A stretch of DNA of 64,000 nucleotides. It comes from Oceanobacillus senegalensis (GTDB taxonomy: Bacteria; Bacillota; Bacilli; Bacillales; Amphibacillaceae). Positions 1-64,000 of the stretch are shown one piece after another (position 1 is the first letter of the stretch; each line of letters begins with the position of its first letter). A program made the position numbers and the translations under genes. Where the stretch lies: positions 1,391,049 to 1,455,048 of the forward strand of contig NZ_LT839648.1 in assembly GCF_900176885.1 (NCBI RefSeq). Reading direction: 5' to 3'. The notes under the pieces were generated by a model that did not search any database, had not been told where the DNA came from, and worked only from the letters and a program-made list of their open reading frames with translations.

Positions 1-11
1 TTAAAGGAGTT

Positions 12-263
12 GTTCAAAAAAGTCCGGTAAAATGACACAGTGAATCAGGGAACCTTCGACTAGGTTTACGTCCTGTGACGAACGTCGAATTCACCACATC
101 TAGTGGCAGCTCATAGGCTTGCTTTTCCGCATCTCATGTATCTTTTAATGTACACGGCACTCCTGGGAAAAGTAATACACTTATCCCGTGTGCGATGTAA
201 TACAGAGAAGCATTCCCTATGTTCAAAGCTTTTCCACCTCGAACTTCTTGGTCCTTTTTGAAC
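12..263. repeat. MITE-like dispersed repeat, copy 1
   Basis: The ends form an imperfect terminal inverted repeat, GTTCAAAAAAGTCC on the left and GGTCCTTTTTGAAC on the right. Related ends occur at 46277-46380 and, much shortened and reversed, at 1993-2024. The shared homology runs a few bases past the right end (ACACAYACTTA). No protein is encoded. It lies directly before the tatC ribosome binding site. The family name is unknown to me; I infer a non-autonomous element. Confidence 0.6.
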
Positions 264-287
264 ACATACTTACATAAGGAGTGAATA

Positions 288-1049
288 ATGTTGAGTGAAG
301 GCAGTAAATCTCAAGAAAAAGAGATGGATGTTGTAGGGCATTTATCAGAACTAAGAAATAGAATTATTGTTACTGCTGTATTTTTTCTATTATTTTTTGT
401 TGCTGGATTTATCTATGTAGAGGATATTTATTGGTTTTTTGCCAAGGACTTAGGATTTCAGCTTACTGCAATCAGTCCTGGTGAAATTCTTTGGTTATAC
501 TTTTCCATGGCAGGTCTTATTGCGATAGCCGGAACGATGCCAATTTTAGCTTTTCAATTTTGGTCTTTTGTGAAGCCAGGACTTACCCCTAGGGAGAGAA
601 AAGTTTCCTTATCCTATATCCCTTTCATATTTATTTTGTTTATTATTGGATTAGTGTTTGGTTATTTTTTATTTACAGAGTTTATTATTCCTTTCTTATT
701 GACTTTAAACAATGGCATGTTTGAAGTTATGTTTACCGTTGACCGATATTTCAAATTTTTACTTCGTGTTACATTACCATTAGCGATTTTATTTGAATTA
801 CCAATCATTGTCATGTTTTTAACAAATCTAGGAATCCTTACCCCGGATTTTTTGAAGAAAACAAGAAGGTATGCGTACTTTGTTTTAATTATAGTCAGTA
901 CAATGATTACACCACCTGACTTTATATTGCCGCTCCTTGTAGCGATTCCGTTAATTATAATATATGAAATCAGTATTGGATTATCGAAGCGAGTTTATCG
1001 AAAAAAATTGAAGCGGCATGAAGAATTTATGAGTGACAGTAATATCTAG
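288..1049 (+). CDS. tatC: Sec-independent protein translocase TatC
   Basis: TatC is the multi-spanning receptor of the twin-arginine system, which exports folded proteins across the membrane. The 253-residue length and six predicted membrane segments (about 26-44, 68-90, 108-130, 152-178, 194-207, 211-231) fit the family, as do the cytoplasmic N-terminal HLSELRNR motif (18-25) and the FELP motif in the fourth segment. The ATG is placed 6 bases after AAGGAG. No tatA is visible; it may lie left of the window. The upstream region is occupied by a MITE-like repeat, so the promoter may be outside or inside that repeat. Confidence 0.95.
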   Translation: MLSEGSKSQEKEMDVVGHLSELRNRIIVTAVFFLLFFVAGFIYVEDIYWFFAKDLGFQLTAISPGEILWLYFSMAGLIAIAGTMPILAFQFWSFVKPGLTPRERKVSLSYIPFIFILFIIGLVFGYFLFTEFIIPFLLTLNNGMFEVMFTVDRYFKFLLRVTLPLAILFELPIIVMFLTNLGILTPDFLKKTRRYAYFVLIIVSTMITPPDFILPLLVAIPLIIIYEISIGLSKRVYRKKLKRHEEFMSDSNI

Positions 1050-1065
1050 CTATGGGGTGAAAAAG

Positions 1066-1275
1066 ATGCGAACTTTTTACCAATTCTTAATGACTTTTCG
1101 AGGAAAAAATAAACCCGATGATCAAAGTAAGCTGGCTAATTGGGTATTCCATGACCATGATTTTCCTAAACACTCAACGGATTATTATGAAATAAGCAAC
1201 TATTTAGAATGGAATAGTCCTTTTCCTAATGCATTAGTTGTGTTTGATGAAATTTGGGAAATGTATCATTTATAA
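1066..1275 (+). CDS. yozE: YozE family protein (UPF0346)
   Basis: This is a 69-residue protein matching the YozE family (SAM-like helical fold), recognised from the MxxFYQFLMTxRG start, the HDHDFPKHSxDYxEIS centre and the VFDEIWE end. The function is not established. An upstream in-frame ATG exists at 1033 inside tatC, but GGGGTG just before 1066 and the conserved MRTFYQF start support the later ATG. It follows tatC by 16 bases and is probably cotranscribed; a strong terminator follows. Confidence 0.9.
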   Translation: MRTFYQFLMTFRGKNKPDDQSKLANWVFHDHDFPKHSTDYYEISNYLEWNSPFPNALVVFDEIWEMYHL

Positions 1276-1282
1276 AGGATAC

Positions 1283-1322
1283 AAAAAAACTGTCTTGTTT
1301 TATTGCACAAGACAGTTTTTTT
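1283..1322. terminator. Terminator after yozE
   Basis: A perfect stem, ACTGTCTTGT paired with ACAAGACAGT, is flanked by A and T runs, so it can act for both strands and also end the opposing yolD transcript. Confidence 0.9.
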
Positions 1323-1372
1323 GTACTCTATTTTCTAAATTAAATGGGAAGTACTAAGCTTACAAAGAGTGT

Positions 1373-1696
1373 TTACATTATAGCGATAATCTTTTCAAAA
1401 GCAATATCCATTGTTGATCCATTTTCAAGTTGGAATAAAAGATGGGTATGAGTAGGGTGAGTTTTTTTGATTTTTCCTGTGTAATGATACTCTTTTGCAT
1501 GGTCATAAATGGATATCGTAATCGTTTTATCATTCTCCAATGCATAAACTAAGCGATGGTTTATATCTTCCAACTGTTGTGGATCAAGTATCGGTTTAGA
1601 ACGTTTCGTATCTTCTTCCCATAATTGATTTAATAATTCCACATGCTCAGGAAGCATTAAAGACGTCCATTTAATAGAACCTCTATCTCTTTGCAT
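1373..1696 (-). CDS. yolD: YolD-like protein, SOS-regulated
   Basis: The 107-residue protein fits the YolD family: an RDRGxIKWTSLMLPEH start, the LWEE segment, then a small beta domain. Members often neighbour the Y-family polymerases UvrX or DinB and are induced by DNA damage, with unknown function. No polymerase gene adjoins it here. A LexA box (CGAACATTTGTTCT) lies about 26 bases upstream of the start, which supports SOS control. The gene faces yozE. Confidence 0.85.
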   Translation of the reverse strand: MQRDRGSIKWTSLMLPEHVELLNQLWEEDTKRSKPILDPQQLEDINHRLVYALENDKTITISIYDHAKEYHYTGKIKKTHPTHTHLLFQLENGSTMDIAFEKIIAIM

Positions 1697-1721
1697 ATAA
1701 TCACCTCATAAATATTATAAT

Positions 1722-1735
1722 CGAACATTTGTTCT
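1722..1735. promoter_or_regulatory. LexA (SOS) box upstream of yolD
   Basis: CGAACATTTGTTCT matches the Bacillus SOS consensus CGAACRNRYGTTYC at all but one or two positions and has perfect GAAC-N4-GTTC half sites. It sits in the expected promoter position of yolD. Confidence 0.85.
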
Positions 1736-1847
1736 TAATCAATATTGTTTAGTTATTAGGATATATTTTTCCAAAAAAATTTGTTATCCAACAAAGTTCT
1801 ACAAACGCTTTTAGGAGAAATTGTAGGTTGTTGCGGTTCCCTGGGAA

Positions 1848-1967
1848 ATGAAAGATTTACGTAATAAATTGCCGATAGATAGTAGGGGAAGACTTGAGCC
1901 TACACACATTAATGGAAAATACGTAAAATATGTTAAACCGTTTAATAAATTAATTCATGTGGAATGA
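1848..1967 (+). CDS. Possible 39-residue ORF or gene remnant
   Basis: ATG to TGA encodes 39 residues, starting MKDLRNKLPIDSRG and rich in Lys and Val. I do not recognise it. No convincing ribosome binding site precedes it, so it may be the tail of a lost gene or chance. It is the only protein-like signal in the 1697-2062 gap, which otherwise holds the LexA box and a shortened MITE-like repeat. Confidence 0.25.
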   Translation: MKDLRNKLPIDSRGRLEPTHINGKYVKYVKPFNKLIHVE

Positions 1968-1992
1968 TTCTATAGATTGATATACAGTGTGT

Positions 1993-2024
1993 GTTCAATC
2001 GGAGGATAGACTAGACTTTTGAAC
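1993..2024. repeat. MITE-like repeat, 32-bp internally deleted copy
   Basis: It begins GTTCAA, ends TTTTGAAC, and carries the flank signature GAACACACACT on its reverse strand, matching copies at 12-263 and 46277-46380. It looks like a solo-ends derivative in the opposite orientation. Confidence 0.45.
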
Positions 2025-2062
2025 AACCAACGTATACAGAAATAATCGAGGGGGGAGATAAA

Positions 2063-2557
2063 ATGTTATTTCCAACTCAAAGGCCACACGAACGTTATCC
2101 GATGCGACAAAATAATTTTATGATGCCACAACAATCTCAACGAGTTCGAAATAATCCTTATTATAGGAATGGTGGGCAAAGGAGCGGTCATCAAGGTTTT
2201 CTTCAAAAAATGATTGGCATGCAACCAAATATTACTGAAGCTGCAAGTAAAGGAGTAGGGGGATTATCCAAAACACTAACAAACGTACAACAAGTATTGA
2301 ATGTCGTGCAATCAACCGCACCGATTATTCAGGAATATGGACCAATGGTGAAAAACCTTCCTGCGATGTATCGAATGATGAAAGCATTTAAAGATATAGA
2401 GAAGATGGATGATCATAGTAATGAAACAGATTCACAAGAAACAACCACAAAGGATGATTCTTTTGAAAGTGAAAAATCAAATCAGTCTGACCATAATCCT
2501 ACAGAGGGGAACAAAAAAAGATCATCTGGTCAGTCCCAACCTAAGTTGTATATTTAA
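2063..2557 (+). CDS. yqfQ: YqfQ/VrrA-like protein
   Basis: The 164-residue protein has an N-terminal Asn/Gln/Arg/Tyr-rich segment (1-50), a central helical block (about 55-115, containing GGLSKTLTNVQQVLNVVQ) and an acidic, Ser-rich low-complexity tail. This layout matches the YqfQ (VrrA) family of spore-forming bacilli, thought to be spore-coat associated. The ribosome binding site is a run of G (GGGGGGAG) before the ATG. The family call rests on the central block; the role is from family knowledge, not from this sequence. Confidence 0.75.
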   Translation: MLFPTQRPHERYPMRQNNFMMPQQSQRVRNNPYYRNGGQRSGHQGFLQKMIGMQPNITEAASKGVGGLSKTLTNVQQVLNVVQSTAPIIQEYGPMVKNLPAMYRMMKAFKDIEKMDDHSNETDSQETTTKDDSFESEKSNQSDHNPTEGNKKRSSGQSQPKLYI

Positions 2558-2634
2558 AATGAAGCAGAGTACTTGATTTTTACAGTAAAAAAGGGAAAAA
2601 TAGAACTAAATAATGCTGTAATGGAGGAATTAAA

Positions 2635-3606
2635 ATGTCTTCAAATTTAGAAAAAGCAACATTTGCTGGTGGTTGCTTCTGGTGTATGGTTCAACCATTC
2701 GATACAAGACCAGGAGTTGAGAGTGTTATTTCAGGCTATACAGGTGGAGATGTTGAAAATCCTACGTATGAACAAGTCTGTTCCAATACAACTGGACATG
2801 TGGAAGCAGTTCAAATCACATTTGATCCTACTATCATGCCGTATGAAAAGCTTGTTGAAACGTTTTGGCAACAAATTGATCCAACTGATCCAGGCGGACA
2901 GTTTAATGACCGTGGGGAATCTTATCAAACGGTTATCTTTTACCATGATGAAACACAAAAGGAAATTGCCGAAAAGTCAAAACAAGATTTAGACAAAAGT
3001 GGGAAATTTTCAAAACCAATTGCAACAAAAATTTTACCTGCAAAAACTTTTTATCCAGCAGAAGAAAATCATCAGGATTATTACAAAAAGCAATCCTTCC
3101 ATTATCGCTTATATAAGAAAGGTTCTGGGAGAGAAGATTTTATTAACAAGACTTGGGGTATGAAGGTAGACAAGGAATCCCTAAAAAAGAAATTATCCCC
3201 AATTCAATACCATGTTACACAGGAAAATGGTACAGAACGTCCTTTTCAAAACGAATATTGGAACAATGACAAAGAGGGTATCTATGTTGATATCATTTCT
3301 GGTGAGGTTTTATTTTCTTCCAGAGATCAATATGATGCTGGATGTGGCTGGCCAAGCTTCACGAAACCAGTTGACGGATATCAAGTAACAGAAAAGCTGG
3401 ATCAATCACATGGTATGATTCGTACTGAAATTCGAAGCAGAAAATCTGACTCCCATCTTGGTCATGTTTTTGAGGATGGACCTAGAGAAGCAGGCGGACT
3501 CCGTTATTGCATGAATTCAGCAGCAATGAAATTTATCCCTAAAGAAGAAATGGAAGAAAAGGGATATGCAGAATATTTATATTTATTCCAAGAAAAAACA
3601 AAGTAG
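2635..3606 (+). CDS. msrAB: Bifunctional methionine sulfoxide reductase MsrA-MsrB
   Basis: It repairs oxidised methionine in proteins, MsrA acting on the S and MsrB on the R sulfoxide. Residues 5-160 are MsrA with the active-site GCFWC (Cys14). Residues about 183-318 are MsrB with GCGWP (resolving Cys near 237) and the catalytic Cys near 292 in RYCMN. The two CxxC zinc pairs of many MsrBs are absent (the first is replaced by a Ser-Ser stretch), placing it in the zinc-free class. ATG follows GGAGG. Single-gene unit. Confidence 0.95.
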
Positions 3607-3650
3607 ACGATAATATTATTATGTAAACTATAAATCGGAGTGATTCACTT

Positions 3651-3857
3651 ATGATACATCTAAACTGGGAAAACAACGAAACGATTAAACAAGTGGAATG
3701 TGTCCACGCAAATGCTAAAAAATTTGTGGTCGATAATAAATTAACACCTGGTAAAACGTATGACGTAAAAAATGAAACAGATGAATTTTACTTTATTATA
3801 GATAACAGTAACCGTATTGGTGGATTTCTGAAGGATTATTTTAAAGAAATAAAATAA
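3651..3857 (+). CDS. Small conserved protein (DUF6501-like)
   Basis: A 68-residue soluble protein with a LTPGKTYDVKNETDEFYFI core and a GGFLKDYF end, a pattern I recall from a small Bacillus family (DUF6501). The function is unknown. It starts 44 bases after msrAB with GGAGTG upstream and is closed by a terminator that starts at its stop codon. Confidence in the gene is high; the family name is less certain. Confidence 0.75.
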   Translation: MIHLNWENNETIKQVECVHANAKKFVVDNKLTPGKTYDVKNETDEFYFIIDNSNRIGGFLKDYFKEIK

Positions 3858-3881
3858 CAGGGGACTGCCCCTGTTTTTTTT
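3857..3881 (+). terminator. Terminator of the msrAB unit
   Basis: ACAGGGG and CCCCTGT form the stem around ACTG, followed by eight T. Confidence 0.9.
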
Positions 3882-4025
3882 ATAATACAAAGCATATTAT
3901 AAAAATGATGGTTGTGCATAATTTTATATTAAGGAATGACCACGTCCACGACGCACGAAAACTATAGCGCATCCTGCTTCATTAGCATGACAATACAATA
4001 AATAAGGCACCAACACTGTTGTTTT

Positions 4026-5216
4026 CTATAGATATAAGTTAGCTAGCATGATTCCAAGGGTCTCCTCATAAATCTTTGAAAATTGACTGATAGGTAGAGG
4101 ATTGATGCCTATCCCTAGTTCTATAGTAAAGCAAGGTTTCCGGAAGTCTTGAAAAAACCAATCTTTATAGCCTGCAAAACTATCTATATATCTTACTGGT
4201 CTATACCCACTAACTCTTGAATATTCATTTACAATGGTTTCTGATTCAGGTGGTTCCATACCTTGATAACCCCAAAAAATAACCTCTCCTTGTGTATGTA
4301 ATGCATTCATCCTCTCAAAATTTCTATTCTGTGCCAGCCGTTCCATAGCAATTGCTTCTGGTTCTGATAATGGACTTTCTCCAGGAAAATCGCGAGGACC
4401 TGGAAATTCTGGTTTACGCGCTGCTTCTGTTTCCCATAATGCTGGATATTGATTGTTTAGATCGACTCCGTTTATATTTGCCTTCCAATTAGAAAAGTCT
4501 TCCCGTTGATTATTAATAGCTAGTACTTCTTCCTGTCGATTTTCCGCAGCAGAAGATCCATTTAGAACAAGATTTACTCCATCTGGATTTACCATGGGGA
4601 CAAGGGACAGCCTTGTGCTCATAAAGAATGGATGCATATATAATCCCCGTGTTGGTGCATTATTTGAAAGCGCTAGAGCATATTGATTTAAAAATTTCAT
4701 AATGACAGGAGTAGTAATCCATTCATTTGCGTGAAACGACCCATTGACATGAACTTGTTTTGTCCCTGTACCAATTTGTAATTCAACAAGGTTTTTTCCC
4801 AAGACCGAATTCCCAATAGTTTGATCAATAATAAATGGATAAATATAAAGAAGTTGTTGGATGTCATCTACCATTTTTTCATACGTATAGTTATTAACAT
4901 CGTTTATAATTAAGTTTGTTACACGTTCTGGAATAACAAGTATTTGCCCAATTTGTAAATAGGCAGGCTGTATTCCCTGATTCATAAGCAGGAGCATGTC
5001 AAGGGGGATATTATAGGCCATTGCAATCGACCACAACGAGTCATTTGGCTTAACTGTATATGTACTAGCTATAAAACCTGGTATTTGAATTCTTTGGCCT
5101 ACTAAAAGCTGTGTAGGGGAGATGGTTGGGTTCGAGGCTTCGATTAAGTATAAAGGAACTCTAAAAATTTGGCTGTAATGCCATAAAGAATCACCTGGAC
5201 GGACGGTTATTTCCAT
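4026..5216 (-). CDS. LysM-M14 gamma-D-glutamyl-meso-diaminopimelate peptidase (YqgT/ENP1 type)
   Basis: Two LysM repeats (about 2-46 and 52-96) precede an M14 zinc carboxypeptidase domain. HANE (His162, Glu165) gives two zinc ligands, the later HTQGEVIFW segment supplies the third His, and FTIELG carries the catalytic Glu. This layout matches endopeptidase I of Lysinibacillus sphaericus and YqgT of B. subtilis, which cut gamma-D-Glu-Dap in peptidoglycan peptides. No signal peptide is present, which suggests action on recycled or forespore muropeptides. ATG follows GGGAGTGAG. Confidence 0.88.
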   Translation of the reverse strand: MEITVRPGDSLWHYSQIFRVPLYLIEASNPTISPTQLLVGQRIQIPGFIASTYTVKPNDSLWSIAMAYNIPLDMLLLMNQGIQPAYLQIGQILVIPERVTNLIINDVNNYTYEKMVDDIQQLLYIYPFIIDQTIGNSVLGKNLVELQIGTGTKQVHVNGSFHANEWITTPVIMKFLNQYALALSNNAPTRGLYMHPFFMSTRLSLVPMVNPDGVNLVLNGSSAAENRQEEVLAINNQREDFSNWKANINGVDLNNQYPALWETEAARKPEFPGPRDFPGESPLSEPEAIAMERLAQNRNFERMNALHTQGEVIFWGYQGMEPPESETIVNEYSRVSGYRPVRYIDSFAGYKDWFFQDFRKPCFTIELGIGINPLPISQFSKIYEETLGIMLANLYL

Positions 5217-5353
5217 AAGCTCACTCCCATTACTTCATTATACTAAATGTTATGAAATATCCCAAAAAAGATGATTCTTTTATTTTTTTTAGGAAATAAG
5301 TTATACTAAATTTTAGATAGATACTATTTTTTTATTTGTAGGAGGAGATTTCG

Positions 5354-5593
5354 TTGGCATTTATCATAACATCACCATGCAAAACAGAAAAAGCCGGAGA
5401 ATGTGTAGAGGTTTGCCCAGTTGATTGTATTGAAGAGGGAGAAGATATGTTTTATATCGATCCTGATGTATGTATAGATTGCGGTGCATGTGAAGCTGTA
5501 TGTCCTGTAGAAGCCATATACATGGAAGATGAAGTTCCGGAAGAAGAAGTTGGTTACATTGAATTAAACCGTAAATTTTTTGAAAACCGGTAA
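5354..5593 (+). CDS. Seven-iron ferredoxin
   Basis: The 79-residue protein has Cys at 9, 17, 21, 25, 40, 43, 46 and 50. The 9-17-50 set fits a [3Fe-4S] centre and 21-40-43-46 a [4Fe-4S] centre, as in Azotobacter/Bacillus 7Fe ferredoxins, with a characteristic acidic tail. It is a soluble electron carrier. The start is TTG, 7 bases after GGAGGAG, giving M-A-F-I-I-T. It stands alone with its own terminator. Confidence 0.93.
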   Translation: MAFIITSPCKTEKAGECVEVCPVDCIEEGEDMFYIDPDVCIDCGACEAVCPVEAIYMEDEVPEEEVGYIELNRKFFENR

Positions 5594-5598
5594 AAGGG

Positions 5599-5632
5599 AG
5601 CCACTATCATTTTTTGGTAGTTGGCTTTTTTG
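5599..5632 (+). terminator. Terminator after ferredoxin
   Basis: An imperfect hairpin (AGCCACTATC with GGTAGTTGGCT) is followed by TTTTTTG. Confidence 0.8.
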
Positions 5633-5670
5633 TCTATTTTCTACCAGATTGTTGTCTCAAATAATATATA

Positions 5671-5817
5671 GGTGTTCATAAGTTTGATGATAGTGATGCC
5701 GGCCGCCTTAAAGGTGCGCGTCGTGTATTTCTTAGGGTTTTAACGCACGATTACTATGAACAAACTGCTGCACATATTATTTCTACTGTGCCGGAGAAGG
5801 CAACAAAGTGTATATAA
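5671..5817 (+). pseudogene. Unrecognised C-terminal gene remnant
   Basis: An open stretch of 48 codons between stops has protein-like composition (VHKFDDSDAGRLKGARR, then RVLTHDYYEQTAAHI) but no start codon with a ribosome binding site. It looks like the last part of a lost gene. I could not assign a family. Confidence 0.4.
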
Positions 5818-5895
5818 GCAGTCAATGTTTTACATATTTTTTCCTATTGTAGGTAATAATGAAGATAACTTATCAAGGGAAAGGATGATAATTGA

Positions 5896-6045
5896 TTGAC
5901 TGATAAAAATCTACCTCAATATACTGAAGCTTATTGGCGTGATTCGACTAACCTCGAGTCCTATTCCAGATTAACCGAATCTATTAAAGCAGATGTAGGA
6001 ATTGTAGGTGGCGGGATTACGGGTATTACAACAGTATACTTTTGA
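5896..6045 (+). pseudogene. Truncated FAD-dependent oxidoreductase (DAO/YhfW-like), N-terminus only
   Basis: A TTG start with AAGGGAAAGG upstream opens a frame with PQYTEAYWRDS and then the FAD-binding DVGIVGGGITGITT motif, as in YhfW-type oxidoreductases with a Rieske domain. The frame stops at TGA right after the dinucleotide-binding motif. Downstream codons still resemble the family (QKTVI) before a second stop and a terminator, so over 400 residues are missing. A nonfunctional deletion remnant. Confidence 0.75.
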
Positions 6046-6084
6046 AGGCCCCGCCAAAAAACCGTTATCAAGACGGAAATTAAT

Positions 6085-7374
<1,290 letters not shown>

Positions 7375-7392
7375 GAGGGTGTTGGAAACGTT

Positions 7393-8532
7393 TTGAGAAT
7401 TGCAATAGTCACAGAAACCTTTTTACCTTCTACAGATGGAGTCGTAACCCGCTTAACCCAGGCTATAAGATATTTTCGTAAAAATGGTCATGAGGTATTA
7501 GTGATTGCTCCAGACTTAGGTGTTACAGATTTTGAAGGGGCGAGAGTAGAAGGGATTAAACCAATAACATTACCATTTTATCGTTCTAAAAAATTTGCGA
7601 TGCCGTCTAAAAAGGTGAAAGCATTGATAGAAGATTTTGAACCAGATGTCGTACATGCGGTGAATCCACTGCTAGTTGCGACATCGGCTGTCCGTTATGG
7701 AAATGAATTAAATCTTCCTTTAATTGCCTCCTATCACACCCATATACCAAAATATATGGATTATTACAAAATTTATAAACCAGCTAAACCAATTGTTTGG
7801 AAGTATATAAGGAAGCAACATAACGCAGCAGATATCAATCTATGTACCTCAGAAACGATAAAAAAAGAGCTCTTACAACAAAATATCAACAATTTATATG
7901 TATTACAGCGTGGTGTGGATGTGAAAAATCACCACCCAAGCTTTTACAGTGAAACGATGCGTAAACGTTTAACAAACAATGATCCCACGAAAAAATTACT
8001 CATATTTGTTGGTAGGCTTGCTATTGAAAAAGAAATACACAAAGTGAAGCCGCTTTTAGAAGCAAGAGATGATATTGCCCTAGCTATTATTGGCGATGGC
8101 CCAGAACGGGAAAATTTGATGCAGTTGTTTAAGGGATTAAATACTGTTTTTACAGGTTTTCTTCACGGTGAGGAATTATCACAAGCATTTGCATCAGCTG
8201 ACGCTTTTATTTTTCCATCCGTCACAGAAACATTAGGATTAGTGATTTTAGAAGCGATGGCATCTGGTTTACCGGTAATCGCGGCAAAAAGCGGCCCAAC
8301 TTTAGAGCAAATTAGAAACGAAGAAACCGGCTTGCTGTTTGAGAACGAAAACACAGAAAGCTTACTATCAGCAGTATCAGTGTTAGATCAGCAAGAAAAG
8401 CTTCATGAAATGAAACAACTTGCTCGTAATGAAGCTGAGAAATTCGCATGGGATAAAGCATCCAAAGAGTTATTAGACTATTATCAACATACAATTGAAG
8501 TACATCACAACCAGAGCTTTGCAATTTCGTAA
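7393..8532 (+). CDS. sqdX: Sulfoquinovosyl diacylglycerol synthase-type glycosyltransferase (GT4)
   Basis: The 379-residue GT-B enzyme of family GT4 is predicted to move sulfoquinovose from its UDP form to diacylglycerol. It has the N-terminal TETFLPSTDGVVTRL acceptor-side motif, FVGRLAIEK in the middle and the nucleotide-sugar-binding stretch FIFPSVTETLGLVILEAMASGLPV. It follows sqdB by 18 bases. The family also includes MgtA/PimB-type enzymes; the SqdX assignment depends on the operon partner. The start is TTG, supported by the conserved MRIAIVTETF; the ribosome binding site is weak, suggesting coupling to sqdB. Confidence 0.85.
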   Translation: MRIAIVTETFLPSTDGVVTRLTQAIRYFRKNGHEVLVIAPDLGVTDFEGARVEGIKPITLPFYRSKKFAMPSKKVKALIEDFEPDVVHAVNPLLVATSAVRYGNELNLPLIASYHTHIPKYMDYYKIYKPAKPIVWKYIRKQHNAADINLCTSETIKKELLQQNINNLYVLQRGVDVKNHHPSFYSETMRKRLTNNDPTKKLLIFVGRLAIEKEIHKVKPLLEARDDIALAIIGDGPERENLMQLFKGLNTVFTGFLHGEELSQAFASADAFIFPSVTETLGLVILEAMASGLPVIAAKSGPTLEQIRNEETGLLFENENTESLLSAVSVLDQQEKLHEMKQLARNEAEKFAWDKASKELLDYYQHTIEVHHNQSFAIS

Positions 8533-8547
8533 AGCTCTGGTTTTATC
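8511..8547 (+). terminator. Terminator of sqdB-sqdX
   Basis: CCAGAGCTTT pairs perfectly with AAAGCTCTGG; the stem overlaps the sqdX stop codon and is followed by TTTT. Confidence 0.9.
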
Positions 8548-9043
<496 letters not shown>

Positions 9044-9087
9044 ATATATTAACCCGTTTTGTTTATTTTTCAAAATGGGCTAATATA
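9044..9087 (-). terminator. Terminator-like hairpin after the methyltransferase
   Basis: A long imperfect hairpin (ATATTAACCCGTTTTG with CAAAATGGGCTAATAT) lies just past the minus-strand stop codon. Confidence 0.7.
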
Positions 9088-9098
9088 TTTTACAACAT

Positions 9099-9860
9099 TT
9101 ATTTATGATTATAAGCAACTATAATAAATCGATGCTCATAGTTTAAAACATAGCCATTTGCTGTTAACTCTTTATAGGCATTTAATAATCGATCAAAGTT
9201 TTCCTTTACATTAAATGCTGGGAATTCCCACTCAATTACCTTTACATAGTAAATTAAGGCTTTCATATTAAAAAACTTTTGATATGGAAAATACTCATCA
9301 GCAAACATAATCTCAAAATCTCTTTTTTTAAGGTCACATAAAGTATTTCTCAAATTTAAATTTCTATATTGTGGTTGAAAATTTGGAATAAGCATATTTG
9401 ATAAGCGGTTTCCATTTTCTCCACCAACCTGTTGCGTAATGAAAACACCGTTTGGTCTTAATACTCTTTTTATTTCATTAACATGAAATGATTCATGTCT
9501 ATTAATTATAATATCGAAACTATTATCAACAAAGTCAATTATATCATCGTCAGCTATCGAAGCGAGTTTTATCCCTAAAGGAACTAATTTTCTTTTTAAA
9601 AGTTCAATATTTGGTTGCCAACCTTCTGTTACCGATGTTTTTTCATAAGGATGATTTAAGGACAGAAGAAATTCTCCACCTCCTGTACCCATATCAAGTA
9701 ATTCTAAGTTTGAAGATAAATACTTATTTATAATTCTAGTAAAATCCCATGGGAGAGTTTCATTTTCCCAATCGTCCTTTATATGAGAAAAATCCCAACC
9801 TTCAAAGTTCACTTCTTCTTCGTATTTTAACCATTCCTTTTTTAACGCATTTATATTCAT
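9099..9860 (-). CDS. Class I SAM-dependent methyltransferase
   Basis: The protein has motif I LDMGTGGGEFLL, an acidic post-I region, the DNSFDIIINRHESFH segment (motif IV position) and a typical RVLRPNGVFITQQVGGEN motif VI region. The substrate cannot be told; it is not an Erm rRNA methylase by sequence. GAGG abuts the first ATG at 9869 but sits 9 bases before the ATG at 9860, so I chose the latter. Its base composition is more AT-rich than the core genes and the neighbourhood is variable, which suggests an accessory gene. Confidence 0.85.
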   Translation of the reverse strand: MNINALKKEWLKYEEEVNFEGWDFSHIKDDWENETLPWDFTRIINKYLSSNLELLDMGTGGGEFLLSLNHPYEKTSVTEGWQPNIELLKRKLVPLGIKLASIADDDIIDFVDNSFDIIINRHESFHVNEIKRVLRPNGVFITQQVGGENGNRLSNMLIPNFQPQYRNLNLRNTLCDLKKRDFEIMFADEYFPYQKFFNMKALIYYVKVIEWEFPAFNVKENFDRLLNAYKELTANGYVLNYEHRFIIVAYNHK

Positions 9861-9932
9861 AATAATCATCCTCGACTTTTTATTTGTTATGCGGACGATA
9901 CGATGCTTAGGTAAAGTTCGATACAGACTCCA

Positions 9933-9953
9933 TCAGTAGTTAATTCGTTCCAT
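9933..9953 (-). promoter_or_regulatory. Possible leader peptide upstream of the methyltransferase
   Basis: On the minus strand a strong AAGGAGG (9965-9971) is followed after 11 bases by ATG and a six-codon frame (MERINY, stop). The frame then stays open without a stop into the methyltransferase. This could be a translational leader or a mutated upstream start. Rest of 9861-10179: no other gene seen. Confidence 0.25.
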
Positions 9954-10179
9954 TTAATAAGTTCCCTCCTTATGGAATAATCCATTAAACAAATTGCAAA
10001 AATTTCAAAATCATCTGTTCAATTTTAATATATCAAGCTTTAATTTAAAACTGCAATAAGTTCATTACAGAAAAAAGGCTACATCTTTTACGCAGTTAAC
10101 CGACTCCAATGGCTCATACCTCGAATCGTTTTTTCGCATATACTATAAGTAAAAATGTATAACAAGAAGGTGATATAGT

Positions 10180-10842
10180 ATGAAAGACAATCACTGTGAG
10201 AGCTGCAAGTCCTCCCCATGCAGTTGCCCTATTTATAAAAAGAATAAGATAGTAAATAATCCGTCCTATACAAATACGTTTAATCCAACGATTCACGTTC
10301 ATCCAGTCGTAAGTTCATCGAATGAAAATATCGGCGAGCCTGCGTCTGTTGCGTCTGCGTTTAGAGCTAACAAAAGTGACAATCAACGTTATTCGACACC
10401 TGAAGATGATGTTGTGGTTTCTTTTGGAGTTGATCGGTTTGATTTGGAAAATGAATATAATAATCCAGTATTTACTCCAAATCAGGAAGGTGTCTACTCC
10501 ATTAGTACAGAAGTAGGGTTCGTTCCCGATACGAATAACTATGATGCGGTACTAACTATAGAAGTCAATAATGAGATTGTTGCTTCTGATTTTCTGCGAA
10601 ACGTAAGTGATATTCAAACCTTAAGTATATCCACAATTGAGGGATTGAATGCAGGAGATAATGTAAGCGTATTTTTTGAAGCTAGCGTAACCGGATATAT
10701 TACACCCATTTTTAATATTGCATTTTTTGCAGCAGCGAGGTTCCCATTTGAGGGCTCCGTACCGCCGATATCCCCCACATCATCATCAACACTATTAAGT
10801 GATCATGAATCAAAACTACGCAAGATGAAGAAAAAACGATAG
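10180..10842 (+). CDS. C1q/BclA C-terminal-like spore-surface protein
   Basis: The 220-residue protein starts with a Cys-rich motif (CESCKSSPCSCP, 6-17), has a Pro/Asn/Ser linker, then a jelly-roll-like domain (about 57-190) with SAFRANKSDNQ, the beta-strand pattern GVYSISTEVGF and a hydrophobic FFAAARFP last strand, as in BclA C-terminal and C1q/TNF-like domains. The tail is Ser-rich then basic. No collagen-like Gly-X-Y repeat is present. I infer a spore coat or exosporium surface protein; no export signal is visible, as expected for mother-cell coat proteins. ATG follows AAGGTG. Confidence 0.65.
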   Translation: MKDNHCESCKSSPCSCPIYKKNKIVNNPSYTNTFNPTIHVHPVVSSSNENIGEPASVASAFRANKSDNQRYSTPEDDVVVSFGVDRFDLENEYNNPVFTPNQEGVYSISTEVGFVPDTNNYDAVLTIEVNNEIVASDFLRNVSDIQTLSISTIEGLNAGDNVSVFFEASVTGYITPIFNIAFFAAARFPFEGSVPPISPTSSSTLLSDHESKLRKMKKKR

Positions 10843-10960
10843 TTAAGGATAATAAGAAGTAAACATATTTCCGTTTTTAATATATGCAGCTGGTTTTAGA
10901 AAAATCGTATTCATTTACTCTCTTTTTCACATATATTTTTATAAAGGAGGAATGATTAAC

Positions 10961-11110
10961 ATGAGAAATGTAGATTGGTCTATGGTTATGTTTGTTATGG
11001 GCCCTATCTTGAACGATGCTTGGTTACTATGGGGGCTACCAAGAATATATTATTGGAATATGAAAAAAGAAAATAATACAGATGGCAATAATCATAATCG
11101 TGCAGCTTAA
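10961..11110 (+). CDS. 49-residue membrane peptide, unknown function
   Basis: A perfect AAAGGAGG lies 10 bases before ATG. The product has one hydrophobic, Trp-rich segment (about 6-29, with WSMVMFVMGPILNDAWLLWG) and a hydrophilic Asn-rich tail. It is followed within 10 bases by a 19-bp-stem terminator, which argues for a real expressed unit. I do not recognise the family. It follows the spore-surface gene and could be part of the same unit. Confidence 0.65.
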   Translation: MRNVDWSMVMFVMGPILNDAWLLWGLPRIYYWNMKKENNTDGNNHNRAA

Positions 11111-11117
11111 AGAAAGT

Positions 11118-11163
11118 AAGAAGATTCTTAATCGATTTTAAGATATCGATTAAGAATCTTCTT
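11118..11163. terminator. Long bidirectional terminator
   Basis: A perfect 19-bp stem (AAGAAGATTCTTAATCGAT and its complement) with an 8-base loop separates the plus-strand 49-residue gene from the convergent minus-strand membrane gene, whose stop codon falls inside it. Confidence 0.9.
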
Positions 11164-11482
11164 TGCCCGTTTTACGCATGAAAAGAAAACTAATGAAGTA
11201 TAAGATGCTAGTGATTCCGGACCAAGCAAATATACTAGGAGTTAGCAGAAAATATATAGTTATTGGTAACGACCACAAAAAAGCAATAAACATGAAGTAT
11301 ACTTTATATGTTATGGTAGCAGCAATTGCTAAACAGCCAGGTAGAAATAACATAATAAATGTTCTTGCTATTGGTTCAAAATCACTTGTATTGAAGTAAG
11401 GATTATAAAAATTTAGTACAAACCACAGAATGATACTGGAGATTCCTGCAATTAATCCTAAAATTTGGGAAGTTTTTCTAAC
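11150..11482 (-). CDS. Four-segment membrane protein (DUF4064-like) with no standard start codon
   Basis: The frame encodes about 110 residues with an RKTSQILGLIAGISS start and four hydrophobic segments, resembling DUF4064 proteins. AAGGAGGG lies 6 bases before the codon that precedes RKTSQ, but that codon is GTT, and no ATG, GTG or TTG is in frame until an internal ATG at 11353. Either a rare start is used, a start mutation has disabled it, or there is a base error. Function unknown. It is last in a minus-strand series of decaying genes. Confidence 0.5.
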   Translation of the reverse strand, partial: VRKTSQILGLIAGISSIILWFVLNFYNPYFNTSDFEPIARTFIMLFLPGCLAIAATITYKVYFMFIAFLWSLPITIYFLLTPSIFAWSGITSILYFISFLFMRKTGKEDS

Positions 11483-11508
11483 TTTACACCCTCCTTATCG
11501 ATTAATAC

Positions 11509-11764
11509 TTAAAATAATATTTCACTATTACCATTCCACTCGACTCGTACTTCTACTTCAAAATTCTTGATAATTTTAACATTGGTTGGATTTGCTCCAT
11601 CATACCTTTTCAGAACACCAGCTTCATTCATGTATAGCCACTTCGCCAAAACCTCCTACATTAGTATCAACATCAGAAGTAATACTACAGGGGTTTCGAA
11701 GCATATTACATCTTATTATTTTAATATTTCTATAGTTAATGTACGAATACGAAATTCGCGTCAT
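11509..11764 (-). pseudogene. Small unrecognised gene, frameshifted, overlapping yuxK
   Basis: An ATG overlaps the yuxK stop (ATGA). The first frame gives 46 residues ending SDVDTNVGGFGEVAIHE and stops at 11624. A second frame starting around MNEAGVLKRYDGANP continues to TAA at 11509 with a well-formed KNFEVEVRVEWNG end. Joining the two frames near 11631 gives one plausible protein of about 86 residues. I do not recognise it. It could be one decayed gene or chance neighbouring ORFs. Confidence 0.35.
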
Positions 11765-12145
11765 AAGAATCGATTTCTTTCCTCTGATGAGGGAATCATA
11801 CATTTTTCTTTTTTGCCAAACCATCTATATCTATTTTTAGCAATTAAGTCATAGAACAAATCCCTAATAGGTCTAGGAATAAATCTAAAGAAGTATAATC
11901 CCTTCCATGGCCCCTTTAAGTACCTACAAACGCGGAGTGTGGCTTGATGATTTGACATAGTATTTGTAATCATCAATCAAGACAAAACTATCCATACCTT
12001 CAGGAGCATTATATTTATTCAATAGTTCTTTTCCAATATCGCTTTGTAATGAAGCGAACTTAAACGTTGCCTTAGGATCTCTTTTGATGATAAATTGAAC
12101 ACTCTTGTCACAAAAGTTACATTCTCCATCAAATAAAATGAGCAT
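11761..12145 (-). pseudogene. yuxK: DCC-family thiol-disulfide oxidoreductase YuxK, frameshifted
   Basis: Frame one gives the family start MLILFDGECNFCDKSVQFI with the DxxCxxC motif and runs to KYYVKSSSHTPRL, stop. Frame two takes up the conserved second half, TLRVCRYLKGPWKGLYFFRF, then PRPIRDLFYDLIAKNRYRWFGKK. Removing one base near 11943-11945 gives a continuous YuxK of about 127 residues. It is either a pseudogene or a single-base error. It starts 2 bases after the stop of the upstream small gene. Confidence 0.85.
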
Positions 12146-12147
12146 AT

Positions 12148-12345
12148 CTAAACTAGTCCCCGCTTATTATCCATATGATCCCGTTTACTTTTTCTTTCCC
12201 GAACTGATACAATATGAGGATCTTCCCCATATTCTTTACGAAAGTTTTTTCTTGCTTCTGCAGGTGTTCTTGCATAGACGAACTTCATTTGATCTTCTCC
12301 ATCTGTTTCTATTTGAACATGAAAACATTTTGCACCACATCTCAA
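12148..12345 (-). CDS. Small conserved hypothetical protein upstream of yuxK
   Basis: A 65-residue protein with an N-terminal CGAKCF pair of cysteines, a beta-strand HVQIETDGE, a YARTPAEARKNFRKEYGED helix and a basic tail. I recognise the pattern from bacilli but not the function. The start is TTG, 8 bases after GGGAGGAGGG. The ATG of yuxK follows its TAG by 2 bases, indicating coupled translation. Confidence 0.65.
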   Translation of the reverse strand: MRCGAKCFHVQIETDGEDQMKFVYARTPAEARKNFRKEYGEDPHIVSVRERKSKRDHMDNKRGLV

Positions 12346-12517
12346 GGGACTCCCTCCTCCCCATATAAATCTATACTATTTTATATCTATTCTATATCAC
12401 TTTTGTAAAAACGAAAACAGTCTAGATCCATAATCAGACACGAGATTAATCCCAACGGAAGAACTTCTTTAAGTTTTTTAATTCAAATATTTATCTCAAA
12501 CCATGATGTAGATAGTG

Positions 12518-12553
12518 AAAAAGGTATTAGGAAACTTGTCCTAATACCTTTTT
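12518..12553 (-). terminator. Bidirectional-looking terminator after ltaS
   Basis: AAAAAGGTATTAGGA pairs with its perfect complement around six bases, with T runs on the minus strand, 20 bases past the ltaS stop. Confidence 0.9.
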
Positions 12554-12573
12554 CTTTAAAATAGTAACTCCCA

Positions 12574-14586
12574 TTATTCTTTTGCAGACTTTTCTTCATC
12601 AGCGCCAATCACTTCATCATCCTGCTTTTCTTCATCCTCTTCGTTATCTTTTGATAAGAATTCACTTTTTTCAGGATAGAAATAATCGCTAGTATCAACA
12701 GGCTCCCAATGTTCATTCGGTGTATAGAAACGGAGTAAATCTCCATTTAGTACCTTATCGGATAATTCTAATTCATGATGAACGGTTTCTTTCAACTTTT
12801 TCATTTCTTCTGTTGGCTCGGTAATTTCTTCCTTCGTCTCATTATTATAAAAGATTCCATTTACATAGCTATATTCTTCTGTTATAAAGTCGCCATCCCT
12901 AAATGGAACATATTCCTTATGATCATCTGAGAACATATCTGTTCCGAATACAATATAATCTTGTGCATCTATACCAAGAATGTGAAGTAAGGTCGGCATG
13001 ACGTCAATTTGTCCGGAATATTCATGGTTAATTCCTTGTCCATCCACTCCCGGTATACGTATCATAAAAGGAACACGCTGTAATTCTGCATTTTTTAATG
13101 GTGTAATTTCCTCACCAATAATCTCTTTCATCGCACGATTATGATTTTGCGATATACCGTAATGGTCACCGTAAATCATGATGATGGAATCTTCATATAA
13201 ACCAGCTTCCTTTAGATCGTTAAAGAATTGCTCTAGTGATTCATCAAGATAACGCGCTGTCTGGAAGTAGCGATCCACTGAAGGATCTCCTGTTTCCGCT
13301 GGTTCAATAGTAGCCTCATCTTCATCAATGAGGTATGGATGATGATGTGTTAATGTCATCATATGCGCATAAAATGGTTGTTCCATGTTTTTCAGATATG
13401 GCATTGATTCTTTAAAGAACGGTTTATCCTTTAGCCCGTAGTTAATGACGTTTTCCTTACTCATATCATAGAAACTGTCATAATAAAATTCGTTGATTCC
13501 TAGACTCTTATAGACTTTGTCACGATTCCAGAAAGATTTTCCATCCCCGTGGAACACAGCACTTGTATATCCCTGGCGCTGATCTAAAATAGCAGGTAAT
13601 GCTTGATAGGTATTACTTGCTTTCGTAGAAAATGCCGACCCCTGTGACAAACCATATAACGATGTGTCCATAATTAATTCAGCATCTGCTGTTTTTCCCT
13701 GTGCAGTTTGATGGAAGAAGTTATCAAAGTACGTGAAATCTTTACTTTCATCATGGACCAGTGAATTTAAGAACGGCGTTACCTCTTCCCCATGAAGTTT
13801 ATAATCAATAAGAAAGGATTGGAATGATTCTAAGTGAATCTTAATAATGTTCTTACCTTCCCCAACTCCGAACAGCTCAGGATTTGGCTCAGCATATTTT
13901 GTCTTCGTGTAATTCTGTACCTCGGTTATATCATCACTATCCGCCAATACACGTTGTGTCGATGATTCAAAGCTTTGGATAGCATCATAAATAATAAAGT
14001 TATATGCTCCCAAATATTTAACCAAATAATTACGATCAAATGTACGCTCTAACAATTGTGGTCGGTCTTCTTCCGCTAAATAAAGGTTAATGGAGAATAC
14101 CATCACACCTGTAAGCAATACTGCAAATGGTTGACGTAATTTTATCCGTTCGTTTGACCAATTTGATTTCATTTTATGATACAAGAAAATTAAAACGATG
14201 ATATCTAGTGCATAAAAAATATCGTAAGGTGCCATTAGACTAATAATACTACTACCTAAACTCCCAAAGTTTTCTGTCTGCATCAAAGTTGCAATGGTAA
14301 TGAAATCCATATTAAATCGATAAAATACGACATTAGCATACAGGATAAAGCCTAAAATAGCATCAATGATAATAATACGACGTCCAGCTTTTTTCCCTTG
14401 AGAAAATAATGCCAGTCCAATAAAGATTAAACCTGAGCTAAGTGGATTGAAAAATAGCAGGAATTCCTGCATGGCTCCACTAACTCCAAGTTCAAATTCT
14501 ATTTTATAAATGGAATACGTTTTTAACCAAAATAGAAGTAGGGCAATCGCGAAGAATGCCATCCTCGTAGATATAATTTTCTTCAA
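12574..14586 (-). CDS. ltaS: Lipoteichoic acid synthase (LtaS family)
   Basis: It polymerises glycerol phosphate from phosphatidylglycerol into lipoteichoic acid. Five N-terminal membrane segments (within 1-180) are followed by an extracellular sulfatase-fold domain with Glu253 (HLES), catalytic Thr299 (AQGKTADAE), FHGDGKSFWNRD and the YGDHYG metal ligands. A long acidic tail follows residue 630. Bacilli carry several paralogues (LtaS, YfnI, YqgS, YvgJ) and I cannot tell which this is. The start is TTG, 7 bases after AGAGGTG. Single gene with its own terminator. Confidence 0.92.
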   Translation of the reverse strand: MKKIISTRMAFFAIALLLFWLKTYSIYKIEFELGVSGAMQEFLLFFNPLSSGLIFIGLALFSQGKKAGRRIIIIDAILGFILYANVVFYRFNMDFITIATLMQTENFGSLGSSIISLMAPYDIFYALDIIVLIFLYHKMKSNWSNERIKLRQPFAVLLTGVMVFSINLYLAEEDRPQLLERTFDRNYLVKYLGAYNFIIYDAIQSFESSTQRVLADSDDITEVQNYTKTKYAEPNPELFGVGEGKNIIKIHLESFQSFLIDYKLHGEEVTPFLNSLVHDESKDFTYFDNFFHQTAQGKTADAELIMDTSLYGLSQGSAFSTKASNTYQALPAILDQRQGYTSAVFHGDGKSFWNRDKVYKSLGINEFYYDSFYDMSKENVINYGLKDKPFFKESMPYLKNMEQPFYAHMMTLTHHHPYLIDEDEATIEPAETGDPSVDRYFQTARYLDESLEQFFNDLKEAGLYEDSIIMIYGDHYGISQNHNRAMKEIIGEEITPLKNAELQRVPFMIRIPGVDGQGINHEYSGQIDVMPTLLHILGIDAQDYIVFGTDMFSDDHKEYVPFRDGDFITEEYSYVNGIFYNNETKEEITEPTEEMKKLKETVHHELELSDKVLNGDLLRFYTPNEHWEPVDTSDYFYPEKSEFLSKDNEEDEEKQDDEVIGADEEKSAKE

Positions 14587-14726
14587 TTTTTTTCACCTCT
14601 AAGATTGCTGTTAAAATATATTGATTTTATTCTGTAACAAGATTAATAAAAACTAATTCTATAACACTAGCATTGGGGTGTCAATAGGCCTGTTAGTACA
14701 ATTCCAAGGACATACTGAAAAATGAA

Positions 14727-14758
14727 TAGCAGTAAAAACTCTCTGGCTTTTACTGCTA
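14727..14758. terminator. Hairpin between pbpA and ltaS
   Basis: TAGCAGTAAAA pairs with TTTTACTGCTA around a 10-base loop, 30 bases past the pbpA stop. The T run is poor, so a terminator role is only likely. Confidence 0.5.
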
Positions 14759-14787
14759 TACTACTTCTATCATTCTACTACTTCCTA

Positions 14788-16896
14788 TTATTCTTCGCCA
14801 CTTTTATTTTCCTGTTTCATTTCAAAATACGTATCTAAAGCTCTTCTAGCGATATTGTGATGGGTTGGGTGACTAGTTCCCTTACCTGATAAAGGTACAA
14901 TAACAGAAAAAGCTATTTCTGGATTATCATGTGGAGCATATCCGACCAAAATATGATTGGTTGTTTCTGCTAATAAACCACTACCATCCTCAGCGTATTT
15001 AGCTGTTTCCGCGGTTCCTGTTTTTCCAGCTGGTTTATAGTCTACCCCTCTAAAGTAGCTATATGCTGTGCCACCAGGTTCTTGGAATACTTGACGGAAT
15101 CCCTCCTGTACGCGATCAATATAGCTCTCGTCCATCGTAACTTTATTCAGATATTCCGTCTTTACTGTTTGGAAAATAGGACCTAATTCTGTCTGTGATG
15201 GAATTGGCTCACGTACTTCCTTCAGAAAGTGTGGACGAACTCGATATCCGCCATTTGCAATAGTTGAAACATACTGTGCCAGCTGCATGCCAGTGTACTG
15301 ATCAAACTGTCCAATTGCTTGGTACATCATCATACCAGATGTTAAATTTGTCCCTTGATATCCATTAGAATCATGTGGAAAATCAACTCCAGTTTTGACA
15401 CCGAGACCGAACTGTTTAAAATAATTTCGAAATTCTCGAAAATCCTCGGTGCTAAAATTTTGCGGAATCCCTCCATCTGGAAATGGATATCTGTTTTCGC
15501 CCATCATTCGTAAAGCAGTGTAGAACATATATACGTTAGAAGATCTCTTTAATGCTGAAATATCATTCATAAGACCTAAACTACTCGTCCAGGATCTATA
15601 AACCGGTGAATATCGTGGCTGGAATGGCCGGTCAAAAAAGGTAGTACCCGGAGAAATGGCCCCGGATTCTAAACCAGCTAATATCGTAGCTCCCTTTACA
15701 ACCGATCCAGGGGTATGTGAATCGGAAAATGCTCTAAATCCAGCGTTCTCATATTCTTTATCTTCTTTATCGTAATGTATGGCTGAAACGGATAACAATT
15801 CTCCTGTCTGAGGATTCATGAAAACAGCTATAGCATCTTGCAAATATCGATTTTCATAAGGATATTTTCTTTTTGCTGCCTGAAGTTCCTCTTTTACAAT
15901 CTTATCTACCGCTTGTTGAAACTCCATATCAATTGTTAAAACAAGATCTTTTCCTCTTTGGCCTTCCACAACCGTTTCGGTACCTATAACCACTCCTTCT
16001 CTTGAAGTGGTGTATTGAATTTGCTCTTTTCTACCACGTAAAAGAGATTCATATTGTTGTTCGAGACCACTAGTTCCTACTCTATCATTTCTACTGTATC
16101 CTCTAGTAAGAAAATAGTCTTCCTTAGCTGCAGGAATTCCTTGTTCTTGTGTCGTAATTGATCCTAATATACTTCTGAGAGTAGAACCATATGGGTATTG
16201 ACGATTCCAATCCGTTGTTGCATTTATACCTGGCAATTCACTCAGATGTTCAGATACTCTTGCATATTCTTCAGGAGTCACACCTTCATTTTTAACAATT
16301 TGTGGTGTCAAGGAATATGCCTTATCTAGCTCTCTTTTAATAGCAATAATTTCCTTATCTTCTAAAGTAAAATGACTAATCTCTTCTTCCGTTATCAAAT
16401 CTAAGGTTTTATTATAAGCTTCTGCATTACTTAAATCTTCACGTTCTTCTGCTGATAATCTGCTGTCAGCTTCTTCTTTATTTAATAAATACCAATATTC
16501 CTTTAAATTTCTTTCTGTTAAAATATCATCGTAGTATGCCTCTGGGTCATCAACATCTTCCGGTACCATCGTAATGTATTTAGACAACTCTATAGCTACT
16601 TTTAGCCGTTCTTCTGCTTGCGTTCCCTTTTCCGGTGTATAAGTTATGGAATATACAGCATCATTGTCGACAATAAGATCATGATTCCTGTCATAAATTT
16701 TTCCTCGTGGAACCGGTATTTTTGTTACATCCTTAATGGTTCGATCTATCTCTTTTTGGAATTCTTCTCCATTTAGAATTTGAACAACACCCAGTTGTAG
16801 AATTAATACAGAAAACATAATAAATATGGCAAAGAACAATATATTAACCCGAATGGGAAGCTGTTTTTTCTTCCTTTGTTTCCTTTTTTTGCTCAT
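14788..16896 (-). CDS. pbpA: Class B penicillin-binding protein 2A (elongasome transpeptidase)
   Basis: A monofunctional transpeptidase that crosslinks lateral-wall peptidoglycan. It has a basic cytoplasmic N-terminus, one membrane anchor, a PBP dimerisation domain starting around PRGKIYDRN, and a transpeptidase domain with the nucleophile in PGSVVKGAT (SVVK), SSN and KTGT. A long insertion (about 140-230) is typical of Bacillus PbpA/PbpH. The ATG at 16896 is preceded by AAGGAG at good spacing; an ATG 21 bases upstream lacks one. The final choice between pbpA and pbpH is open. Confidence 0.9.
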   Translation of the reverse strand: MSKKRKQRKKKQLPIRVNILFFAIFIMFSVLILQLGVVQILNGEEFQKEIDRTIKDVTKIPVPRGKIYDRNHDLIVDNDAVYSITYTPEKGTQAEERLKVAIELSKYITMVPEDVDDPEAYYDDILTERNLKEYWYLLNKEEADSRLSAEEREDLSNAEAYNKTLDLITEEEISHFTLEDKEIIAIKRELDKAYSLTPQIVKNEGVTPEEYARVSEHLSELPGINATTDWNRQYPYGSTLRSILGSITTQEQGIPAAKEDYFLTRGYSRNDRVGTSGLEQQYESLLRGRKEQIQYTTSREGVVIGTETVVEGQRGKDLVLTIDMEFQQAVDKIVKEELQAAKRKYPYENRYLQDAIAVFMNPQTGELLSVSAIHYDKEDKEYENAGFRAFSDSHTPGSVVKGATILAGLESGAISPGTTFFDRPFQPRYSPVYRSWTSSLGLMNDISALKRSSNVYMFYTALRMMGENRYPFPDGGIPQNFSTEDFREFRNYFKQFGLGVKTGVDFPHDSNGYQGTNLTSGMMMYQAIGQFDQYTGMQLAQYVSTIANGGYRVRPHFLKEVREPIPSQTELGPIFQTVKTEYLNKVTMDESYIDRVQEGFRQVFQEPGGTAYSYFRGVDYKPAGKTGTAETAKYAEDGSGLLAETTNHILVGYAPHDNPEIAFSVIVPLSGKGTSHPTHHNIARRALDTYFEMKQENKSGEE

Positions 16897-17306
16897 TCCC
16901 CTTCTCCTTAATTTCATCGATTTCTTTTGGAATCTATTCTTTATATTAACATATTGATAGACTGAATAGTTATTTTAAAGTGTAGAAAAAGTAATCAATC
17001 GTCCCAGATTATTTGCAGTATAATAACCTTCATCAAATTCAATCCATAACATTTAGCGATAAACCAAAATGTATCCCCTCTTTAAACTTTCAAAGGGGTT
17101 TTCAATGATTGTTTTTATTTCTGCCTAGGTGGTTAATTGGCCTTTTATACATTATTTAGACCCCCAATTTACATGCTTTTTAGTGGAATCATTCCTATTT
17201 CCGTCTTAAAGTAATATAGAATGGCTGAATATAAATGGGATATTCACTACTTTTCTAGGGAAATTGGTTAAACTATACTTTGAATAGCATTGTAAAGGAG
17301 AATTTT
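16897..17306. other. Intergenic region between divergent pbpA and the C45 hydrolase gene
   Basis: No gene seen. It must hold both promoters. A CCCCT/AGGGG hairpin with trailing TTTT lies near 17077-17105; TATACT at about 17274 could be a -10 element for the downstream gene. Confidence 0.5.
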
Positions 17307-18353
17307 ATGAGGTATGTATATAGTGACATCATTCAATTTCGGGGAAGTCATTATGATTTTGGATATATGCAAGGGGAATTATTAAAGAATTCTCCGATTT
17401 TAGAGAACAGGAAGAAACAATGGAGTGCTAATAAGCGAAATTTTCATGTAGATGAAAAAATCGTAGTGGATACAATGAAGCGTTTTTCTCCAGCTATCAT
17501 GGAAGAAATTAACGGACTCGCCGATTCATTAGCAATGAATACCAAACAGGCATTAATAGAATTTGGTGGATATTATTTAGAATATGGAAGAAGCGGCTGT
17601 TCTACCTTTTCTGGAGAAAACTTTCTAATAAGAAATTATGATAATGACCCTATCACATATGAAGGAAGGTATGTTGCTTATCAACCAACAGATGGAGGTT
17701 ATGCAACCATTGGACCGACCATGCAAATCACCGGAAGAACAGATGGATTGAATGAAAAAGGCCTTGCTCTCGGATATAATTTTGTTCATCGTAAAAAATC
17801 CGATGATGGCTTCGTTTGTAACATGATTGGTCGGATTGTGTTAGAAAATTGCGCAAACACGAAGGAAGCGATTGATTTACTTCAAGAAGTCCCTCATAGG
17901 CATTCCTTTAATTATATACTATTGGATCACAGCGGGGAATCAACTGTTGTTGAGTGCTCTCCACGTAAAGTCACCTCTAGAAAATCGAATGCTTGTACCA
18001 ACCATTTTGAAGTCTTAACTGATGAAAATCGGTACCGAATGGATGATTCCATTAAGCGAATGGAATCGATGCAAAAACAGGAAAGTGATATAACGGATGG
18101 ATATAAAGCATTTCGTATGATGAATGATATCAATGGCGAGGTTTTTTCAACAAAATATGGAGCATGGGCAGGTACCATTCATACTACAGGCTATTTTCCA
18201 AAAGAATTAAAAGCATGGTTGTCTCTTGGTGGGGATCGACCACCATACATTGTTAATTTTAATGAATGGCTTCAGGGAAAAAACCTTCATGCAACAAAAG
18301 TAAAAGGTGAGCTTTATTCTCATTCTATCTTTGTAAATATGGAACGTCTGTGA
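17307..18353 (+). CDS. C45-type autoproteolytic acyltransferase/hydrolase (linear amide C-N hydrolase)
   Basis: An Ntn-hydrolase-fold protein of 348 residues. The predicted nucleophile is the Cys in GRSGCSTF, which would become N-terminal after autocleavage; IRNYDNDP and GRTDGLNEKGLALGYNF are characteristic of the C45/choloylglycine-hydrolase-like group, and YILLDHSGESTVVECSP follows. Substrates range from acyl-CoA/aminopenicillanate to linear amides; none can be named here. The ATG at 17307 lies 7 bases after AAAGGAG, which argues against the upstream TTG. Confidence 0.85.
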   Translation: MRYVYSDIIQFRGSHYDFGYMQGELLKNSPILENRKKQWSANKRNFHVDEKIVVDTMKRFSPAIMEEINGLADSLAMNTKQALIEFGGYYLEYGRSGCSTFSGENFLIRNYDNDPITYEGRYVAYQPTDGGYATIGPTMQITGRTDGLNEKGLALGYNFVHRKKSDDGFVCNMIGRIVLENCANTKEAIDLLQEVPHRHSFNYILLDHSGESTVVECSPRKVTSRKSNACTNHFEVLTDENRYRMDDSIKRMESMQKQESDITDGYKAFRMMNDINGEVFSTKYGAWAGTIHTTGYFPKELKAWLSLGGDRPPYIVNFNEWLQGKNLHATKVKGELYSHSIFVNMERL

Positions 18354-18385
18354 CCGTCACCTTTTTGACGTCCACAGACGTTTGG
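18343..18385 (+). terminator. Terminator after the C45 hydrolase gene
   Basis: AACGTCTGTG pairs with CACAGACGTT, with an inner GTCA/TGAC pairing; the stem overlaps the last codons. Confidence 0.7.
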
Positions 18386-18433
18386 ACATGATTAATACCA
18401 TTCATATTCAAATACAACTAAAACATGCATGGT

Positions 18434-19303
18434 TTAATCCATATATTTTTTTAAGATTCGATCCACTGTGCCACCATAAATTTCACCGAAAAGATTTAAA
18501 TGGACCAACAAATAATATAGTTGATATATATCTTTACGATCGTCATAGCTATCTGAAAGCGGGAAAGTAGCATGATAAGCTTGATAGAATTTCTTTGAAA
18601 AGCCTCCAAATAATTCCGTAAAGGCTATTTCAAATTCATGATCACCGTATAATATCGACGGGTCAATTAAATATGGGTTTCCATTATTGCCAACCATCCA
18701 ATTCCCACCCCACAAATCACCGTGTAAGATGCTTGGTTTTGGATTCTTAGGAAGCCATTTATCTAACCTTTCCATTAGTTTCATTAAGTTTTTTTCTCTT
18801 TTTCCTGAAATTAAACCTTTATTACGCCCAATCTCGAGTTGACCTTTTAAACGATAATCACGATAGTAGTCGGTCCAAGAAGGAAGAATGGTATTTGCTT
18901 GTTTATGCTTGCCTATGTATGTAGTTTCTTCCCATCCAAATCCAGAAGCTTCGCTAAGGTGCAGTGTTGCTAATCTCTCTCCTAATAAGGAATCCGTATC
19001 ATTATGTTTATTACCCTCAATCCATTCCAGCCACAACATGGGAATACCATCTTCTTCATATACCCCATATACGGCAGGTACATCAATCGTTTTCGTATCT
19101 TTTAACATAGAAAGACCTTTAGCTTCTATCGTAAAAAAAGATGGATCCACTTGTTTGTTTAGTTTCATGAAATATTCATTATTATTGGTTCGAATATAAT
19201 AAGCTTCATTGATGTCTCCACCAGAAACAGGTTGAACATCAGTGAAGTTGTCGTTCCCTTCCATTTGATGTACTACTTTGTTCAATGTTTCTTTAAAGCT
19301 CAA
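18434..19303 (-). CDS. Fructosamine kinase family protein
   Basis: The 289-residue protein belongs to the fructosamine-3-kinase/APH-like kinase fold, which phosphorylates sugar adducts on amines or proteins so that they fall off. Seen are GGDINEAYYI (nucleotide loop), EYFMKLN (Lys), the catalytic LHGDLWGGNW and LIDPSILYGDHEFE (metal Asp). The start TTG at 19303 is 6 bases after GGAAGGAGGAG; the longer frame lacks a site. It follows cysK on the same strand by 81 bases. Confidence 0.88.
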   Translation of the reverse strand: MSFKETLNKVVHQMEGNDNFTDVQPVSGGDINEAYYIRTNNNEYFMKLNKQVDPSFFTIEAKGLSMLKDTKTIDVPAVYGVYEEDGIPMLWLEWIEGNKHNDTDSLLGERLATLHLSEASGFGWEETTYIGKHKQANTILPSWTDYYRDYRLKGQLEIGRNKGLISGKREKNLMKLMERLDKWLPKNPKPSILHGDLWGGNWMVGNNGNPYLIDPSILYGDHEFEIAFTELFGGFSKKFYQAYHATFPLSDSYDDRKDIYQLYYLLVHLNLFGEIYGGTVDRILKKYMD

Positions 19304-19340
19304 TCTACACTCCTCCTTCCCGTTAATGCGGAAACATAAA

Positions 19341-19377
19341 TACCTATGACTATTCGATTTTACGATAGTCATAGGTA
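19341..19377 (-). terminator. Hairpin between cysK and the fructosamine kinase gene
   Basis: ACCTATGACTAT pairs perfectly with ATAGTCATAGGT around 11 bases. It lies just after the cysK stop, but the T run is weak; it could be an attenuator or terminator. Confidence 0.55.
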
Positions 19378-19384
19378 CACCATT

Positions 19385-20308
19385 TTACTCTTCATCAAAT
19401 AAATTCATGCTTAAATAACGTTCTCCTGTGTCTGGTGCTAGACAAACTACTCGTTTTCCCTTCCCTAGTTTTTTCGCCACTTCCATTGCAGCATAAACTG
19501 CTGCTGCCCCTGATGGTCCGATGAATATCCCTTCTAATCTTGCTAATTTCCTTAATGTAGTAATGGCATCATCGTCTTGGATTTTGATAATTTCGTCATA
19601 TACGTTTGTATTCAAAATACTAGGAATGAAACCAGGACTAGTTCCAACTAACTTATGTTTTCCAGGTTTTCCTCCCGATAAGACTGGTGAACCCTGAGGC
19701 TCTACTACTGCTACGTGCAAATTAGAAATCCTTTCTTTTAATGTTTCACCAGTACCTGTTACCGTACCGCCAGTTCCAGCTGTGCATACGAAAGCATCTA
19801 ATTGATCATCCATTTGTTCAAGAATTTCTTTTGCAGTTGTTGTACGGTGGATATCGGGATTTGCTTCATTTTCAAATTGTTGAGGAATAAAACTTCCAGG
19901 AATTTTTTCTTGAAGTTCTTTAGCCTTTCTTATGCAGCCAGGCATCTTTTCCTCACTAGGTGTTAAGACGATTTCAGCACCATATGCTTGGAGAATGTTT
20001 CTTCGCTCCATTGTACTGTTGTCAGGCATAACTAATATTGCTTTATACCCTCTTGCTGCAGCATTCATGGCTAAGCCAATACCTGTGTTTCCACTAGTAG
20101 GTTCAATAATGGTATCACCAGGTTTTATGTATCCTTCTTCCTCCGCAACTTTAATCATATTAAACGCTGCGCGATCCTTTACACTTTTACTTGGATTAAA
20201 CATTTCTAGCTTTAGATAAATATCAGCTGCATCCTCTGGTACGATTTTATTTAATTTAACAATCGGCGTTTCACCAATTAACTCTGATACATTTTCAACC
20301 ACTCTCAC
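19385..20308 (-). CDS. cysK: Cysteine synthase family protein (O-acetylserine sulfhydrylase)
   Basis: A fold-type II PLP enzyme of 307 residues, expected to make cysteine from O-acetylserine and sulfide. Lys44 in NPSKSVKDRAA binds PLP, EPTSGNTGIGLA holds the substrate, and TAGTGGTVTGTG binds the phosphate. Bacilli carry paralogues (CysK, YtkP), and I cannot tell which this is. The start is GTG, after AGGG. No SAM riboswitch or T-box is apparent in the 250-base leader. Confidence 0.88.
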   Translation of the reverse strand: MRVVENVSELIGETPIVKLNKIVPEDAADIYLKLEMFNPSKSVKDRAAFNMIKVAEEEGYIKPGDTIIEPTSGNTGIGLAMNAAARGYKAILVMPDNSTMERRNILQAYGAEIVLTPSEEKMPGCIRKAKELQEKIPGSFIPQQFENEANPDIHRTTTAKEILEQMDDQLDAFVCTAGTGGTVTGTGETLKERISNLHVAVVEPQGSPVLSGGKPGKHKLVGTSPGFIPSILNTNVYDEIIKIQDDDAITTLRKLARLEGIFIGPSGAAAVYAAMEVAKKLGKGKRVVCLAPDTGERYLSMNLFDEE

Positions 20309-20560
20309 TGTTAAACCCTACTTTCTATTCTGTAACATCTATTATAATTTTACCTTTCATCATATAGTTCAATTATAACGGTTATCTTAGTTCATTTCCA
20401 TTATTTATATTTATTCCCCATGGGTATACTCGGTTTATTCCTTTTCATGATTCACTTGTGGCGAATAACAAAATGTAGGTGCCTATCCCCATTGAATAAT
20501 TTTAATACGAATGAAGAACGATAGGATTAAGATGAGGATAAATAGGAGGAGTCGTATGTC

Positions 20561-21694
20561 ATGAAGGCTGTAACATACCAGGGAAAATATAATGTTGGTG
20601 TTAAAAATGTAGCTGATCCTGTAATAAAAGAAGCAGAGGACGTCATTATACGAATTACTTCCACAGCGATTTGTGGCTCGGATTTACATCTATACCAAGG
20701 GAATATGCCCATACCAATGAATTATATTATTGGGCATGAACCAATGGGAATAGTAGAAGAGGTCGGACCAGACGTAACAAAGGTTAAAAAAGGAGATCGG
20801 GTGGTTATACCATTTACTGTAGCCTGTGGAAATTGCCATTACTGTAACCAACATCTGGAAAGTCAATGCGACCATTCCAATCCACACTATGATTCAGGAG
20901 GATATTTTGGTTATACAGAGAAATTTGGAAATTATCCGGGTGGGCAAGCTGAATACCTTCGTGTTCCTTTTGGCAATTATACCCCCTTTGTAATACCTGA
21001 AGATTGTGAGCTCGATGATGAGCATCTCTTATTTTTATCGGATGTTCTACCAACCGCTTATTGGAGTGTGGAACATGCAGGAGTCAAGCCAGGGGATACT
21101 GTAATTGTTTTAGGATGTGGACCAATTGGGTTAATGGCACAGAAATTTGCATGGCAAAAAGGGGCTGAACGAGTAATAGCCATTGATCATTATGATTATC
21201 GTCTAAACCATTCCAAGAATATGAATAAAACAGAAATATTTGATTTTACCCAGTATGAAGATATGGGTGAGAAATTAAAAGAGTTAACGAAGGGTGGCGC
21301 AGATGTTGTTATTGATTGTGTTGGAATGGATGGGAAAAAGTCGCCACTAGAATTTGCAGAACAAAAGCTGAAGCTTCAAGGTGGGACGCTTGGTCCTATA
21401 CAAATTGCGACCAAAGCAGTTCGCAAGGCTGGAATCGTTCAGCTAACAGGAGTTTATGGAGGTTTATATAATATGTTTCCACTCGGCCCCTTTTTTACGA
21501 GAAATATTACCTTAAAAATGGGACAAGCCCCTGCACGTGCTTACATGCAGGAGCTTTACAATCAAATAGTGGATGAAAAGTTCGATCCAACCGATATTAT
21601 AACCCATTGCCTTCCATTAGATAAGGCAGATAAAGCTTATGATATGTTTAATTCGAGGACGGATAATTGTATCAAAGTAGTTCTTAAACCGTAG
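20561..21694 (+). CDS. Zinc-dependent alcohol dehydrogenase (AdhB/formaldehyde dehydrogenase-like)
   Basis: A medium-chain dehydrogenase of 377 residues. Catalytic zinc ligands are in AICGSDLH and GHEPMG; structural zinc cysteines are in CGNCHYCNQHLESQC; VLGCGPIGLMAQ binds NAD. The extra segment after the structural zinc (YFGYTEKFGNYPGGQAEYLRV) matches the glutathione-independent formaldehyde dehydrogenase/AdhB subgroup. The natural substrate is uncertain. ATG follows AGGAGGAG. Its end overlaps the convergent exonuclease gene by 11 bases. Confidence 0.88.
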   Translation: MKAVTYQGKYNVGVKNVADPVIKEAEDVIIRITSTAICGSDLHLYQGNMPIPMNYIIGHEPMGIVEEVGPDVTKVKKGDRVVIPFTVACGNCHYCNQHLESQCDHSNPHYDSGGYFGYTEKFGNYPGGQAEYLRVPFGNYTPFVIPEDCELDDEHLLFLSDVLPTAYWSVEHAGVKPGDTVIVLGCGPIGLMAQKFAWQKGAERVIAIDHYDYRLNHSKNMNKTEIFDFTQYEDMGEKLKELTKGGADVVIDCVGMDGKKSPLEFAEQKLKLQGGTLGPIQIATKAVRKAGIVQLTGVYGGLYNMFPLGPFFTRNITLKMGQAPARAYMQELYNQIVDEKFDPTDIITHCLPLDKADKAYDMFNSRTDNCIKVVLKP

Positions 21695-22559
21695 CTTTTA
21701 GTAATTTATTGAAATGATTAAACTCAAGCTCGGAAAATTTATGACGTACTTTGGCTTCATCCAATTGCCAAATGGCCTCATCAAGTGAACAGTTTACTGG
21801 TACATCACATTTAATCTCAGCAAGTGTTCTTGATAGATGTAGCATATCCAAATTATTTTTGATTTTTGTTTGAATCCCTTTTGATAGGTTATCTATATTT
21901 TCCAATACGTTATCAATGGATTCATATTCCTGGAGTAATTTTAGAGCTGTCTTTTCTCCAATTCCTTTTACTCCAGGATAATTATCAGACGTATCTCCCA
22001 TTAAGCCTTTCATATCTATTATTTGTTTAGGAAAAACTCCTTTTTTCTCATAAAAGTTATCCATGGAAAATACCTCGTAATTCCCCTGTCCCTTACGCAT
22101 AATAGCGACCTGAATATTTGTATCGACAAGCTGAAGAATATCCTGATCGCCAGTTAGGATAATAACCTCATGCTCTTTTGAATAGGATGTAGCCAGGGTT
22201 CCGATACAATCATCCGCTTCAAAATTCTCCAGACCAATATTCGGCATGTCAAATGCGCTAACAACTTCTTTAACTAAATCAAATTGCGGAACTAATTCCT
22301 CTGGCGGTGCATCACGATTTGATTTGTACCCGTCATATAGTTCTGTACGAAAAGTTTTACTTCCCATGTCCCAGCAGCAAATTGCATGGGTTGGTTCAAA
22401 TTTATCCACTGCATCTAAAAAGTAACGCAAGAATTGATAAATACCGTTTGTCGGGATTCCTTTGGGATTTTTCATGAAGTTTCCTCTAAAGGATGTAGCA
22501 AAAAATCCACGAAATAACAATGCCATCCCGTCCACTAATAAAATTTTATTTTTTTCCAC
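21684..22559 (-). CDS. ypcP: 5'-3' exonuclease/flap endonuclease (YpcP)
   Basis: A stand-alone homologue of the N-terminal PolA nuclease domain, 291 residues, involved in Okazaki primer removal. The metal-binding acidic residues appear in LVDGMALLFRGFF, the NFEADDCIGTLA segment, LTGDQDILQLV and MGDTSDNYPGVKGIGEKTA (helix-hairpin-helix). The start is GTG after AAGGAAG, 12 bases past the dynA stop, so the two are probably cotranscribed. Confidence 0.93.
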   Translation of the reverse strand: MEKNKILLVDGMALLFRGFFATSFRGNFMKNPKGIPTNGIYQFLRYFLDAVDKFEPTHAICCWDMGSKTFRTELYDGYKSNRDAPPEELVPQFDLVKEVVSAFDMPNIGLENFEADDCIGTLATSYSKEHEVIILTGDQDILQLVDTNIQVAIMRKGQGNYEVFSMDNFYEKKGVFPKQIIDMKGLMGDTSDNYPGVKGIGEKTALKLLQEYESIDNVLENIDNLSKGIQTKIKNNLDMLHLSRTLAEIKCDVPVNCSLDEAIWQLDEAKVRHKFSELEFNHFNKLLKATV

Positions 22560-22571
22560 ATTTACACTTCC

Positions 22572-25500
22572 TTAGATTCCATGCTTTTCTAATTCCGATT
22601 GTACGTTATTTTTCTTAGCTACTAGTACAGACATATCGAGTGTTGACTCCATCATTTCCTCATAATTTTTTACATGATTTTCGATAGAGCTGGTAGCAAA
22701 GTTCTTCATACGTTCTGCGATTTCTTTCCATTGCTCAAAATAACCATCCTGCATCACCAATTTATTTTGGTCGATATATTCCTTGGCAAACGGGGATAGG
22801 ATGGAATACAATTGATCCTTCATTTGTTCCTTTTCATTCTTCTCAAAAAAGGCTTTTGTTCCTCTAAAAGTCGTTATAGCCTTATCAAAAACGGACAAAT
22901 TTATTTCTTGAAAAGCTATCTGATATTTAGGTGTTTCTATATCCTGTTGAGGCCAGTTACCAAGGTCAAAAAGTTCATCCATTTCGATGCTACGACTTCT
23001 AATGGTTTCATAAAAATCATTAGCCGTTTCTTGCAAAAATGCTTCGAGTCGTAAGGATACGGCTTGCAATTCCTGATAAAGCTCATATCCAACATAATCT
23101 ATTAAACTCTCCAAATTAGCCCTTAATTGACGATGTGCTTTTTTTCCTGACTCTGTGATGGTTGTAGGATTGAAATACTCCTTAAACATATCATGGAAAC
23201 GAATACCTAATCTCTCATTTACATAATAAAGTTGCTTATCCATTTTATCACGAATCCGGTCATCATAGATAGATGTATCACTATTTACCAATTGTTCCCG
23301 AAGTGTATCCTTCTTCTCCGTTAGCTCTAGTCTTCTTCTTTCCTTTTCTGACTCATCCAAGTTCATCGATTGGATATAGTTTGTCAGAGCATGCAAGGTT
23401 CGTTTCATATCCCATAGTGCCGCATCAACTGTTAATGAAGCTAGGTCATGATTGATAAAGGAATAGAATGACTCTTCAAAAACGGTCATTTGTTCGTTTA
23501 ATGCTAGCTTGTTTTGTTTTTCTTTTAATGATTGTTTACTAGAAACAGGATAAAGTCTAGGTAATCGAATCCCTAGTTCTAATAATTGTTCTTGAACATA
23601 GTCAACTACTAAAGAAAGTTCTTTTTCGTCATGAGCTAAATCTGCAGCATTGACCATAAAGAACATTTTATCTAGCTGGAATGCTTCCTTTACTCTGCCT
23701 AATTGCATCAGAAAGTCTCTGTCTGCACGTGATAATGCATGATTATAATAGGTTACATAAAGAATCGCATCAGCATGTTTGATATATTCAAACGCAACAT
23801 TCGTATGGCGAGCATTGACGGAATCCGCTCCCGGTGTATCGACTAATGTAATTCCTTGATCGGTTAAAGCACTAGAATAATACAAATCTATAGATTCGAT
23901 ATAACATGCAATAGATTCATCGGTCACATAGGCTTCAAAGTCATCTAGCGTAATTTCAATTTGCTTTCCAATCGAATCCTTGTTTTGTTCGTAACCTTTT
24001 AAAAGAGCATGTAAATAGGATTGATACATTTTATTCAATTGATTGCTATTATGAATATTTTCCTTTTCCATCCACTGTAAAAGGGATTGGAATTCTGTTT
24101 CTTTTGGTGAAAACTTCTTCATCATCTGTTGCAAGTCATGTACTAACGTTTGGTCATCCTTTAAAGTAACAACAACCGTTCCATGCTTATATTTATCTGT
24201 TACAGGGCAAATTCGATTGACTGTAGCAGTAGTTGGATTTGGTGATACTGGTAAAGCATTCTCTCCAATTAAAGCATTAGCAAAGGAAGATTTTCCTGCA
24301 CTAAAAGCACCAAACAAGGCAATGGTATAGGAGCGGTTCGTTAATCGCTTGCTTTTTTCCTTCAAGTCCTCTTGAAGTGTTTCGAATCCAGGTAAGTCAC
24401 CAATACTGTTTATTGTTTTTTCAATACTACTTACAACTTCTTCAACGGATAATTGACCAGTGACTGTTTGCTGTGCAGTAGCATCTTCTCGTTTCCTTTC
24501 TACTGCTTCATCAACTTTATCTTTTACATTAAATTCAATAGGTTCATCCACGTGTTTAATATTTTGTAGCTTTTTATTTCTTGCAGATTCTATTCTCTCC
24601 CAATCGATTGCACTTGGATTTGGCTCGTCTAATAGAGTCTCCATGAGATGTAGCTTGTCTTTATATTCCTTATCCAACTGGTCTTTTTTCTGTTTATAGT
24701 TCTGTACTTGTTCTAACTGTGATAACCGATCCTTATAATCGTTTTCCTTCAGACGGTTCTTCTCTGATACTCTATTTTTAATTTGGGAAATGAAATCACT
24801 TAATTCCCGTCTATATTTATTTTTAATATCATTAGCTACCTCTTTGGTATAATTTAGCACATAATCTCCATTTACCTTTGCTCCAGGATTGATTAATTTG
24901 ATTAAATCCCTTTCATCGTATTGTATCTCTAAGGACTGAACTTGTCCTAATAATTCCTGATCATTTATTTCGTGTTTATCCAATAACTGGCCGAACTTTT
25001 CTCTTAGTTTCCATTGGATGGATGCTTCCATTGTTTCTTGTAGTGGATGTAAAAATTCATCTAATCTTCTTTCTTTTTCATGCTGTGTCTTTTTCTTGGA
25101 GGAAAAAAAACCTACCTTAAAATTGCTTTGTTGGGACTCTAAAAATTCATGTGCTTTGTCTCTCAGTTTAGCTGGCATGAGATAAGCGTTACTTAAAGTA
25201 CTTTGTAATTCTTCATTACATTCTCTTGCAAGACTACTAGCTTCACCTTGTAATGTCTTAAGATTTGTATGAATCTTTTCCATTTCATCCAAACGTTCTT
25301 CTAATTCCTTTTCATCTAAATCCGTATTTATCTGTGATTCATATGCATCCTTCAAGAATACTTTATGTTCTTCCACAACCTGCTTCAGAGAGCTGTTTAT
25401 TTCAATTGGTTGATTAGGATCACGACTCATCATTCGAAAAAGTGTTTGTTGAATCTCTGCAAATTGATTGTTTTTGACGGTTGGGTCCATTAATGAAGAA

Positions 25501-26216
25501 TAAAATACATTCACTGGTTTAATATTCCATTGATCAAAGGTTTGATAAATACTTTGCTGAAAATGTTTAAAGGTTAATTCTTCCTCATCATGCTTATCAA
25601 TTTGATTGATAATGACATAGTAAGGAATTCCTTTTTCTTGAATGGACTGTAAAAATTGCAGGTTTACCTCAGACTGAACATGATTATAGTCCATTACATA
25701 AAATAGTACATCCACTAAATGTAAGGAAGACTCCGTCATAATTCGATCCGCATCATCCGCTGCATCAATTCCAGGTGTATCCATCAAAGCACAATGTGCC
25801 GGAATAAACTGCTCACCAGTACTTATTTCAATTTCCTTGATATCGTTCTTGTTTTTTGAATACTCCTTGATTTGATCGATATCATACGGTTCCTTAAATT
25901 CCAGGATTTCATCATTATATAAATATACCCGAGCAAAACCCTCACCAGATGTAATTTTTACTACATTAGCACTGGTTGGTATTGGGCTTTTCGGCAATAT
26001 TTCTTCCCCAACTAATGCATTAATCATGGATGATTTTCCAGCCGAAAAGTGACCAGAAAAACTAATCAACCATTCATTTTTATCCCGTTTATCATACAAG
26101 TCTACTATTTTCTTAGCTGATGCGTGGTCTCCATTATCCATCATCAGTTTATAAAGAGCAGTTAAATGCTCTAATCCCATTGTTGATTTTTTACTTTTTA
26201 TTTCTATACTATTCAT
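22572..26216 (-). CDS. dynA: Double dynamin-like GTPase DynA (YpbR)
   Basis: A 1214-residue fusion of two bacterial dynamins that tethers and fuses membranes and protects against membrane damage and phage. Each half has a P-loop: GHFSAGKSSMINAL (about 55-68) and GAFSAGKSSFANAL (about 640-653), each followed by a switch Thr and a DTPG motif (MDTPGIDAA, VDTPGADSV). Long coiled-coil segments separate and follow the GTPase domains. The length fits B. subtilis DynA (1193). ATG follows GAGAAGGGG. ypcP follows directly. Confidence 0.95.
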   Translation of the reverse strand: MNSIEIKSKKSTMGLEHLTALYKLMMDNGDHASAKKIVDLYDKRDKNEWLISFSGHFSAGKSSMINALVGEEILPKSPIPTSANVVKITSGEGFARVYLYNDEILEFKEPYDIDQIKEYSKNKNDIKEIEISTGEQFIPAHCALMDTPGIDAADDADRIMTESSLHLVDVLFYVMDYNHVQSEVNLQFLQSIQEKGIPYYVIINQIDKHDEEELTFKHFQQSIYQTFDQWNIKPVNVFYSSLMDPTVKNNQFAEIQQTLFRMMSRDPNQPIEINSSLKQVVEEHKVFLKDAYESQINTDLDEKELEERLDEMEKIHTNLKTLQGEASSLARECNEELQSTLSNAYLMPAKLRDKAHEFLESQQSNFKVGFFSSKKKTQHEKERRLDEFLHPLQETMEASIQWKLREKFGQLLDKHEINDQELLGQVQSLEIQYDERDLIKLINPGAKVNGDYVLNYTKEVANDIKNKYRRELSDFISQIKNRVSEKNRLKENDYKDRLSQLEQVQNYKQKKDQLDKEYKDKLHLMETLLDEPNPSAIDWERIESARNKKLQNIKHVDEPIEFNVKDKVDEAVERKREDATAQQTVTGQLSVEEVVSSIEKTINSIGDLPGFETLQEDLKEKSKRLTNRSYTIALFGAFSAGKSSFANALIGENALPVSPNPTTATVNRICPVTDKYKHGTVVVTLKDDQTLVHDLQQMMKKFSPKETEFQSLLQWMEKENIHNSNQLNKMYQSYLHALLKGYEQNKDSIGKQIEITLDDFEAYVTDESIACYIESIDLYYSSALTDQGITLVDTPGADSVNARHTNVAFEYIKHADAILYVTYYNHALSRADRDFLMQLGRVKEAFQLDKMFFMVNAADLAHDEKELSLVVDYVQEQLLELGIRLPRLYPVSSKQSLKEKQNKLALNEQMTVFEESFYSFINHDLASLTVDAALWDMKRTLHALTNYIQSMNLDESEKERRRLELTEKKDTLREQLVNSDTSIYDDRIRDKMDKQLYYVNERLGIRFHDMFKEYFNPTTITESGKKAHRQLRANLESLIDYVGYELYQELQAVSLRLEAFLQETANDFYETIRSRSIEMDELFDLGNWPQQDIETPKYQIAFQEINLSVFDKAITTFRGTKAFFEKNEKEQMKDQLYSILSPFAKEYIDQNKLVMQDGYFEQWKEIAERMKNFATSSIENHVKNYEEMMESTLDMSVLVAKKNNVQSELEKHGI

Positions 26217-26539
26217 GTCTGCCCCTTCTCCTTATCCCTAACTTATCAACTATTATACGGAAGTTAAGGCGTTTATTCTAGGGGTAGTTCCAAAAGTATG
26301 GTAAAAATCAGGAGTGAAGGCGTCTTATCACATCTAATGTCATGTAGCGAATGACATCTCCTCTACTTAGTATACCAATCACTTGTTTACATAATATTAT
26401 TATTGTAAATAATAAGTTGTCTACTTGGATCTGCTCTCCCATGGTCACTATCACAATACGTACTTCTTCCTATTTTTCTAACAAAAGAAAAAGGAAACTA
26501 GATGCTTCTAGATTCCCCATACTAAACAAATATCCTCTA
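26217..26539. other. Intergenic region with degenerate repeat sequence
   Basis: No gene seen. From about 26284 the sequence (GTAGTTCCAAAAGTATGGTAAAAATCA) weakly resembles the left end of the MITE-like family. An inverted repeat ATGTCAT/ATGACAT spans about 26338-26358. Confidence 0.35.
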
Positions 26540-28072
26540 TTAAACAGGATAAATCCCGTGCTTCCTTTCTACACCTGCACCAACAATATTCGTATCATAA
26601 AACGAAAAGCGTTTGATAAGCTCCTCTCTCAGTCGGTCAGGATCAATGATATCATCCACCACCAACTCGGATGCTAATCGATAAATATCAATTTCATCTT
26701 GGTACTCATTTTGTTTTTCTTTAATAAAGTTAACACGTTCTTCTTCAGGAAGTTTTTCTATCTGATTTGCATATACAGCATTAACAGCAGCTTCTGGTCC
26801 CATTACAGCAATTTGAGCATTAGGAAATGCTAGCACACAATCTGGTTTAAATGCCGGACCAGCCATGGCATATAAACCTGCACCATAGGCTTTTCTTACA
26901 ATAACAGAAATCTTCGGAACCGTAGCCTCGCTCATGGCGTAAATCATTTTAGCACCATGCCTAATTATCCCTTGTCGTTCTACTTTTGTACCAATCATAA
27001 ATCCGGGCACGTCTGTGAGAAATAGTAATGGAATATGGAAGGCATCACATAGCTGGATAAATTTGGCTGCTTTATCTGCCGAATCCGTAAAAAGCACCCC
27101 GCCTTTTACCCGTGGTTGGTTGGCGATGATGCCAATGGATTTTCCATTGACTCTCCCTAGCCCTGTTATTATTTCTGGTGCAAACTTCTTTTTTATTTCA
27201 CAAAAACTGTTCTCATCAATAACCAAATCAATTAAATCATACATATTAAATGCTGCATTCTGACTAGGAGGGATTAATTCTGATATAGATTTCTCGGAAT
27301 GCTTTGTATTTTGAGGCTGTTGTACCATTGGTTTGCTACGATAATTGGTAGGAAAATAGGATAAATATTTTTGAGCAAAGATAATGGCTTCTTCTTCGGA
27401 TTCAACAGATACGTCGCCAACACCAGATACGGACGTATGCATCTTGGTCCCACCCATCTCTTCTAAAGAAACCCTCTCCCCGATAACCTTCTCAGCCATT
27501 CTTGGTGAACCTAAATACATGGATGCATTTCCTTCAACCATTACGACAATATCACAAAACGCTGGAATATAGGCACCACCCGCTGCAGAGGGACCAAATA
27601 ACAAGCACACTTGAGGTACCCGCCCAGACAATTTAATCTGATTATGAAAGATTCGACCAGCACCACGTCTCCCGGGAAACATATCAATTTGATCTGTTAT
27701 ACGTGCTCCGGCTGAATCAACTAAATAAATCATCGGTATCTCTAATTTTAATGCCGTTTCCTGAATCCGTAAAATTTTTTCAACTGTACGTTTTCCCCAT
27801 GAACCTGCCTTGACAGTTGAATCATTAGCCATGACACAGACATCCCGACCATTTATTTTTCCTATTCCTGTAACAACGCCATCAGCTGGTAGAGAGTCAT
27901 CTATACCATTTGCAAAAAACCCATCCTCTATGGTCCTATCATCATCAAATAATAATTTCAATCGATCTCGTACAAACAACTTTCCTTTTTCATCATTGGA
28001 TTGGTGATATTTTGGCTTTCCACCTTTTGCAATTCTCTCCCTTTCTTCCTGGAATCTATGCATGGACGACAA
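26540..28072 (-). CDS. Acyl-CoA carboxylase carboxyltransferase subunit (YngE/PccB/MccB type)
   Basis: The 510-residue crotonase-fold protein moves the carboxyl group from biotin to an acyl-CoA (propionyl-, methylcrotonyl- or related). Both halves are present: GGAYIPAFCDIVVMVEGN with SAGARI in the N domain, and DVPGFMIG with KAYGAGLYAMAG in the C domain. The exact substrate cannot be told. The start is TTG, 7 bases after AAGGAGG. It follows a biotin carrier gene by 19 bases. Confidence 0.92.
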   Translation of the reverse strand: MSSMHRFQEERERIAKGGKPKYHQSNDEKGKLFVRDRLKLLFDDDRTIEDGFFANGIDDSLPADGVVTGIGKINGRDVCVMANDSTVKAGSWGKRTVEKILRIQETALKLEIPMIYLVDSAGARITDQIDMFPGRRGAGRIFHNQIKLSGRVPQVCLLFGPSAAGGAYIPAFCDIVVMVEGNASMYLGSPRMAEKVIGERVSLEEMGGTKMHTSVSGVGDVSVESEEEAIIFAQKYLSYFPTNYRSKPMVQQPQNTKHSEKSISELIPPSQNAAFNMYDLIDLVIDENSFCEIKKKFAPEIITGLGRVNGKSIGIIANQPRVKGGVLFTDSADKAAKFIQLCDAFHIPLLFLTDVPGFMIGTKVERQGIIRHGAKMIYAMSEATVPKISVIVRKAYGAGLYAMAGPAFKPDCVLAFPNAQIAVMGPEAAVNAVYANQIEKLPEEERVNFIKEKQNEYQDEIDIYRLASELVVDDIIDPDRLREELIKRFSFYDTNIVGAGVERKHGIYPV

Positions 28073-28091
28073 GTGATAACCTCCTTAACTA

Positions 28092-28304
28092 TTATTCTAT
28101 AATTGCAATAACATCCTCTTCGTTAACGAAATCACCTTCTGAAACTTTCATTAATACAATGGTTCCCGATTTCTCAGTAGTAACGGGGATCTCCATTTTC
28201 ATCGATTCTAGAATGACAATCTCTTGACCTTCTTCTACTTGATCTCCTTCCCTAGCAACAACTTTCCAAATACTACCAGCCATAGCCGCTTTTATTTCTG
28301 ACAT
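28092..28304 (-). CDS. Biotin/lipoyl carrier protein (YngHB type)
   Basis: A 70-residue single biotinyl domain with the ESMKMEI biotinylation site (Lys36) and the paired GDQVEEG/GDFVNEE hairpins. It is the carrier partner of the carboxyltransferase next to it. It starts ATG after AAGGAGG. No biotin carboxylase gene lies in this operon. Confidence 0.92.
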   Translation of the reverse strand: MSEIKAAMAGSIWKVVAREGDQVEEGQEIVILESMKMEIPVTTEKSGTIVLMKVSEGDFVNEEDVIAIIE

Positions 28305-28382
28305 TATTTATCCTCCTTTAAATAATGCTTATTCATAAAGCAAATTTTCAATCAGTTTATGAGGAATCTCTCTTAATACATT

Positions 28383-29525
28383 CTAGCAACCTAGTTCCCT
28401 GGCAATCACAAGCCTTTGAATCTCGGACGTTCCTTCACCTATTTCTAATAGCTTGGCATCACGTAAATATCTTTCTACCTCGTACTCTCTCATATAACCA
28501 TTTCCACCAAGTATTTGGATGGCTTGATTCGCACATCTTGTTGCAGTTTCCGTGGCGAACAGTTTGGCATATGCCGCTTCTTTTCGAAAAGGCTTTCCCT
28601 GATCTTTTAGCCATGCTGCTTTATATACTATGTTTCTAGCAAGTTCCACTTCCATAGCCATATCAGCTAATTTAAATTGAATAGCTTGAAATTTAGAAAT
28701 GGACTTTCCAAACTGCTTTCTTTCTTTCGCATATTGTAACGCCTTGTCTAAAGAGGCCTGAGCAATCCCTACCCCCAATGCTGCAATGGAAATACGTCCA
28801 CCATCTAAGGTATAAAGAAATTGATGAAAGCCTTTATCTGGATCACCTAGAATATTTTCTATAGGAACACGAACATTTTCTAATACGATTTCTGCCGTAT
28901 CCGAACCACGAACCCCCATCTTATCGTAATTACTGGAAATGGAAAGCCCCTTTGTATCCGTTGGGATAATAATAGAAGAGATGGTATTTTTTCCTTGTTT
29001 ATTTTTACCTGTCACTGCTGTTACAATCAAGGTATCTGCATAACTAGCATTGGTGATAAAGCACTTCTCACCATTAATTACCAATTCATCTTTTTCGCGA
29101 ATGGCTGTTGTTTTTGTTCCTCCGGCATCCGAACCAGCATTCGGTTCGGTTAAACCAAACGAGGCTAATTTTCCTTCACGAGTTAGTGGCTTTAAGTATT
29201 TTTGCTTTTGCTCTTCCGTACCGAAATAGTAGATGGGACTAGCCCCAAGGGATACAGCCGCTGCATAGCTTAACCCTGTACTCCCGCAAACGCTTCCAAT
29301 TTCCTCTACACTAAGCGCATAGGAAATCGTATCTCCACCTGAGCCACCATACTTCTCTGGAAATGGTAATCCTAGAAGGCCCAAATTTCCCATTTGTTTA
29401 AAAATATCTATTGGGAATCTTCCTTCTTTATCAATCTCGATAGCTCTAGGTCGAATCACTTTATCGGCGAAATCACGAACCGTTGCTTGAATCATTTGTT
29501 GTTCTTTTGATAACTCAAAATCCAT
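28383..29525 (-). CDS. Acyl-CoA dehydrogenase
   Basis: A 380-residue FAD enzyme that oxidises an acyl-CoA to the 2,3-enoyl-CoA. Family signatures are [44 protein letters not shown]-like ([20 protein letters not shown]) and the C-terminal [11 protein letters not shown] with the catalytic Glu. With the carboxylase subunits it suggests branched-chain (leucine/isovalerate) or related acyl-CoA catabolism, as in the B. subtilis yng cluster. ATG follows GAAAGAGGTG. The frame after its stop stays open for 17 codons. Confidence 0.92.
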
Positions 29526-29630
29526 CGCAAAACACCTCTTTCATTTTGGCTTTTTCCGTTCTATTTTGTTGCTTTGATTTATGTCTTCACAACATTCTTC
29601 CAGAAAACAGCCATATTTTTTAGATAAACG

Positions 29631-29669
29631 AAACTAGGCAGCCCATCATAGGCATACCTAGTTTTTTTA
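29631..29669. terminator. Hairpin between parC and the acyl-CoA operon
   Basis: AAACTAGG pairs with CCTAGTTT around an 18-base loop; the T run is on the plus strand. Confidence 0.45.
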
Positions 29670-29737
29670 TTCAGTTCTGTATCTGAAAAGTGTTTTCCAG
29701 GTCATACAGAAAAGGCTTATTCTATTTTATTAACACA

Positions 29738-32188
29738 TTACTCATTTGATTCATCAAATGGTTTAATATATGTGGATTCTTTCCAAACTTCCGTAACTTC
29801 ACCGTGTGTATCACTATCAATGACAAAAGAACCATTACTGTAACGATCACTAACTTTCAATTCTAGAGGATTTAATTGATGGAATTCCCCATCCGTTGTT
29901 AAGAAGCCAATACTTTCATTCTCTTCTAAAACATAGAACCCTCTTATTCGGTGAGGCTTACTTTTAAGTTCGCGTAACATAGTTAGTCCACGCTTAGCTC
30001 TTGAAGATTTTTCAAAATCTTTTAATTTCATCCTCTTGCATGAACCACGCTGTGTAACGACTACGAGAGATGGATCTTCTGTCACATCTAACACCTGTCC
30101 ATTTACCACATATTCGCCGTCTTTTAATTGGATGGATTTAACACCACCAGCACGTTGACCAACCACATTTATTTCTGACTCATGATACCATAAGCCATAT
30201 CCCTTATTGGAAGCTATAAATACATCGGATTGACCTCTAGTTTGAAATACATTGACTACTTCATCATCCTTTTTCAAATTTAAGGCAATTAATGATTTGG
30301 AATGTCGATTCGCATTATATAATTTCATCTCACTTCGCTTCACCATACCGTTCTTCGTAAAGAATAGAAGGTAGGTATCGTCTTTAAATTCCCGTACCGG
30401 AATACATTGTACAACATATTCTTCTTTATCAAGTGTGGCTAAATGAGATAAATGCTGACCTAAGTCCTTCCAACGTATATCCGGCAGTTCATGAACAGGT
30501 ATAGAAATATATTTTCCTTTGTTTGTAAATAGGAGGATTGTATCCGTTGTGTTTATCTCCATTAATGAAATGAGATAATCCTGGTCCTTTATGGCGAAAT
30601 CTTCCCCATTGGAAGCACTGTAGGAGCGGAGACTTGTGCGCTTTATGTAGCCATCCTTTGTTACGGATACAAGTACATCTTCACTTGCAACCATAACTTC
30701 AATATCAATTTTGAGTTCCTCAATTTTATCTTCAATAGTTGTTCTTCTTTCCGTTGCAAATGTTTTCTTGATTCGACGTAAATCCTGCTTAATCGTCTGA
30801 TAAAGCTTTTTCTCACTACTTAAAATAGCTTCAAATTTAGAGATTTTCCCTTGTAATTCTTTTGCTTCTTCCTCTAATTGTCTAATGTCCGTATTGGTTA
30901 AACGGTACAGTTGTAATGTAACAATTGCCTCTGCTTGTGCGTCGGTAAAACCGAATTCTGCTATAATTCGGTTTTTAGCATCTTGTTTATCTTTCGAGGC
31001 ACGAATGGTTGCAATCAACTCATCAAGAATGGATATCGCTTTGATCAAACCTTCTACGATGTGTGCTCTGTCTTTAGCCTTTTTTAAATCAAATTCAGTT
31101 TGTCTGGTGACAACTTCTTTTTGGTGAACAATATAAGCATCTAGCATTTCTGGTAACGATAACAAGGAAGGAGTTCTATCTTTGATTGCTACCATATTAA
31201 AGTTATAGGTTACTTGAAGATCCGTATTTTTATATAAATAATTCAAGATACCTTCACTATTAATATCCTTCTTCAACTCGATTACGATTCGGAGTCCTGT
31301 TCGGTCTGTTTCATCACGAACTTCAGCTATTCCTTCTACTTTACGATCAATTCTAAGTTCATCCATTTTTTTAACCATATTTGCCTTATTCACTTCAAAA
31401 GGAATTTCTTCAATAACAATCTGTTCACGGCCCCCACGAATCGGTTCAATACTTGTTTTACCACGAACAACAATTTTTCCTTTACCGGTCTTATAGGCTT
31501 TCTTAATCCCTTCAATCCCTTGAATAATACCGCCTGTAGGGAAATCTGGACCTTTAATTACTTCCATTAATTCTTCCACCGTAACATTTGGGTTATCGAT
31601 TTTCTTAATAACCCCATCAATGATTTCTGACAAGTTATGTGGCGGAATGTCAGTAGCATATCCAGATGAAATACCTGTTGAACCGTTTACTAAGAGGTTT
31701 GGGAATTTTGCCGGAAGTACAATAGGCTCCATAGTTGTTTCATCAAAGTTTGGGATAAAATCAACGGTTTCCTTGTCAATGTCACGTAATAACTCACTCG
31801 AAATGGAAGATAGACGTGCTTCAGTATAACGCATTGCCGCAGGTGGATCTCCATCGATACTCCCATTATTACCATGCATTTCTACTAATACATTTCGAAT
31901 TTTCCAATCTTGACTTAATCGCACCATTGCTTCATATACAGATGAATCCCCGTGTGGGTGATAATTACCAATTACCACACCAACTGTTTTTGCCGATTTA
32001 CGGAAACCTTTATCATGTGTATTTCTCTCTTCATGCATGGCATAAAGAATTCGACGCTGAACCGGCTTTAGTCCATCCCTTGCATCTGGCAGCGCTCTAT
32101 CTTGAATAATATATTTACTATACCTTCCAAACCGGTCACCAATAACTTCTTCTAATGGAAGGTCAAGAAATTGTTCGGCTTCTGACAA
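29738..32188 (-). CDS. parC: DNA topoisomerase IV subunit A
   Basis: The 816-residue subunit cuts and rejoins DNA to unlink replicated chromosomes. Arg120-Tyr121 (AAMRYTEAR) is the catalytic pair. The quinolone region reads [12 protein letters not shown] with Ser82, the wild-type, drug-sensitive form. Six beta-pinwheel blades follow residue 490. The start is TTG, after AGGGGGA, 12 bases past the parE stop. It is cotranscribed with parE. Confidence 0.97.
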
Positions 32189-32200
32189 ATCAATTCCCCC

Positions 32201-34270
<2,070 letters not shown>

Positions 34271-34340
34271 TTATAAGTATACTATAATTCTAATTTGAAT
34301 GCATAAAAATCAATAAGTAGGATGGAATTGCTCGGATAAA

Positions 34341-34446
34341 GTGAATCTTCAAATCAGTGGGGTTTTCTTTCATCCCCCACTTAATAGGATTCGTTTTTAT
34401 CTCCATTTTTGAGGTGGGGTATGACTGCCCATTAACCTACGATAAA
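34341..34446. repeat. Dispersed repeat family R, copy 1
   Basis: It shares three blocks with copies at 35067-35230 and 41411-41640: GTGAATCTT...ATCAGTG with TTTTCTTTCATCC at the start, GGATTCGTTTTTATCTCC with ATTTTTGAGGTG in the middle, and AACCTACGATAAA at the end. No coding potential. The rest of 34157-34540 holds the parE promoter and no gene. Confidence 0.7.
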
Positions 34447-34500
34447 CTTCTTACTGTTTTCGCATTATAAATGACAAATAAATTTTCTGCAAATAGCCAA

Positions 34501-34532
34501 AAAAAAGGGTGACTATATCTTGTCACCCTTTT
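34501..34532 (-). terminator. Terminator after yneT
   Basis: AAAAGGGTGAC pairs perfectly with GTCACCCTTTT around 8 bases, 8 bases past the yneT stop. Confidence 0.9.
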
Positions 34533-34539
34533 CCTTATA

Positions 34540-34956
34540 TTATTTAACCAAAACAGAATGAACTACTTTAATACATAAATCCATAATCACAGTAAAGTCA
34601 CGTTCCTTTAGGTAATGATAGGCTTCTTCATTGACAATTCCCTGCTGTGCCCAAAAAATTTTAGCATTGGTTTGGGCTGCATCTTTTGCAATTTCCGGTA
34701 GATGCTCTGGTCTTCTAAAAACATTGATGATGTCAAATTTTTCAGGAATGTCTGTTAAGGACGAATAAGCCTTTTCACCTAGTACTTCATCAATGGTGGG
34801 ATTAACTGGTATAATACGATATCCTATATCTTGCATAATTTTTGAAATTTGATATGAAGTACGTTCTGGATTAGCGGATAAACCAACAACTGCGATGGTT
34901 TTATGATTTTCTAAAATTTCCTTTAATGTTTCATTTGAAGGATTTTCCCAAGCCAA
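34540..34956 (-). CDS. yneT: CoA-binding domain protein YneT
   Basis: The 138-residue protein is a Rossmann-like CoA-binding domain (IAVVGLSANPERTSYQISK, then YRIIPVNPTIDEVLGEKAY and a late WAQQGIVNEEA). Its function is unknown. The position beside parE and plsY matches B. subtilis. The start is TTG, about 10 bases after GGGAG. Confidence 0.88.
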   Translation of the reverse strand: MAWENPSNETLKEILENHKTIAVVGLSANPERTSYQISKIMQDIGYRIIPVNPTIDEVLGEKAYSSLTDIPEKFDIINVFRRPEHLPEIAKDAAQTNAKIFWAQQGIVNEEAYHYLKERDFTVIMDLCIKVVHSVLVK

Positions 34957-35066
34957 ATGTTACAACTCCCTTCCATTTTCGATAAACACTTGTTATCATT
35001 TCTCGGTTGCTATATCTTAATAAGTATCGTTATGGTTTACTATAGCATAAATGGATGAAATATAAA

Positions 35067-35230
35067 GTGAATCTTTAATCAGTGCGAGTTTTCTTTCATC
35101 CCAACAATCGCACTTTTAGGGGCAACTTTACCACAAGGGGAATGACACAAAGCCTTCCCCTACCTAAAAGGAATCGTTTTTCCTCCATTTTTGAGGTGAG
35201 GGTATTACGGACCCTTAACCTGCGATAAAA
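35067..35230. repeat. Dispersed repeat family R, copy 2
   Basis: It starts GTGAATCTTTAATCAGTGCGAG and ends AACCTGCGATAAA, with inner hairpins (GTGCGA/TCGCAC and AAGGGGAA/TTCCCCT). It shares start, middle (CGTTTTTCCTCC) and end blocks with copies at 34341 and 41411. It fills most of the yneT-plsY divergent region. Confidence 0.75.
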
Positions 35231-35304
35231 TAATTTTATAGGTATCCATCTCAATTTTTGGTAAAATAAAGATGGAGACTATTATATGGAAAGTAGGATG
35301 AAGT

Positions 35305-35886
35305 ATGGAATATATTGTTTTTGCCATTATAGCTTATTTATTAGGATCCATCCCTTCTGCTCTCATCGTTGGGAAAGTAGGATATAAGATAGATATCCGC
35401 GAACATGGTAGTGGTAATTTAGGGGGGACAAATACTTTCCGGGTCTTAGGAAAGAAAGCTGGGTTAACAGTTACAATATCTGATATTTTAAAAGGAACTA
35501 TTGCTGTTATCCTTCCACTTTTATTTGATGCAGATGTGAATCAGTTAATCATTGGTATTTTTGCGGTTCTCGGTCATACATACCCCATTTTCGCTAAATT
35601 TAAAGGTGGAAAAGCAGTTGCCACATCTGGTGGTATCATATTAGGAATCAATCCAATTCTCTTTATCATCATGGTTGGATCCTTTTTACTTACCCTTTAT
35701 TTAACAAAATATGTATCTCTTTCTTCCATGATAACGGGAGTAGTTTCTGTCTTGGTTGCATTAGTCTTTCAGGATATTGGGATAGTCATCTTGCTATCTG
35801 CCTTAACTATTTTTGTTTTTTATCGTCATCGTGAAAATATTAAACGAATTCGACAAGGAACAGAACCAAAGATAAAATGGATGTAA
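35305..35886 (+). CDS. plsY: Glycerol-3-phosphate acyltransferase PlsY
   Basis: The membrane enzyme adds an acyl group from acyl phosphate to glycerol-3-phosphate, the first step of phospholipid synthesis. The 193-residue protein has five membrane segments and the three cytoplasmic motifs: [22 protein letters not shown] and [16 protein letters not shown] start; it lies divergent from yneT as in B. subtilis. Confidence 0.95.
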
Positions 35887-35927
35887 TAATGAAAATCATT
35901 CAAGACGTTCAGAAATAAGGTGAGCGA

Positions 35928-36170
35928 ATGAAATATATTTTTATCGGGCTAATCAAATTTTATCGAAATGCAATTAGCCCTTTTACCCCAGCAACTTGTC
36001 GATTTTATCCGACCTGTTCCGCATATAGTTTAGAGGCATTTCAAAGGTTTGGATTTTTTAAAGGACTATTTCTAAGTGTAAAAAGAATAAGTAAATGCCA
36101 TCCATTTCATCCGGGCGGTGTAGATTATGTTCCGGAAAAAACAGAGAAAAAGAACAAACGCAAGTCGTGA
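35928..36170 (+). CDS. yidD: Membrane protein insertion efficiency factor YidD
   Basis: An 80-residue peripheral membrane protein with the three conserved Cys and signature pieces: [30 protein letters not shown] and VDYVP. It is thought to help YidC-dependent insertion. The ATG overlaps a GGTGAGCG site, 41 bases after plsY. Being next to plsY is unusual relative to the B. subtilis order. Confidence 0.93.
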
Positions 36171-36191
36171 ATCATCGATAGCGTTTGTTCT
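36151..36191 (+). terminator. Terminator of plsY-yidD
   Basis: AGAACAAACGC pairs with GCGTTTGTTCT; the left arm lies inside the last yidD codons. Confidence 0.75.
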
Positions 36192-36452
36192 TTCTTTATT
36201 AACTATTTCCTTCCTATTGTTGTTTTGATAAAAAATTAGGGTGCAAGTATGTTTGATGCTCGAATCGATTTCCATCATAAATAACCCCATATCTACCATA
36301 GTAGAAAATCTATACGTACTATTTAAAGCAGGACAAAGTTCTTTAGAAAATGAGCTTTTCTTTTAATAGAGTCGAATAACCTTCACTTAAATGAACCATC
36401 TTAAATAGTTAATTTATACTAGTATCCAATAAAATATGGGATTACAAAGCAC

Positions 36453-36553
36453 AACCTAACGCAGAAAAACACGAAGACTTCTGTAGGATGAAAGACCTGG
36501 GTGAGACAATGCGGTGCGTTAACTGCTGAATATTCGCAACAGCGCCTAGGAAT
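36453..36553. repeat. Diverged copy of a GC-richer Bacillaceae repeat
   Basis: ACACGAAGACTTCTGTAGGA, then GACCTGGGTGAGACAATGCGGTGCGTTA and CAGCGCCTAGG resemble the right half of the element at 59624-60163 (ACACGAAGACTCCAGTGGGA, GGCCTAGGTGAGACACCGTAGTGCGTTA). Non-coding; the rest of 36192-36560 shows no gene. Confidence 0.65.
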
Positions 36554-36560
36554 TAAACCA

Positions 36561-36866
36561 TTAAAAGCCTAAATTAAATCGTTCAAGCTGATCAAAATGT
36601 TTTTCTTCTTTAAGTACCATTTGTTGGTGTTCACCAAATAAATCGAAATGAGGATATTGTTCATCATTATGTATCCATTCCTGTTTTAAGCCATATTGCT
36701 TTCCCCATTCAATTAATCTCGCGATATCGCTACATCCTACTTTTGTAACGGTATAGCTGTCTGGAAACCGGTCGTCCATCCAATAGTGCGTGATGATAGC
36801 TACTTCTCCATTTTTAACTTTACGTTTCCATGCTTTTAGTTCATCTCTTTTTAATCCAAAAGCCAT
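36561..36866 (-). CDS. yneQ: YneQ-like hypothetical protein
   Basis: A 101-residue soluble protein with a LKRDELKAWKRKV start, ITHYWMDDRFPDSYTVTKVGC and IEWGKQYGL, matching YneQ of bacilli. The function is unknown. Three ATG codons occur in a row over the yneP stop codon; the third (36866) has the best spacing from AAGGAG. Translation is coupled to yneP. Confidence 0.8.
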   Translation of the reverse strand: MAFGLKRDELKAWKRKVKNGEVAIITHYWMDDRFPDSYTVTKVGCSDIARLIEWGKQYGLKQEWIHNDEQYPHFDLFGEHQQMVLKEEKHFDQLERFNLGF

Positions 36867-36868
36867 CA

Positions 36869-37297
36869 TCATTCTCCTTCAATATGCTGTAAATACTTTT
36901 CATGCCACTCAGGAAAAGATTTTCTTAATGATAGTGGTCGAAATGTGTCTCTCTTAACAATGACATGCTTTGTAGTGCCAATCACCGCGATATCATCAGT
37001 TTCATTTTTAATATAGTAACCATAAACGGTTCGGAGTCCATCATACTGTTCTAGCCACGTTTCAACATATGCTTTTTCACCATATCGAATTGGTTTTTTA
37101 AAGGATATGTTTGCATCTAGTACAGGGGACACAACATTTTCCTTTTCCATTTCAGCGTAATTTAATCCAAGGCTTTCAATGAATTTGGTTCTTCCAATTT
37201 CAAACCAGACTAAATAATTGGCATGATAAACAACACCCATTTGATCTGTTTCTTGATATCTTACCTCAATTGGAGTTCGTATAGTACTCAACATCAT
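36869..37297 (-). CDS. yneP: Acyl-CoA thioesterase YneP (hot-dog fold)
   Basis: The 142-residue protein is a 4-hydroxybenzoyl-CoA thioesterase-like enzyme with the YQETDQMGVVYHANYLVWFE signature, whose Asp is the catalytic base. It probably hydrolyses acyl-CoAs; the substrate is unknown. The start is one of ATG-ATG-TTG following AGGAGG. It heads a yneP-yneQ unit, as in B. subtilis. Confidence 0.9.
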   Translation of the reverse strand: MMLSTIRTPIEVRYQETDQMGVVYHANYLVWFEIGRTKFIESLGLNYAEMEKENVVSPVLDANISFKKPIRYGEKAYVETWLEQYDGLRTVYGYYIKNETDDIAVIGTTKHVIVKRDTFRPLSLRKSFPEWHEKYLQHIEGE

Positions 37298-37370
37298 TCC
37301 TCCTGATTCATCGCTACTATTTTATCATACCATGAAATTTTTCTACATTGTTTAATATCACTAGTATATG

Positions 37371-37403
37371 AAAACCCTCAAATCTAGTTGATTTGAGGGT
37401 TTT
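37371..37403 (-). terminator. Terminator after tlp
   Basis: AAAACCCTCAAATC pairs perfectly with GATTTGAGGGTTTT around 5 bases. Confidence 0.92.
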
Positions 37404-37407
37404 GTGG

Positions 37408-37656
37408 TTATTCCATATTCTTTTGATTCTGTGCTTCATCTTTGATTTCTTCGCGGAATCCTTGAATTGCTTCCTCACGACGTTGGTTTTTGGCCATAAT
37501 ATCTTGCTTATCCTGACCATCTGCGTGTTGCATCGTTTCCTCCGCTTTTTCCATATTTTGAATTGTGTCTTCCACCATGTTTTGCAGCTTTTCTACATTA
37601 TCACTGCGATCATCTGGTTTTGGTTGCTGATTCTGTTGCTGATTTTTATGTGTCAT
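37408..37656 (-). CDS. tlp: Small acid-soluble spore protein Tlp
   Basis: The 82-residue hydrophilic, Gln/Asn-rich helical protein matches Tlp (PKPDDRSDNVEKLQNMVEDT, then ENxEAAEETM-like NMEKAEETM). It is made in the forespore and stored in the spore core. The position before acnA fits B. subtilis, where tlp is near citB. ATG follows AAGGAG. Confidence 0.92.
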   Translation of the reverse strand: MTHKNQQQNQQPKPDDRSDNVEKLQNMVEDTIQNMEKAEETMQHADGQDKQDIMAKNQRREEAIQGFREEIKDEAQNQKNME

Positions 37657-37777
37657 TTTTATATGCTCCTTTCTATAAAAAACTATTTTTATTGTTTCTT
37701 AAATAGATGAACCTATACAAAAAAATTCCCTTTCATTGAGAAAGGGATAATACTTATGACATTGATAAAAAATATTC

Positions 37778-37912
37778 TTATTTTGCTTCTTTTAAAGATT
37801 GACGTGCCTTCTTTTCTAATTTTTCATCAATTTCGTCTAAGAGTACACTATCCTCCAAAATTTCTCTACGGTTCTCTTTAACGAGTTCTTCAAAAGTGAG
37901 CTTTTTTTTCAA
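37778..37912 (-). CDS. FbpB-family small basic protein
   Basis: A 44-residue protein with the family pattern KKKLTFEELVKENRREIL followed by a charged helix. FbpB-type peptides assist the iron-sparing FsrA RNA in B. subtilis; that role here is inferred from family only. The start is TTG, about 11 bases after AAAGGGGTGA. It is too short for standard ORF calling. Confidence 0.65.
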   Translation of the reverse strand: MKKKLTFEELVKENRREILEDSVLLDEIDEKLEKKARQSLKEAK

Positions 37913-37988
37913 AGAAATAGCGATTCACCCCTTTATCTTTTACATGAAGTATCGCCATTTCTTCCAAATTTTATAACTATTTTATTAA

Positions 37989-38075
37989 TTATTCCAGCTC
38001 ATCCATCCTTTGTACCGTAATATCAGCTTTCTTCCCTTTAGATTTGAAAAACGGACTTCTTCTCCTGCTAAGGTT
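37989..38075 (-). pseudogene. Unrecognised C-terminal gene fragment
   Basis: One frame reads LSRRRSPFFKSKGKKADITV then QRMDELE and stop, which looks like the end of a real protein; a second frame reads TLAGEEVRFSNLKGRKLIL, which recalls a thioredoxin-like (YneN) protein. I cannot decide between them. The fragment abuts an unrelated plus-strand remnant, so this is a rearrangement scar. Confidence 0.35.
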
Positions 38076-38077
38076 CC

Positions 38078-38209
38078 AGTGTAAAGTCAGGTGGATTTCA
38101 TTTCATTGATTGTAAAGGTGAATCAATCAGTGTTCCAAAAATGTTTATTGAAAATGAGAATGTTACAGGAACTACGATTACGGTTGATGGTGGATATACT
38201 GCTCAATAA
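38078..38209 (+). pseudogene. C-terminal remnant of a short-chain dehydrogenase
   Basis: The last 28 or so codons (SVPKMFIENENVTGTTITVD, GGYTAQ, stop) are the classical SDR C-terminus with the GTTITVDGG motif. Nothing upstream belongs to the gene. The whole stretch 37913-38268 is therefore debris between fbpB-like and acnA. Confidence 0.75.
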
Positions 38210-38268
38210 TTAATGAAACCCGATATGCGAATACTTTTTAATAAAACTCACATACTCTTGTCTATCAA

Positions 38269-38299
38269 AAAAGCCCATGTACGAATTGTACATGGGCTT
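38269..38299 (-). terminator. Terminator after acnA
   Basis: AAGCCCATGTAC pairs perfectly with GTACATGGGCTT around 5 bases, 12 bases past the acnA stop. Confidence 0.92.
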
Positions 38300-38310
38300 A
38301 AGATCTTAGA

Positions 38311-41025
38311 TTACGCTTCAATTGCTACTTTATCACGAAGTACCATTTGAAGGATACCACCATGACGGTAGTAATCAACTTCAACATCACTATCAAAACG
38401 TGCAATAGCTTGGAAGGTTGTTTCTTTTCCAGTTTCTTCATCAACAGCTGTTACTTTCACAAGATCATGTGGTTTCACATTTTCGTCGATGTCAACACTG
38501 AATGTTTCCTTACCAGTTAATCCAAGTTTATCTGCGTTTTGTCCTTTTTCAAATTGTAATGGTAGTACACCCATCATTACAAGGTTTGAACGGTGGATAC
38601 GCTCGAAGCTTTCTGCGATTACAACTTTAATTCCTAATAGGTTCGTACCTTTAGCAGCCCAGTCACGAGAAGAGCCCATTCCATAGTCTTTACCAGCTAA
38701 AACAGCAAGGCCTGTTCCATCTTCTTGGTATTTCATAGCTGCATCATAAATAGGCATGACCTCATCTGTTGGCCAGTATGTTGTATATCCACCCTCTGTT
38801 CCTGGTGCTAATTGGTTCTTAATACGGATATTCGCAAATGTACCACGCATCATAACTTCATGGTTACCACGTCTAGAACCGTAAGAGTTAAAGTTTCTTG
38901 GAGAAACTCCTTTATCCTGTAGATACTTACCTGCTGGCATATCTTTTGCAATAGCACCAGCTGGTGAAATATGATCCGTTGTTACAGAATCTCCAAATTT
39001 ACCTACCGCACGTAAGCCGTTTAAGGATTGAACGGTTCCTGGTTCTTTCGATAGTCCCTCAAAGAACGGAGGATTTTGAATATACGTAGAATCATCATTC
39101 CAAGAATATAATGGTTCATCCGTTGTATCAATAGCATTCCATTTTTCGTTGGAATCAAATACATCTTCATATTCTTTACGGAAGATTTCTGGTGTAACCA
39201 CTTTTTCTACTTCATCTTTTACTTCTTGCATAGTTGGCCAGATATCATTCATGTAAACATCGTTTCCGTCTGCATCCTTACCGATAGGTTCTTTCGTAAG
39301 GTTGATATCTACTGTACCCGCAAGTGCATAAGCAACTACAAGTGGTGGTGAAGCTAAGTAGTTCGCTTTTACTAATGGATGGATACGACCCTCAAAGTTA
39401 CGGTTACCAGAAAGTACGGATGATGCTAACAGATCATTATCTGCAATTGCTTTTTCGATATCATCACGTAATGGACCAGAGTTACCGATACATGTTGTAC
39501 ATCCATAACCAACTAAGTTAAAGCCTAATTGATCTAGATAATTTTGTAATCCAGCATCCTCAAGGTAACGAGTAACAACTTTAGAACCTGGTGCTAGAGA
39601 TGTTTTAACATATCCAGGTACTTTTAGTCCTTTTTCTACTGCTTTTTTAGCGACTAAACCTGCACCTAACATAACGTAAGGGTTCGATGTATTTGTACAA
39701 GATGTAATCGCTGCAATAGCAAGTGCACCCGTTTTCATAACAGAAGAAGTTCCATCTGGATTTTGGATTGTAACTTCTTTATCAAATTCTGATTTATCAA
39801 AACCAAATCCTTGGTTACCTGCTGGAGCAGTTACTGCTTTATTGAACTCATCCTGCATTTTTGATAATGGAATCAAATCTTGAGGACGTTTCGGACCAGA
39901 TAGGTTTGGTTCTAATTCAGAAAGATTGATTTCAACCACTTTTGTATATTCTGGATCTGCTTGATCTGCAGAATACCATAAATTGTTTGCCTTACAATAT
40001 TTTTCAACTAATTCAATTTGTTCTTCGCTTCTTCCAGTTAAACGTAAATAATTTAATGATTCCGCATCAACTGGGAAGAAACCACAAGTTGCACCATATT
40101 CAGGCGCCATGTTGGAAATCGTTGCACGATCTGCAAGTGGCATATCTGCTAGACCAGGACCGAAATATTCAACAAATTTACCAACAACATTTTGCTCACG
40201 TAACACTTGCGTTACTTTTAACGCTAAGTCAGTAGCAGTTGTTCCGTTTGGAAAGCTACCAATGAATTTAACACCAATTACTTCTGGTGTAGGGACAAAT
40301 GATGGTTGGCCAAGCATTCCAGCTTCTGCTTCAATACCACCAACACCCCAGCCAAGTACACCAAGACCGTTAATCATGGTTGTATGAGAGTCTGTACCTA
40401 CTAAAGTATCCGGAAATGCATCATATTCCCCATTTTCATTTTCAATACCATGAACAACATTAGCAAGGTACTCAAGGTTTACTTGGTGAACAATACCTGT
40501 TGCTGGTGGAACAGCACGGTAATTATCAAATGCTTTTTGAGCCCAATTTAGAAACTCATAACGCTCCGCATTACGTTTAAACTCTAAATCCATATTTGCT
40601 CTTAGTGCATTTGCTGTACCATATTGGTCAACTTGTACAGAGTGGTCAATAACAAGGTCAACTGGAACCTCTGGATTTATTTCTTCTGGTTTTCCACCTA
40701 GATCAACCATTGCTTTACGTAAAGAAGCAAGGTCAACTACAGCTGGAACACCTGTGAAGTCCTGTAAAACAACACGAGAAGGTTTAAATGGTACATCCGA
40801 ACCTTGGTCATTTGTTCCCCATTTTACAAGCCCTTTTACATGTTCATCTTTTATTTGGTGACCATCATGTTGACGTAAAACGGATTCTAATAGCACACGG
40901 ATAGAGAATGGTAAACGATCAACATCGCCTAAACCAGCTTCTTCTAGTACTTTTAAATCATAATAATTATACTTTTTTCCATTTAGATCAAATTGCTTTT
41001 TTGCTTTAAAAGTATCTTTCCCCAT
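38311..41025 (-). CDS. acnA: Aconitate hydratase
   Basis: The 904-residue TCA-cycle enzyme isomerises citrate and isocitrate on a [4Fe-4S] cluster. Cluster cysteines are in [12 protein letters not shown] and [25 protein letters not shown] carries active-site Arg and Ser. In B. subtilis the homologue (CitB) is also an iron-responsive RNA-binding protein. ATG follows AAAGGGGC. Position between the kinase and tlp matches B. subtilis citB. No clear CcpC or CodY site was identified by eye. Confidence 0.97.
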
Positions 41026-41410
41026 ATTACTGCCCCTTTCATTCTACTTTTATCGTTCAATATTCGACAAAAATAGTTCTCATGCAAAATACTCTGAAAC
41101 TATAAAAATATTAAAATAGAAAACCTACACTTATATATTATCGGATAAATAGTCATTTGACAAATAATTTTGGCATGTCCTTTTATATTAAATACTTATT
41201 CAAAGTGATAAGTAAAAGATATCGGTTTGAAAGGCTTTTGATTCATAATAATTACTGAAGCCTTTCATATCGCGAAATTTGTCGAATGAATAGTGGTTGG
41301 AAAGCCTGTTTCCTAGAAAGGTATTGTTGAAAATAAACGTTAAAACAGAGGATACTTTAGTCATATTATCAAGATTTTAATCTCCATCATGGCAGATAGT
41401 TCCTTTTAGC

Positions 41411-41640
41411 TATCTTTAATCAATGCGAGGTTCTTTCATCCCCAACTAAACAAAGACTAAAGTCGTAACGTCCGCTGCAACGCTCTCCTCTAGACCTACG
41501 TCCTGTAGTCGGGAACGAATCGGGCTTTTAGGGGCCGTTTATACCACAAGAGTATAACACAAGGCCCTCCCCACTTAAATGGATTCGTTTTTCCTTCATT
41601 TTTGAGGTGAGGGTATTACCGCCCAATAACCTGCGATAAA
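41411..41640. repeat. Dispersed repeat family R, copy 3 (longest)
   Basis: It shares the ATCTTTAATCAATGCGAGG start, the TTTTAGGGGC and ACAAGAGTATAACACAAG blocks, the GGATTCGTTTTTCC middle and the AACCTGCGATAAA end with copies at 34341 and 35067, plus an extra internal segment (about 41455-41535). The rest of 41026-41666 holds the acnA promoter region and no gene. Confidence 0.75.
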
Positions 41641-41666
41641 TCCAAAAGAAAAAAACATCTACAATT

Positions 41667-42809
41667 TTATAGATGTTTTTCACTGTCTGGTTTTGGGAAA
41701 ATCAGCTTAAATATACTCCCTTGATTATTTTCTTTTTGTATAATTTCTAATCTACCGTGATGTTCTTCTAAGATTTGCTTTGAAATCATAATACCTAAAC
41801 CAGTTCCATTTTTCTTAGTTGTGAAGAAGGGTTCGCCTAATTTATGTAAGATATCTTCTGGTATTCCCGGACCTTCGTCCATAATATGTATTTCTATACT
41901 TGAGGTATTGGATAAAACACGTATGGTTATTTCTCCCGGTTTATCCATGGCTTCGATTGCATTTTTAACCATGTTAATTAACACTTGCTTAATTTGCGAT
42001 TTATCACAATGGATGTTAGCTGTAATAGGCTCTTGAATAATCAGCCCAATATTTTTTAATTTCGCCTGAGAGTGAAGTAGACTCACTGTATCGTCTATCA
42101 TTTCTTTAATTGATTCTAACCGTTTAAAATCTGTAAGTGGTTTGGAAACAAATAGTAATTCTGAAGTAATTTTTTCCATTTTCTCTATTTCTTCAATCAT
42201 GATTTTATAATACTCTTCTTTTCGATCCACACCAGCTTGTAATAATTGAAGAAAACCTTTAATGGATGTTAAGGGATTGCGTATTTCATGAGCGATACCC
42301 GCAGCCAGCTGACCTGCAACAGACATTTTTTCAGACCTAACAAGTAGTTCCTCTGTTTCTTTACGATCCGAAATATCTCTCAAAGTAATGACATAATAGC
42401 TTTTTTGTGTGTATTCATCAAATACTTTATTCGTCACAATATCTGTTGTCATTCGCTCTCCACTTTTATGAATGAGATCAACGGTAAAGCGTTGATTTTT
42501 GTTATACGTATCCTCATGATTTTTCTCGATATAGTTTCGTTCTTCCAGGGTAAATCTATCATACCAGAACGTCCCAACTAATTCGGATCTCGTATAACCT
42601 ATTAATCTTTCTGCAGAATTCGATACAAAGATTATTTTTCCTTTTTCATCACAAACTTCGATTACCTCATTTTGATTATTTTCAATCCAATCAAGAATAG
42701 GTAAGGGTAGCATTGAGTAATTTGAAAAATATCCCTCGTCCACAGAACGGCCGGGAACGGTTTGACTTGAATCAACCTTGTTGTCTGATTTTACATTTTC
42801 AAAACTCAT
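41667..42809 (-). CDS. PAS-domain sensor histidine kinase (sporulation kinase-like)
   Basis: A soluble 380-residue kinase: PAS with PAC (about 44-150, ending TLRDISDRKETEE), HisKA with His174 in GIAHEIRNPLTSIKGFLQLL, and an HATPase_c domain with NMVKNAIEAM, DEGPGIP and GTGLGI. No membrane segment and no partner regulator gene, like the orphan kinases (KinA/KinC/KinE) feeding Spo0F/Spo0A. The specific kinase is not determinable. ATG follows GGGGAGG. Confidence 0.88.
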   Translation of the reverse strand: MSFENVKSDNKVDSSQTVPGRSVDEGYFSNYSMLPLPILDWIENNQNEVIEVCDEKGKIIFVSNSAERLIGYTRSELVGTFWYDRFTLEERNYIEKNHEDTYNKNQRFTVDLIHKSGERMTTDIVTNKVFDEYTQKSYYVITLRDISDRKETEELLVRSEKMSVAGQLAAGIAHEIRNPLTSIKGFLQLLQAGVDRKEEYYKIMIEEIEKMEKITSELLFVSKPLTDFKRLESIKEMIDDTVSLLHSQAKLKNIGLIIQEPITANIHCDKSQIKQVLINMVKNAIEAMDKPGEITIRVLSNTSSIEIHIMDEGPGIPEDILHKLGEPFFTTKKNGTGLGIMISKQILEEHHGRLEIIQKENNQGSIFKLIFPKPDSEKHL

Positions 42810-42983
42810 TACAACCTCCCCTTTTCTGTTTTATTTAATGTTCAATATACTATATGATAAATTAATATCGAATATGAAACTTGTTTGTCTTTTTTAACCA
42901 TATTATAATTAAATTTGTAAATAATTCCTATTACTAAGTAATAATACTATAAATCATACTAAAAATAAAATAAATATTTTTCG

Positions 42984-43007
42984 AATTTACACGTATTTGT
43001 GTAAATT
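42984..43007. promoter_or_regulatory. Perfect dyad in the kinase-yneK divergent region
   Basis: AATTTACAC and GTGTAAATT flank a 6-base spacer. It is about 100 bases before yneK and 175 bases before the kinase gene, a plausible operator. The regulator is unknown. The remaining 42810-43109 sequence is AT-rich without a gene. Confidence 0.4.
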
Positions 43008-43109
43008 TACGTCAAACGAGAGGTTATAATTATTAATGACAGGGAATTTTCCCTTGTTTATTAAGTAATAGGTGGTTTTTAAAAAAATTAAAAAGATAAG
43101 GTGGAATAA

Positions 43110-43583
43110 ATGGAAATAATTTTAGTTTTATGGGGCTTTCTTCTTATCAGTTTACTATCCATAGGTGGATTTTTTATGTTCCGTAAATTCCTCAAACAGC
43201 TTCCAAAAGAGGATGGAAAATCCGTTATGGATTGGGAAATTCATTACATTGAAGAAACAAAACATATGTGGAATGATAAGGAAAAGGATTTATTAGAAGA
43301 ATTGGTTTCTCCTGTTCCAGAGCTTTTTCGAGATGTAGCCAAGCAAAGTATTGCAAGTAAAATTGGTGAAGTTGCTTTAAAAAAAGAGATAAAATCTATT
43401 AATCAGGATGTAGTCATCGAAGGATATATATTAGCAACTCCGAAACGAGACCATAAATTTCTACGGAAAAAATTGAAGGAAAAACAAATTGACGTTACAC
43501 CATATGAGCATTTGTTTGCTCTATCTAAAGAGGGATACAAAACGAATTGGCAACGTAAATATAAAGAAGCCAATAAAGGATGA
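43110..43583 (+). CDS. yneK: YneK-like protein (DUF2621)
   Basis: The 157-residue protein has one N-terminal membrane anchor (about 3-24), then a hydrophilic helical domain with DGKSVMDWEIHYIEETKHMW and PVPELFRDVAKQSIASKIGE. It matches DUF2621/YneK, found in spore formers, of unknown function. ATG follows AAGGTGG. It faces ccdC and shares a bidirectional terminator. Confidence 0.85.
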   Translation: MEIILVLWGFLLISLLSIGGFFMFRKFLKQLPKEDGKSVMDWEIHYIEETKHMWNDKEKDLLEELVSPVPELFRDVAKQSIASKIGEVALKKEIKSINQDVVIEGYILATPKRDHKFLRKKLKEKQIDVTPYEHLFALSKEGYKTNWQRKYKEANKG

Positions 43584-43605
43584 AATAAAATTTGGTCTAT
43601 AAATA

Positions 43606-43656
43606 AAACTCCTATTCAAATTTTACGATTTTGTAAAATATAGAATAGGAGTTTTT
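43606..43656. terminator. Bidirectional terminator between yneK and ccdC
   Basis: AAAACTCCTATTC pairs with GAATAGGAGTTTT around a long loop, with T runs on both sides. Confidence 0.88.
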
Positions 43657-43658
43657 AA

Positions 43659-44129
43659 TTAGGAGGCCATTGTCTTTCTCAATTGCAAATATTGATAAAG
43701 CATACAAATTCTCCAAGTTCCAATCATGCCGAACGCTAATATAAAGAACATTCCAGACGTTTCCCCTAAGGATATGTAACTTCCGATAATTAATTTAACT
43801 ACCAATCTAAAAGCTAATAAACTAAGTAGAATGATAGGAAATGCCTTGGAAGGTACTAGAAATATATCGGAACCTTTCACTTCAAATTTAGAAGTCTTAA
43901 TTAGAAAAATAGAACAAATGATACCTACTACTAAAGCTTCCCAAACTTGCATCCATTCAATTCGAAACACAGGAAAGACAAACATAAGTGCACCTGTACT
44001 CATCGCTATTGGTGGTATAATAATTTTTTTAACGGAAGCAGGTTTTTTCGCAGCTTTTAACCGAACAATAATTGCAAGAATAGCCATAAATGCAAATCCT
44101 ACAGTACTTAGAATTAACCATAACATCAC
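43659..44129 (-). CDS. ccdC: Cytochrome c biogenesis protein CcdC
   Basis: An integral membrane protein of about 155 residues with five to six hydrophobic segments, matching CcdC (YneJ): KKIIIPPIAMSTGALMFVFP and FEVKGSDIFLVPSKAFPIIL. It is encoded near ccdA in bacilli; its exact role is not settled. The start may be GTG at 44129 or the ATG immediately after. B. subtilis has yneI between ccdA and ccdC; here mnhB takes that place. Confidence 0.9.
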   Translation of the reverse strand: MMLWLILSTVGFAFMAILAIIVRLKAAKKPASVKKIIIPPIAMSTGALMFVFPVFRIEWMQVWEALVVGIICSIFLIKTSKFEVKGSDIFLVPSKAFPIILLSLLAFRLVVKLIIGSYISLGETSGMFFILAFGMIGTWRICMLYQYLQLRKTMAS

Positions 44130-44172
44130 AGATCACTCTTTCATTGCCCTATTGTTTTCTGTTAATAAATTG

Positions 44173-44213
44173 AAGAAAGTCCACCAAACAGATTTGTATG
44201 AGGTGGACTTTCC
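44173..44213 (-). terminator. Hairpin after the mnhB-like gene
   Basis: GAAAGTCCACC pairs with GGTGGACTTTC around 18 bases; it lies between mnhB and ccdC on their common strand. Confidence 0.65.
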
Positions 44214-44319
44214 TATAAGGATAATATGGTATAGATACGACTAACCATTAACATGAATTCATTACGAAACTATGTAATGGATTAGAAAATAACGGTATGT
44301 ATCCACATATAATCAACCA

Positions 44320-44745
44320 TTATTGATCATCTGTAATCGTTAAAATAATTGTCATAACTACACCCACTACAGTTAGGTAAACACCTAAATCAAATAGCAT
44401 AGCCGTTGCTAGTTCAACTTCCCCAAAGATTGGTAAATAGAAATATCCAAAAGTGTGAGACAAGAATGGAACATCAAATAAAAATGACCCAGCACTAGTT
44501 AATACAGCTGTTAACAAACCAACTGGAATCATTGTTTTAAAATTTATCGGCAGCATTTGGTTTACTGTTTTCATACCGTAGGACATATACAATAATAATA
44601 TAGCTCCAGATGTCATTAGTCCCCCAATAAATCCTCCACCAGGTGAATTATGCCCAGCAAAGAATGCATAAACGCCAAATCCTAGTAATAGAAAGGAAAT
44701 GAGGGATGTTGCTGTACGTAATATAAGATTGTTTGTTCCTGCCAT
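44320..44745 (-). CDS. mnhB: MnhB/MrpB domain protein, stand-alone
   Basis: The 141-residue protein has four membrane segments and the MrpB signature FFAGHNSPGGGFIGGLM (28-44). MrpB is normally one of six or seven subunits of the Mrp Na+/H+ antiporter encoded together. No other mrp gene is present in this window. It may supplement an Mrp complex encoded elsewhere or act alone. ATG follows GGAGTAAG, 63 bases past ccdA, so the two may be cotranscribed. Confidence 0.88.
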   Translation of the reverse strand: MAGTNNLILRTATSLISFLLLGFGVYAFFAGHNSPGGGFIGGLMTSGAILLLYMSYGMKTVNQMLPINFKTMIPVGLLTAVLTSAGSFLFDVPFLSHTFGYFYLPIFGEVELATAMLFDLGVYLTVVGVVMTIILTITDDQ

Positions 44746-44807
44746 TTGACTTACTCCTTATAGTTGATAATTTCACTCTATTTTAGTATACCACGTGTAA
44801 AAACGCT

Positions 44808-45512
44808 TTAAAAGCCTGAGAAACCAAAGAATCCTGCTAGAAACGCGGTTAGTTTCGTCATCCAATCAAAGAATAAAGCGATACCAGTAAATATCATGAT
44901 GTATCCACCAATTTTTATTAATCGCTGACTATGCTTTTTAAACCAATTAAACTTACCAATGAATGTAGCAAGTACGAGAAATGGAATAGAAAATCCAAGA
45001 ATATAACTAATCATCATGATTAATCCAACGTTAGGGTTTGTTGCAGCTAAGGAAAGGACAATAGCTAAAATCGGTCCTGTACAAGGCGTCCACCCCAAGG
45101 AAAATGCCATTCCAATAATAAAGGACCCGAAGAAACCTGCTGGACGGTTTTTAAATGTAATTTTTCGATCCTTCATTAAAAATTTGAAATTTAATACCCC
45201 AACAATCACTAGACCAAAGAAAATAATAAGGATTGCACCGATTTGTCTAATTAAATCTTGATAGGTTAGTAAGAAATCGGATATAAACGTTGTTGTAAAT
45301 CCAATCATGATAAAGATACTGGAGAAACCTAGTAAAAAACATAGTGTATGAATGATTGCTTTTTTATTTAACTTTGTATTCTCATCTTTAATCTCACTTA
45401 CACTCATTCCCGTAATATAAGATAAAAACACCGGAAATAAAGGTAATACACATGGTGAAACAAAAGATAAAAAACCTGCACCAAAAGCAAGGAATATATT
45501 TATTTCAGACAT
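44808..45512 (-). CDS. ccdA: Cytochrome c biogenesis protein CcdA
   Basis: The 234-residue, six-span DsbD-like protein carries reducing power from thioredoxin across the membrane for cytochrome c maturation and spore redox proteins. The two redox Cys are in SFVSPCVLPLFPVFL and LGWTPCTGPILA. ATG follows GAGAGGAGG. Confidence 0.95.
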   Translation of the reverse strand: MSEINIFLAFGAGFLSFVSPCVLPLFPVFLSYITGMSVSEIKDENTKLNKKAIIHTLCFLLGFSSIFIMIGFTTTFISDFLLTYQDLIRQIGAILIIFFGLVIVGVLNFKFLMKDRKITFKNRPAGFFGSFIIGMAFSLGWTPCTGPILAIVLSLAATNPNVGLIMMISYILGFSIPFLVLATFIGKFNWFKKHSQRLIKIGGYIMIFTGIALFFDWMTKLTAFLAGFFGFSGF

Positions 45513-45912
45513 ACGAAACCTCCTCTCTTTCTATTGTATCAAAAATTACCAAATTTAATTAGCATGATTATGACAAAATACGGAAAGATTAGGAAGTATT
45601 TAGGCATTAGATAAGCCAAATTAATCTAATCAATGTTTATTAGAATAATCGCCATAACCTTAAGGTTCTACCTATCCTTTAAAAGTCAATGTAGCCTCTT
45701 CTAATTACTAACGAAATTTGTCTTTCTAACACTGTTTGCATCGATGTATACGTTAGGTAAAATCATTCTTTTATGACTACTCCAACATTTTCAGTATTAT
45801 TTATCAAATCTTTTGCCTTACAATAGATCAAAATATGTAATGCTTTTTCATCGTTTTTTCGTAAACCTTCCCAAACTATTCATTCCTCTTATTCAACCAA
45901 ACAACAACGCAA
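45513..45912. other. Intergenic region with no confident gene
   Basis: The region corresponds to ynzD/yneI positions in B. subtilis but neither is present. On the minus strand about 45770-45886 a start-less open stretch (VWEGLRKNDEKALHILIYC, then KAKDLINNTENVGVVIKE, stop) could be a remnant; I do not recognise it. Confidence 0.35.
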
Positions 45913-45944
45913 AAAACCACTTTTTCTGGTAGAAAAAGTGGTTT
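45913..45944 (-). terminator. Terminator after yneF
   Basis: AAACCACTTTTTC pairs with GAAAAAGTGGTTT around 5 bases, followed on the minus strand by TTTTTT. Confidence 0.88.
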
Positions 45945-46001
45945 ATGTAAAATTAACCTTTTTTACAAGGAAAGATTAGGAAAACCCCTCAAATTAGCGT
46001 T

Positions 46002-46238
46002 CTATTTCTTTTTCGTATTCGTATCCATTTGATTGTTCATAGCACGCATCATTTGATTAATTTTCTTCTGTGATGGTTTTTGCCCCATTTGCATCATCAT
46101 AGTACGTAGCATTTGCTCATTAATCGGAGGATTCTTTTTCAAGTAATCCATCATGTATTTCCGTGCAAGGAAAAAACCAAGAGCAACACCTGCTATTAAC
46201 GCTGCTATAGCAATTAGTACGACCCAAATTGTAGCCAT
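46002..46238 (-). CDS. yneF: YneF family membrane protein (UPF0154)
   Basis: The 78-residue protein has one N-terminal membrane helix (about 4-26, with [17 protein letters not shown]) and the family [21 protein letters not shown] block. The function is unknown. ATG follows AGGAGG. Position between tkt/sirA and ccdA matches B. subtilis. Confidence 0.94.
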
Positions 46239-46276
46239 TTCAAGTTTCCTCCTTCGTGTTGTCTCTTATAAAGGTC

Positions 46277-46380
46277 GTTCAAAAAAGTCCGATAAAATGA
46301 CATTACAATGTTGGTAGTATAGACGCCTCTACTAAGACAACCGATTACTACTATGTCTTATTTTTATCCACCTTTTGAAC
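46277..46380. repeat. MITE-like dispersed repeat, copy 2
   Basis: It begins GTTCAAAAAAGTCCGATAAAATGACA, nearly identical to the first 26 bases of copy 1, and ends CCTTTTGAAC followed by ACACACACTTATA. The interior differs. It lies between yneF and sirA. Confidence 0.6.
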
Positions 46381-46403
46381 ACACACTTATACAGTATAGT
46401 AAA

Positions 46404-46862
46404 TCATTGACAAGAATACAATACTTGGTTCTTCTGTTCATCCCTTGGCATTTTCACAGGTGAAATCCATCCAAAATTACGATAGGAATCACCCACGACA
46501 AACATATACGGTTGATATAAACGTAAGATTGGAAATAATAATTCCTCAGCATCTTGCAAAGATTCACAACGAAATTTTATCTGTTTTTCACTTATATGTA
46601 AAGAAATATACTGCTTTCCACTATATATTTCCATATAAGTGCCATTTGTATGTACTTTCATATGTTTTTTCAAATGATTTTTTATATGAGTCATTAAACT
46701 GTCAATGTGAAAAAAATGTGTAATAAAGTTATATTGATTCTTGAGATCACTTCGTCTTGGAGTGTTCTCATATTCTTTAAAAAAGCGATAAAGGATATCA
46801 CTTTTATGAAAATAATGGTTAGCAATTTCTTCTCTTATCCAATAAATAGAATACATATACAT
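46404..46862 (-). CDS. sirA: Sporulation inhibitor of replication SirA
   Basis: SirA binds DnaA and blocks new rounds of replication when sporulation begins. The 152-residue protein has the family features YSIYWIREEIANHYFHKSDILYRF-like N-terminus (5-28) and FVVGDSYRNFGWISP near the end. Placement after tkt matches B. subtilis yneE. ATG follows GGGAGG. Confidence 0.9.
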   Translation of the reverse strand: MYMYSIYWIREEIANHYFHKSDILYRFFKEYENTPRRSDLKNQYNFITHFFHIDSLMTHIKNHLKKHMKVHTNGTYMEIYSGKQYISLHISEKQIKFRCESLQDAEELLFPILRLYQPYMFVVGDSYRNFGWISPVKMPRDEQKNQVLYSCQ

Positions 46863-46997
46863 AGAAATTCCTCCCTTTTATTCTATTATACGTATCCTAT
46901 CTAAAAATAATGTCATTTCTAGATGTAAACTATCACTAGTTTTGTCGATTAGGGATAAAAGAGAAAAAATAAGTAAAAATGACTAGAATTTGCTGTG

Positions 46998-47033
46998 AAA
47001 AAAGGTGGCCTCCACTCAGGAAAGCCACCTTCC
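46998..47033 (-). terminator. Terminator after tkt
   Basis: AAGGTGGC pairs with GCCACCTT, flanked on the minus strand by TTTTTT. Confidence 0.85.
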
Positions 47034-47050
47034 TTTTTAAAATAATGACC

Positions 47051-49048
47051 TTATTTAACTAGGGATTCTACATTTTTAACTACATTTTCAACGGTGAATC
47101 CGTATTCCGCAATAACTTTGTCACCATTGGCAGAAGCACCAAATGTGTCAATTGCCATCACCATTCCATTGTCTCCCGTATATTTATGCCATCCTAAAGA
47201 AGTGCCCATTTCAATGGCAACACGGTTCTTCACTTGTGGTGGAATAACTTCATTTTTGTATGCTTCATCTTGTTTGTTGAAGCGATCCCATGAAGGCATG
47301 CTTACAACACTAGCGTCGATACCTTTTTCTTTAAGAGCTTTTTGAGCATCAACTGCAAGCGAAACCTCTGAACCAGTTGCAAGAAGAAGTGCGTCAGGTG
47401 TTTCTTTATCTGCTTTACTTACAACATAAGCACCTTTCTTCACACCTTCATATGCATTTTCTTTTGTACCTTCTAATGTAGGTAGATTTTGTCTTGTTAA
47501 CACAAGAGCTGTTGGTGTATCTTGAGATTCGATTGCTAATCTCCAAGCTGCTTGTGTTTCATTTCCATCAGCTGGGCGAACAACAGATAGTCCTGGCATT
47601 GCTCGTAATGAAGCTAATTGTTCGATCGGTTCGTGTGTTGGACCGTCTTCCCCAACTGCAATGGAGTCATGTGTGAATACATAGGTCACAGGCATATTCA
47701 TGATAGATGCTAGACGGATAGAAGGTCTTAAGTAGTCACTGAAAACAAAGAATGTTCCACCGAATACTTTTAATCCACCATGTAATGCCATACCATTTAA
47801 TGCTGCACCCATGGCATGTTCACGTACACCAAACCAGATGTTTTTACCGGCGTAGTTTTCGCGAGAGAAATCTTCCTCTTCTTTCATTGTTGTTTTGTTT
47901 GAACCTGCTAGGTCCGCACTACCACCAAAGAAGTTTGGAACAGATTTCGATATAGCATTTAAAACTTCACCAGATGATGCACGAGTCGCTAGAGATGAAC
48001 CTGGCTCATATACAGGTAGATCACTTGTCCAACCTTCTGGTAATTCATCGTTCATAGCTTGCTCTAATTCTTTAGCTAGCTCTGGGTATTTTTCTTTATA
48101 TGTGCTGAATAAATCATTCCATGCAGCTTCTTTTTCTTGACCGTTTTTCACAATTTTCTCGTTGAAATCAGCATAAACTTCTTCTGGTACATGGAAATCA
48201 TCATGAGACCATTCGTAAAATTCTTTTGTTAGTACTACTTCATCGCCTCCAAGTGGAGCACCATGAGACGCTGCAGAAGCTGATTTATTTGGAGAACCAT
48301 AGCCAATAACCGTACGGATTTCAATTAGTGTTGGCTGGTCTGTGTTTTCTTGTGCAGCTTTAATTGCATTTCTAATTTCATCAACATTATTTCCATCCTC
48401 TACACGAAGTACTTGCCAGCCATATGCTTTAAAGCGTTCTTCTGTGTTATCAGAGAATGATTTATGCAAGTCACCATCTAGTGAAATGTCATTAGAATCA
48501 TAAAGCGCGATTAATTTACCTAATTTTAAATGTCCTGCTAATGATGCAGCTTCATGAGAAATACCTTCCATTAAATCTCCATCACTAACTAGAGCATACG
48601 TATAATGATCTACAACAGAAATATCATCTTTATTAAATTTAGCAGCTAAATGAGCTTCAGCCATTGCCATACCAACAGACATAGCAATACCTTGTCCTAA
48701 TGGCCCAGTAGTTGCTTCGACACCATCTGTATGATGTACTTCTGGGTGTCCCGGAGTTTTAGATCCCCATTGACGGAATTCCTTAATATCATCCATTGTT
48801 ACATTATAACCAGATAAATGAAGTAAGCTATATAGAAGCATAGAACCATGGCCTGCAGATAGAACGAAACGGTCACGGTTAAACCATTTTGAATGCTTAG
48901 GATTATGATTCATAAAATCTGTCCATAATGTATAAGCCATAGGTGCTGCCCCCATAGGTAAACCAGGGTGCCCTGAATTAGCTTTTTCAATTGCATCGAT
49001 AGATAATGTACGAATTGTATTGATGGATAAGTTTTCAATATTTGACAT
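47051..49048 (-). CDS. tkt: Transketolase
   Basis: The 665-residue thiamine-diphosphate enzyme of the pentose phosphate pathway. Seen are [34 protein letters not shown], the ThDP motif GDGDLMEG-like [15 protein letters not shown], and RVEDGNN; the pyrimidine domain has [16 protein letters not shown] and [20 protein letters not shown]. The ATG at 49048 lies 8 bases after AAGGAG; the longer frame is not supported. Confidence 0.97.
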
Positions 49049-49174
49049 AATGATTGCTCCTTCCACTTGTGGTTTATGTACCCTTCCCTATTCTATACGG
49101 AAATGGCCGAAGTCACAAGTATTATTTGTTTGTTTCCCCAACTAATTAATCTTTCTTTATTTTCAGATAAATAC

Positions 49175-49408
49175 TCAATGTTTTTTATTTCGGTCTTGCA
49201 TATCACGAACTTTCTTCGGTGTCACATCATTCCCCCTAGGGTCAATGACAGTCATCGTTTTCATATGATTTTTAAAAGAGCTTCGAACATTTTTCAAATA
49301 TTCTTCTCTTAGTTTTTTTTGCTCTTTCTTTTCTTTATCTGATAGCCCTTCACTTTTGGACTTTCTTGCTAGCTCATTGATACGGTTTAGTTTCTCTTTG
49401 GAAAGCAT
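49175..49408 (-). CDS. ynzC: YnzC family protein (UPF0291/DUF896)
   Basis: The 77-residue helical protein matches YnzC: KLNRINELARKSKSEGLSDKE, LREEYLKNVR and the TVIDPRGNDVTP block. YnzC belongs to the SOS-linked yneA-yneB-ynzC operon in B. subtilis. The ATG follows AAAGGAA; the frame is open upstream for 68 more codons but without a good start. Confidence 0.92.
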   Translation of the reverse strand: MLSKEKLNRINELARKSKSEGLSDKEKKEQKKLREEYLKNVRSSFKNHMKTMTVIDPRGNDVTPKKVRDMQDRNKKH

Positions 49409-49756
49409 TCTATATTCCTTTCTATTTTGAAAATAATAGTCGTATTGTGCACATAAAATGTATTTTGTGCATGAAACGGAAATTTCAATCGTACATAATA
49501 CCGCTACGGAAATAAATGTTCTATATTGATTGTTAATTCTTGTTGTGGGCAGTTTACTTCTTGAAAATAAAGTGACAAGACGTCGCATTTTTGTCGGCCT
49601 TTCATCCCCCACTGAAACGAAGGAACAAAGGGTATGCTATAGTAGAAATCAACGCACCTATTACAACACTAAAAAGAAAAAACAATCAAAACACAAAAAA
49701 AGCAAGAACAACGATCACTGTTCCTGCCTAAATATTACTATTCCACTCACAGATAT
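49409..49756. other. Gap between yneB and ynzC
   Basis: No gene seen. CCTTTCATCCCCCACTGAAACGAAGG at about 49600-49625 matches the start block of repeat family R, so a fragment of that repeat is likely. A weak GCAAGAACA/TGTTCCTGC hairpin lies at 49706-49730 after yneB. Confidence 0.45.
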
Positions 49757-50407
<651 letters not shown>

Positions 50408-50410
50408 TTA

Positions 50411-50506
50411 TCATGCACTAAGTATCATAGATACATATAATAACACCAATGTTAATCCAAAAGAAACAATATAAAATAAGTCCGTTTTCGTAATATTTCC
50501 AAACAT
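50411..50506 (-). CDS. 31-residue SOS-controlled membrane peptide in the yneA position
   Basis: A strong AAGGGGGA site lies 7-8 bases before ATG. The peptide is a short polar start (MFGNITKTD) followed by a single hydrophobic helix (LFYIVSFGLTLVLLYVSMIL) and Ser-Ala. It is the first gene after three LexA boxes and stops 15 bases before yneB. In B. subtilis this place is taken by yneA, a division suppressor with a membrane helix and LysM domain. Here the LysM part is absent. I infer an SOS-induced division inhibitor-like peptide; untested. Confidence 0.65.
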   Translation of the reverse strand: MFGNITKTDLFYIVSFGLTLVLLYVSMILSA

Positions 50507-50531
50507 ATAAAGTCCCCCTTTTAATAAAAAC

Positions 50532-50545
50532 AGAACCCCTGTTCG
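50532..50545. promoter_or_regulatory. LexA box 1 in the lexA-yneB divergent region
   Basis: AGAACCCCTGTTCG (reverse CGAACAGGGGTTCT) has perfect GAAC and GTTC half sites. It is 26 bases from the 31-residue ORF start and probably overlaps its promoter. Confidence 0.8.
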
Positions 50546-50568
50546 ATTCATTTATTTTAGTATAAACA

Positions 50569-50582
50569 CGAACATATGGTCT
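50569..50582. promoter_or_regulatory. LexA box 2 in the lexA-yneB divergent region
   Basis: CGAACATATGGTCT differs from the ideal CGAACATATGTTCG at two positions. It sits midway between the divergent genes. Confidence 0.7.
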
Positions 50583-50596
50583 TGTCAACCGTTTTT

Positions 50597-50610
50597 CGAA
50601 CGAATGTTTG
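50597..50610. promoter_or_regulatory. LexA box 3 in the lexA-yneB divergent region
   Basis: CGAACGAATGTTTG matches CGAACRNRYGTTYC at 13 of 14 positions. At 63 bases from the lexA start it is placed for autoregulation. Confidence 0.8.
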
Positions 50611-50672
50611 CGTCTACTTGTAGAAAATGGTAAACTAGCATTAATTAATCGTATGCGTGAGGTGTGTAGTAG

Positions 50673-51296
50673 ATGACAAAACTTTCAAATAGGCAACAAA
50701 TGATTCTTGATTTTATAAAAGACGAAGTAAATCAAAAGGGATATCCCCCATCCGTAAGGGAAATTGCGGTTGCAGTGGGATTAGCTTCTAGCTCCACTGT
50801 TCATGGTCATCTTGAAAGATTAGAAAGTAAAGGATACATAAGAAGGGACCCTACCAAACCAAGGGCGATTGAAGTACTAGATTCAGACGAAAACAATAAT
50901 ATTCCAAAAGAGGAAGCTCGTTATGCCCCTGTTATCGGAAAAGTAACCGCAGGACTGCCGATTACAGCGGTTGAAAATATCGAAGAATTCATCCCATTAC
51001 CTAGCTCCACTGCTAGTCCGGATGATAATTTATTTGTATTAGTCATTGACGGAGAAAGTATGATAGAGGCTGGTATTCTAGATGGAGACATGGTTATTGT
51101 TAAACAGCAAAACACAGCCCTTAATGGGGAAATTGTCGTAGCCATGACAGAGGAAAACGAAGCAACAGTAAAACGTTTCTTTAAAGAGAAAGATCATATT
51201 CGCTTGCAGCCTGAGAACTCTACGATGGAGCCTTTAATTTATCAGAATGTAACGATATTAGGAAAGGTTATTGGATTGTATCGGAATATTCATTAA
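50673..51296 (+). CDS. lexA: SOS repressor LexA
   Basis: The 207-residue repressor has an N-terminal winged helix ([21 protein letters not shown]), the self-cleavage bond Ala93-Gly94 (KVTAGLP), and the catalytic pair Ser129 (DGESM) and Lys167 (EATVKRF). It controls itself and the divergent SOS operon through the adjacent boxes, and probably parE and yolD in this window. ATG follows GAGGTGTG. Confidence 0.97.
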
Positions 51297-51341
51297 TTAA
51301 TATGCTATTTTCATAGAAATAGTGGAGTATGGATAGAATAT

Positions 51342-51387
51342 AAAAAAAGCAGCAAGACCTAAAGAAATGGATCTTGCTGCTTTTTTC
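51342..51387 (+). terminator. Terminator after lexA
   Basis: AAAGCAGCAAGA pairs with TCTTGCTGCTTT, followed by TTTT. Confidence 0.9.
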
Positions 51388-51411
51388 TCAATGTAAACAT
51401 GTTTGCATTGA
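51388..51411. promoter_or_regulatory. 24-bp dyad centred on AAACATGTTT
   Basis: TCAATG-T-AAACATGTTT-G-CATTGA is symmetrical except at one pair. It lies between the lexA terminator and the 3' end of otnC, where no promoter is expected. It resembles an operator of LacI/GntR type. It could be left from a lost regulator gene. Confidence 0.45.
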
Positions 51412-51470
51412 CCTATTTACTAATCTACGTATATTTCTAGGACATTGGCTTTTAAAAATAATACTGGAAG

Positions 51471-52055
51471 TTAAGTTATTTTCTGCAACTCCCATGCAAT
51501 ATGTGCACTTTCTTCCAATTCTTCTAATGCAAAAAACGCTTCCATGATATCGTTTCCTGGTACAACCGGACCATGATGACTCAAAAGCCAGCCATCATTT
51601 TCCTTTACTCGTTTTTCAAATTCGTTAAACAATTCTTGACTTCCCGGTTTTTCATAAGGAATTAAGCCAACTGTTCCCAATTTCATTTTTAGATATGGAG
51701 TGTGATCCGGGATACAATCTGATTCATTTAAATCAGGCAAACAACTCCAAAGCACACTATACGTACTATGTACATGAAGAACTGCTCCTGTACTAGGTTT
51801 AGCTTGAAATACGGATAAATGTAATGGCCATTCTTTACTTGGCTTTTTTTCATTATATGGATTTCCATCCATGTCCATCACAGCAAACTCATCAGCTTTC
51901 AGTGTTCCAAAGCAGGTACCAGAAGCCGTAATATACATTTTATCTTCATGTACAAAGCTTAAGTTAGCAACACTTCCACTAGCTTTCCCACGTTGAAAAA
52001 GACTATGGGCAACCCAAATCGCATTATCCAGCTTTTTATCTAATGTTTTATCCAT
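51471..52055 (-). CDS. otnC: 3-oxo-tetronate 4-phosphate decarboxylase-like class II aldolase
   Basis: A 194-residue class II aldolase/adducin-fold protein. The zinc His are in VLHVHSTYS and WLLSHHGPVV; NLSF and SGTCFG form the phosphate-binding part. Next to otnK it is predicted to decarboxylate 3-oxo-tetronate 4-phosphate to dihydroxyacetone phosphate. L-fuculose-phosphate aldolase-type activity is the alternative. An upstream GTG (52064) is possible, but the ATG has better spacing from GAGAG. Last gene of the nine-gene operon. Confidence 0.85.
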   Translation of the reverse strand: MDKTLDKKLDNAIWVAHSLFQRGKASGSVANLSFVHEDKMYITASGTCFGTLKADEFAVMDMDGNPYNEKKPSKEWPLHLSVFQAKPSTGAVLHVHSTYSVLWSCLPDLNESDCIPDHTPYLKMKLGTVGLIPYEKPGSQELFNEFEKRVKENDGWLLSHHGPVVPGNDIMEAFFALEELEESAHIAWELQKIT

Positions 52056-52087
52056 ACTTACCACACTCTCTATTATTCTATTATCTA

Positions 52088-53314
52088 TTATATGAAGGAT
52101 AAGGCACGAGTGAAAAAATCAGGTTTTCCAAAGTTACCACTTTTCAATACCATTCGAATTCGATGATCCAGTGTAGGTATCATGATTGGCACTCCAGGTG
52201 CGATGCTCTTTCCAATATGGTATCCCGTATATCCGAGCCTTTTTGTTACAGCTCCACTCGTTTCTCCACCCGCAACAATAATCCGATGAAACCCTGATTC
52301 TACCGCAAGTTCGGCTAAATCTGCGGTTGCCTTTTCTAATTTTTCCGCAACTTCTTCTTTCCCTTGTTCCTGGATTCGTTTCACATTTTCAGGGGTGTCA
52401 CTGCTATATACTAAGACGGATTCTTCCTTATTTTGAGAAATGACATTCCATATTCTCTCTACCGACTCCTCTCCAGTTAGCAATTTCATTGGATTCATAA
52501 AATAGGTTTTTCCTCCAGATTTTTGATATTCAGTAATCTGGTTTCGCGTCATTTCGCTGCAACTTCCAGCTAATATTAATGCTGGTGAATCAGAACGGTC
52601 AAATGGATGTGCTGCTATATTTTCTTTATACATTTTGGCCAATGGATATGCTAAACCACTGCCACCAGTAATAAGTTTTAGATTTCCAAATACCTCTACC
52701 AGTTTTTCCGCATCTTCCTCTTTCTCATAGTCTGGTACGATATAAAATTTGTAATCCTTATCATTTGATGTTTCTAATTCATCCACTTTATCCTTGGAAA
52801 GGGAGTCTGATAGTTTCACACTAGGAAACTTACTTTGCACATTCATTAATCGTACTAAATCACAATCCCACATCGGTGTAAGTGGATGATCCTTCATAGG
52901 ACTCTCATGTAATGGAACGCCATTTACATATAAACAACCGTCCTTTACGGTACGCCCATTTACCGGAAGCGCAGGACAAAGAATCGTATATGGAACATCT
53001 AGCTCTTCCATTACCGCATCACAAATCGGCCCAATATTACCTTCAGGTGTTGAATCAAAAGTAGAACAGTATTTCACATAAAACTGTTGTGCACCCTTCT
53101 CTTTTAACCAGCTTATCGCCTCTAAGGAATCTTTAACCGCTTCCTTTGTATCTTGAGTACGGGTTTTTAAGGCAATGACACATACCTCTGCTTGGGGAAT
53201 TTCATCCGAATCTGGAACGCCATTATATAAAATGGTACTTAGTCCACCTTTTACAAAAAAGGAAGCAAGGTCACTGCCACCGGTAAAATCATCTGCAATG
53301 CAACCAAAGCGCAT
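52088..53314 (-). CDS. otnK: 3-oxo-tetronate kinase-like (DUF1537 family)
   Basis: A 408-residue four-carbon acid sugar kinase with the N-domain FGCIADDFTGGSDLA and CPALPVNGRTVKDGCLYVNG blocks, and the C-terminal IIVAGGETSGAV nucleotide-binding part. It phosphorylates a tetronate before decarboxylation by OtnC. The ATG at 53314 follows AAGGGGTG; a GTG 9 bases upstream is less well placed. It follows the dehydrogenase gene by 12 bases. Confidence 0.9.
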   Translation of the reverse strand: MRFGCIADDFTGGSDLASFFVKGGLSTILYNGVPDSDEIPQAEVCVIALKTRTQDTKEAVKDSLEAISWLKEKGAQQFYVKYCSTFDSTPEGNIGPICDAVMEELDVPYTILCPALPVNGRTVKDGCLYVNGVPLHESPMKDHPLTPMWDCDLVRLMNVQSKFPSVKLSDSLSKDKVDELETSNDKDYKFYIVPDYEKEEDAEKLVEVFGNLKLITGGSGLAYPLAKMYKENIAAHPFDRSDSPALILAGSCSEMTRNQITEYQKSGGKTYFMNPMKLLTGEESVERIWNVISQNKEESVLVYSSDTPENVKRIQEQGKEEVAEKLEKATADLAELAVESGFHRIIVAGGETSGAVTKRLGYTGYHIGKSIAPGVPIMIPTLDHRIRMVLKSGNFGKPDFFTRALSFI

Positions 53315-53326
53315 TAGATTCACCCC

Positions 53327-54247
53327 TTATTTTTCAACTAATTCTTCCACGTCGTTTTTACGAACTTTGACACCTAGCAAATCTTCATAGAAACGAATCA
53401 TGGCATGTTTGTAATAATCTCCTTGACCGGCATGTAATGCTAGTTGATAGGTTTGCATAGTTCCGCTTAATGTAGGTAGAGGAATTTCATATTTTACTAA
53501 TACTTCTGCCATACTCTCCATATCCTTATATGCTCTCTCAAGTGAAAATCCATGTTCGAAATTCCCTTCTAAAACCTTTGGAACCAATGTTTTTGATGCA
53601 AAACTTGACCCAGTAGCGGTCATTAATACGTCCCCAAGCTTTTCGGGATCTAAACCAAGTTTAACACCAACAGGCATTAACTCACTAAAGCTTGCAACAC
53701 AAATATTTAACGCACAGTTATTAATCATCTTTGTAAGCTGTCCAGATCCGTTCTCACCCATATAAAGTACCTGTTCACCCATTCTATCTAGCATAGGTTT
53801 TATTGTATTGAATACTTCCTCATTTCCACCACACATGATACTAAGGGTTCCAGCCATGCTTTTCTTCTGTTGACCGGATATAGGACAATCCAAAAATTCA
53901 ATTCCTTTGGATTTACAGGTTTCTGCGATTTCTGTTGCCCCAATATAACTGATAGTACTAAAGTCAACAATCGTTTGACCTGGTTCCAGATTCTTTAAAA
54001 GTCCGTTCTCTCCTAAAATAACTTCTTTTACAATCTCTAAGTTTGGTAAACAAAGGAAGATATAATCACTATCTACTGTATCTATAATATTCGTAGTTGT
54101 TTGAATCCCTTTTTCCTCAAACTGCTTCAGTGCTTCTGGATTGGCATCACATACAAGATATCGAAATTCTCCTTCTTGTTCCCCTTTTGCAAGATTTAAT
54201 GCCATCCCTGTTCCCATTACGCCTAAACCGATAAAACTTACTTTCAT
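53327..54247 (-). CDS. Beta-hydroxyacid dehydrogenase (L-threonate/LtnD-like)
   Basis: A 306-residue NAD(P)-dependent enzyme of the 3-hydroxyisobutyrate dehydrogenase family: GLGVMGTGMALNL, FLDCPISGQQKKSMAGTLSIM (substrate) and Lys in GQLTKMINN. In otn clusters such enzymes oxidise L-threonate or D-erythronate. The exact substrate is inferred from context. The ATG at 54247 has AAAAGGAG upstream; the longer open frame lacks this. Confidence 0.85.
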   Translation of the reverse strand: MKVSFIGLGVMGTGMALNLAKGEQEGEFRYLVCDANPEALKQFEEKGIQTTTNIIDTVDSDYIFLCLPNLEIVKEVILGENGLLKNLEPGQTIVDFSTISYIGATEIAETCKSKGIEFLDCPISGQQKKSMAGTLSIMCGGNEEVFNTIKPMLDRMGEQVLYMGENGSGQLTKMINNCALNICVASFSELMPVGVKLGLDPEKLGDVLMTATGSSFASKTLVPKVLEGNFEHGFSLERAYKDMESMAEVLVKYEIPLPTLSGTMQTYQLALHAGQGDYYKHAMIRFYEDLLGVKVRKNDVEELVEK

Positions 54248-54348
54248 AAAAATCTCTCCTTTTCGTTTTTGAATGGTTTCAAGAGTTAGAAATACGCAAA
54301 AATAGTATCTTAACTCTTGGATGCTCCTTGTTATCAACCTTATTTATT

Positions 54349-55002
54349 TTAGCTTACTACCACACTAGTGATTGCCTTCACCGCTTCTTTAGGACTAGTC
54401 AAAACGGGTAGTCCTAAGGTACGGACCTCCTCTTCCGCAGCTGCCTGTGTTATCTGTGCAAGAATGATTACTTCGCACCCTCTTTTTTTCAATTCCGCTG
54501 CAGCAAGATAATTAAGGCGATGATGTTCTACCGTATTACCTGCTTTCAATTCAGTCATCGCCTCTGTCGTAATTTCTGTATCTATTTCCACTTCTTTCTC
54601 AAATTCCCCAGCAATAGCTTCTAACTGAGATTTGGTTAATGGTCCTGATGGTGCATTGGTTGCAACAACGCCGATTTTAGTATAATTATTAACTACCTTT
54701 TCTAACATCGGACGATCAACCGCCATGATCGGTACGGATATAAATGGCTTTACAGATTCTACGATAGGTGTTAGCACCGTACATGCGACAATAATCGCAT
54801 CAACACCTGCGTCCTGTGCTTTAATGGCAATATGGACAAAATCTTGATGGACTTTATCGTCAATACCTTTTATTTGATTGGTATAATACTGAATATTCTC
54901 ATCAACAAAATTTAAGACTGTTGCCTCTGGAGCTAGATTTTTGAATGCTGCATTTAAAGGCGCTACAGCATTACACGTTGCATGAATAATACCTATTTTC
55001 AT
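54349..55002 (-). CDS. Asp/Glu/hydantoin racemase family protein
   Basis: A 217-residue two-domain protein: the first active-site Cys is in IIVACTVLTPIV. The region that holds the second Cys in classical racemases (GCxH) reads VIILAQITQA, so a two-base mechanism like glutamate racemase is doubtful. A hydantoin racemase, maleate-isomerase-like or decyclising role is possible. The ATG at 55002 follows AAGGAG by 8 bases. It sits 12 bases after the ECF ATPase gene. Confidence 0.8.
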   Translation of the reverse strand: MKIGIIHATCNAVAPLNAAFKNLAPEATVLNFVDENIQYYTNQIKGIDDKVHQDFVHIAIKAQDAGVDAIIVACTVLTPIVESVKPFISVPIMAVDRPMLEKVVNNYTKIGVVATNAPSGPLTKSQLEAIAGEFEKEVEIDTEITTEAMTELKAGNTVEHHRLNYLAAAELKKRGCEVIILAQITQAAAEEEVRTLGLPVLTSPKEAVKAITSVVVS

Positions 55003-55016
55003 CACGATTCTCCTTT

Positions 55017-55886
55017 TTAGAGTATTTCGCTAACCTGTTTATAGGACTCATTATTATCATTTTTCCTTTGGCCTTTTTTAGCTTGTTGTTTTTTTAGACT
55101 TTCAATCATCTCATCAATATCTAATATCTTTCCATTAAAATTCAATGTATTACTCAAACGGCTGATGTGTGGTTGTTTTAACATCGCTTCCTCTAAAATG
55201 TCTAAATTCCAGAAAATTCCCCGCTTATTTTCATCTGAAACTACTTTTTTATTTGCCATCACGATGACACGCTCAAAATTCGTAACCACAAATTCCATAT
55301 CATGTGTGATGGTTATGATGGTTTTGCCTTCTTTTACCAATGCGTTAATAATGGAACCTAATTTTTTAATGGCTATAGAGTCCTGACCAGCTGTTGGCTC
55401 ATCCAAAATAATTGTCCCTGTATCCATCGCGATTACTGAAGCAATGGAAACCATTTTTTTCATGGAATAAGGCAAATTGTACGGGTGTATATCTAAAAAT
55501 GACTCGAGCCCCGTTAATTCTGCGGCCTTTTTCACGTTTTCATTCATCTTCTCTTCTGAAAACCCAAGATTTTTCGGACCAAACATGATTTCGCTTTTTA
55601 CTGTCTCATGAAAAATTTGATCATCAGGATTTTGAAAGACATAGCCTACTTTTCTAGATATTTGAGCCGTTGTATAGTCTTTGGTATTTAAACCTTCGAT
55701 GATGACATCCCCTTTTGTTGGCCTCAATAATCCATTCATCATTTTCACTGTCGTTGTTTTTCCTGCTCCATTTTGCCCAATGATGGCTACCGATTCTCCC
55801 TTTTCGAAGGACATGTTGACATTTTCAACAGCTGTAAAACCATTTGGATAAGAAAAAGTAACATCGTTTAACGTTAAAAAACTCAT
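55017..55886 (-). CDS. ecfA2: ECF transporter ATPase, second subunit
   Basis: A 289-residue ABC ATPase with Walker A GQNGAGKTTT, Q-loop FQNPDDQIF, Walker B IILDEPTAG and switch His in TITHD. The signature motif reads LPYSMKKM instead of LSGGQ, so one of the two composite ATP sites may be weak, which is known in asymmetric ABC pairs. The ATG overlaps the end of the upstream ATPase gene (TGAaaacATG spacing), after AAAGGGGTG. Confidence 0.92.
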   Translation of the reverse strand: MSFLTLNDVTFSYPNGFTAVENVNMSFEKGESVAIIGQNGAGKTTTVKMMNGLLRPTKGDVIIEGLNTKDYTTAQISRKVGYVFQNPDDQIFHETVKSEIMFGPKNLGFSEEKMNENVKKAAELTGLESFLDIHPYNLPYSMKKMVSIASVIAMDTGTIILDEPTAGQDSIAIKKLGSIINALVKEGKTIITITHDMEFVVTNFERVIVMANKKVVSDENKRGIFWNLDILEEAMLKQPHISRLSNTLNFNGKILDIDEMIESLKKQQAKKGQRKNDNNESYKQVSEIL

Positions 55887-56746
55887 GTTTTCACCCCTTT
55901 TAATGCCAGCCATTGCTTCATAACTTTAATAGACTCATCTTCTGTAACTGGAATTTTATCCGTCTTCATATTGTGTTTTCGCATTTGTAAATTTAATTGG
56001 GTATACTGTGTTAACTCCACACCATAGTTTTGTGTATCCTCATTAGCTAGCAATTCCTCTGCTTTTCCTTGTTTCTTAATTTGTCCATCCTGAAGGACAA
56101 CAATATAGTCTGCATATTCGGCAATTAACTCTATTTTATGCTCTACTAATATAATGGTTTTGCCTTTTTGTTTCATAATATCTATGGCTTTAAATATTTC
56201 CTCTGTACCCTGTGGATCTAATTGTGATGTTGGTTCATCAATAACGAGTATATCTGGCTCCATAACAATGATTGATGCTAAAGCCACTCTTTGCTTTTGA
56301 CCACCAGAGAGCTGATTCGGATTTTTGTCTTGTAAATACTCAATCCCTAACAACTTAATAATGTCTTGAACTCGCTTTTCTATCACACTGACCTCAATCC
56401 CTAAATTCTCGAGTCCAAAAGCAATCTCATCAAAAACCGTTTCTTTTACCCCACTGATTTGAGTAAAAGGATTTTGGAAGACAAATCCCACTTTTTGTGA
56501 AATTTCACTTGTATCCCAATTACGAATATCAATTCCATCTATCAGCACATCACCATGAAGATCACCCTTATAAAAGTGAGGGATAAATCCTCTAATAACA
56601 TTACAAAGTGTGGTCTTACCTCCACCATTGACACCAACTAAGGCATATAGCTTACCTTTCTCGATATCAAGGTTAATATCTCGCAAAACCTCATCATTCC
56701 CAGTAGGGTACTTGTATGATAGATTTCTTATCTTTACTTCACTCAT
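55883..56746 (-). CDS. ecfA1: ECF transporter ATPase, first subunit
   Basis: A 287-residue ABC ATPase with canonical motifs: GVNGGGKTTLCN, FQNPFTQI, LSGGQKQRVALA, VIDEPTSQLDP and VEHK. The C-terminal 60 residues are an extension after the ATPase core. It pairs with the next ATPase and EcfT. It overlaps the ecfT stop by 4 bases. Confidence 0.94.
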   Translation of the reverse strand: MSEVKIRNLSYKYPTGNDEVLRDINLDIEKGKLYALVGVNGGGKTTLCNVIRGFIPHFYKGDLHGDVLIDGIDIRNWDTSEISQKVGFVFQNPFTQISGVKETVFDEIAFGLENLGIEVSVIEKRVQDIIKLLGIEYLQDKNPNQLSGGQKQRVALASIIVMEPDILVIDEPTSQLDPQGTEEIFKAIDIMKQKGKTIILVEHKIELIAEYADYIVVLQDGQIKKQGKAEELLANEDTQNYGVELTQYTQLNLQMRKHNMKTDKIPVTEDESIKVMKQWLALKGVKT

Positions 56747-57492
56747 AGGAAAAACCTCCAGATCAAGATGGATACGAATAGAATAATTACTACGCCTTTA
56801 ATAAGGCTATCATTCTTTGTCTTTTCCAATTGATGTAGACTTGTCTTTTTAGTCCGGGCTGTAAAAGCTCTTGATTCTAGGGTAATTGCTTTCTCCTCAG
56901 TACTGGAAAAGGATGATAAAATCAAAGGAGTTAATGCTGGTATAAAGGCTTTCATACGTACGCTTAGCTTCCCATCCGTTTCCACGCCACGGGATCTTTG
57001 TGCATCCATTATTCTTATCATATCCTGTCTCATCTCAGGAATAATGTTAAATGCTGCGATTAGCGTATACGTAGCTTTAGGAGAGATTCCCGCTATTTCT
57101 AACGAACGAGCCAAATCCGTTATTTTAGTAATCTGGAAAAATAAAATTAGTGCTGATCCTATCGCCACAATTTTGGAGGTTAATTGTAAACTGAAAGTAA
57201 TCCCTTCTTGTTTAATGGAGAATGAACCCCATGACCACAGTACGGTTTCTCCCGGATAGAAGAATGATTGTAAAAGAAAAATCATTATAACTATAGGAAG
57301 AAATCCCTTAAGGACGAAGTTTAAGAATAATTTTGACTTACCAACTAACATAGCAATGATCAAGCAAACAATCGGGATCATATATGCATATAGAAATCCT
57401 GGTAATAGAAACGATAGGATGCACAAAAACAAGGTGCAATAAAGTTTCGTCGTTGGATATAGGTTTAGAATATAGGATCTAAGATTTTCCAC
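56743..57492 (-). CDS. ecfT: ECF transporter transmembrane subunit EcfT
   Basis: A 249-residue membrane protein with five or so spans and the cytoplasmic coupling helices of the family, including the AxRSRG motif (DAQRSRGVET) and SRAFTARTKKTS (SRxF). It links the S component to the ATPases. The start is GTG after GGGAGG. Confidence 0.93.
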   Translation of the reverse strand: MENLRSYILNLYPTTKLYCTLFLCILSFLLPGFLYAYMIPIVCLIIAMLVGKSKLFLNFVLKGFLPIVIMIFLLQSFFYPGETVLWSWGSFSIKQEGITFSLQLTSKIVAIGSALILFFQITKITDLARSLEIAGISPKATYTLIAAFNIIPEMRQDMIRIMDAQRSRGVETDGKLSVRMKAFIPALTPLILSSFSSTEEKAITLESRAFTARTKKTSLHQLEKTKNDSLIKGVVIILFVSILIWRFFL

Positions 57493-57539
57493 TTGTTTAC
57501 CTCCCTTTCATTATTGGACTCAAGGTAAGTTGAATTCTA

Positions 57540-58139
57540 TTAACCTGCTTTTTTGTTGTTAATATATAAAGAGCCATAATTTTGTTTAGAAAGGTATTGA
57601 TCGGACATTTTTCGAACAACAAAGTAAGCAATAAACATAGAAAGTATTTTGTCAAAGCTTTCAACAAATAGTTTTTGTGTTACAACGGCTGTCCATATTT
57701 CCTGCCCTGAAGCTAATAGAAAGCCTGTGAAAGCGTCTGATCCAGTTCCGGATGCTCCTCCAAATACAATAACGGTTGTCGGTGTAGCAATTAGTATCGC
57801 AACAATTGCTACAATAAAACCAGTAATCGCGACCTTCCAAATCTTTGTTGTCATGCCCCTCTTAGCTAGAAGACCTACTACAATCCCTGAAGCCATAGAA
57901 ACCGGTGCAAACGCTAACTGTGCAGGGTCAAATACCCCAAAAATCAATTTAGAGAGACCTCCTGTTGCCGCTCCAACCCATGGACCAGCTAACATAGCGA
58001 CAATCATCGTACCAATTTGATTTAAGAAGATAGGTATCTTCAACAAATGGACCAATTCACCAGCAACTACGTTTACTGCAACACCAACAGGAATAAGCAA
58101 AATTGCCATAAGTGTAAAATCCTTTTTTATACCTTTCAT
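57540..58139 (-). CDS. ECF transporter S component (substrate-binding membrane protein)
   Basis: A 199-residue protein with about six membrane segments; LNQIGTMIVAMLAGPWVGA and GGLSKLIFGVFDP match ECF S components. It is not a match I recognise for known vitamin S components (RibU, ThiT, BioY), so the ligand is unknown; the operon suggests the amidohydrolase substrate. The start ATG overlaps the amidohydrolase stop (ATGA). Confidence 0.88.
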   Translation of the reverse strand: MKGIKKDFTLMAILLIPVGVAVNVVAGELVHLLKIPIFLNQIGTMIVAMLAGPWVGAATGGLSKLIFGVFDPAQLAFAPVSMASGIVVGLLAKRGMTTKIWKVAITGFIVAIVAILIATPTTVIVFGGASGTGSDAFTGFLLASGQEIWTAVVTQKLFVESFDKILSMFIAYFVVRKMSDQYLSKQNYGSLYINNKKAG

Positions 58140-59599
58140 ATCTTTCCCTCCTCTAAATGAAGATGAATCTGATCATACATGTTGGTAAAGTAAGGTTCAT
58201 ATTCCTTTGCCAACTGTAGACTCAATTGACTTTTTTCAAGGATAGACTCATATTTATCTTGAACAGCTTTTAAGATGGCCTCTTCATCAAAAGTGACTAT
58301 TTTTCGATCCTTAAGAACCCATTCACCCTTGACCATTACCGAATCAACGGAACTTCCATTCTCGTAATATACTAGTTGAGAGATGGTGTCTGCTTTTACA
58401 GCCAAGGAAGAGGATTGTTTGGTTAAACATACGATATCCGCTTCGAAACCTTGTTTAATTTTCCCACGCTGCTTCTCTTCACCTAACAAGTAAGCACCAC
58501 CAACTGTAGCCATTTTAAAAACATCGATTGGCTCTAGCCATTCTCGGAAATCGGAATGTTCTTGTCGGCTATGCATGACTGCTGTTCTCATTGCTTCAAA
58601 CAGGTTATGAGCAGTCCCGCAATTAGAGGCATCCGTTCCCAAAGCTACATTCATTCCTGCTTGTATATAGGATGAAATTGCCGCTTTCCCACTTCCAAGC
58701 ATCATATTACTTACCGGATTATGAATAAGAGAAACGTCATGCTTTGCAAGATCTTTCACTTCATGTTCTTCCAGCCAAATAGCATGGGCCGCGGACAATC
58801 TTCTCGAAATCAACTGCTGTTCTTGTAATCTACCTATGATCCCACCAGGAAACGTCGAATCACCTATTTTCTTTTGGATTCTTGTTTCCAAAAGATGGGT
58901 ATGAATCAATGCCCCTTCCTGATCGCTTAATTGCTTACATAACGCAAGCATTTCCTTGGAACATCTTTGTGGTGCATTTGGTCCTACTAAGATGTTGATT
59001 TTATTATTCCTTTGATGCCATTTCGTAAAAAGAGACTCATAAAACGCTTTCATTTCCTGGACTGAAATCGGAGTATTATAATCTAATTGTGTCTTTAAAT
59101 CTCCTGGTAATTCTACGGGGAGGAAGTGATGATCCGGTACATCGTGCATCATGGGAGCAAACCCGACTCTAATAGAAGAAGTTTCATATGCTTTTAGAGC
59201 GGCTTCTGATCGTTTGATATGTGGAAAATGATCAATGCAACTAGTAACACCACTTCTGATCATGTCTATTGAACCTAAAAGCACGGCATGGTAAATATCG
59301 TCATCATCTAGAGAATGTCCGTATGCCGTTGTATACAGCGACCATATTTCTAATGGTAAATGGCTGGTAGTCCCTTTTAATAGATTGGAATAGGAATGAT
59401 AATGTGCATTTGTCATTCCAGGCATGATAACCATTTCCGATCCATCAATTGTTTCCTTGGCACGAATCGGTGGTTCACTTTCTGGTGAATGTGGAATAAC
59501 TTCCATAATAATTCCATCTTCCACCAACACACTCCCTTGGATCGTGCCTAAATTATCATCCATCGTGATGATGGTGGCATTTTTAATTAGAATTGACAT
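58136..59599 (-). CDS. Amidohydrolase, S-triazine/adenosine deaminase-like (TrzN/MtaD/SsnA group)
   Basis: A 487-residue TIM-barrel metal hydrolase. Metal ligands are NAHYHSY (HxH), HTHLLET, a His in AAHAIWLEEHEV and LGTDASNCG (Asp). The group deaminates or dechlorinates heterocycles (guanine, SAH, triazines). Its substrate here is unknown; first position in an operon with a dedicated importer suggests it acts on the imported compound. ATG follows a run of G (GGGGGGGAG). Confidence 0.9.
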   Translation of the reverse strand: MSILIKNATIITMDDNLGTIQGSVLVEDGIIMEVIPHSPESEPPIRAKETIDGSEMVIMPGMTNAHYHSYSNLLKGTTSHLPLEIWSLYTTAYGHSLDDDDIYHAVLLGSIDMIRSGVTSCIDHFPHIKRSEAALKAYETSSIRVGFAPMMHDVPDHHFLPVELPGDLKTQLDYNTPISVQEMKAFYESLFTKWHQRNNKINILVGPNAPQRCSKEMLALCKQLSDQEGALIHTHLLETRIQKKIGDSTFPGGIIGRLQEQQLISRRLSAAHAIWLEEHEVKDLAKHDVSLIHNPVSNMMLGSGKAAISSYIQAGMNVALGTDASNCGTAHNLFEAMRTAVMHSRQEHSDFREWLEPIDVFKMATVGGAYLLGEEKQRGKIKQGFEADIVCLTKQSSSLAVKADTISQLVYYENGSSVDSVMVKGEWVLKDRKIVTFDEEAILKAVQDKYESILEKSQLSLQLAKEYEPYFTNMYDQIHLHLEEGKI

Positions 59600-59623
59600 A
59601 ACTCCCCCCCTTTTTCTATAAGG

Positions 59624-60163
59624 CTATTTTTTTAGATACTGTTGTTTGTGTCGCGGAATAGATAGTATGTTCACTTACTTGTAAAAGATATTGGTATGGT
59701 GCTCATGTTGATTTCCTCTCCAGGCAGTCGCTTTCCGCGGGCGCGGCTTCAGGCTCCGTAGCGGAAGACCGCACTTCGGAGTCTTCAGACACGTGCTATT
59801 ACCACAGGACAAGGAAGGCTTCGTCAGCGTTACACCTTCGTGAGAAAAAGTGTTTTTCTTTTTCAAGGAGTCGACTGGCCTCCCTCCATCAATCAGCTTA
59901 ATAGTGGAAACATGTACTTTATTCAACTAATTTATATTGATCAAATGCTAGAAAGCTCAAGGCCAGCGAAGGAAATACACGAAGACTCCAGTGGGACGAG
60001 AGGCCTAGGTGAGACACCGTAGTGCGTTAGCACGAAGGTGGCTCATCAGCCGCCCACGGAAAGCGTAGTGTAATTCCGTAGCGGTATTTACGCACTAATT
60101 TTAGCACTCAACTGCATAGCAAATTAGCAAGAATATATACGAAAACAGCTATCTAAAAAAATG
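59624..60163. repeat. ~540-bp repeat element with terminal inverted repeats
   Basis: The left end CTATTTTTTTAGATACTGTT and the reverse of the right end GCATTTTTTTAGATAGCTGT form terminal inverted repeats. Inside are two GC-rich arms in opposite orientation: CAGTCGCTTTCCGCGGGCG at about 59734 and CCGCCCACGGAAAGCG at about 60049, each with a GAAGACTCC block. I recognise this as a repeat type common in Bacillaceae. No credible protein. It separates the two catabolic modules and could form a large hairpin in RNA. Confidence 0.75.
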
Positions 60164-60165
60164 CT

Positions 60166-61137
60166 TTATTTAATTTTCGATCTTGTGTCTTCTAATGTAG
60201 CGATACGGTTGGCGAATTGTTTTGCTACGCTCTGTCCGTCCACTCCCATAAGAACGGAGCTGTTGGGTTCGGAATGACCCCATTGTCCTGTGAACTCTGC
60301 GACGGTTTGTCCAGCTGTCAATTCCCCTTTTGTCTCGATGGAAACAAAAGCTGGTTGCTCGTCAAATAGTTCTGGCCACAATGCGTATGCTACAGCGGGT
60401 ACGTCGTTGAAAAAGACACCTGTTTCTGTTGCTGAAGATTGCTGTACTTTGACGTATGCTTTACGACGGAATTCAGCAGCTTCAAGAAGAAATGCTCCTG
60501 GTCGATTACCTGCTTCACGAATGTGGTCTAGGTTCTCTTTAGAAATTCGCACTTTTGTACATACATCAAGCCCAACCTGAACAATAGGTACACCGGACTC
60601 ATACATCATTCGTGCTGCTTCCGGATCACTAGCTAAATTGAAGGATGCCACTGGGGAAAAGTTTCCGGATACACGGACAGCTCCGCCCATGACGATAATT
60701 CTTTTCACCTTCTCTGCAAGACTAGGATCGATAGAGAGGGCAAGCGCTACGTTCGTTACAGGACCTAACGCGATAATCGTTATTTCGTTTGGTGTTTCAT
60801 TACAGCGCCTTACTATTTCCAGCGCAGCACTTGTCTTCTCTTCTGATATCGTCGGGTTTGGGGCCTCGACACCTCCAAAACCATTGTTGCCGTGAATGTG
60901 CTTGGCAAAATAGGCTTGACGCACAAGAGGTTTGCTAGCTCCTCGGTAAACAGGAATGTCTGTTCTTCCGGCTAGCTCAAGTAAGGATAGTGCGTTACGC
61001 GTCGAAGTATCTACCTCGATATTCCCATACACCGTCGTTAAAGCTTCAACTTGTAACTCCGGTGATGCGATGGCAAGATAGATTGCCGCAAGATCGTCAA
61101 CACCTGGATCCGTATCAATAATAACTCGTTCTACCAT
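60166..61137 (-). CDS. Inosine-uridine-type nucleoside hydrolase
   Basis: A 323-residue hydrolase that cuts nucleosides into base and ribose. The DTDPGVDD motif (8-15) binds Ca2+ and ribose; GNNGFGG and FNLASDPEAA are further active-site pieces. Substrate preference cannot be told. ATG follows GAGGAGGATAAG. It is downstream of the BtpA-like gene and its stop abuts the repeat element. GC content is visibly higher than in core genes. Confidence 0.9.
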   Translation of the reverse strand: MVERVIIDTDPGVDDLAAIYLAIASPELQVEALTTVYGNIEVDTSTRNALSLLELAGRTDIPVYRGASKPLVRQAYFAKHIHGNNGFGGVEAPNPTISEEKTSAALEIVRRCNETPNEITIIALGPVTNVALALSIDPSLAEKVKRIIVMGGAVRVSGNFSPVASFNLASDPEAARMMYESGVPIVQVGLDVCTKVRISKENLDHIREAGNRPGAFLLEAAEFRRKAYVKVQQSSATETGVFFNDVPAVAYALWPELFDEQPAFVSIETKGELTAGQTVAEFTGQWGHSEPNSSVLMGVDGQSVAKQFANRIATLEDTRSKIK

Positions 61138-61248
61138 AATCTCTTATCCTCCTCTTCTAAGTAAGTAAAGATAGGAAGAGGGGCTAACTTCCCCCTCCAC
61201 TCCCTTCCATACTAGGAATCTATTAAAATGACCAACTTCTTCGTGCAG

Positions 61249-62073
61249 TTATGCTAGTTGAGGGTTTCTTTCTCTGTCTACACCTTCGCAAAAGCGACGC
61301 GTTTTCTCCTCATCTACTGGATTCGTCATGATATCATCAATTTTAGAACCGTAACCAAAGACTGCTCCATCTGCATGTTTGAGAAGATTCGCTGTCTCAA
61401 CTTTCATTCCACTCCCAATAATAATAGGCACATCAGGTACCGCACGCTTAACTGCTGTTAAATTCTCAATGGATGGAGGCTGAGCCGATTCTTCTCCAGC
61501 AAGAATAAGTGCGTCTGCCATCCCACGATAAGCTGCATCACGAGCCACAACATCAATAGGACGTTCTGCTAACGGTGCAGCGTGTTTTGTCTGAATGTCT
61601 GCGAAAATTTTAACCTTATTCTCTAAACCAAGGAATTTACGATATCTCGCTACTAAGTGCGCTGTACCGTTGATGAGACCCTGATCCGTCACGTACGCAT
61701 CAGTAAGAACATTAAGTCTGATAAAATCAGCTCCTACTGTTCCAGCAACTGCTAATGCAGATTTCCACGAATTTCTTAGTATATTAATCCCCATAGGAAG
61801 CTTCACTTCCCGGCGAATTTCATGAGCAATCATGGTCATCGCTGCCACTGTTTCTGGTTCCTCTGTTTCAGGATAAAACGGATAATCATTGAAATTTTCT
61901 ACCATAACTGCACTAGCTCCACCCTTTTCCAAGCTTTTCGCATCACGAATGGCGGCTTCTAAAACCTGTTCCATATTCCCATCGTACAGTGGAGAGCCTG
62001 GTAGAGGCTGTAAATGAACCATACCCAATACTGGTTTTTCAACACCGAAAGTACTCTTTAATGAATTTGTCAA
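61249..62073 (-). CDS. BtpA/SgcQ family TIM-barrel protein
   Basis: A 274-residue protein matching the BtpA family: LGMVHLQPLPGSPLYDG, GGASAVMVENFNDYPF, GINILRNSWKSALAVA, ADFIRLNVLTDA and VPIIIGSGMKVETA. Members include SgcQ of a sugar operon and a cyanobacterial photosystem I factor; a phosphosugar or nucleobase-sugar enzyme is suspected but not shown. The start is TTG after GGAGGAG. Confidence 0.88.
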   Translation of the reverse strand: MTNSLKSTFGVEKPVLGMVHLQPLPGSPLYDGNMEQVLEAAIRDAKSLEKGGASAVMVENFNDYPFYPETEEPETVAAMTMIAHEIRREVKLPMGINILRNSWKSALAVAGTVGADFIRLNVLTDAYVTDQGLINGTAHLVARYRKFLGLENKVKIFADIQTKHAAPLAERPIDVVARDAAYRGMADALILAGEESAQPPSIENLTAVKRAVPDVPIIIGSGMKVETANLLKHADGAVFGYGSKIDDIMTNPVDEEKTRRFCEGVDRERNPQLA

Positions 62074-62148
62074 ACTAAACTCCTCCTTATTTTATAGAAC
62101 ATTTTTATATAGCATGGATTTAACATGGTTGACTATTAGTCATATACT

Positions 62149-62958
62149 TTATTCAATTACATCCATAGGCAGTTTCACATCCGCATCCATACTCGGCGCC
62201 CTTAGTTGTGCTGTAAGTCCGCCATCGATGGATAAGATGTGACCTGTGATATATGAAGCTTCCGGTGATGCTAAGAAGCGAACACCTTGACCAACATCTT
62301 GAGGCATTCCAAGCCTTCCCAATGGAATAAGACCGTCTGGTGAGGATTCTTCCCCGACAGTAGTTCGGTTTTCTACCCACATAGCTCCAGGCATCACAGC
62401 ATTAACTCGGATTTTCCACGGAGCCAGATCAAGTGCCATAGCTCGTGTAGCAGCCTCAATAGCACCTTTTGTCGCGTCATAAGCGACACGATTTCGGTGT
62501 GCACGTGTAGCTCCTCCAGAACTCATATTGATAATGTTTCCACCTTCACCTTGATGAACCATCGCCTTTGCCGCCATTTGGCTACAGTGGTATAGGCCAT
62601 TAAGGTGGATATTCATTAGATTTTCCCACATGGAGTAGTCTGTCTGTAGGAAATGTCTTTCCGATAGCGGGCCGTGACCTATGCCTGCATTGTTAACAAG
62701 CACATCGATACCACCCTGGAAACCGTTGGCTACCTCGAACAGATTTTTTACATCATCACTTGATGAGACATCCGTATATACAAACAGCCCATCGCCACCT
62801 GATTCGATGATTTCTTGCACACATCGCTCACCGGCTTCCGCGTCAATATCTGCGATGACTACCGACGCACCAATCTCAGCAAAAGAAAGGGCTATTCCTC
62901 GGCCAAGTCCCTTTGATCCACCGGTCACGATAACGCGTTGCTTTACCTTATTACCCAA
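62149..62958 (-). CDS. Short-chain dehydrogenase/reductase (glucose 1-dehydrogenase-like)
   Basis: A 269-residue SDR with TGGSKGLGRGIA (cofactor), NNAGIG, active-site Ser in INMSSGG and Tyr-x3-Lys in VAYDATKGA, and the ITGHILSIDGGLTAQ end. It probably oxidises a sugar or polyol; the substrate is unknown. The start is TTG after AAGGAGTG. It precedes the BtpA-like gene by 75 bases. Confidence 0.88.
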   Translation of the reverse strand: MGNKVKQRVIVTGGSKGLGRGIALSFAEIGASVVIADIDAEAGERCVQEIIESGGDGLFVYTDVSSSDDVKNLFEVANGFQGGIDVLVNNAGIGHGPLSERHFLQTDYSMWENLMNIHLNGLYHCSQMAAKAMVHQGEGGNIINMSSGGATRAHRNRVAYDATKGAIEAATRAMALDLAPWKIRVNAVMPGAMWVENRTTVGEESSPDGLIPLGRLGMPQDVGQGVRFLASPEASYITGHILSIDGGLTAQLRAPSMDADVKLPMDVIE

Positions 62959-63102
62959 TTTTATTCACACTCCTTCTAAGTACCGTTATTTAAGTGTTTG
63001 TGAAAAAGTAGGTTAACAATTCATTTATTTCCATTTAATCTCTGAATCTATTCAAACGCTAACCTTCTAACGTTCGAGATTTGAAAAGGTTAGATTCACA
63101 TT

Positions 63103-63125
63103 ACTGAGTATTGGTAATACTCAGT
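63103..63125 (-). terminator. Short hairpin after a gene remnant
   Basis: ACTGAGTATT pairs perfectly with AATACTCAGT around three bases; it covers the stop codon of the remnant. There is no T run. Confidence 0.4.
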
Positions 63126-63222
63126 TTACAGAAATCCCATAATCTCCTAATTTCTTTTCAAACCATTTCTTCGTGTTTACAAAACTATTGCCAGCAAATT
63201 TCACAAGTGCATTGTCTAACGT
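63121..63222 (-). pseudogene. C-terminal remnant of an unrecognised gene
   Basis: A 33-codon stretch (TLDNALVKFAGNSFVNTKKW, then FEKKLGDYGISVN, stop) looks like a genuine protein end but is preceded directly by an in-frame stop and has no start. It sits between the MBL-fold gene and the SDR gene, so one gene of this operon appears to have been lost. Confidence 0.5.
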
Positions 63223-63266
63223 TTAACCACCACCTTTAACACTTAGTAACATGTTCTCTATTTTGA

Positions 63267-64000
63267 CTACTTTGTGAAGACAGATTTCTGTTCCAATTCT
63301 ATTGTGGTATAATCCTCTAGTGTGTCAGAAAACCAACATTGTAAATCGGCTTCTCTTTTATGGAGATACATAGGCTTCCCATTAATCAATTTCATCGGTA
63401 TATCGTGGCCAGGGATTAGAATATTTTCCGGCTTTTCTTTCCACAATTTCCATAGATAATCTATGGAACCTTGGCTTTCCGATAGATTTAACGTCATGTC
63501 CGCATCGCTTGATAAAAGTTCAGCTCTATTTTTTGCTGCATCACCACAAAATATCAAATCATAATCACCATTATCTACCGTGTAGGTTAGGTGTCCTGGT
63601 GTATGGCCTTTTGTTTGATGAGCAACAATCCCAGGAACAACTTCCTCAAGATGATCAACTAATTTTGTTTGTGGGGAACGATTTAATTCCTTTACATATA
63701 GTTCAGGTACATGCCATCCTCCCGCTGGTTCATTTAATGCCCACTCCATATCCACTCGCCCTACTACAATGGTTGCGTTAGGAAACATGGTCCAATTTAC
63801 ACAATGATCCCAATGCGTATGTGTCAATAAAATCATAGTTATATCATCTGGTGACAAACCTTTGTCATGTAACTTCTCTAATAGAAGTGGACGGACACCA
63901 AAACTACCGACGTCAATAATTATATTCTCATCGTTCTGCGACAGCAGTGCCACTGTACTCCAGCCTAACCCTCCGTGAGTTGAGGACTTTCCAGGAAACC
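63267..64000 (-). CDS. Metallo-beta-lactamase-fold hydrolase, 5' end outside the window
   Basis: The frame stays open to the window edge, and the codons before the first in-window GTG encode FPGKSSTHGGLGWSTV, which is typical N-terminal sequence of the family, so the gene is partial. HTHWDH, GHTPGHL and GDAAKN are the metal-binding motifs. It resembles quorum-lactonase-like hydrolases; in this context a lactone of a sugar acid is a possible substrate, which is inference. Confidence 0.88.
   Translation of the reverse strand, partial: FPGKSSTHGGLGWSTVALLSQNDENIIIDVGSFGVRPLLLEKLHDKGLSPDDITMILLTHTHWDHCVNWTMFPNATIVVGRVDMEWALNEPAGGWHVPELYVKELNRSPQTKLVDHLEEVVPGIVAHQTKGHTPGHLTYTVDNGDYDLIFCGDAAKNRAELLSSDADMTLNLSESQGSIDYLWKLWKEKPENILIPGHDIPMKLINGKPMYLHKREADLQCWFSDTLEDYTTIELEQKSVFTK

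Follow-up and report, generated by a model that had tools for sequence, protein, structure and literature searches.

We found that nine minus-strand genes in a 64,000-nucleotide stretch of DNA from Oceanobacillus senegalensis (the window) are part of a larger, 14-gene operon, which very probably encodes a nucleoside pathway. This LacI-linked operon may use a purine nucleoside altered at the 5' carbon of its ribose, most likely adenosine 5'-carboxylate (9-riburonosyladenine), a more specific reading on which we hold the balance to be about even. Adenosine 5'-carboxylate would fit because of a residue loss in the nucleoside hydrolase NucH, a hint of glyoxylate in sister clusters (type 2) and the substrate of the kinase OtnK.

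Gene order and conservation of the operon

An earlier note had described the nine genes as a candidate catabolic operon, at positions and in families that our analysis bears out throughout. They do belong to one conserved catabolic unit, but form only part of it, and the upstream genes had been missed: the operon continues through positions 60166-64000 and then past the window edge, with NucH, BtpA, SDR, MBL and LacI. The full order is LacI, lactonase-like MBL protein, SDR sugar dehydrogenase, BtpA, NucH, the amidohydrolase AmdH, ECF importer, racemase-like protein, beta-hydroxyacid dehydrogenase, OtnK and OtnC. The complete set recurs in identical order in all eight examined genomes, from four genera, that carry AmdH at 70% identity or more (type 1); this recurrence of gene set and order is far beyond chance, and the co-conservation on which the earlier reading depended is thus real. 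The flanks of the operon are common to members of one genus only, not between genera. A palindromic box is common to the operons, and BtpA is duplicated in two Fredinandcohnia genomes of the eight.

As the note had reported, genes overlap by 4 bases, at three junctions of the window (AmdH/EcfS, EcfT/EcfA and EcfA/EcfA'); the EcfT/EcfA overlap is found in each of the eight genomes. Between NucH and AmdH the window's operon is interrupted by a dispersed repeat stretch (59640..60160, assigned to no strand), with at least 47 matches in its own genome, itself counted (40 of 141 candidates scored), to which we ascribe no part in function. The corresponding gap in the seven other operons measures 49-94 bases.

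An ECF importer beside a deaminase-type amidohydrolase

All subunits of an ECF importer are encoded on the minus strand: the substrate-binding S component EcfS (57540..58139), EcfT (56743..57492; PF02361, 94 bits) and the ATPases EcfA (55883..56746) and EcfA' (55017..55886), both identified by profile matches. None of these subunits reached an NCBIfam equivalog cut-off. EcfS, which has one match in its own genome, is a relative of the CD3073 family (NF045596, 129.6 bits against a cut-off of 180) and also lies under its Pfam cut-off (21.6 versus 30.7 bits). The importer resembles other dedicated ECF importers, with one S component and its own EcfAA'T, in having the full set in one operon; it differs in the proposed role of this operon, the carbon use of a nucleoside-like compound, and in the sub-threshold score of its S component for the CD3073 family. 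That the importer is built into the unit, as had been suggested, is upheld by the position of the ECF genes inside the conserved gene row of eight genomes.

The neighbourhoods of EcfS relatives point to the kind of substrate. Fourteen of 15 other places were fetched and read, and a nucleoside hydrolase gene lies nearby in 7/7 loci with relatives of at least 122 bits and in 0/7 loci with relatives below 122 bits. Two of these loci (L018 and L019) also carry a PfkB/ribokinase-like gene, named by eye. Since the closer relatives lie near nucleoside hydrolases and the operon itself contains NucH, a purine nucleoside is the more fitting substrate, rather than a hydantoin, pteridine or lactam.

AmdH (58136..59599, minus strand; PF01979, 166.5 bits) is a COG0402-type amidohydrolase and a proposed purine nucleoside deaminase. 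It keeps the residues by which COG0402-type deaminases bind metal and shuttle protons (H66xH68, H235xxE238 and D323, with a GPNAPQRC motif); H66, H68, H235, E238 and D323 are invariant among 16 aligned AmdH, which were aligned also to solved members. AmdH proteins of other genera are 70-77% identical. Its relatives in the PDB include 4v1x, 4f0r and 1p1m, with an MTA/SAH deaminase among the solved relatives; no NCBIfam equivalog with a named substrate was reached (best model 261.7 of 609 bits; 5'-deoxyadenosine deaminase 245 of 522). The heterocycles earlier proposed as substrates (hydantoins, pteridines, lactams) are disfavoured by the deaminase-type residues, by the MTA/SAH deaminase relative and by the operon's nucleoside hydrolase and sugar-oxidising enzymes.

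A nucleoside hydrolase with altered specificity residues

NucH (60166..61137, minus strand) matches PF01156 with 304.9 bits and reaches no NCBIfam equivalog (RihC, 264 of 382 bits). It resembles the IU nucleoside hydrolases RihA, RihB and RihC in the PF01156 fold, in the calcium motif DxDxxxDD (DTDPGVDD in 8/8 type-1 members), in the equivalents of Asn158 and Asn166 and in a loop His. According to an excerpt of PMC2898832, Asn158 and Glu164 of RihA hold the ribose O5'. The Asn158 equivalent is kept in type-1 NucH, but that of Glu164 is Ser in all eight members (Ser165 in the window); Glu occupies this position in 7/7 NucH of the other EcfS loci and in 29/29 control NucH. The controls come from a set of 30 loci, which includes that of the window and was drawn from 47 matches across 41 genomes of the order. 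The leaving-group His (His240 of RihA) is likewise replaced, by Asn in 8/8 type-1 members (Asn244 in the window), and is present in 28 of the 29 controls, the remaining one having Pro. Excerpts of PMC8910321 describe nucleoside-hydrolase-fold proteins without such residues, some of which are inactive on common nucleosides, and other enzymes that are active without the leaving-group His. As the O5'-binding Glu is lost in type 1 and kept throughout the controls, the 5' position of the sugar is probably altered. Ser in place of Glu would likewise suit a 5'-deoxy or 5'-thio sugar.

Proposed sugar oxidation and the tetronate half

Upstream of NucH lie, on the same strand, a BtpA/SgcQ family protein (61249..62073; TIGR00259, 267.7 bits, above the cut-off of 153.4), which is 90-91% identical across genera, an SDR of sugar 1-dehydrogenase type (62149..62958; glucose 1-dehydrogenase subfamily NF005559, 222.3 bits, cut-off 215) and an MBL-fold lactonase-like protein (63267..64000, continuing to about 64028; full gene at L017:4316-5077). 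The MBL protein keeps HxHxDH and belongs to no NCBIfam family; its best solved matches are TM0894, N-acyl homoserine lactonases and organophosphorus hydrolases. We count the adjacency of this protein and the SDR in favour of a sugar oxidation route. The LacI regulator lies beyond the window (G000:C4:1455559-1456575; L017:5560-6576), and its best-scoring models are PurR and RbsR, under their cut-offs.

The tetronate half of the operon, also on the minus strand, includes OtnK, a 3-oxo-tetronate kinase of the DUF1537 family (52088..53314; NF043035, 441 bits, above the cut-off of 350; PF07005 and PF17042), and the operon's last gene, for an OtnC-like class II aldolase-family decarboxylase of the 3-oxo-tetronate 4-phosphate decarboxylase type (51471..52064; PF00596, 139.9 bits; best NCBIfam match NF043034, 177.8 bits, under the cut-off of 250). 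The beta-hydroxyacid dehydrogenase (53327..54247; PF03446 and PF14833) reaches no equivalog (L-threonate dehydrogenase NF043037, 165.6 of 350 bits) and contains Lys173 and a DCPISG motif, which we take to be catalytic. The Asp/Glu-racemase-like protein (54349..55005; PF01177, 59.1 bits) keeps the first catalytic Cys (C74) and, aligned to Asp racemase 1jfl, has LAQIT where the motif of the second Cys is expected; the second Cys is missing in 7/7 aligned sequences (L123 left out).

The 3-oxo-tetronate pathway known from work on DUF1537 consists of OtnK and OtnC with an L-threonate or D-erythronate dehydrogenase and OtnI. The operon resembles it in joining an OtnK-type kinase, an OtnC-type decarboxylase and a beta-hydroxyacid dehydrogenase, with DHAP as the probable end product. 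It differs in that no hydroxypyruvate-isomerase-type (OtnI-type) match occurs among its 14 genes, in the added racemase-like protein without the second Cys, in an upstream half for nucleoside cleavage and sugar oxidation, and in an OtnC and a dehydrogenase under their equivalog cut-offs.

Sister clusters and glyoxylate as a possible product

Type-2 clusters encode an AmdH 45-57% identical to that of type 1 and a LacI that is a close relative (scores of up to 507 bits), next to which the type-1 palindrome core occurs in 7/25 loci scanned. Phosphorylases are present, and most of the clusters add an MtnA-type isomerase and a class II aldolase, with all three in 15 of the 17 named loci; the ECF set is kept beside the related AmdH in all 17 counted. 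As excerpts of PMC6079011 and PMC10986504 describe it, the DHAP shunt (5-deoxyribose salvage, drdKIA) likewise splits a 5'-modified purine nucleoside and converts its sugar to DHAP, and type-2 clusters use its enzyme families together with the AmdH relative. Type 1 differs in lacking such a sugar kinase or phosphorylase, MtnA and a sugar-phosphate aldolase, its sole class II aldolase-family member being OtnC-like; its sugar would instead be freed by a hydrolase and then oxidised.

Malate synthase G is encoded in 9/17 named ECF-linked type-2 loci and absent from 8/17, and four of the nine also carry malic enzyme; together these two enzymes form a malate cycle that oxidises glyoxylate (excerpt of PMC7486775). 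Among 22 genomes of the genus that includes Halobacillus litoralis, malate synthase G lies at most 2 kb from AmdH in 6/6 genomes with AmdH and occurs in 3/16 without it (Fisher p 0.0011, the species not being independent). In the nine named loci its gene starts 213-398 bases past MtnA and may have its own promoter. Malate synthase G, in some loci with malic enzyme, suggests that glyoxylate is a product of type-2 clusters, evidence that belongs to type 2 and not to the window's own system. A type-2 aldolase acting on a 5-carboxylated ketose 1-phosphate would free glyoxylate; ordinary ribose could also be its source, with glycolaldehyde and glycolate as intermediates, and no glycolate oxidase is found among the identified type-2 cluster genes. 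PMC6302742 mentions neither ECF, energy-coupling nor malate synthase, and PMC10986504 mentions neither glyoxylate nor glycolaldehyde.

Proposed pathway and alternative substrates

What follows is inferred throughout, from the substrate and the individual reactions to the placing of deamination before cleavage. Adenosine 5'-carboxylate would be taken up by the ECF importer and lose its 6-amino group to AmdH, and NucH would then yield hypoxanthine and free riburonate. The SDR would oxidise C1 to give a lactone, which the MBL protein would open to ribarate. Oxidation of ribarate at C3, beta to both carboxylates, by the beta-hydroxyacid dehydrogenase and loss of one CO2 would give exactly 3-oxo-tetronate; this decarboxylation could be due to the same dehydrogenase (compare 6-phosphogluconate dehydrogenase), the racemase-like protein or BtpA, the latter two being without a firm role in the scheme. 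OtnK would phosphorylate 3-oxo-tetronate, and OtnC would decarboxylate the product to dihydroxyacetone phosphate. The nitrogen compound and the tetronate kinase/decarboxylase end of the earlier proposal are thus retained, but not the direct hydrolytic release of a four-carbon acid by the amidohydrolase. As a natural nutrient, adenosine 5'-carboxylate is weakly documented, by two metabolomics mentions, the formula of one not fitting. Tentatively, and with rather less than even confidence, we propose two dedicated bacterial routes for nucleoside uronates (5'-carboxylic acids), both ECF-fed and with a common deaminase family and regulator: a hydrolytic one via ribarate and 3-oxo-tetronate (this operon) and a phosphorolytic one via a 5-carboxylated ketose phosphate to DHAP and glyoxylate.

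A similar pathway for 5'-deoxyadenosine or 5'-methylthioadenosine (MTA), known DHAP shunt substrates, with the free 5-deoxyribose or methylthioribose oxidised rather than phosphorylated, appears unlikely. The relation of AmdH to MTA/SAH and 5'-deoxyadenosine deaminases, the MtnA-type and class II aldolase-type enzymes of type 2 and the compatibility of a 5'-deoxy sugar with the lost Glu of NucH speak for it, but a 5-deoxy or 5-thio aldonate would offer OtnK no terminal hydroxyl and would have no route to 3-oxo-tetronate. Malate synthase G and malic enzyme of type 2 are not obviously needed for acetaldehyde or methylthioacetaldehyde, and His-Lys or His-Arg in 19/19 listed type-2 MTAP-like proteins, aligned in L055 with Val236-Leu237 of human MTAP, argues against a hydrophobic 5' group. 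We regard as distinctly unlikely that ordinary purine ribonucleosides are used, with ribose oxidised via ribonate to a 3-oxo acid and the OtnK and OtnC homologs acting on a five-carbon acid to give erythrulose 4-phosphate. Nucleoside hydrolases near EcfS relatives, in two cases with the ribokinase-like gene, and the PurR/RbsR scores of LacI would agree with this; yet the O5'-binding Glu is lost, simple phosphorylation would do for ribose, as the loci L018 and L019 hint, OtnK matches the 3-oxo-tetronate kinase model and an enzyme for erythrulose 4-phosphate is not evident in the operon.

The earlier reading, in which a heterocycle is hydrolysed to free the C4 acid directly, seems to us very improbable, also in a form with eritadenine as the compound; the nucleoside hydrolase portion would then belong to an adjacent, separate system. 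The amidohydrolase, importer and tetronate-type enzymes are indeed contiguous, and eritadenine combines adenine with a hydroxy acid of four carbons. This reading is weakened by the conserved adjacency of NucH, BtpA, SDR, MBL and LacI in the same order in 8/8 genomes, with the short NucH-AmdH gaps in seven, and eritadenine has neither a glycosidic bond for NucH nor a sugar lactone step. We give hardly any credence to import of an ordinary vitamin by ECF genes that merely neighbour a tetronate operon. Excerpted literature names vitamins and cofactors as the best-known ECF substrates, and the S component is without an assignment, but the ECF genes stand within the gene row of all eight genomes, with the EcfT/EcfA overlap in each, and the set accompanies the related AmdH in every counted type-2 locus.

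Implications and distribution

The operon joins import by an ECF system, the cleavage of a nucleoside and tetronate catabolism, a trio that we did not find described together in a full-text search of open-licence literature. That search also yielded no account of Otn enzymes with an ECF importer and an amidohydrolase, in line with the earlier note, nor did the literature searched yield a description of the breakdown of oxidised nucleosides. If adenosine 5'-carboxylate is indeed used, oxidised nucleosides would be the specific nutrient predicted here, and the operon would represent a way of feeding on them, with the sugar burnt through a four-carbon acid. The two routes for nucleoside uronates, if real, would extend ECF importers to a new class of substrate and provide a catabolic setting for BtpA. 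The operon offers testable functions for several little-characterised proteins (CD3073-type S components, the one-Cys racemase relative and BtpA), and because NucH has lost a specificity residue that is conserved elsewhere, the substrate question is directly testable with one purified enzyme. It counts against the proposal that, among 52 AmdH relatives, 26, mostly proteobacterial, stand in other gene contexts, 14 of these with an NMT1-like ABC transporter.

Operon content and distribution

The nine genes that the earlier note had joined into one unit are all present at 51471-59599 of the minus strand. Three of their junctions overlap by 4 bases and the rest have short gaps, and Pfam and NCBIfam back the family assignment of each. 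This unit was right but understated: the operon has 14 genes and extends upstream of the amidohydrolase AmdH, on the same minus strand, to a nucleoside hydrolase (NucH, 60166-61137), a BtpA/SgcQ protein (61249-62073), a sugar dehydrogenase (SDR, 62149-62958) and a lactonase-like MBL-fold protein (63267 onwards), all in the window; a LacI regulator lies beyond its end. The order LacI-MBL-SDR-BtpA-NucH-AmdH-EcfS-T-A-A'-Race-HAD-OtnK-OtnC, in which EcfS-T-A-A' is the ECF importer, Race the Asp/Glu-racemase-like protein and HAD a beta-hydroxyacid dehydrogenase, is that of what we call type 1. OtnK exceeds the NCBIfam cut-off for 3-oxo-tetronate kinase (441 bits vs 350), whereas the decarboxylase OtnC (177.8 vs 250) and HAD, scored against the L-threonate dehydrogenase model (165.6 vs 350), fall under theirs. 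EcfS, which has a single match within the window's genome, is closest to the CD3073 putative ECF family (129.6 bits vs a cut-off of 180), and AmdH is COG0402-like and reaches none of the NCBIfam equivalogs.

A search of 397 genomes of the order found AmdH at E 1e-70 or better in 17, whose neighbourhoods form two types: seven of type 1, the window's included, and ten of type 2, sister clusters with a related AmdH, LacI, phosphorylases and mostly an MtnA-type isomerase and class II aldolase. The label type 1 was given after the neighbourhoods had been seen, and coincides with an AmdH identity of at least 70% in every genome read. An eighth type-1 genome, G837, emerged among 31 genomes of one family, four of which, including three known before, carry an AmdH that is 73-76% identical. 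The named hosts are Rossellomorea aquimaris (two), Fredinandcohnia onubensis (two) and Fictibacillus phosphorivorans. The whole 14-gene operon is conserved, and it has probably been transferred between hosts. In a comparison of seven type-1 loci, the window's left out, flank genes were common to loci within one genus only (six shared pairs among 36 flank ORFs), so that the type-1 block behaves as a movable unit.

A collection scan yielded 52 named loci with AmdH relatives: five of type 1, 17 in which AmdH is joined by a phosphorylase and an ECF set, four with phosphorylase and isomerase lacking the ECF set, and 26 others. As GPNAPQRC and [TI]N[AS]HYHSY served as its search patterns, conservation of these motifs among its hits is partly selection. 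The AmdH family therefore extends beyond the proposed pathway: 26 of the 52 relatives stand in other contexts, and 14 of these have an NMT1-like ABC transporter nearby. One alphaproteobacterial contig (L088, 15108-20881) has OtnC and OtnK in a stretch of about 11 kb that also encodes an AmdH relative and an NMT1-like ABC transporter. OtnK beside a proteobacterial AmdH relative was considered as a second link and dropped: only L088 shows OtnK in the fetched flanks. OtnK lies above cut-off in 8 of 16 searched genomes with proteobacterial AmdH relatives.

A nucleoside as substrate class

The nucleoside hydrolase gene within the operon points to a nucleoside substrate. Relatives of EcfS occupy 16 places in 12 genomes, the window's own counted (search of 98 relatives); neighbourhoods were retrieved for 14 of the 15 others, the exception lying on a very short contig. 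A nucleoside hydrolase gene lies near all seven higher-scoring places (122 bits or more) and near none of the seven lower-scoring ones (94-102 bits). Loci L018-L024 have their own ECF clusters with nucleoside hydrolases and S components 39-62% identical to the window's, and likely represent a family of nucleoside ECF importers. By eye, a PfkB/ribokinase-type gene is also present in L018 and L019; the S-component match in L024 (G020:C6:104650-105231) contains one internal stop codon. AmdH keeps deaminase residues; MTA/SAH deaminase, TM0936 and atrazine chlorohydrolase are among its relatives of solved structure. Eritadenine was rejected as substrate because it has no glycosidic bond.

Open-licence full texts, whose silence is not proof of absence, gave no description of nucleoside hydrolase and BtpA together and no paper combining energy-coupling factor, nucleoside hydrolase and S component. 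Titles and abstract beginnings of open-licence papers likewise described neither a DUF1537 system nor an ECF transporter for nucleosides.

The 5' position and the proposed pathway

We consider the use of a 5'-oxidised purine nucleoside the most likely function of the operon, its reactions being predicted; the proposed substrate is adenosine 5'-carboxylate (9-riburonosyladenine). Nucleoside oxidases (EC 1.1.3.28) make 5'-carboxylates such as this one. The primary paper on them is cited in PMC11871447, two metabolomics papers mention 9-riburonosyladenine, with a formula in the second that does not fit the compound, and the portions available of open-licence papers on nucleoside oxidase and riburonosyl compounds contain no catabolic pathway.

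Asn158 and Glu164 of RihA bind the 5'-hydroxyl of the ribose (PMC2898832). Nucleosides lacking the 2', 3' or 5' hydroxyl are described in PMC8910321 as very low-turnover substrates of nucleoside hydrolases, a strictness said to hold for all isozymes characterised so far. By alignment, the equivalents in the window's NucH are Asn159 and Ser165, and Ser occupies the Glu164 position in 8/8 type-1 NucH. Glu stands there in 7/7 nucleoside hydrolases of the other EcfS loci and in 29/29 controls, which derive from a PF01156 search of 41 genomes of the order (21 with matches, 47 places, 30 obtained as loci, one being the window's own). The position of the leaving-group His is Asn in 8/8 type-1 NucH and His in 28 of the 29 controls.

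The phosphorylase, MtnA-type isomerase and class II aldolase of type-2 clusters are of the enzyme families of the DHAP shunt. According to PMC6079011, this shunt splits the carbons of a 5-substituted ribose 1-phosphate between DHAP and a two-carbon aldehyde bearing the 5 substituent. Isomerase and aldolase were seen in 15 of the 17 ECF-linked named loci; in L085 and L112 the sequence retrieved contains neither. Malate synthase G occurs in nine of the 17, a FAH-family gene in the same nine, and malic enzyme in four of these, two named by NCBIfam and two by similarity to those. Four Halobacillus loci (L078, L079, L080, L083) thus each unite the malate-cycle enzymes malate synthase G and malic enzyme with phosphorylases, an isomerase, an aldolase and a nucleoside deaminase relative; PMC7486775 describes a malate cycle oxidising glyoxylate by malate synthase, malic enzyme and pyruvate dehydrogenase. 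Nine of 22 genomes from one genus, that of Halobacillus litoralis, have malate synthase G above cut-off: it lies within 2 kb of AmdH in all six genomes with AmdH, occurs in 3 of the 16 without, and has a second copy outside the cluster in one genome.

Inferring from established reactions of these families, we propose that in type 2 glyoxylate would come straight from cleavage of a 5-carboxylated ketose 1-phosphate, and that in type 1 the same carboxylated substrate would pass through riburonate to ribarate, whose oxidation at C3 and loss of one CO2 would give 3-oxo-tetronate, the substrate named for OtnK, and finally DHAP. The type-2 glyoxylate could instead arise via glycolaldehyde and glycolate. 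As for type 1, ordinary ribose, 5-deoxyribose and methylthioribose would, in our reasoning, yield no 3-oxo-tetronate by such steps. The last steps of the chemistry in the earlier note, from a four-carbon acid to DHAP, look right, but its first steps, in which hydrolysis of a nitrogen compound yields that acid, look wrong. In place of malate synthase G and malic enzyme, four type-2 loci have an aldehyde dehydrogenase, nickel-pincer isomerase, sugar-acid dehydratase relative and ComB-like protein, enzymes that would also act largely on acids. In a further variant (L061, L076, L082, L084 and L112), the genes beside AmdH encode an aldehyde dehydrogenase, an IlvD protein resembling sugar-acid dehydratases, a ComB-like phosphatase and a nickel-pincer isomerase, the last assigned to NF052515 in L061.

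Racemase-like protein and BtpA

The second Cys is absent from Race in 7/7 sequences, and a two-base racemase is unlikely. Besides the window's own, distant relatives occur in 2 of 398 sampled genomes of the phylum, both Bacillota, where they also read LAQ. Both adjoin PdxA-type dehydrogenase genes and one also a DUF1537 protein, neighbourhoods consistent with a role near four-carbon acids that leave the reaction unfixed.

BtpA is 90-91% identical to its counterparts in other genera, compared with 70-76% for AmdH, and 398 sampled genomes of the class contain no close homolog (E 1e-70) besides the window's own. Taken together, these results suggest that BtpA probably does something specific in the type-1 operon; evidently, this sample held no further type-1 genome. 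Sequence searches against solved structures gave weak matches only, to TIM-barrel-type enzymes (best E 0.0082). BtpA is doubled in both Fredinandcohnia type-1 genomes, as tandem genes at L050 12514 and L051 6505; the L050 copy includes a run of undetermined bases. ECF clusters with BtpA and, by eye, PfkB kinase-like and eIF2B/MtnA-like genes in L028 (12352-16090) and L030 are a second setting tying BtpA to sugar or nucleoside use.

Dispersed repeat and regulatory boxes

The window's operon is continuous except between NucH and AmdH, where a dispersed repeat (59640-60160) lies; the gap is 49-94 bases in the other seven type-1 operons. The repeat, which encloses a 15-base inverted repeat whose arms are separated by 307 bases, has at least 47 matches in the window's genome, itself counted.

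Between LacI and MBL, a TTGAAA/TATAAT-type candidate promoter (by eye) lies upstream of palindromic boxes. Two perfect copies of TGGAAACGTTTCCA follow it in 7/8 type-1 operons, and the window's genome has one box with one mismatch at this promoter; in 7/8 there is an extra one-mismatch box ahead of LacI. We take this palindrome to match the CcpA cre consensus as well, so it does not prove LacI binding, and its owner is our assignment. The LacI proteins of type 1 and type 2 are closely related (up to 507 bits), and the core GGAAACGTTTCC adjoins LacI in 7 of 25 type-2 loci scanned, a set that includes some genomes fetched twice. When up to one mismatch is allowed, the window has a single copy of the core, which falls within NucH (0.16 expected by chance).

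Follow-up and report, generated by a model that had tools for sequence, protein, structure and literature searches.

A conserved fourteen-gene operon of bacilli, with a proposed oxidative route from a nucleoside-like compound to Otn chemistry

We describe an operon of 14 genes, arranged in the order LacI, MBL, SDR, BtpA, NH, AH, ECF S-T-A-A, RAC, HAD, OtnK and OtnC. Among 397 genomes of the order, seven, its own included, carry a close S component (77% identity or more), and all seven have the 14 genes in identical order, a conservation that is far from chance. Our preferred reading, to which we give a probability of about 0.58, is that this LacI-controlled operon imports a nucleoside-like compound, frees and oxidises its sugar, and burns the resulting acid via the Otn route. 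The proposal builds on gene content, conservation, a dedicated operator, modular swaps, the lack of any OtnI over its cut-off and conserved residues, whereas the reactions and the substrate are putative assignments from sequence. The carriers are a few soil and marine bacilli, and no title or abstract in the open-licence PMC literature, among the matches listed, holds this combination of genes.

Gene content, conservation and operator

The window, that is the whole 64,000-nucleotide stretch analysed, contains the following features:

63267..64000, minus strand: MBL, metallo-beta-lactamase-fold hydrolase, probable lactonase (PF00753, 85.6 bits); the gene starts outside the window, at what would be position 64028
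62149..62958, minus strand: SDR, short-chain dehydrogenase, candidate sugar 1-dehydrogenase (PF13561, 199 bits)
61249..62073, minus strand: BtpA/SgcQ family, TIM barrel (PF03437, 272 bits)
60166..61137, minus strand: NH, nucleoside hydrolase, RihC/RihA-like (PF01156, 305 bits)
59660..60120, no strand assigned: dispersed repeat in the NH-AH gap
58136..59599, minus strand: AH, amidohydrolase of the TRZ/ATZ deaminase type (profile searches, alignment)
57540..58139, minus strand: S, ECF substrate-binding component, CD3073-like (NF045596, 129.6 bits, cut-off 180)
56743..57492, minus strand: T, ECF transmembrane component, CbiQ-type (PF02361, 94 bits)
55883..56746, minus strand: A1, ECF ATPase (TIGR04520, 243 bits, cut-off 315)
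55017..55913, minus strand: A2, ECF ATPase (TIGR04521, 233 bits, cut-off 330)
54349..55005, minus strand: RAC, Asp/Glu-racemase-fold protein, candidate 2-oxo/3-oxo acid isomerase (PF01177, 59 bits)
53327..54247, minus strand: HAD, beta-hydroxyacid dehydrogenase of the tartronate-semialdehyde reductase/threonate dehydrogenase family (PF03446 and PF14833)
52088..53323, minus strand: OtnK, 3-oxo-tetronate kinase, DUF1537 (NF043035, 441 bits, cut-off 350)
51471..52064, minus strand: OtnC, Aldolase_II-type, class II aldolase (PF00596; NF043034, 178 bits, cut-off 250)

The first-pass annotation had proposed one catabolic operon of nine minus-strand genes at 51471-59599 that starts from a nitrogen compound and ends in Otn chemistry. 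We judge this right in outline: profile searches recover all nine open reading frames with the families named, and the suggested check, whether the set is kept together in related genomes, did not overturn it. The extent was underestimated by five upstream genes (LacI, MBL, SDR, BtpA and NH), as the upstream part of the operon passes both the nine-gene block and the window end, and these five point to a nucleoside and to sugar oxidation. The close packing noted for the block holds for two 4-base overlaps and for gaps of 3-47 bases as listed, but one overlap is 31 bases long and HAD more likely starts at the ATG at 54247, so that the RAC-HAD gap is about 100 bases. The dispersed repeat, with 56 matches in its own genome, itself counted, is outside the pathway; the gap between NH and AH, measured in five relatives, spans 49-94 bases there. 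An Rfam scan of 46000-64000 gave zero matches.

The palindromic operator WGGAAACGTTTCCW has 22 sites across the seven operon genomes, 20 of which are at the operon locus, and the backwards pattern used as control gives 0-1 sites per genome. The candidate binding sequence of the LacI protein is TGGAAACGTTTCCA, through which this regulator would control uptake and burning of the nucleoside-like compound.

The lower genes and a candidate replacement for OtnI

OtnK, whose nearest solved relative is 1YZY/HI1011, exceeds its curated cut-off. OtnC has the right fold and NF043034 as its best equivalog, yet the score remains under the cut-off. HAD belongs to the right superfamily for LtnD/DenD, the tartronate semialdehyde reductase model (PRK11559, 215 bits, cut-off 397) scoring above ThreonDh (166 bits, cut-off 350). 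Among the plasmid neighbours of HAD relatives, acid-utilisation genes and Tct transporters are found in one annotated record, and two further records without annotation have no other match to the query proteins.

The RAC model (pLDDT 95) has the racemase fold and RAC shares the first Cys of the Asp/Glu racemase superfamily, but it lacks the second catalytic Cys, has a conserved Gln in that motif and lies among sugar-acid genes. Of the two Cys in the Asp/Glu racemase mechanism it thus retains C75 only, which is Cys in 26 of 26 and 44 of 45 rows of two alignments. Position 184 is Gln in 25 of 26 (His in Erwinia) and in 45 of 45, and position 185 is I, M, Y, F, A, V or G, mostly Ile in the operon type and Cys in none. 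The equivalent of the second Cys is position 184 by model symmetry and position 185 by alignment to 1jfl, and the idea of a plain Gln-for-Cys swap was dropped, given that it depends on the method.

No OtnI over its cut-off was found in any of 13 genomes, and the own genome has no match at E 0.001. Matches under the cut-off of 325 bits, the best at 71 bits, occur in seven of the 13, four of these being operon genomes; the search control matched in eight of 14 genomes, once over the cut-off. In G936, a genome with RAC and an OtnK-like gene, a different contig encodes an OtnI-like protein that scores 321 bits. In the accessible part of its description, the Aldolase_II-type OtnC belongs to an OtnI-dependent pathway (PMC12540250). 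Given this type of OtnC without an OtnI over cut-off, RAC is the best candidate replacement, and it probably takes the place of this usual isomerase.

Some neighbourhoods of RAC relatives are consistent with such a role. The relatives abut a DUF1537 kinase in Erwinia, where kinase and decarboxylase are both over NCBI cut-offs, and in Ilyobacter and G985, where the kinases are under the OtnK cut-off; against it, in nine of the 15 non-window RAC loci an OtnK-like gene is absent from the stretch read. Where RAC relatives stand beside OtnK-type kinases, several different oxidising enzymes lie alongside, as would be expected of a common step downstream of oxidation. A link of RAC to the OtnK chemistry is more likely than one to hydantoins. 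Its racemase fold would also suit a hydroxy-acid epimerase, or a decarboxylase like arylmalonate decarboxylase, as the fold also includes a decarboxylase and one-Cys members. The OtnI-dependent OtnC without its OtnI and the varied oxidising enzymes beside the kinases speak against this alternative, which we regard as doubtful, though as the likeliest of the alternatives weighed here.

The importer and the nucleoside-type enzymes

The ECF S, T and two A components are all present together by Pfam and by best NCBIfam names, with NCBIfam cut-offs not reached. The S component had been called unknown, which needs qualifying: CD3073 is its best NCBIfam match, although the score under cut-off makes it a relative of that family and not a member by that rule, and the family's substrate is indeed unnamed. 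We found nothing on CD3073 in the literature. A CD3073-type S occurs in 61 further genomes, and 15 of these distant loci, 10-20 kb long, were read. A nucleoside hydrolase or nucleoside-phosphorylase homologue lies near S in 10 of them and an eleventh has BtpA and a PfkB kinase; in five of the 15 neither hydrolase nor phosphorylase was recognised, though only part of the neighbours was scanned.

AH keeps the metal-ligand motifs HxH, His and Asp. The families that match it best, none of them reaching its cut-off, are TRZ/ATZ-type hydrolases and deaminases acting on purines and nucleosides; the 5'-deoxyadenosine deaminase model comes second, its 245 bits falling far short of the cut-off of 522. 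Relatives of AH and NH lie side by side with a BMP-family ABC importer on S. meliloti pSymA. Two further clusters (G076 and G052) combine an S-type importer, two nucleoside-phosphorylase-family genes, Aldolase_II and MtnA-family genes and an AH (54% and 53% identical, respectively). With S relatives near nucleoside genes, and AH relatives near NH and the BMP importer or in a 5'-deoxynucleoside-type cluster, a nucleoside is the most likely nitrogen compound, and AH most likely acts as a deaminase rather than, as had been supposed, producing the acid.

NH keeps the group I DxDxxxDD calcium site (DTDPGVDD) and the last Asp (of ND), and in alignments two pocket residues deviate, with Ser where Glu is usual and Asn where His is usual. 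We take the Glu position to be the 5'-OH ligand of nucleoside hydrolases; Glu is found there in all five ECF-linked sister enzymes and in RihA. The His that precedes the last Asp in group I enzymes is replaced by Asn in the operon-type NH, in 120 of 120 listed best homologues and in two of the five sisters. This His serves leaving-group activation in nucleoside hydrolases, according to the accessible part of PMC8910321.

These observations bear on whether the imported compound is a 5'-deoxynucleoside of the 5'-deoxyadenosine/methylthioadenosine type, the operon then handling 5-deoxyribose oxidatively instead of by the DHAP shunt. The AH identity to the G076/G052 clusters and the Ser in NH would suit this. 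All 120 listed best NH homologues, own protein included, have Ser or Thr there, however, which marks a wide clade and not this operon, so that Ser-for-Glu was downgraded as an operon-specific sign; OtnK would, moreover, need to use the secondary hydroxyl of a deoxy acid. We consider this alternative unlikely. At the position that we take to be the ribose-diol ligand Glu of MTA/SAH deaminases, the operon AH and those of G076 and G052 have Tyr.

MBL has AHL lactonases as top NCBIfam matches, all under cut-off, and its translation carries HxHxDH, GHTPGH and PGHD; the neighbours of its relatives in three proteobacterial plasmids are organic-acid genes, not nucleoside genes, which counts against the preferred reading. 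SDR reaches 222 bits against the PRK07231 glucose 1-dehydrogenase subfamily (cut-off 215) and 180 against L-rhamnose 1-dehydrogenase (cut-off 400). The BtpA model (pLDDT 92) has fold matches including DHPS, ribulose-phosphate 3-epimerase and KDPG aldolase, and a PDB sequence search at E 0.001 gave no match. Of 396 genomes of the phylum, 24 have BtpA matches, the operon's own genome among them. We know of no reaction assignable to this family, and deriving its function from the neighbourhood was given up, the short loci being too varied.

One operon or two adjoining units

RAC-HAD-OtnK-OtnC is a separable module, found in G175 and G1071 behind TctA/TctC and GntR genes (69-80% identity per gene); both genomes lack the S component and BtpA. 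In a tree of these genes both branch beside the window copy and, the tree being unrooted, recruitment and being left behind fit equally. Other clusters have importer or NH-AH sets without the lower four genes. One might thus see two independent adjoining units without a shared intermediate, one from LacI to A2 for importing and salvaging nucleosides, the other from RAC to OtnC for degrading tetronates. We find this rather improbable, given that both halves stand together in all seven genomes with no exact operator between them, that gaps between operon genes are short in the measured relatives, and that a PfkB-type sugar kinase, present in several sister clusters, is missing from the 14 genes. 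Still further from our expectation, and very improbable, is that AH acts on a hydantoin-, pterin- or lactam-like ring, opening it to a four-carbon acid as first suggested: its superfamily does include ring-opening members, but its best matches are the hydrolases and deaminases above and it or its relatives adjoin nucleoside hydrolases.

Proposed pathway

In the preferred reading, the ECF S-T-A-A transporter would import the nucleoside-like compound, and, judging from family and neighbourhood, AH would take the amino group off the base and NH would cleave the N-glycosidic bond. SDR may then oxidise the freed, unphosphorylated sugar at C1 to a lactone, which MBL would open to the sugar acid; this is the least certain step, with family resemblance as its sole basis and both families broad. 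HAD would convert the sugar acid to the 2-oxo acid, RAC would shift the carbonyl to C3, standing in for OtnI, and OtnK would phosphorylate before OtnC decarboxylates. A four-carbon acid would give dihydroxyacetone phosphate as end product, and a five-carbon acid a tetrulose phosphate, isomerisable by BtpA.

Both lengths are compatible and possible. The first-pass idea of a nitrogen compound yielding a four-carbon acid stands as to the nitrogen compound, likely a nucleoside, whereas its four carbons are one of two options. Eritadenine, riburonosyl nucleosides and erythrofuranosyl nucleosides would be conceivable sources of a C4 acid. A difficulty of the five-carbon option is that OtnK, which is close to tetronate kinases, would need to take such a substrate. 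Rather improbable, in our view, is the full version, a kinase-free oxidative nucleoside-sugar route in which the one-Cys isomerase would move the carbonyl of a pentose acid from C2 to C3, homologues of OtnK and OtnC would turn the acid into a tetrulose phosphate, and BtpA would isomerise this product into central metabolism, the CD3073-type ECF system being a nucleoside importer.

Comparison with known systems

The operon shares with the L-threonate/D-erythronate pathway (LtnD or DenD, OtnI, OtnK, OtnC) an OtnK over the curated cut-off, an Aldolase_II-type OtnC and an LtnD-superfamily dehydrogenase. It differs in having RAC where OtnI over cut-off is lacking, in its nucleoside-type upper half, and in an OtnC and a dehydrogenase under curated cut-offs. 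The DHAP shunt for 5'-deoxynucleosides also handles nucleoside sugars with a class II aldolase-fold enzyme, so far as the accessible parts of PMC6079011 and PMC12632272 describe it, and a related AH lies in two such clusters (G076, G052). As far as those parts go, the 14 genes differ in lacking an MtnK-, phosphorylase- or MtnA-type gene, and oxidation rather than phosphorylation would come first.

Clusters of ECF importer, nucleoside hydrolase and PfkB kinase (L069, L070, L080, L082, L083) share the S family and the nucleoside hydrolase, and a LacI-type regulator occurs in L069, L070, L082 and L083 (by clustering, with a Pfam check for L069). The sugar is presumably phosphorylated there, whereas the operon has oxidative and Otn genes and no PfkB kinase. 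Haloarchaeal oxidative pentose pathways run through dehydratases. They resemble the proposal in degrading pentoses oxidatively and, in the accessible part of PMC8551123, end at alpha-ketoglutarate; the operon's 14 genes, unlike these pathways, include no dehydratase.

Nucleoside catabolism is usually described via ribose phosphate, at least in the accessible part of PMC8910321, and the proposed route, if true, would add an oxidative branch to it. The operon also gives testable functions to three little-understood families, namely the CD3073-type ECF S components, which may serve nucleoside import, the one-Cys Asp/Glu racemases, which may replace OtnI, and BtpA.

Gene content and conservation

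The first-pass annotation had proposed a nine-gene catabolic operon on the minus strand at 51471-59599, and all nine open reading frames (ORFs) were found there, with families matching those it had named. Further genes on the same strand lie outward of the nine, encoding a nucleoside hydrolase (NH, RihC/RihA-like), BtpA, a short-chain dehydrogenase (SDR), a metallo-beta-lactamase-fold hydrolase (MBL) and then a LacI-family regulator.

Features flanking the nine genes
49757-51296, border block end: resolvase-like recombinase ORF and opposite-strand lexA-like ORF (named from translations)
63267-64028, minus strand: MBL-fold hydrolase, truncated at the window end
past the window end, minus strand: LacI-family regulator gene

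The amidohydrolase (AH) is, judging by its sequence, a relative of TRZ/ATZ-type deaminases. The S component of the ECF importer best matches the NCBIfam CD3073 family (129.6 bits; cut-off 180), whose name carries no substrate. The ORF of the beta-hydroxyacid dehydrogenase (HAD) begins as called with TTG, and an ATG at 54247 restores relative-like spacing.

The genes proved to be kept together in related genomes: the order LacI, MBL, SDR, BtpA, NH, AH, S, T, A1, A2 (S to A2 being the ECF importer), RAC (an Asp/Glu-racemase-fold protein), HAD, OtnK, OtnC is invariant in seven of seven distinct genomes, namely two strains each of Rossellomorea aquimaris and Fredinandcohnia onubensis, Fictibacillus phosphorivorans, one further strain and O. 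senegalensis itself. A search of 397 genomes of the order gave no other genome whose S component reaches 77% identity, the next-best standing at 53%; loci reaching one genome twice (e.g., L006 and G335) were counted once. One ECF ATPase at locus L004 was passed over by ORF calling and detected by tblastn. F. onubensis carries two BtpA copies (L003:6961-8763, L006:7200-8756), the first of which is a shorter ORF in strain 10J4, matching in two pieces only. The operon is real, dedicated and conserved.

Regulation and spacing

The palindrome TGGAAACGTTTCCA (or with the opposite A/T at an end) stands at or just upstream of the lacI start in all seven genomes, each of which has one or two copies of this type between lacI and the MBL gene. 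Across the seven whole genomes 20 of the 22 such sites fall at the operon locus, and the reversed pattern, taken as control, gave 0 or 1 site per genome. Because these sites concentrate at the locus, no exact operator was found in the seven genomes between the upper half (LacI to A2) and the lower half (RAC to OtnC), and the gaps from MBL to OtnC are short (all at most 206 bases in the five relatives measured, except for the F. onubensis BtpA duplication), the data fit one operon governed by its own candidate repressor. The NH-AH gap reaches 566 bases in the window alone, where it is occupied by a dispersed repeat of about 460 bases (59660-60120, upstream of AH) that has 56 matches in the O. 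senegalensis genome, including itself, and is absent from the relatives measured; a single transcript is less assured there. The single operator-like palindrome of this genome beyond the operon lies at G000:C4:2137866-2137879. An imperfect conserved palindrome, TGAAAAGGTTTACA or close to it, precedes the SDR gene in six of the seven genomes (L002-L006, L067) and was not found in O. senegalensis.

A portable acid module

The genes of the lower half form a portable module for acids. In genomes G175 and G1071, RAC-HAD-OtnK-OtnC (75-80% and 69-79% identity, respectively) follows TctC/TctA transporter genes and a gene for a GntR-type regulator, and the S component and BtpA have no match in either genome. 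Concatenated, the module is 75% (G175) and 72% (G1071) identical to that of the window, and the operon copies are 75-81% identical. At L114:14533-16025 and L115:15030-16811 there is a further racemase-like gene (32-36% to RAC) downstream of the Tct-linked module, and after it an SDR (L114) or a D-2-hydroxyacid dehydrogenase (L115). Among 299 Bacilli genomes 84, O. senegalensis included, have some OtnK match, and O. senegalensis alone exceeds the curated cut-off; the two next-best matches (244 bits each) each have a RAC relative no more than about 7 kb away.

The four-step tetronate pathway runs LtnD, OtnI, OtnK, OtnC, 2-oxo-tetronate is the product of both LtnD and DenD, and an OtnI-free shortcut employs a different, F_bP_aldolase-type OtnC (excerpts of PMC12540250, PMC10580937). 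Although the OtnC of the window belongs to the Aldolase_II type, no OtnI exceeded the cut-off in 13 genomes, including the seven with the operon, G175 and G1071, and RAC may therefore replace the absent isomerase. Weaker OtnI-like matches, the best at 71 bits against a cut-off of 325, turned up in seven of these 13 genomes, with none in O. senegalensis at E 0.001; the control search gave a match in eight of its 14 genomes, of which one exceeded the cut-off. Fifteen RAC loci outside the window were read (the best 11 genomes and 4 of 152 plasmid records). In six of them the stretch read includes an OtnK-like gene, close to RAC in G175, G1071, G985, Ilyobacter and Erwinia and about 6.6 kb away in G936; the other nine show none. 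In Erwinia, where an alpha-hydroxy acid oxidase is a neighbour, kinase and decarboxylase exceed their NCBI cut-offs at 536 and 274 bits, respectively, and the plasmid record searched has no OtnI over the cut-off. The Ilyobacter kinase (240 bits) and that of G985 (244 bits) stay below the kinase cut-off. An Iso_dh-family dehydrogenase adjoins RAC at L117, L118 and in Ilyobacter, and is two genes off in G985. Against the isomerase role, G936 carries an OtnI-like protein (321 bits) on a different contig, and Erwinia and Ilyobacter, covered here by plasmid records, may have an OtnI on their chromosomes.

C75 of RAC is conserved in all 26 aligned rows (23 distinct) and in 44 of the 45 rows of a larger set; Gln184 is conserved in 25 and 45 of these rows, respectively, and neither alignment has a second Cys in the motif. 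Its model has the racemase fold (pLDDT 95) and places Gln184 two residues past a strand and right before a helix; since C75 is placed alike, the model suggests that Gln184 stands in for the second Cys. When the sequence is aligned with aspartate racemase 1jfl, Ile185 and not Gln184 falls at that position.

A probable nucleoside role of the upper half

The upper half looks like a system for nucleoside use. CD3073-type S components match in 61 genomes besides the seven, and 15 loci were read (L069-L083, 10-20 kb each). Ten have an NH or phosphorylase-family (PF01048) gene nearby (L081 was judged by the short locus L037), several of these with a PfkB kinase as well; one more has BtpA together with a PfkB kinase, and neither combination was recognised at the other four, where neighbours were scanned in part. 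At L071:3569-9545 a CD3073-type ECF cluster includes a distant BtpA, a PfkB kinase and a GntR/UTRA regulator, a second link of BtpA with such an importer. Clusters in G076 and G052 hold two phosphorylase-family genes, an MtnA-family gene, a class II aldolase and an AH (54 and 53% identical to that of the window, respectively), the same kind of gene set as that described for 5-deoxyribose salvage in excerpts of PMC6079011. The best names for the G076 phosphorylases are uridine phosphorylase and MTA phosphorylase, both under their cut-offs. On pSymA of Sinorhizobium meliloti an AH relative (30%) adjoins NH and a BMP-family ABC importer, so that the NH-AH pair stays constant while the importer is swapped.

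The window's NH has Ser where the textbook enzyme has Glu, the 5'-OH ligand. It also has Asn where a His normally activates the leaving group (PMC8910321, section 2.3.1). Of the five sister NHs from ECF clusters, all have the Glu and three have the His. All of the best 120 of 7034 homologues, the window's protein included, have Ser or Thr together with Asn, so these residues mark a clade and do not fix the substrate.

A possible link between the two halves

No PfkB-type sugar kinase occurs among the 14 genes, whereas several sister ECF clusters have one. The best subfamily for SDR is glucose 1-dehydrogenase, and the nearest models for MBL are lactonases. Going by these assignments, the simplest link would be oxidation of the released sugar, by way of a lactone, to an acid that feeds HAD, RAC, OtnK and OtnC. 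MBL relatives in three proteobacteria adjoin acid-use genes, which supports acid chemistry, not nucleosides. A four-carbon acid would yield DHAP as end product, and ribonate a tetrulose phosphate, after which BtpA could serve as last isomerase. As modelled, BtpA is similar to several TIM barrels, ribulose-phosphate epimerases being one group of them, and close to its last strands it has invariant GSG and Gly residues; loops of this kind can bind phosphate. The two genomes that pair the module with an acid transporter lack BtpA, which agrees with this role and is not proof of it. A nucleoside-type input and an Otn-type output are supported by context, and the operon is a novel combination of already known parts.
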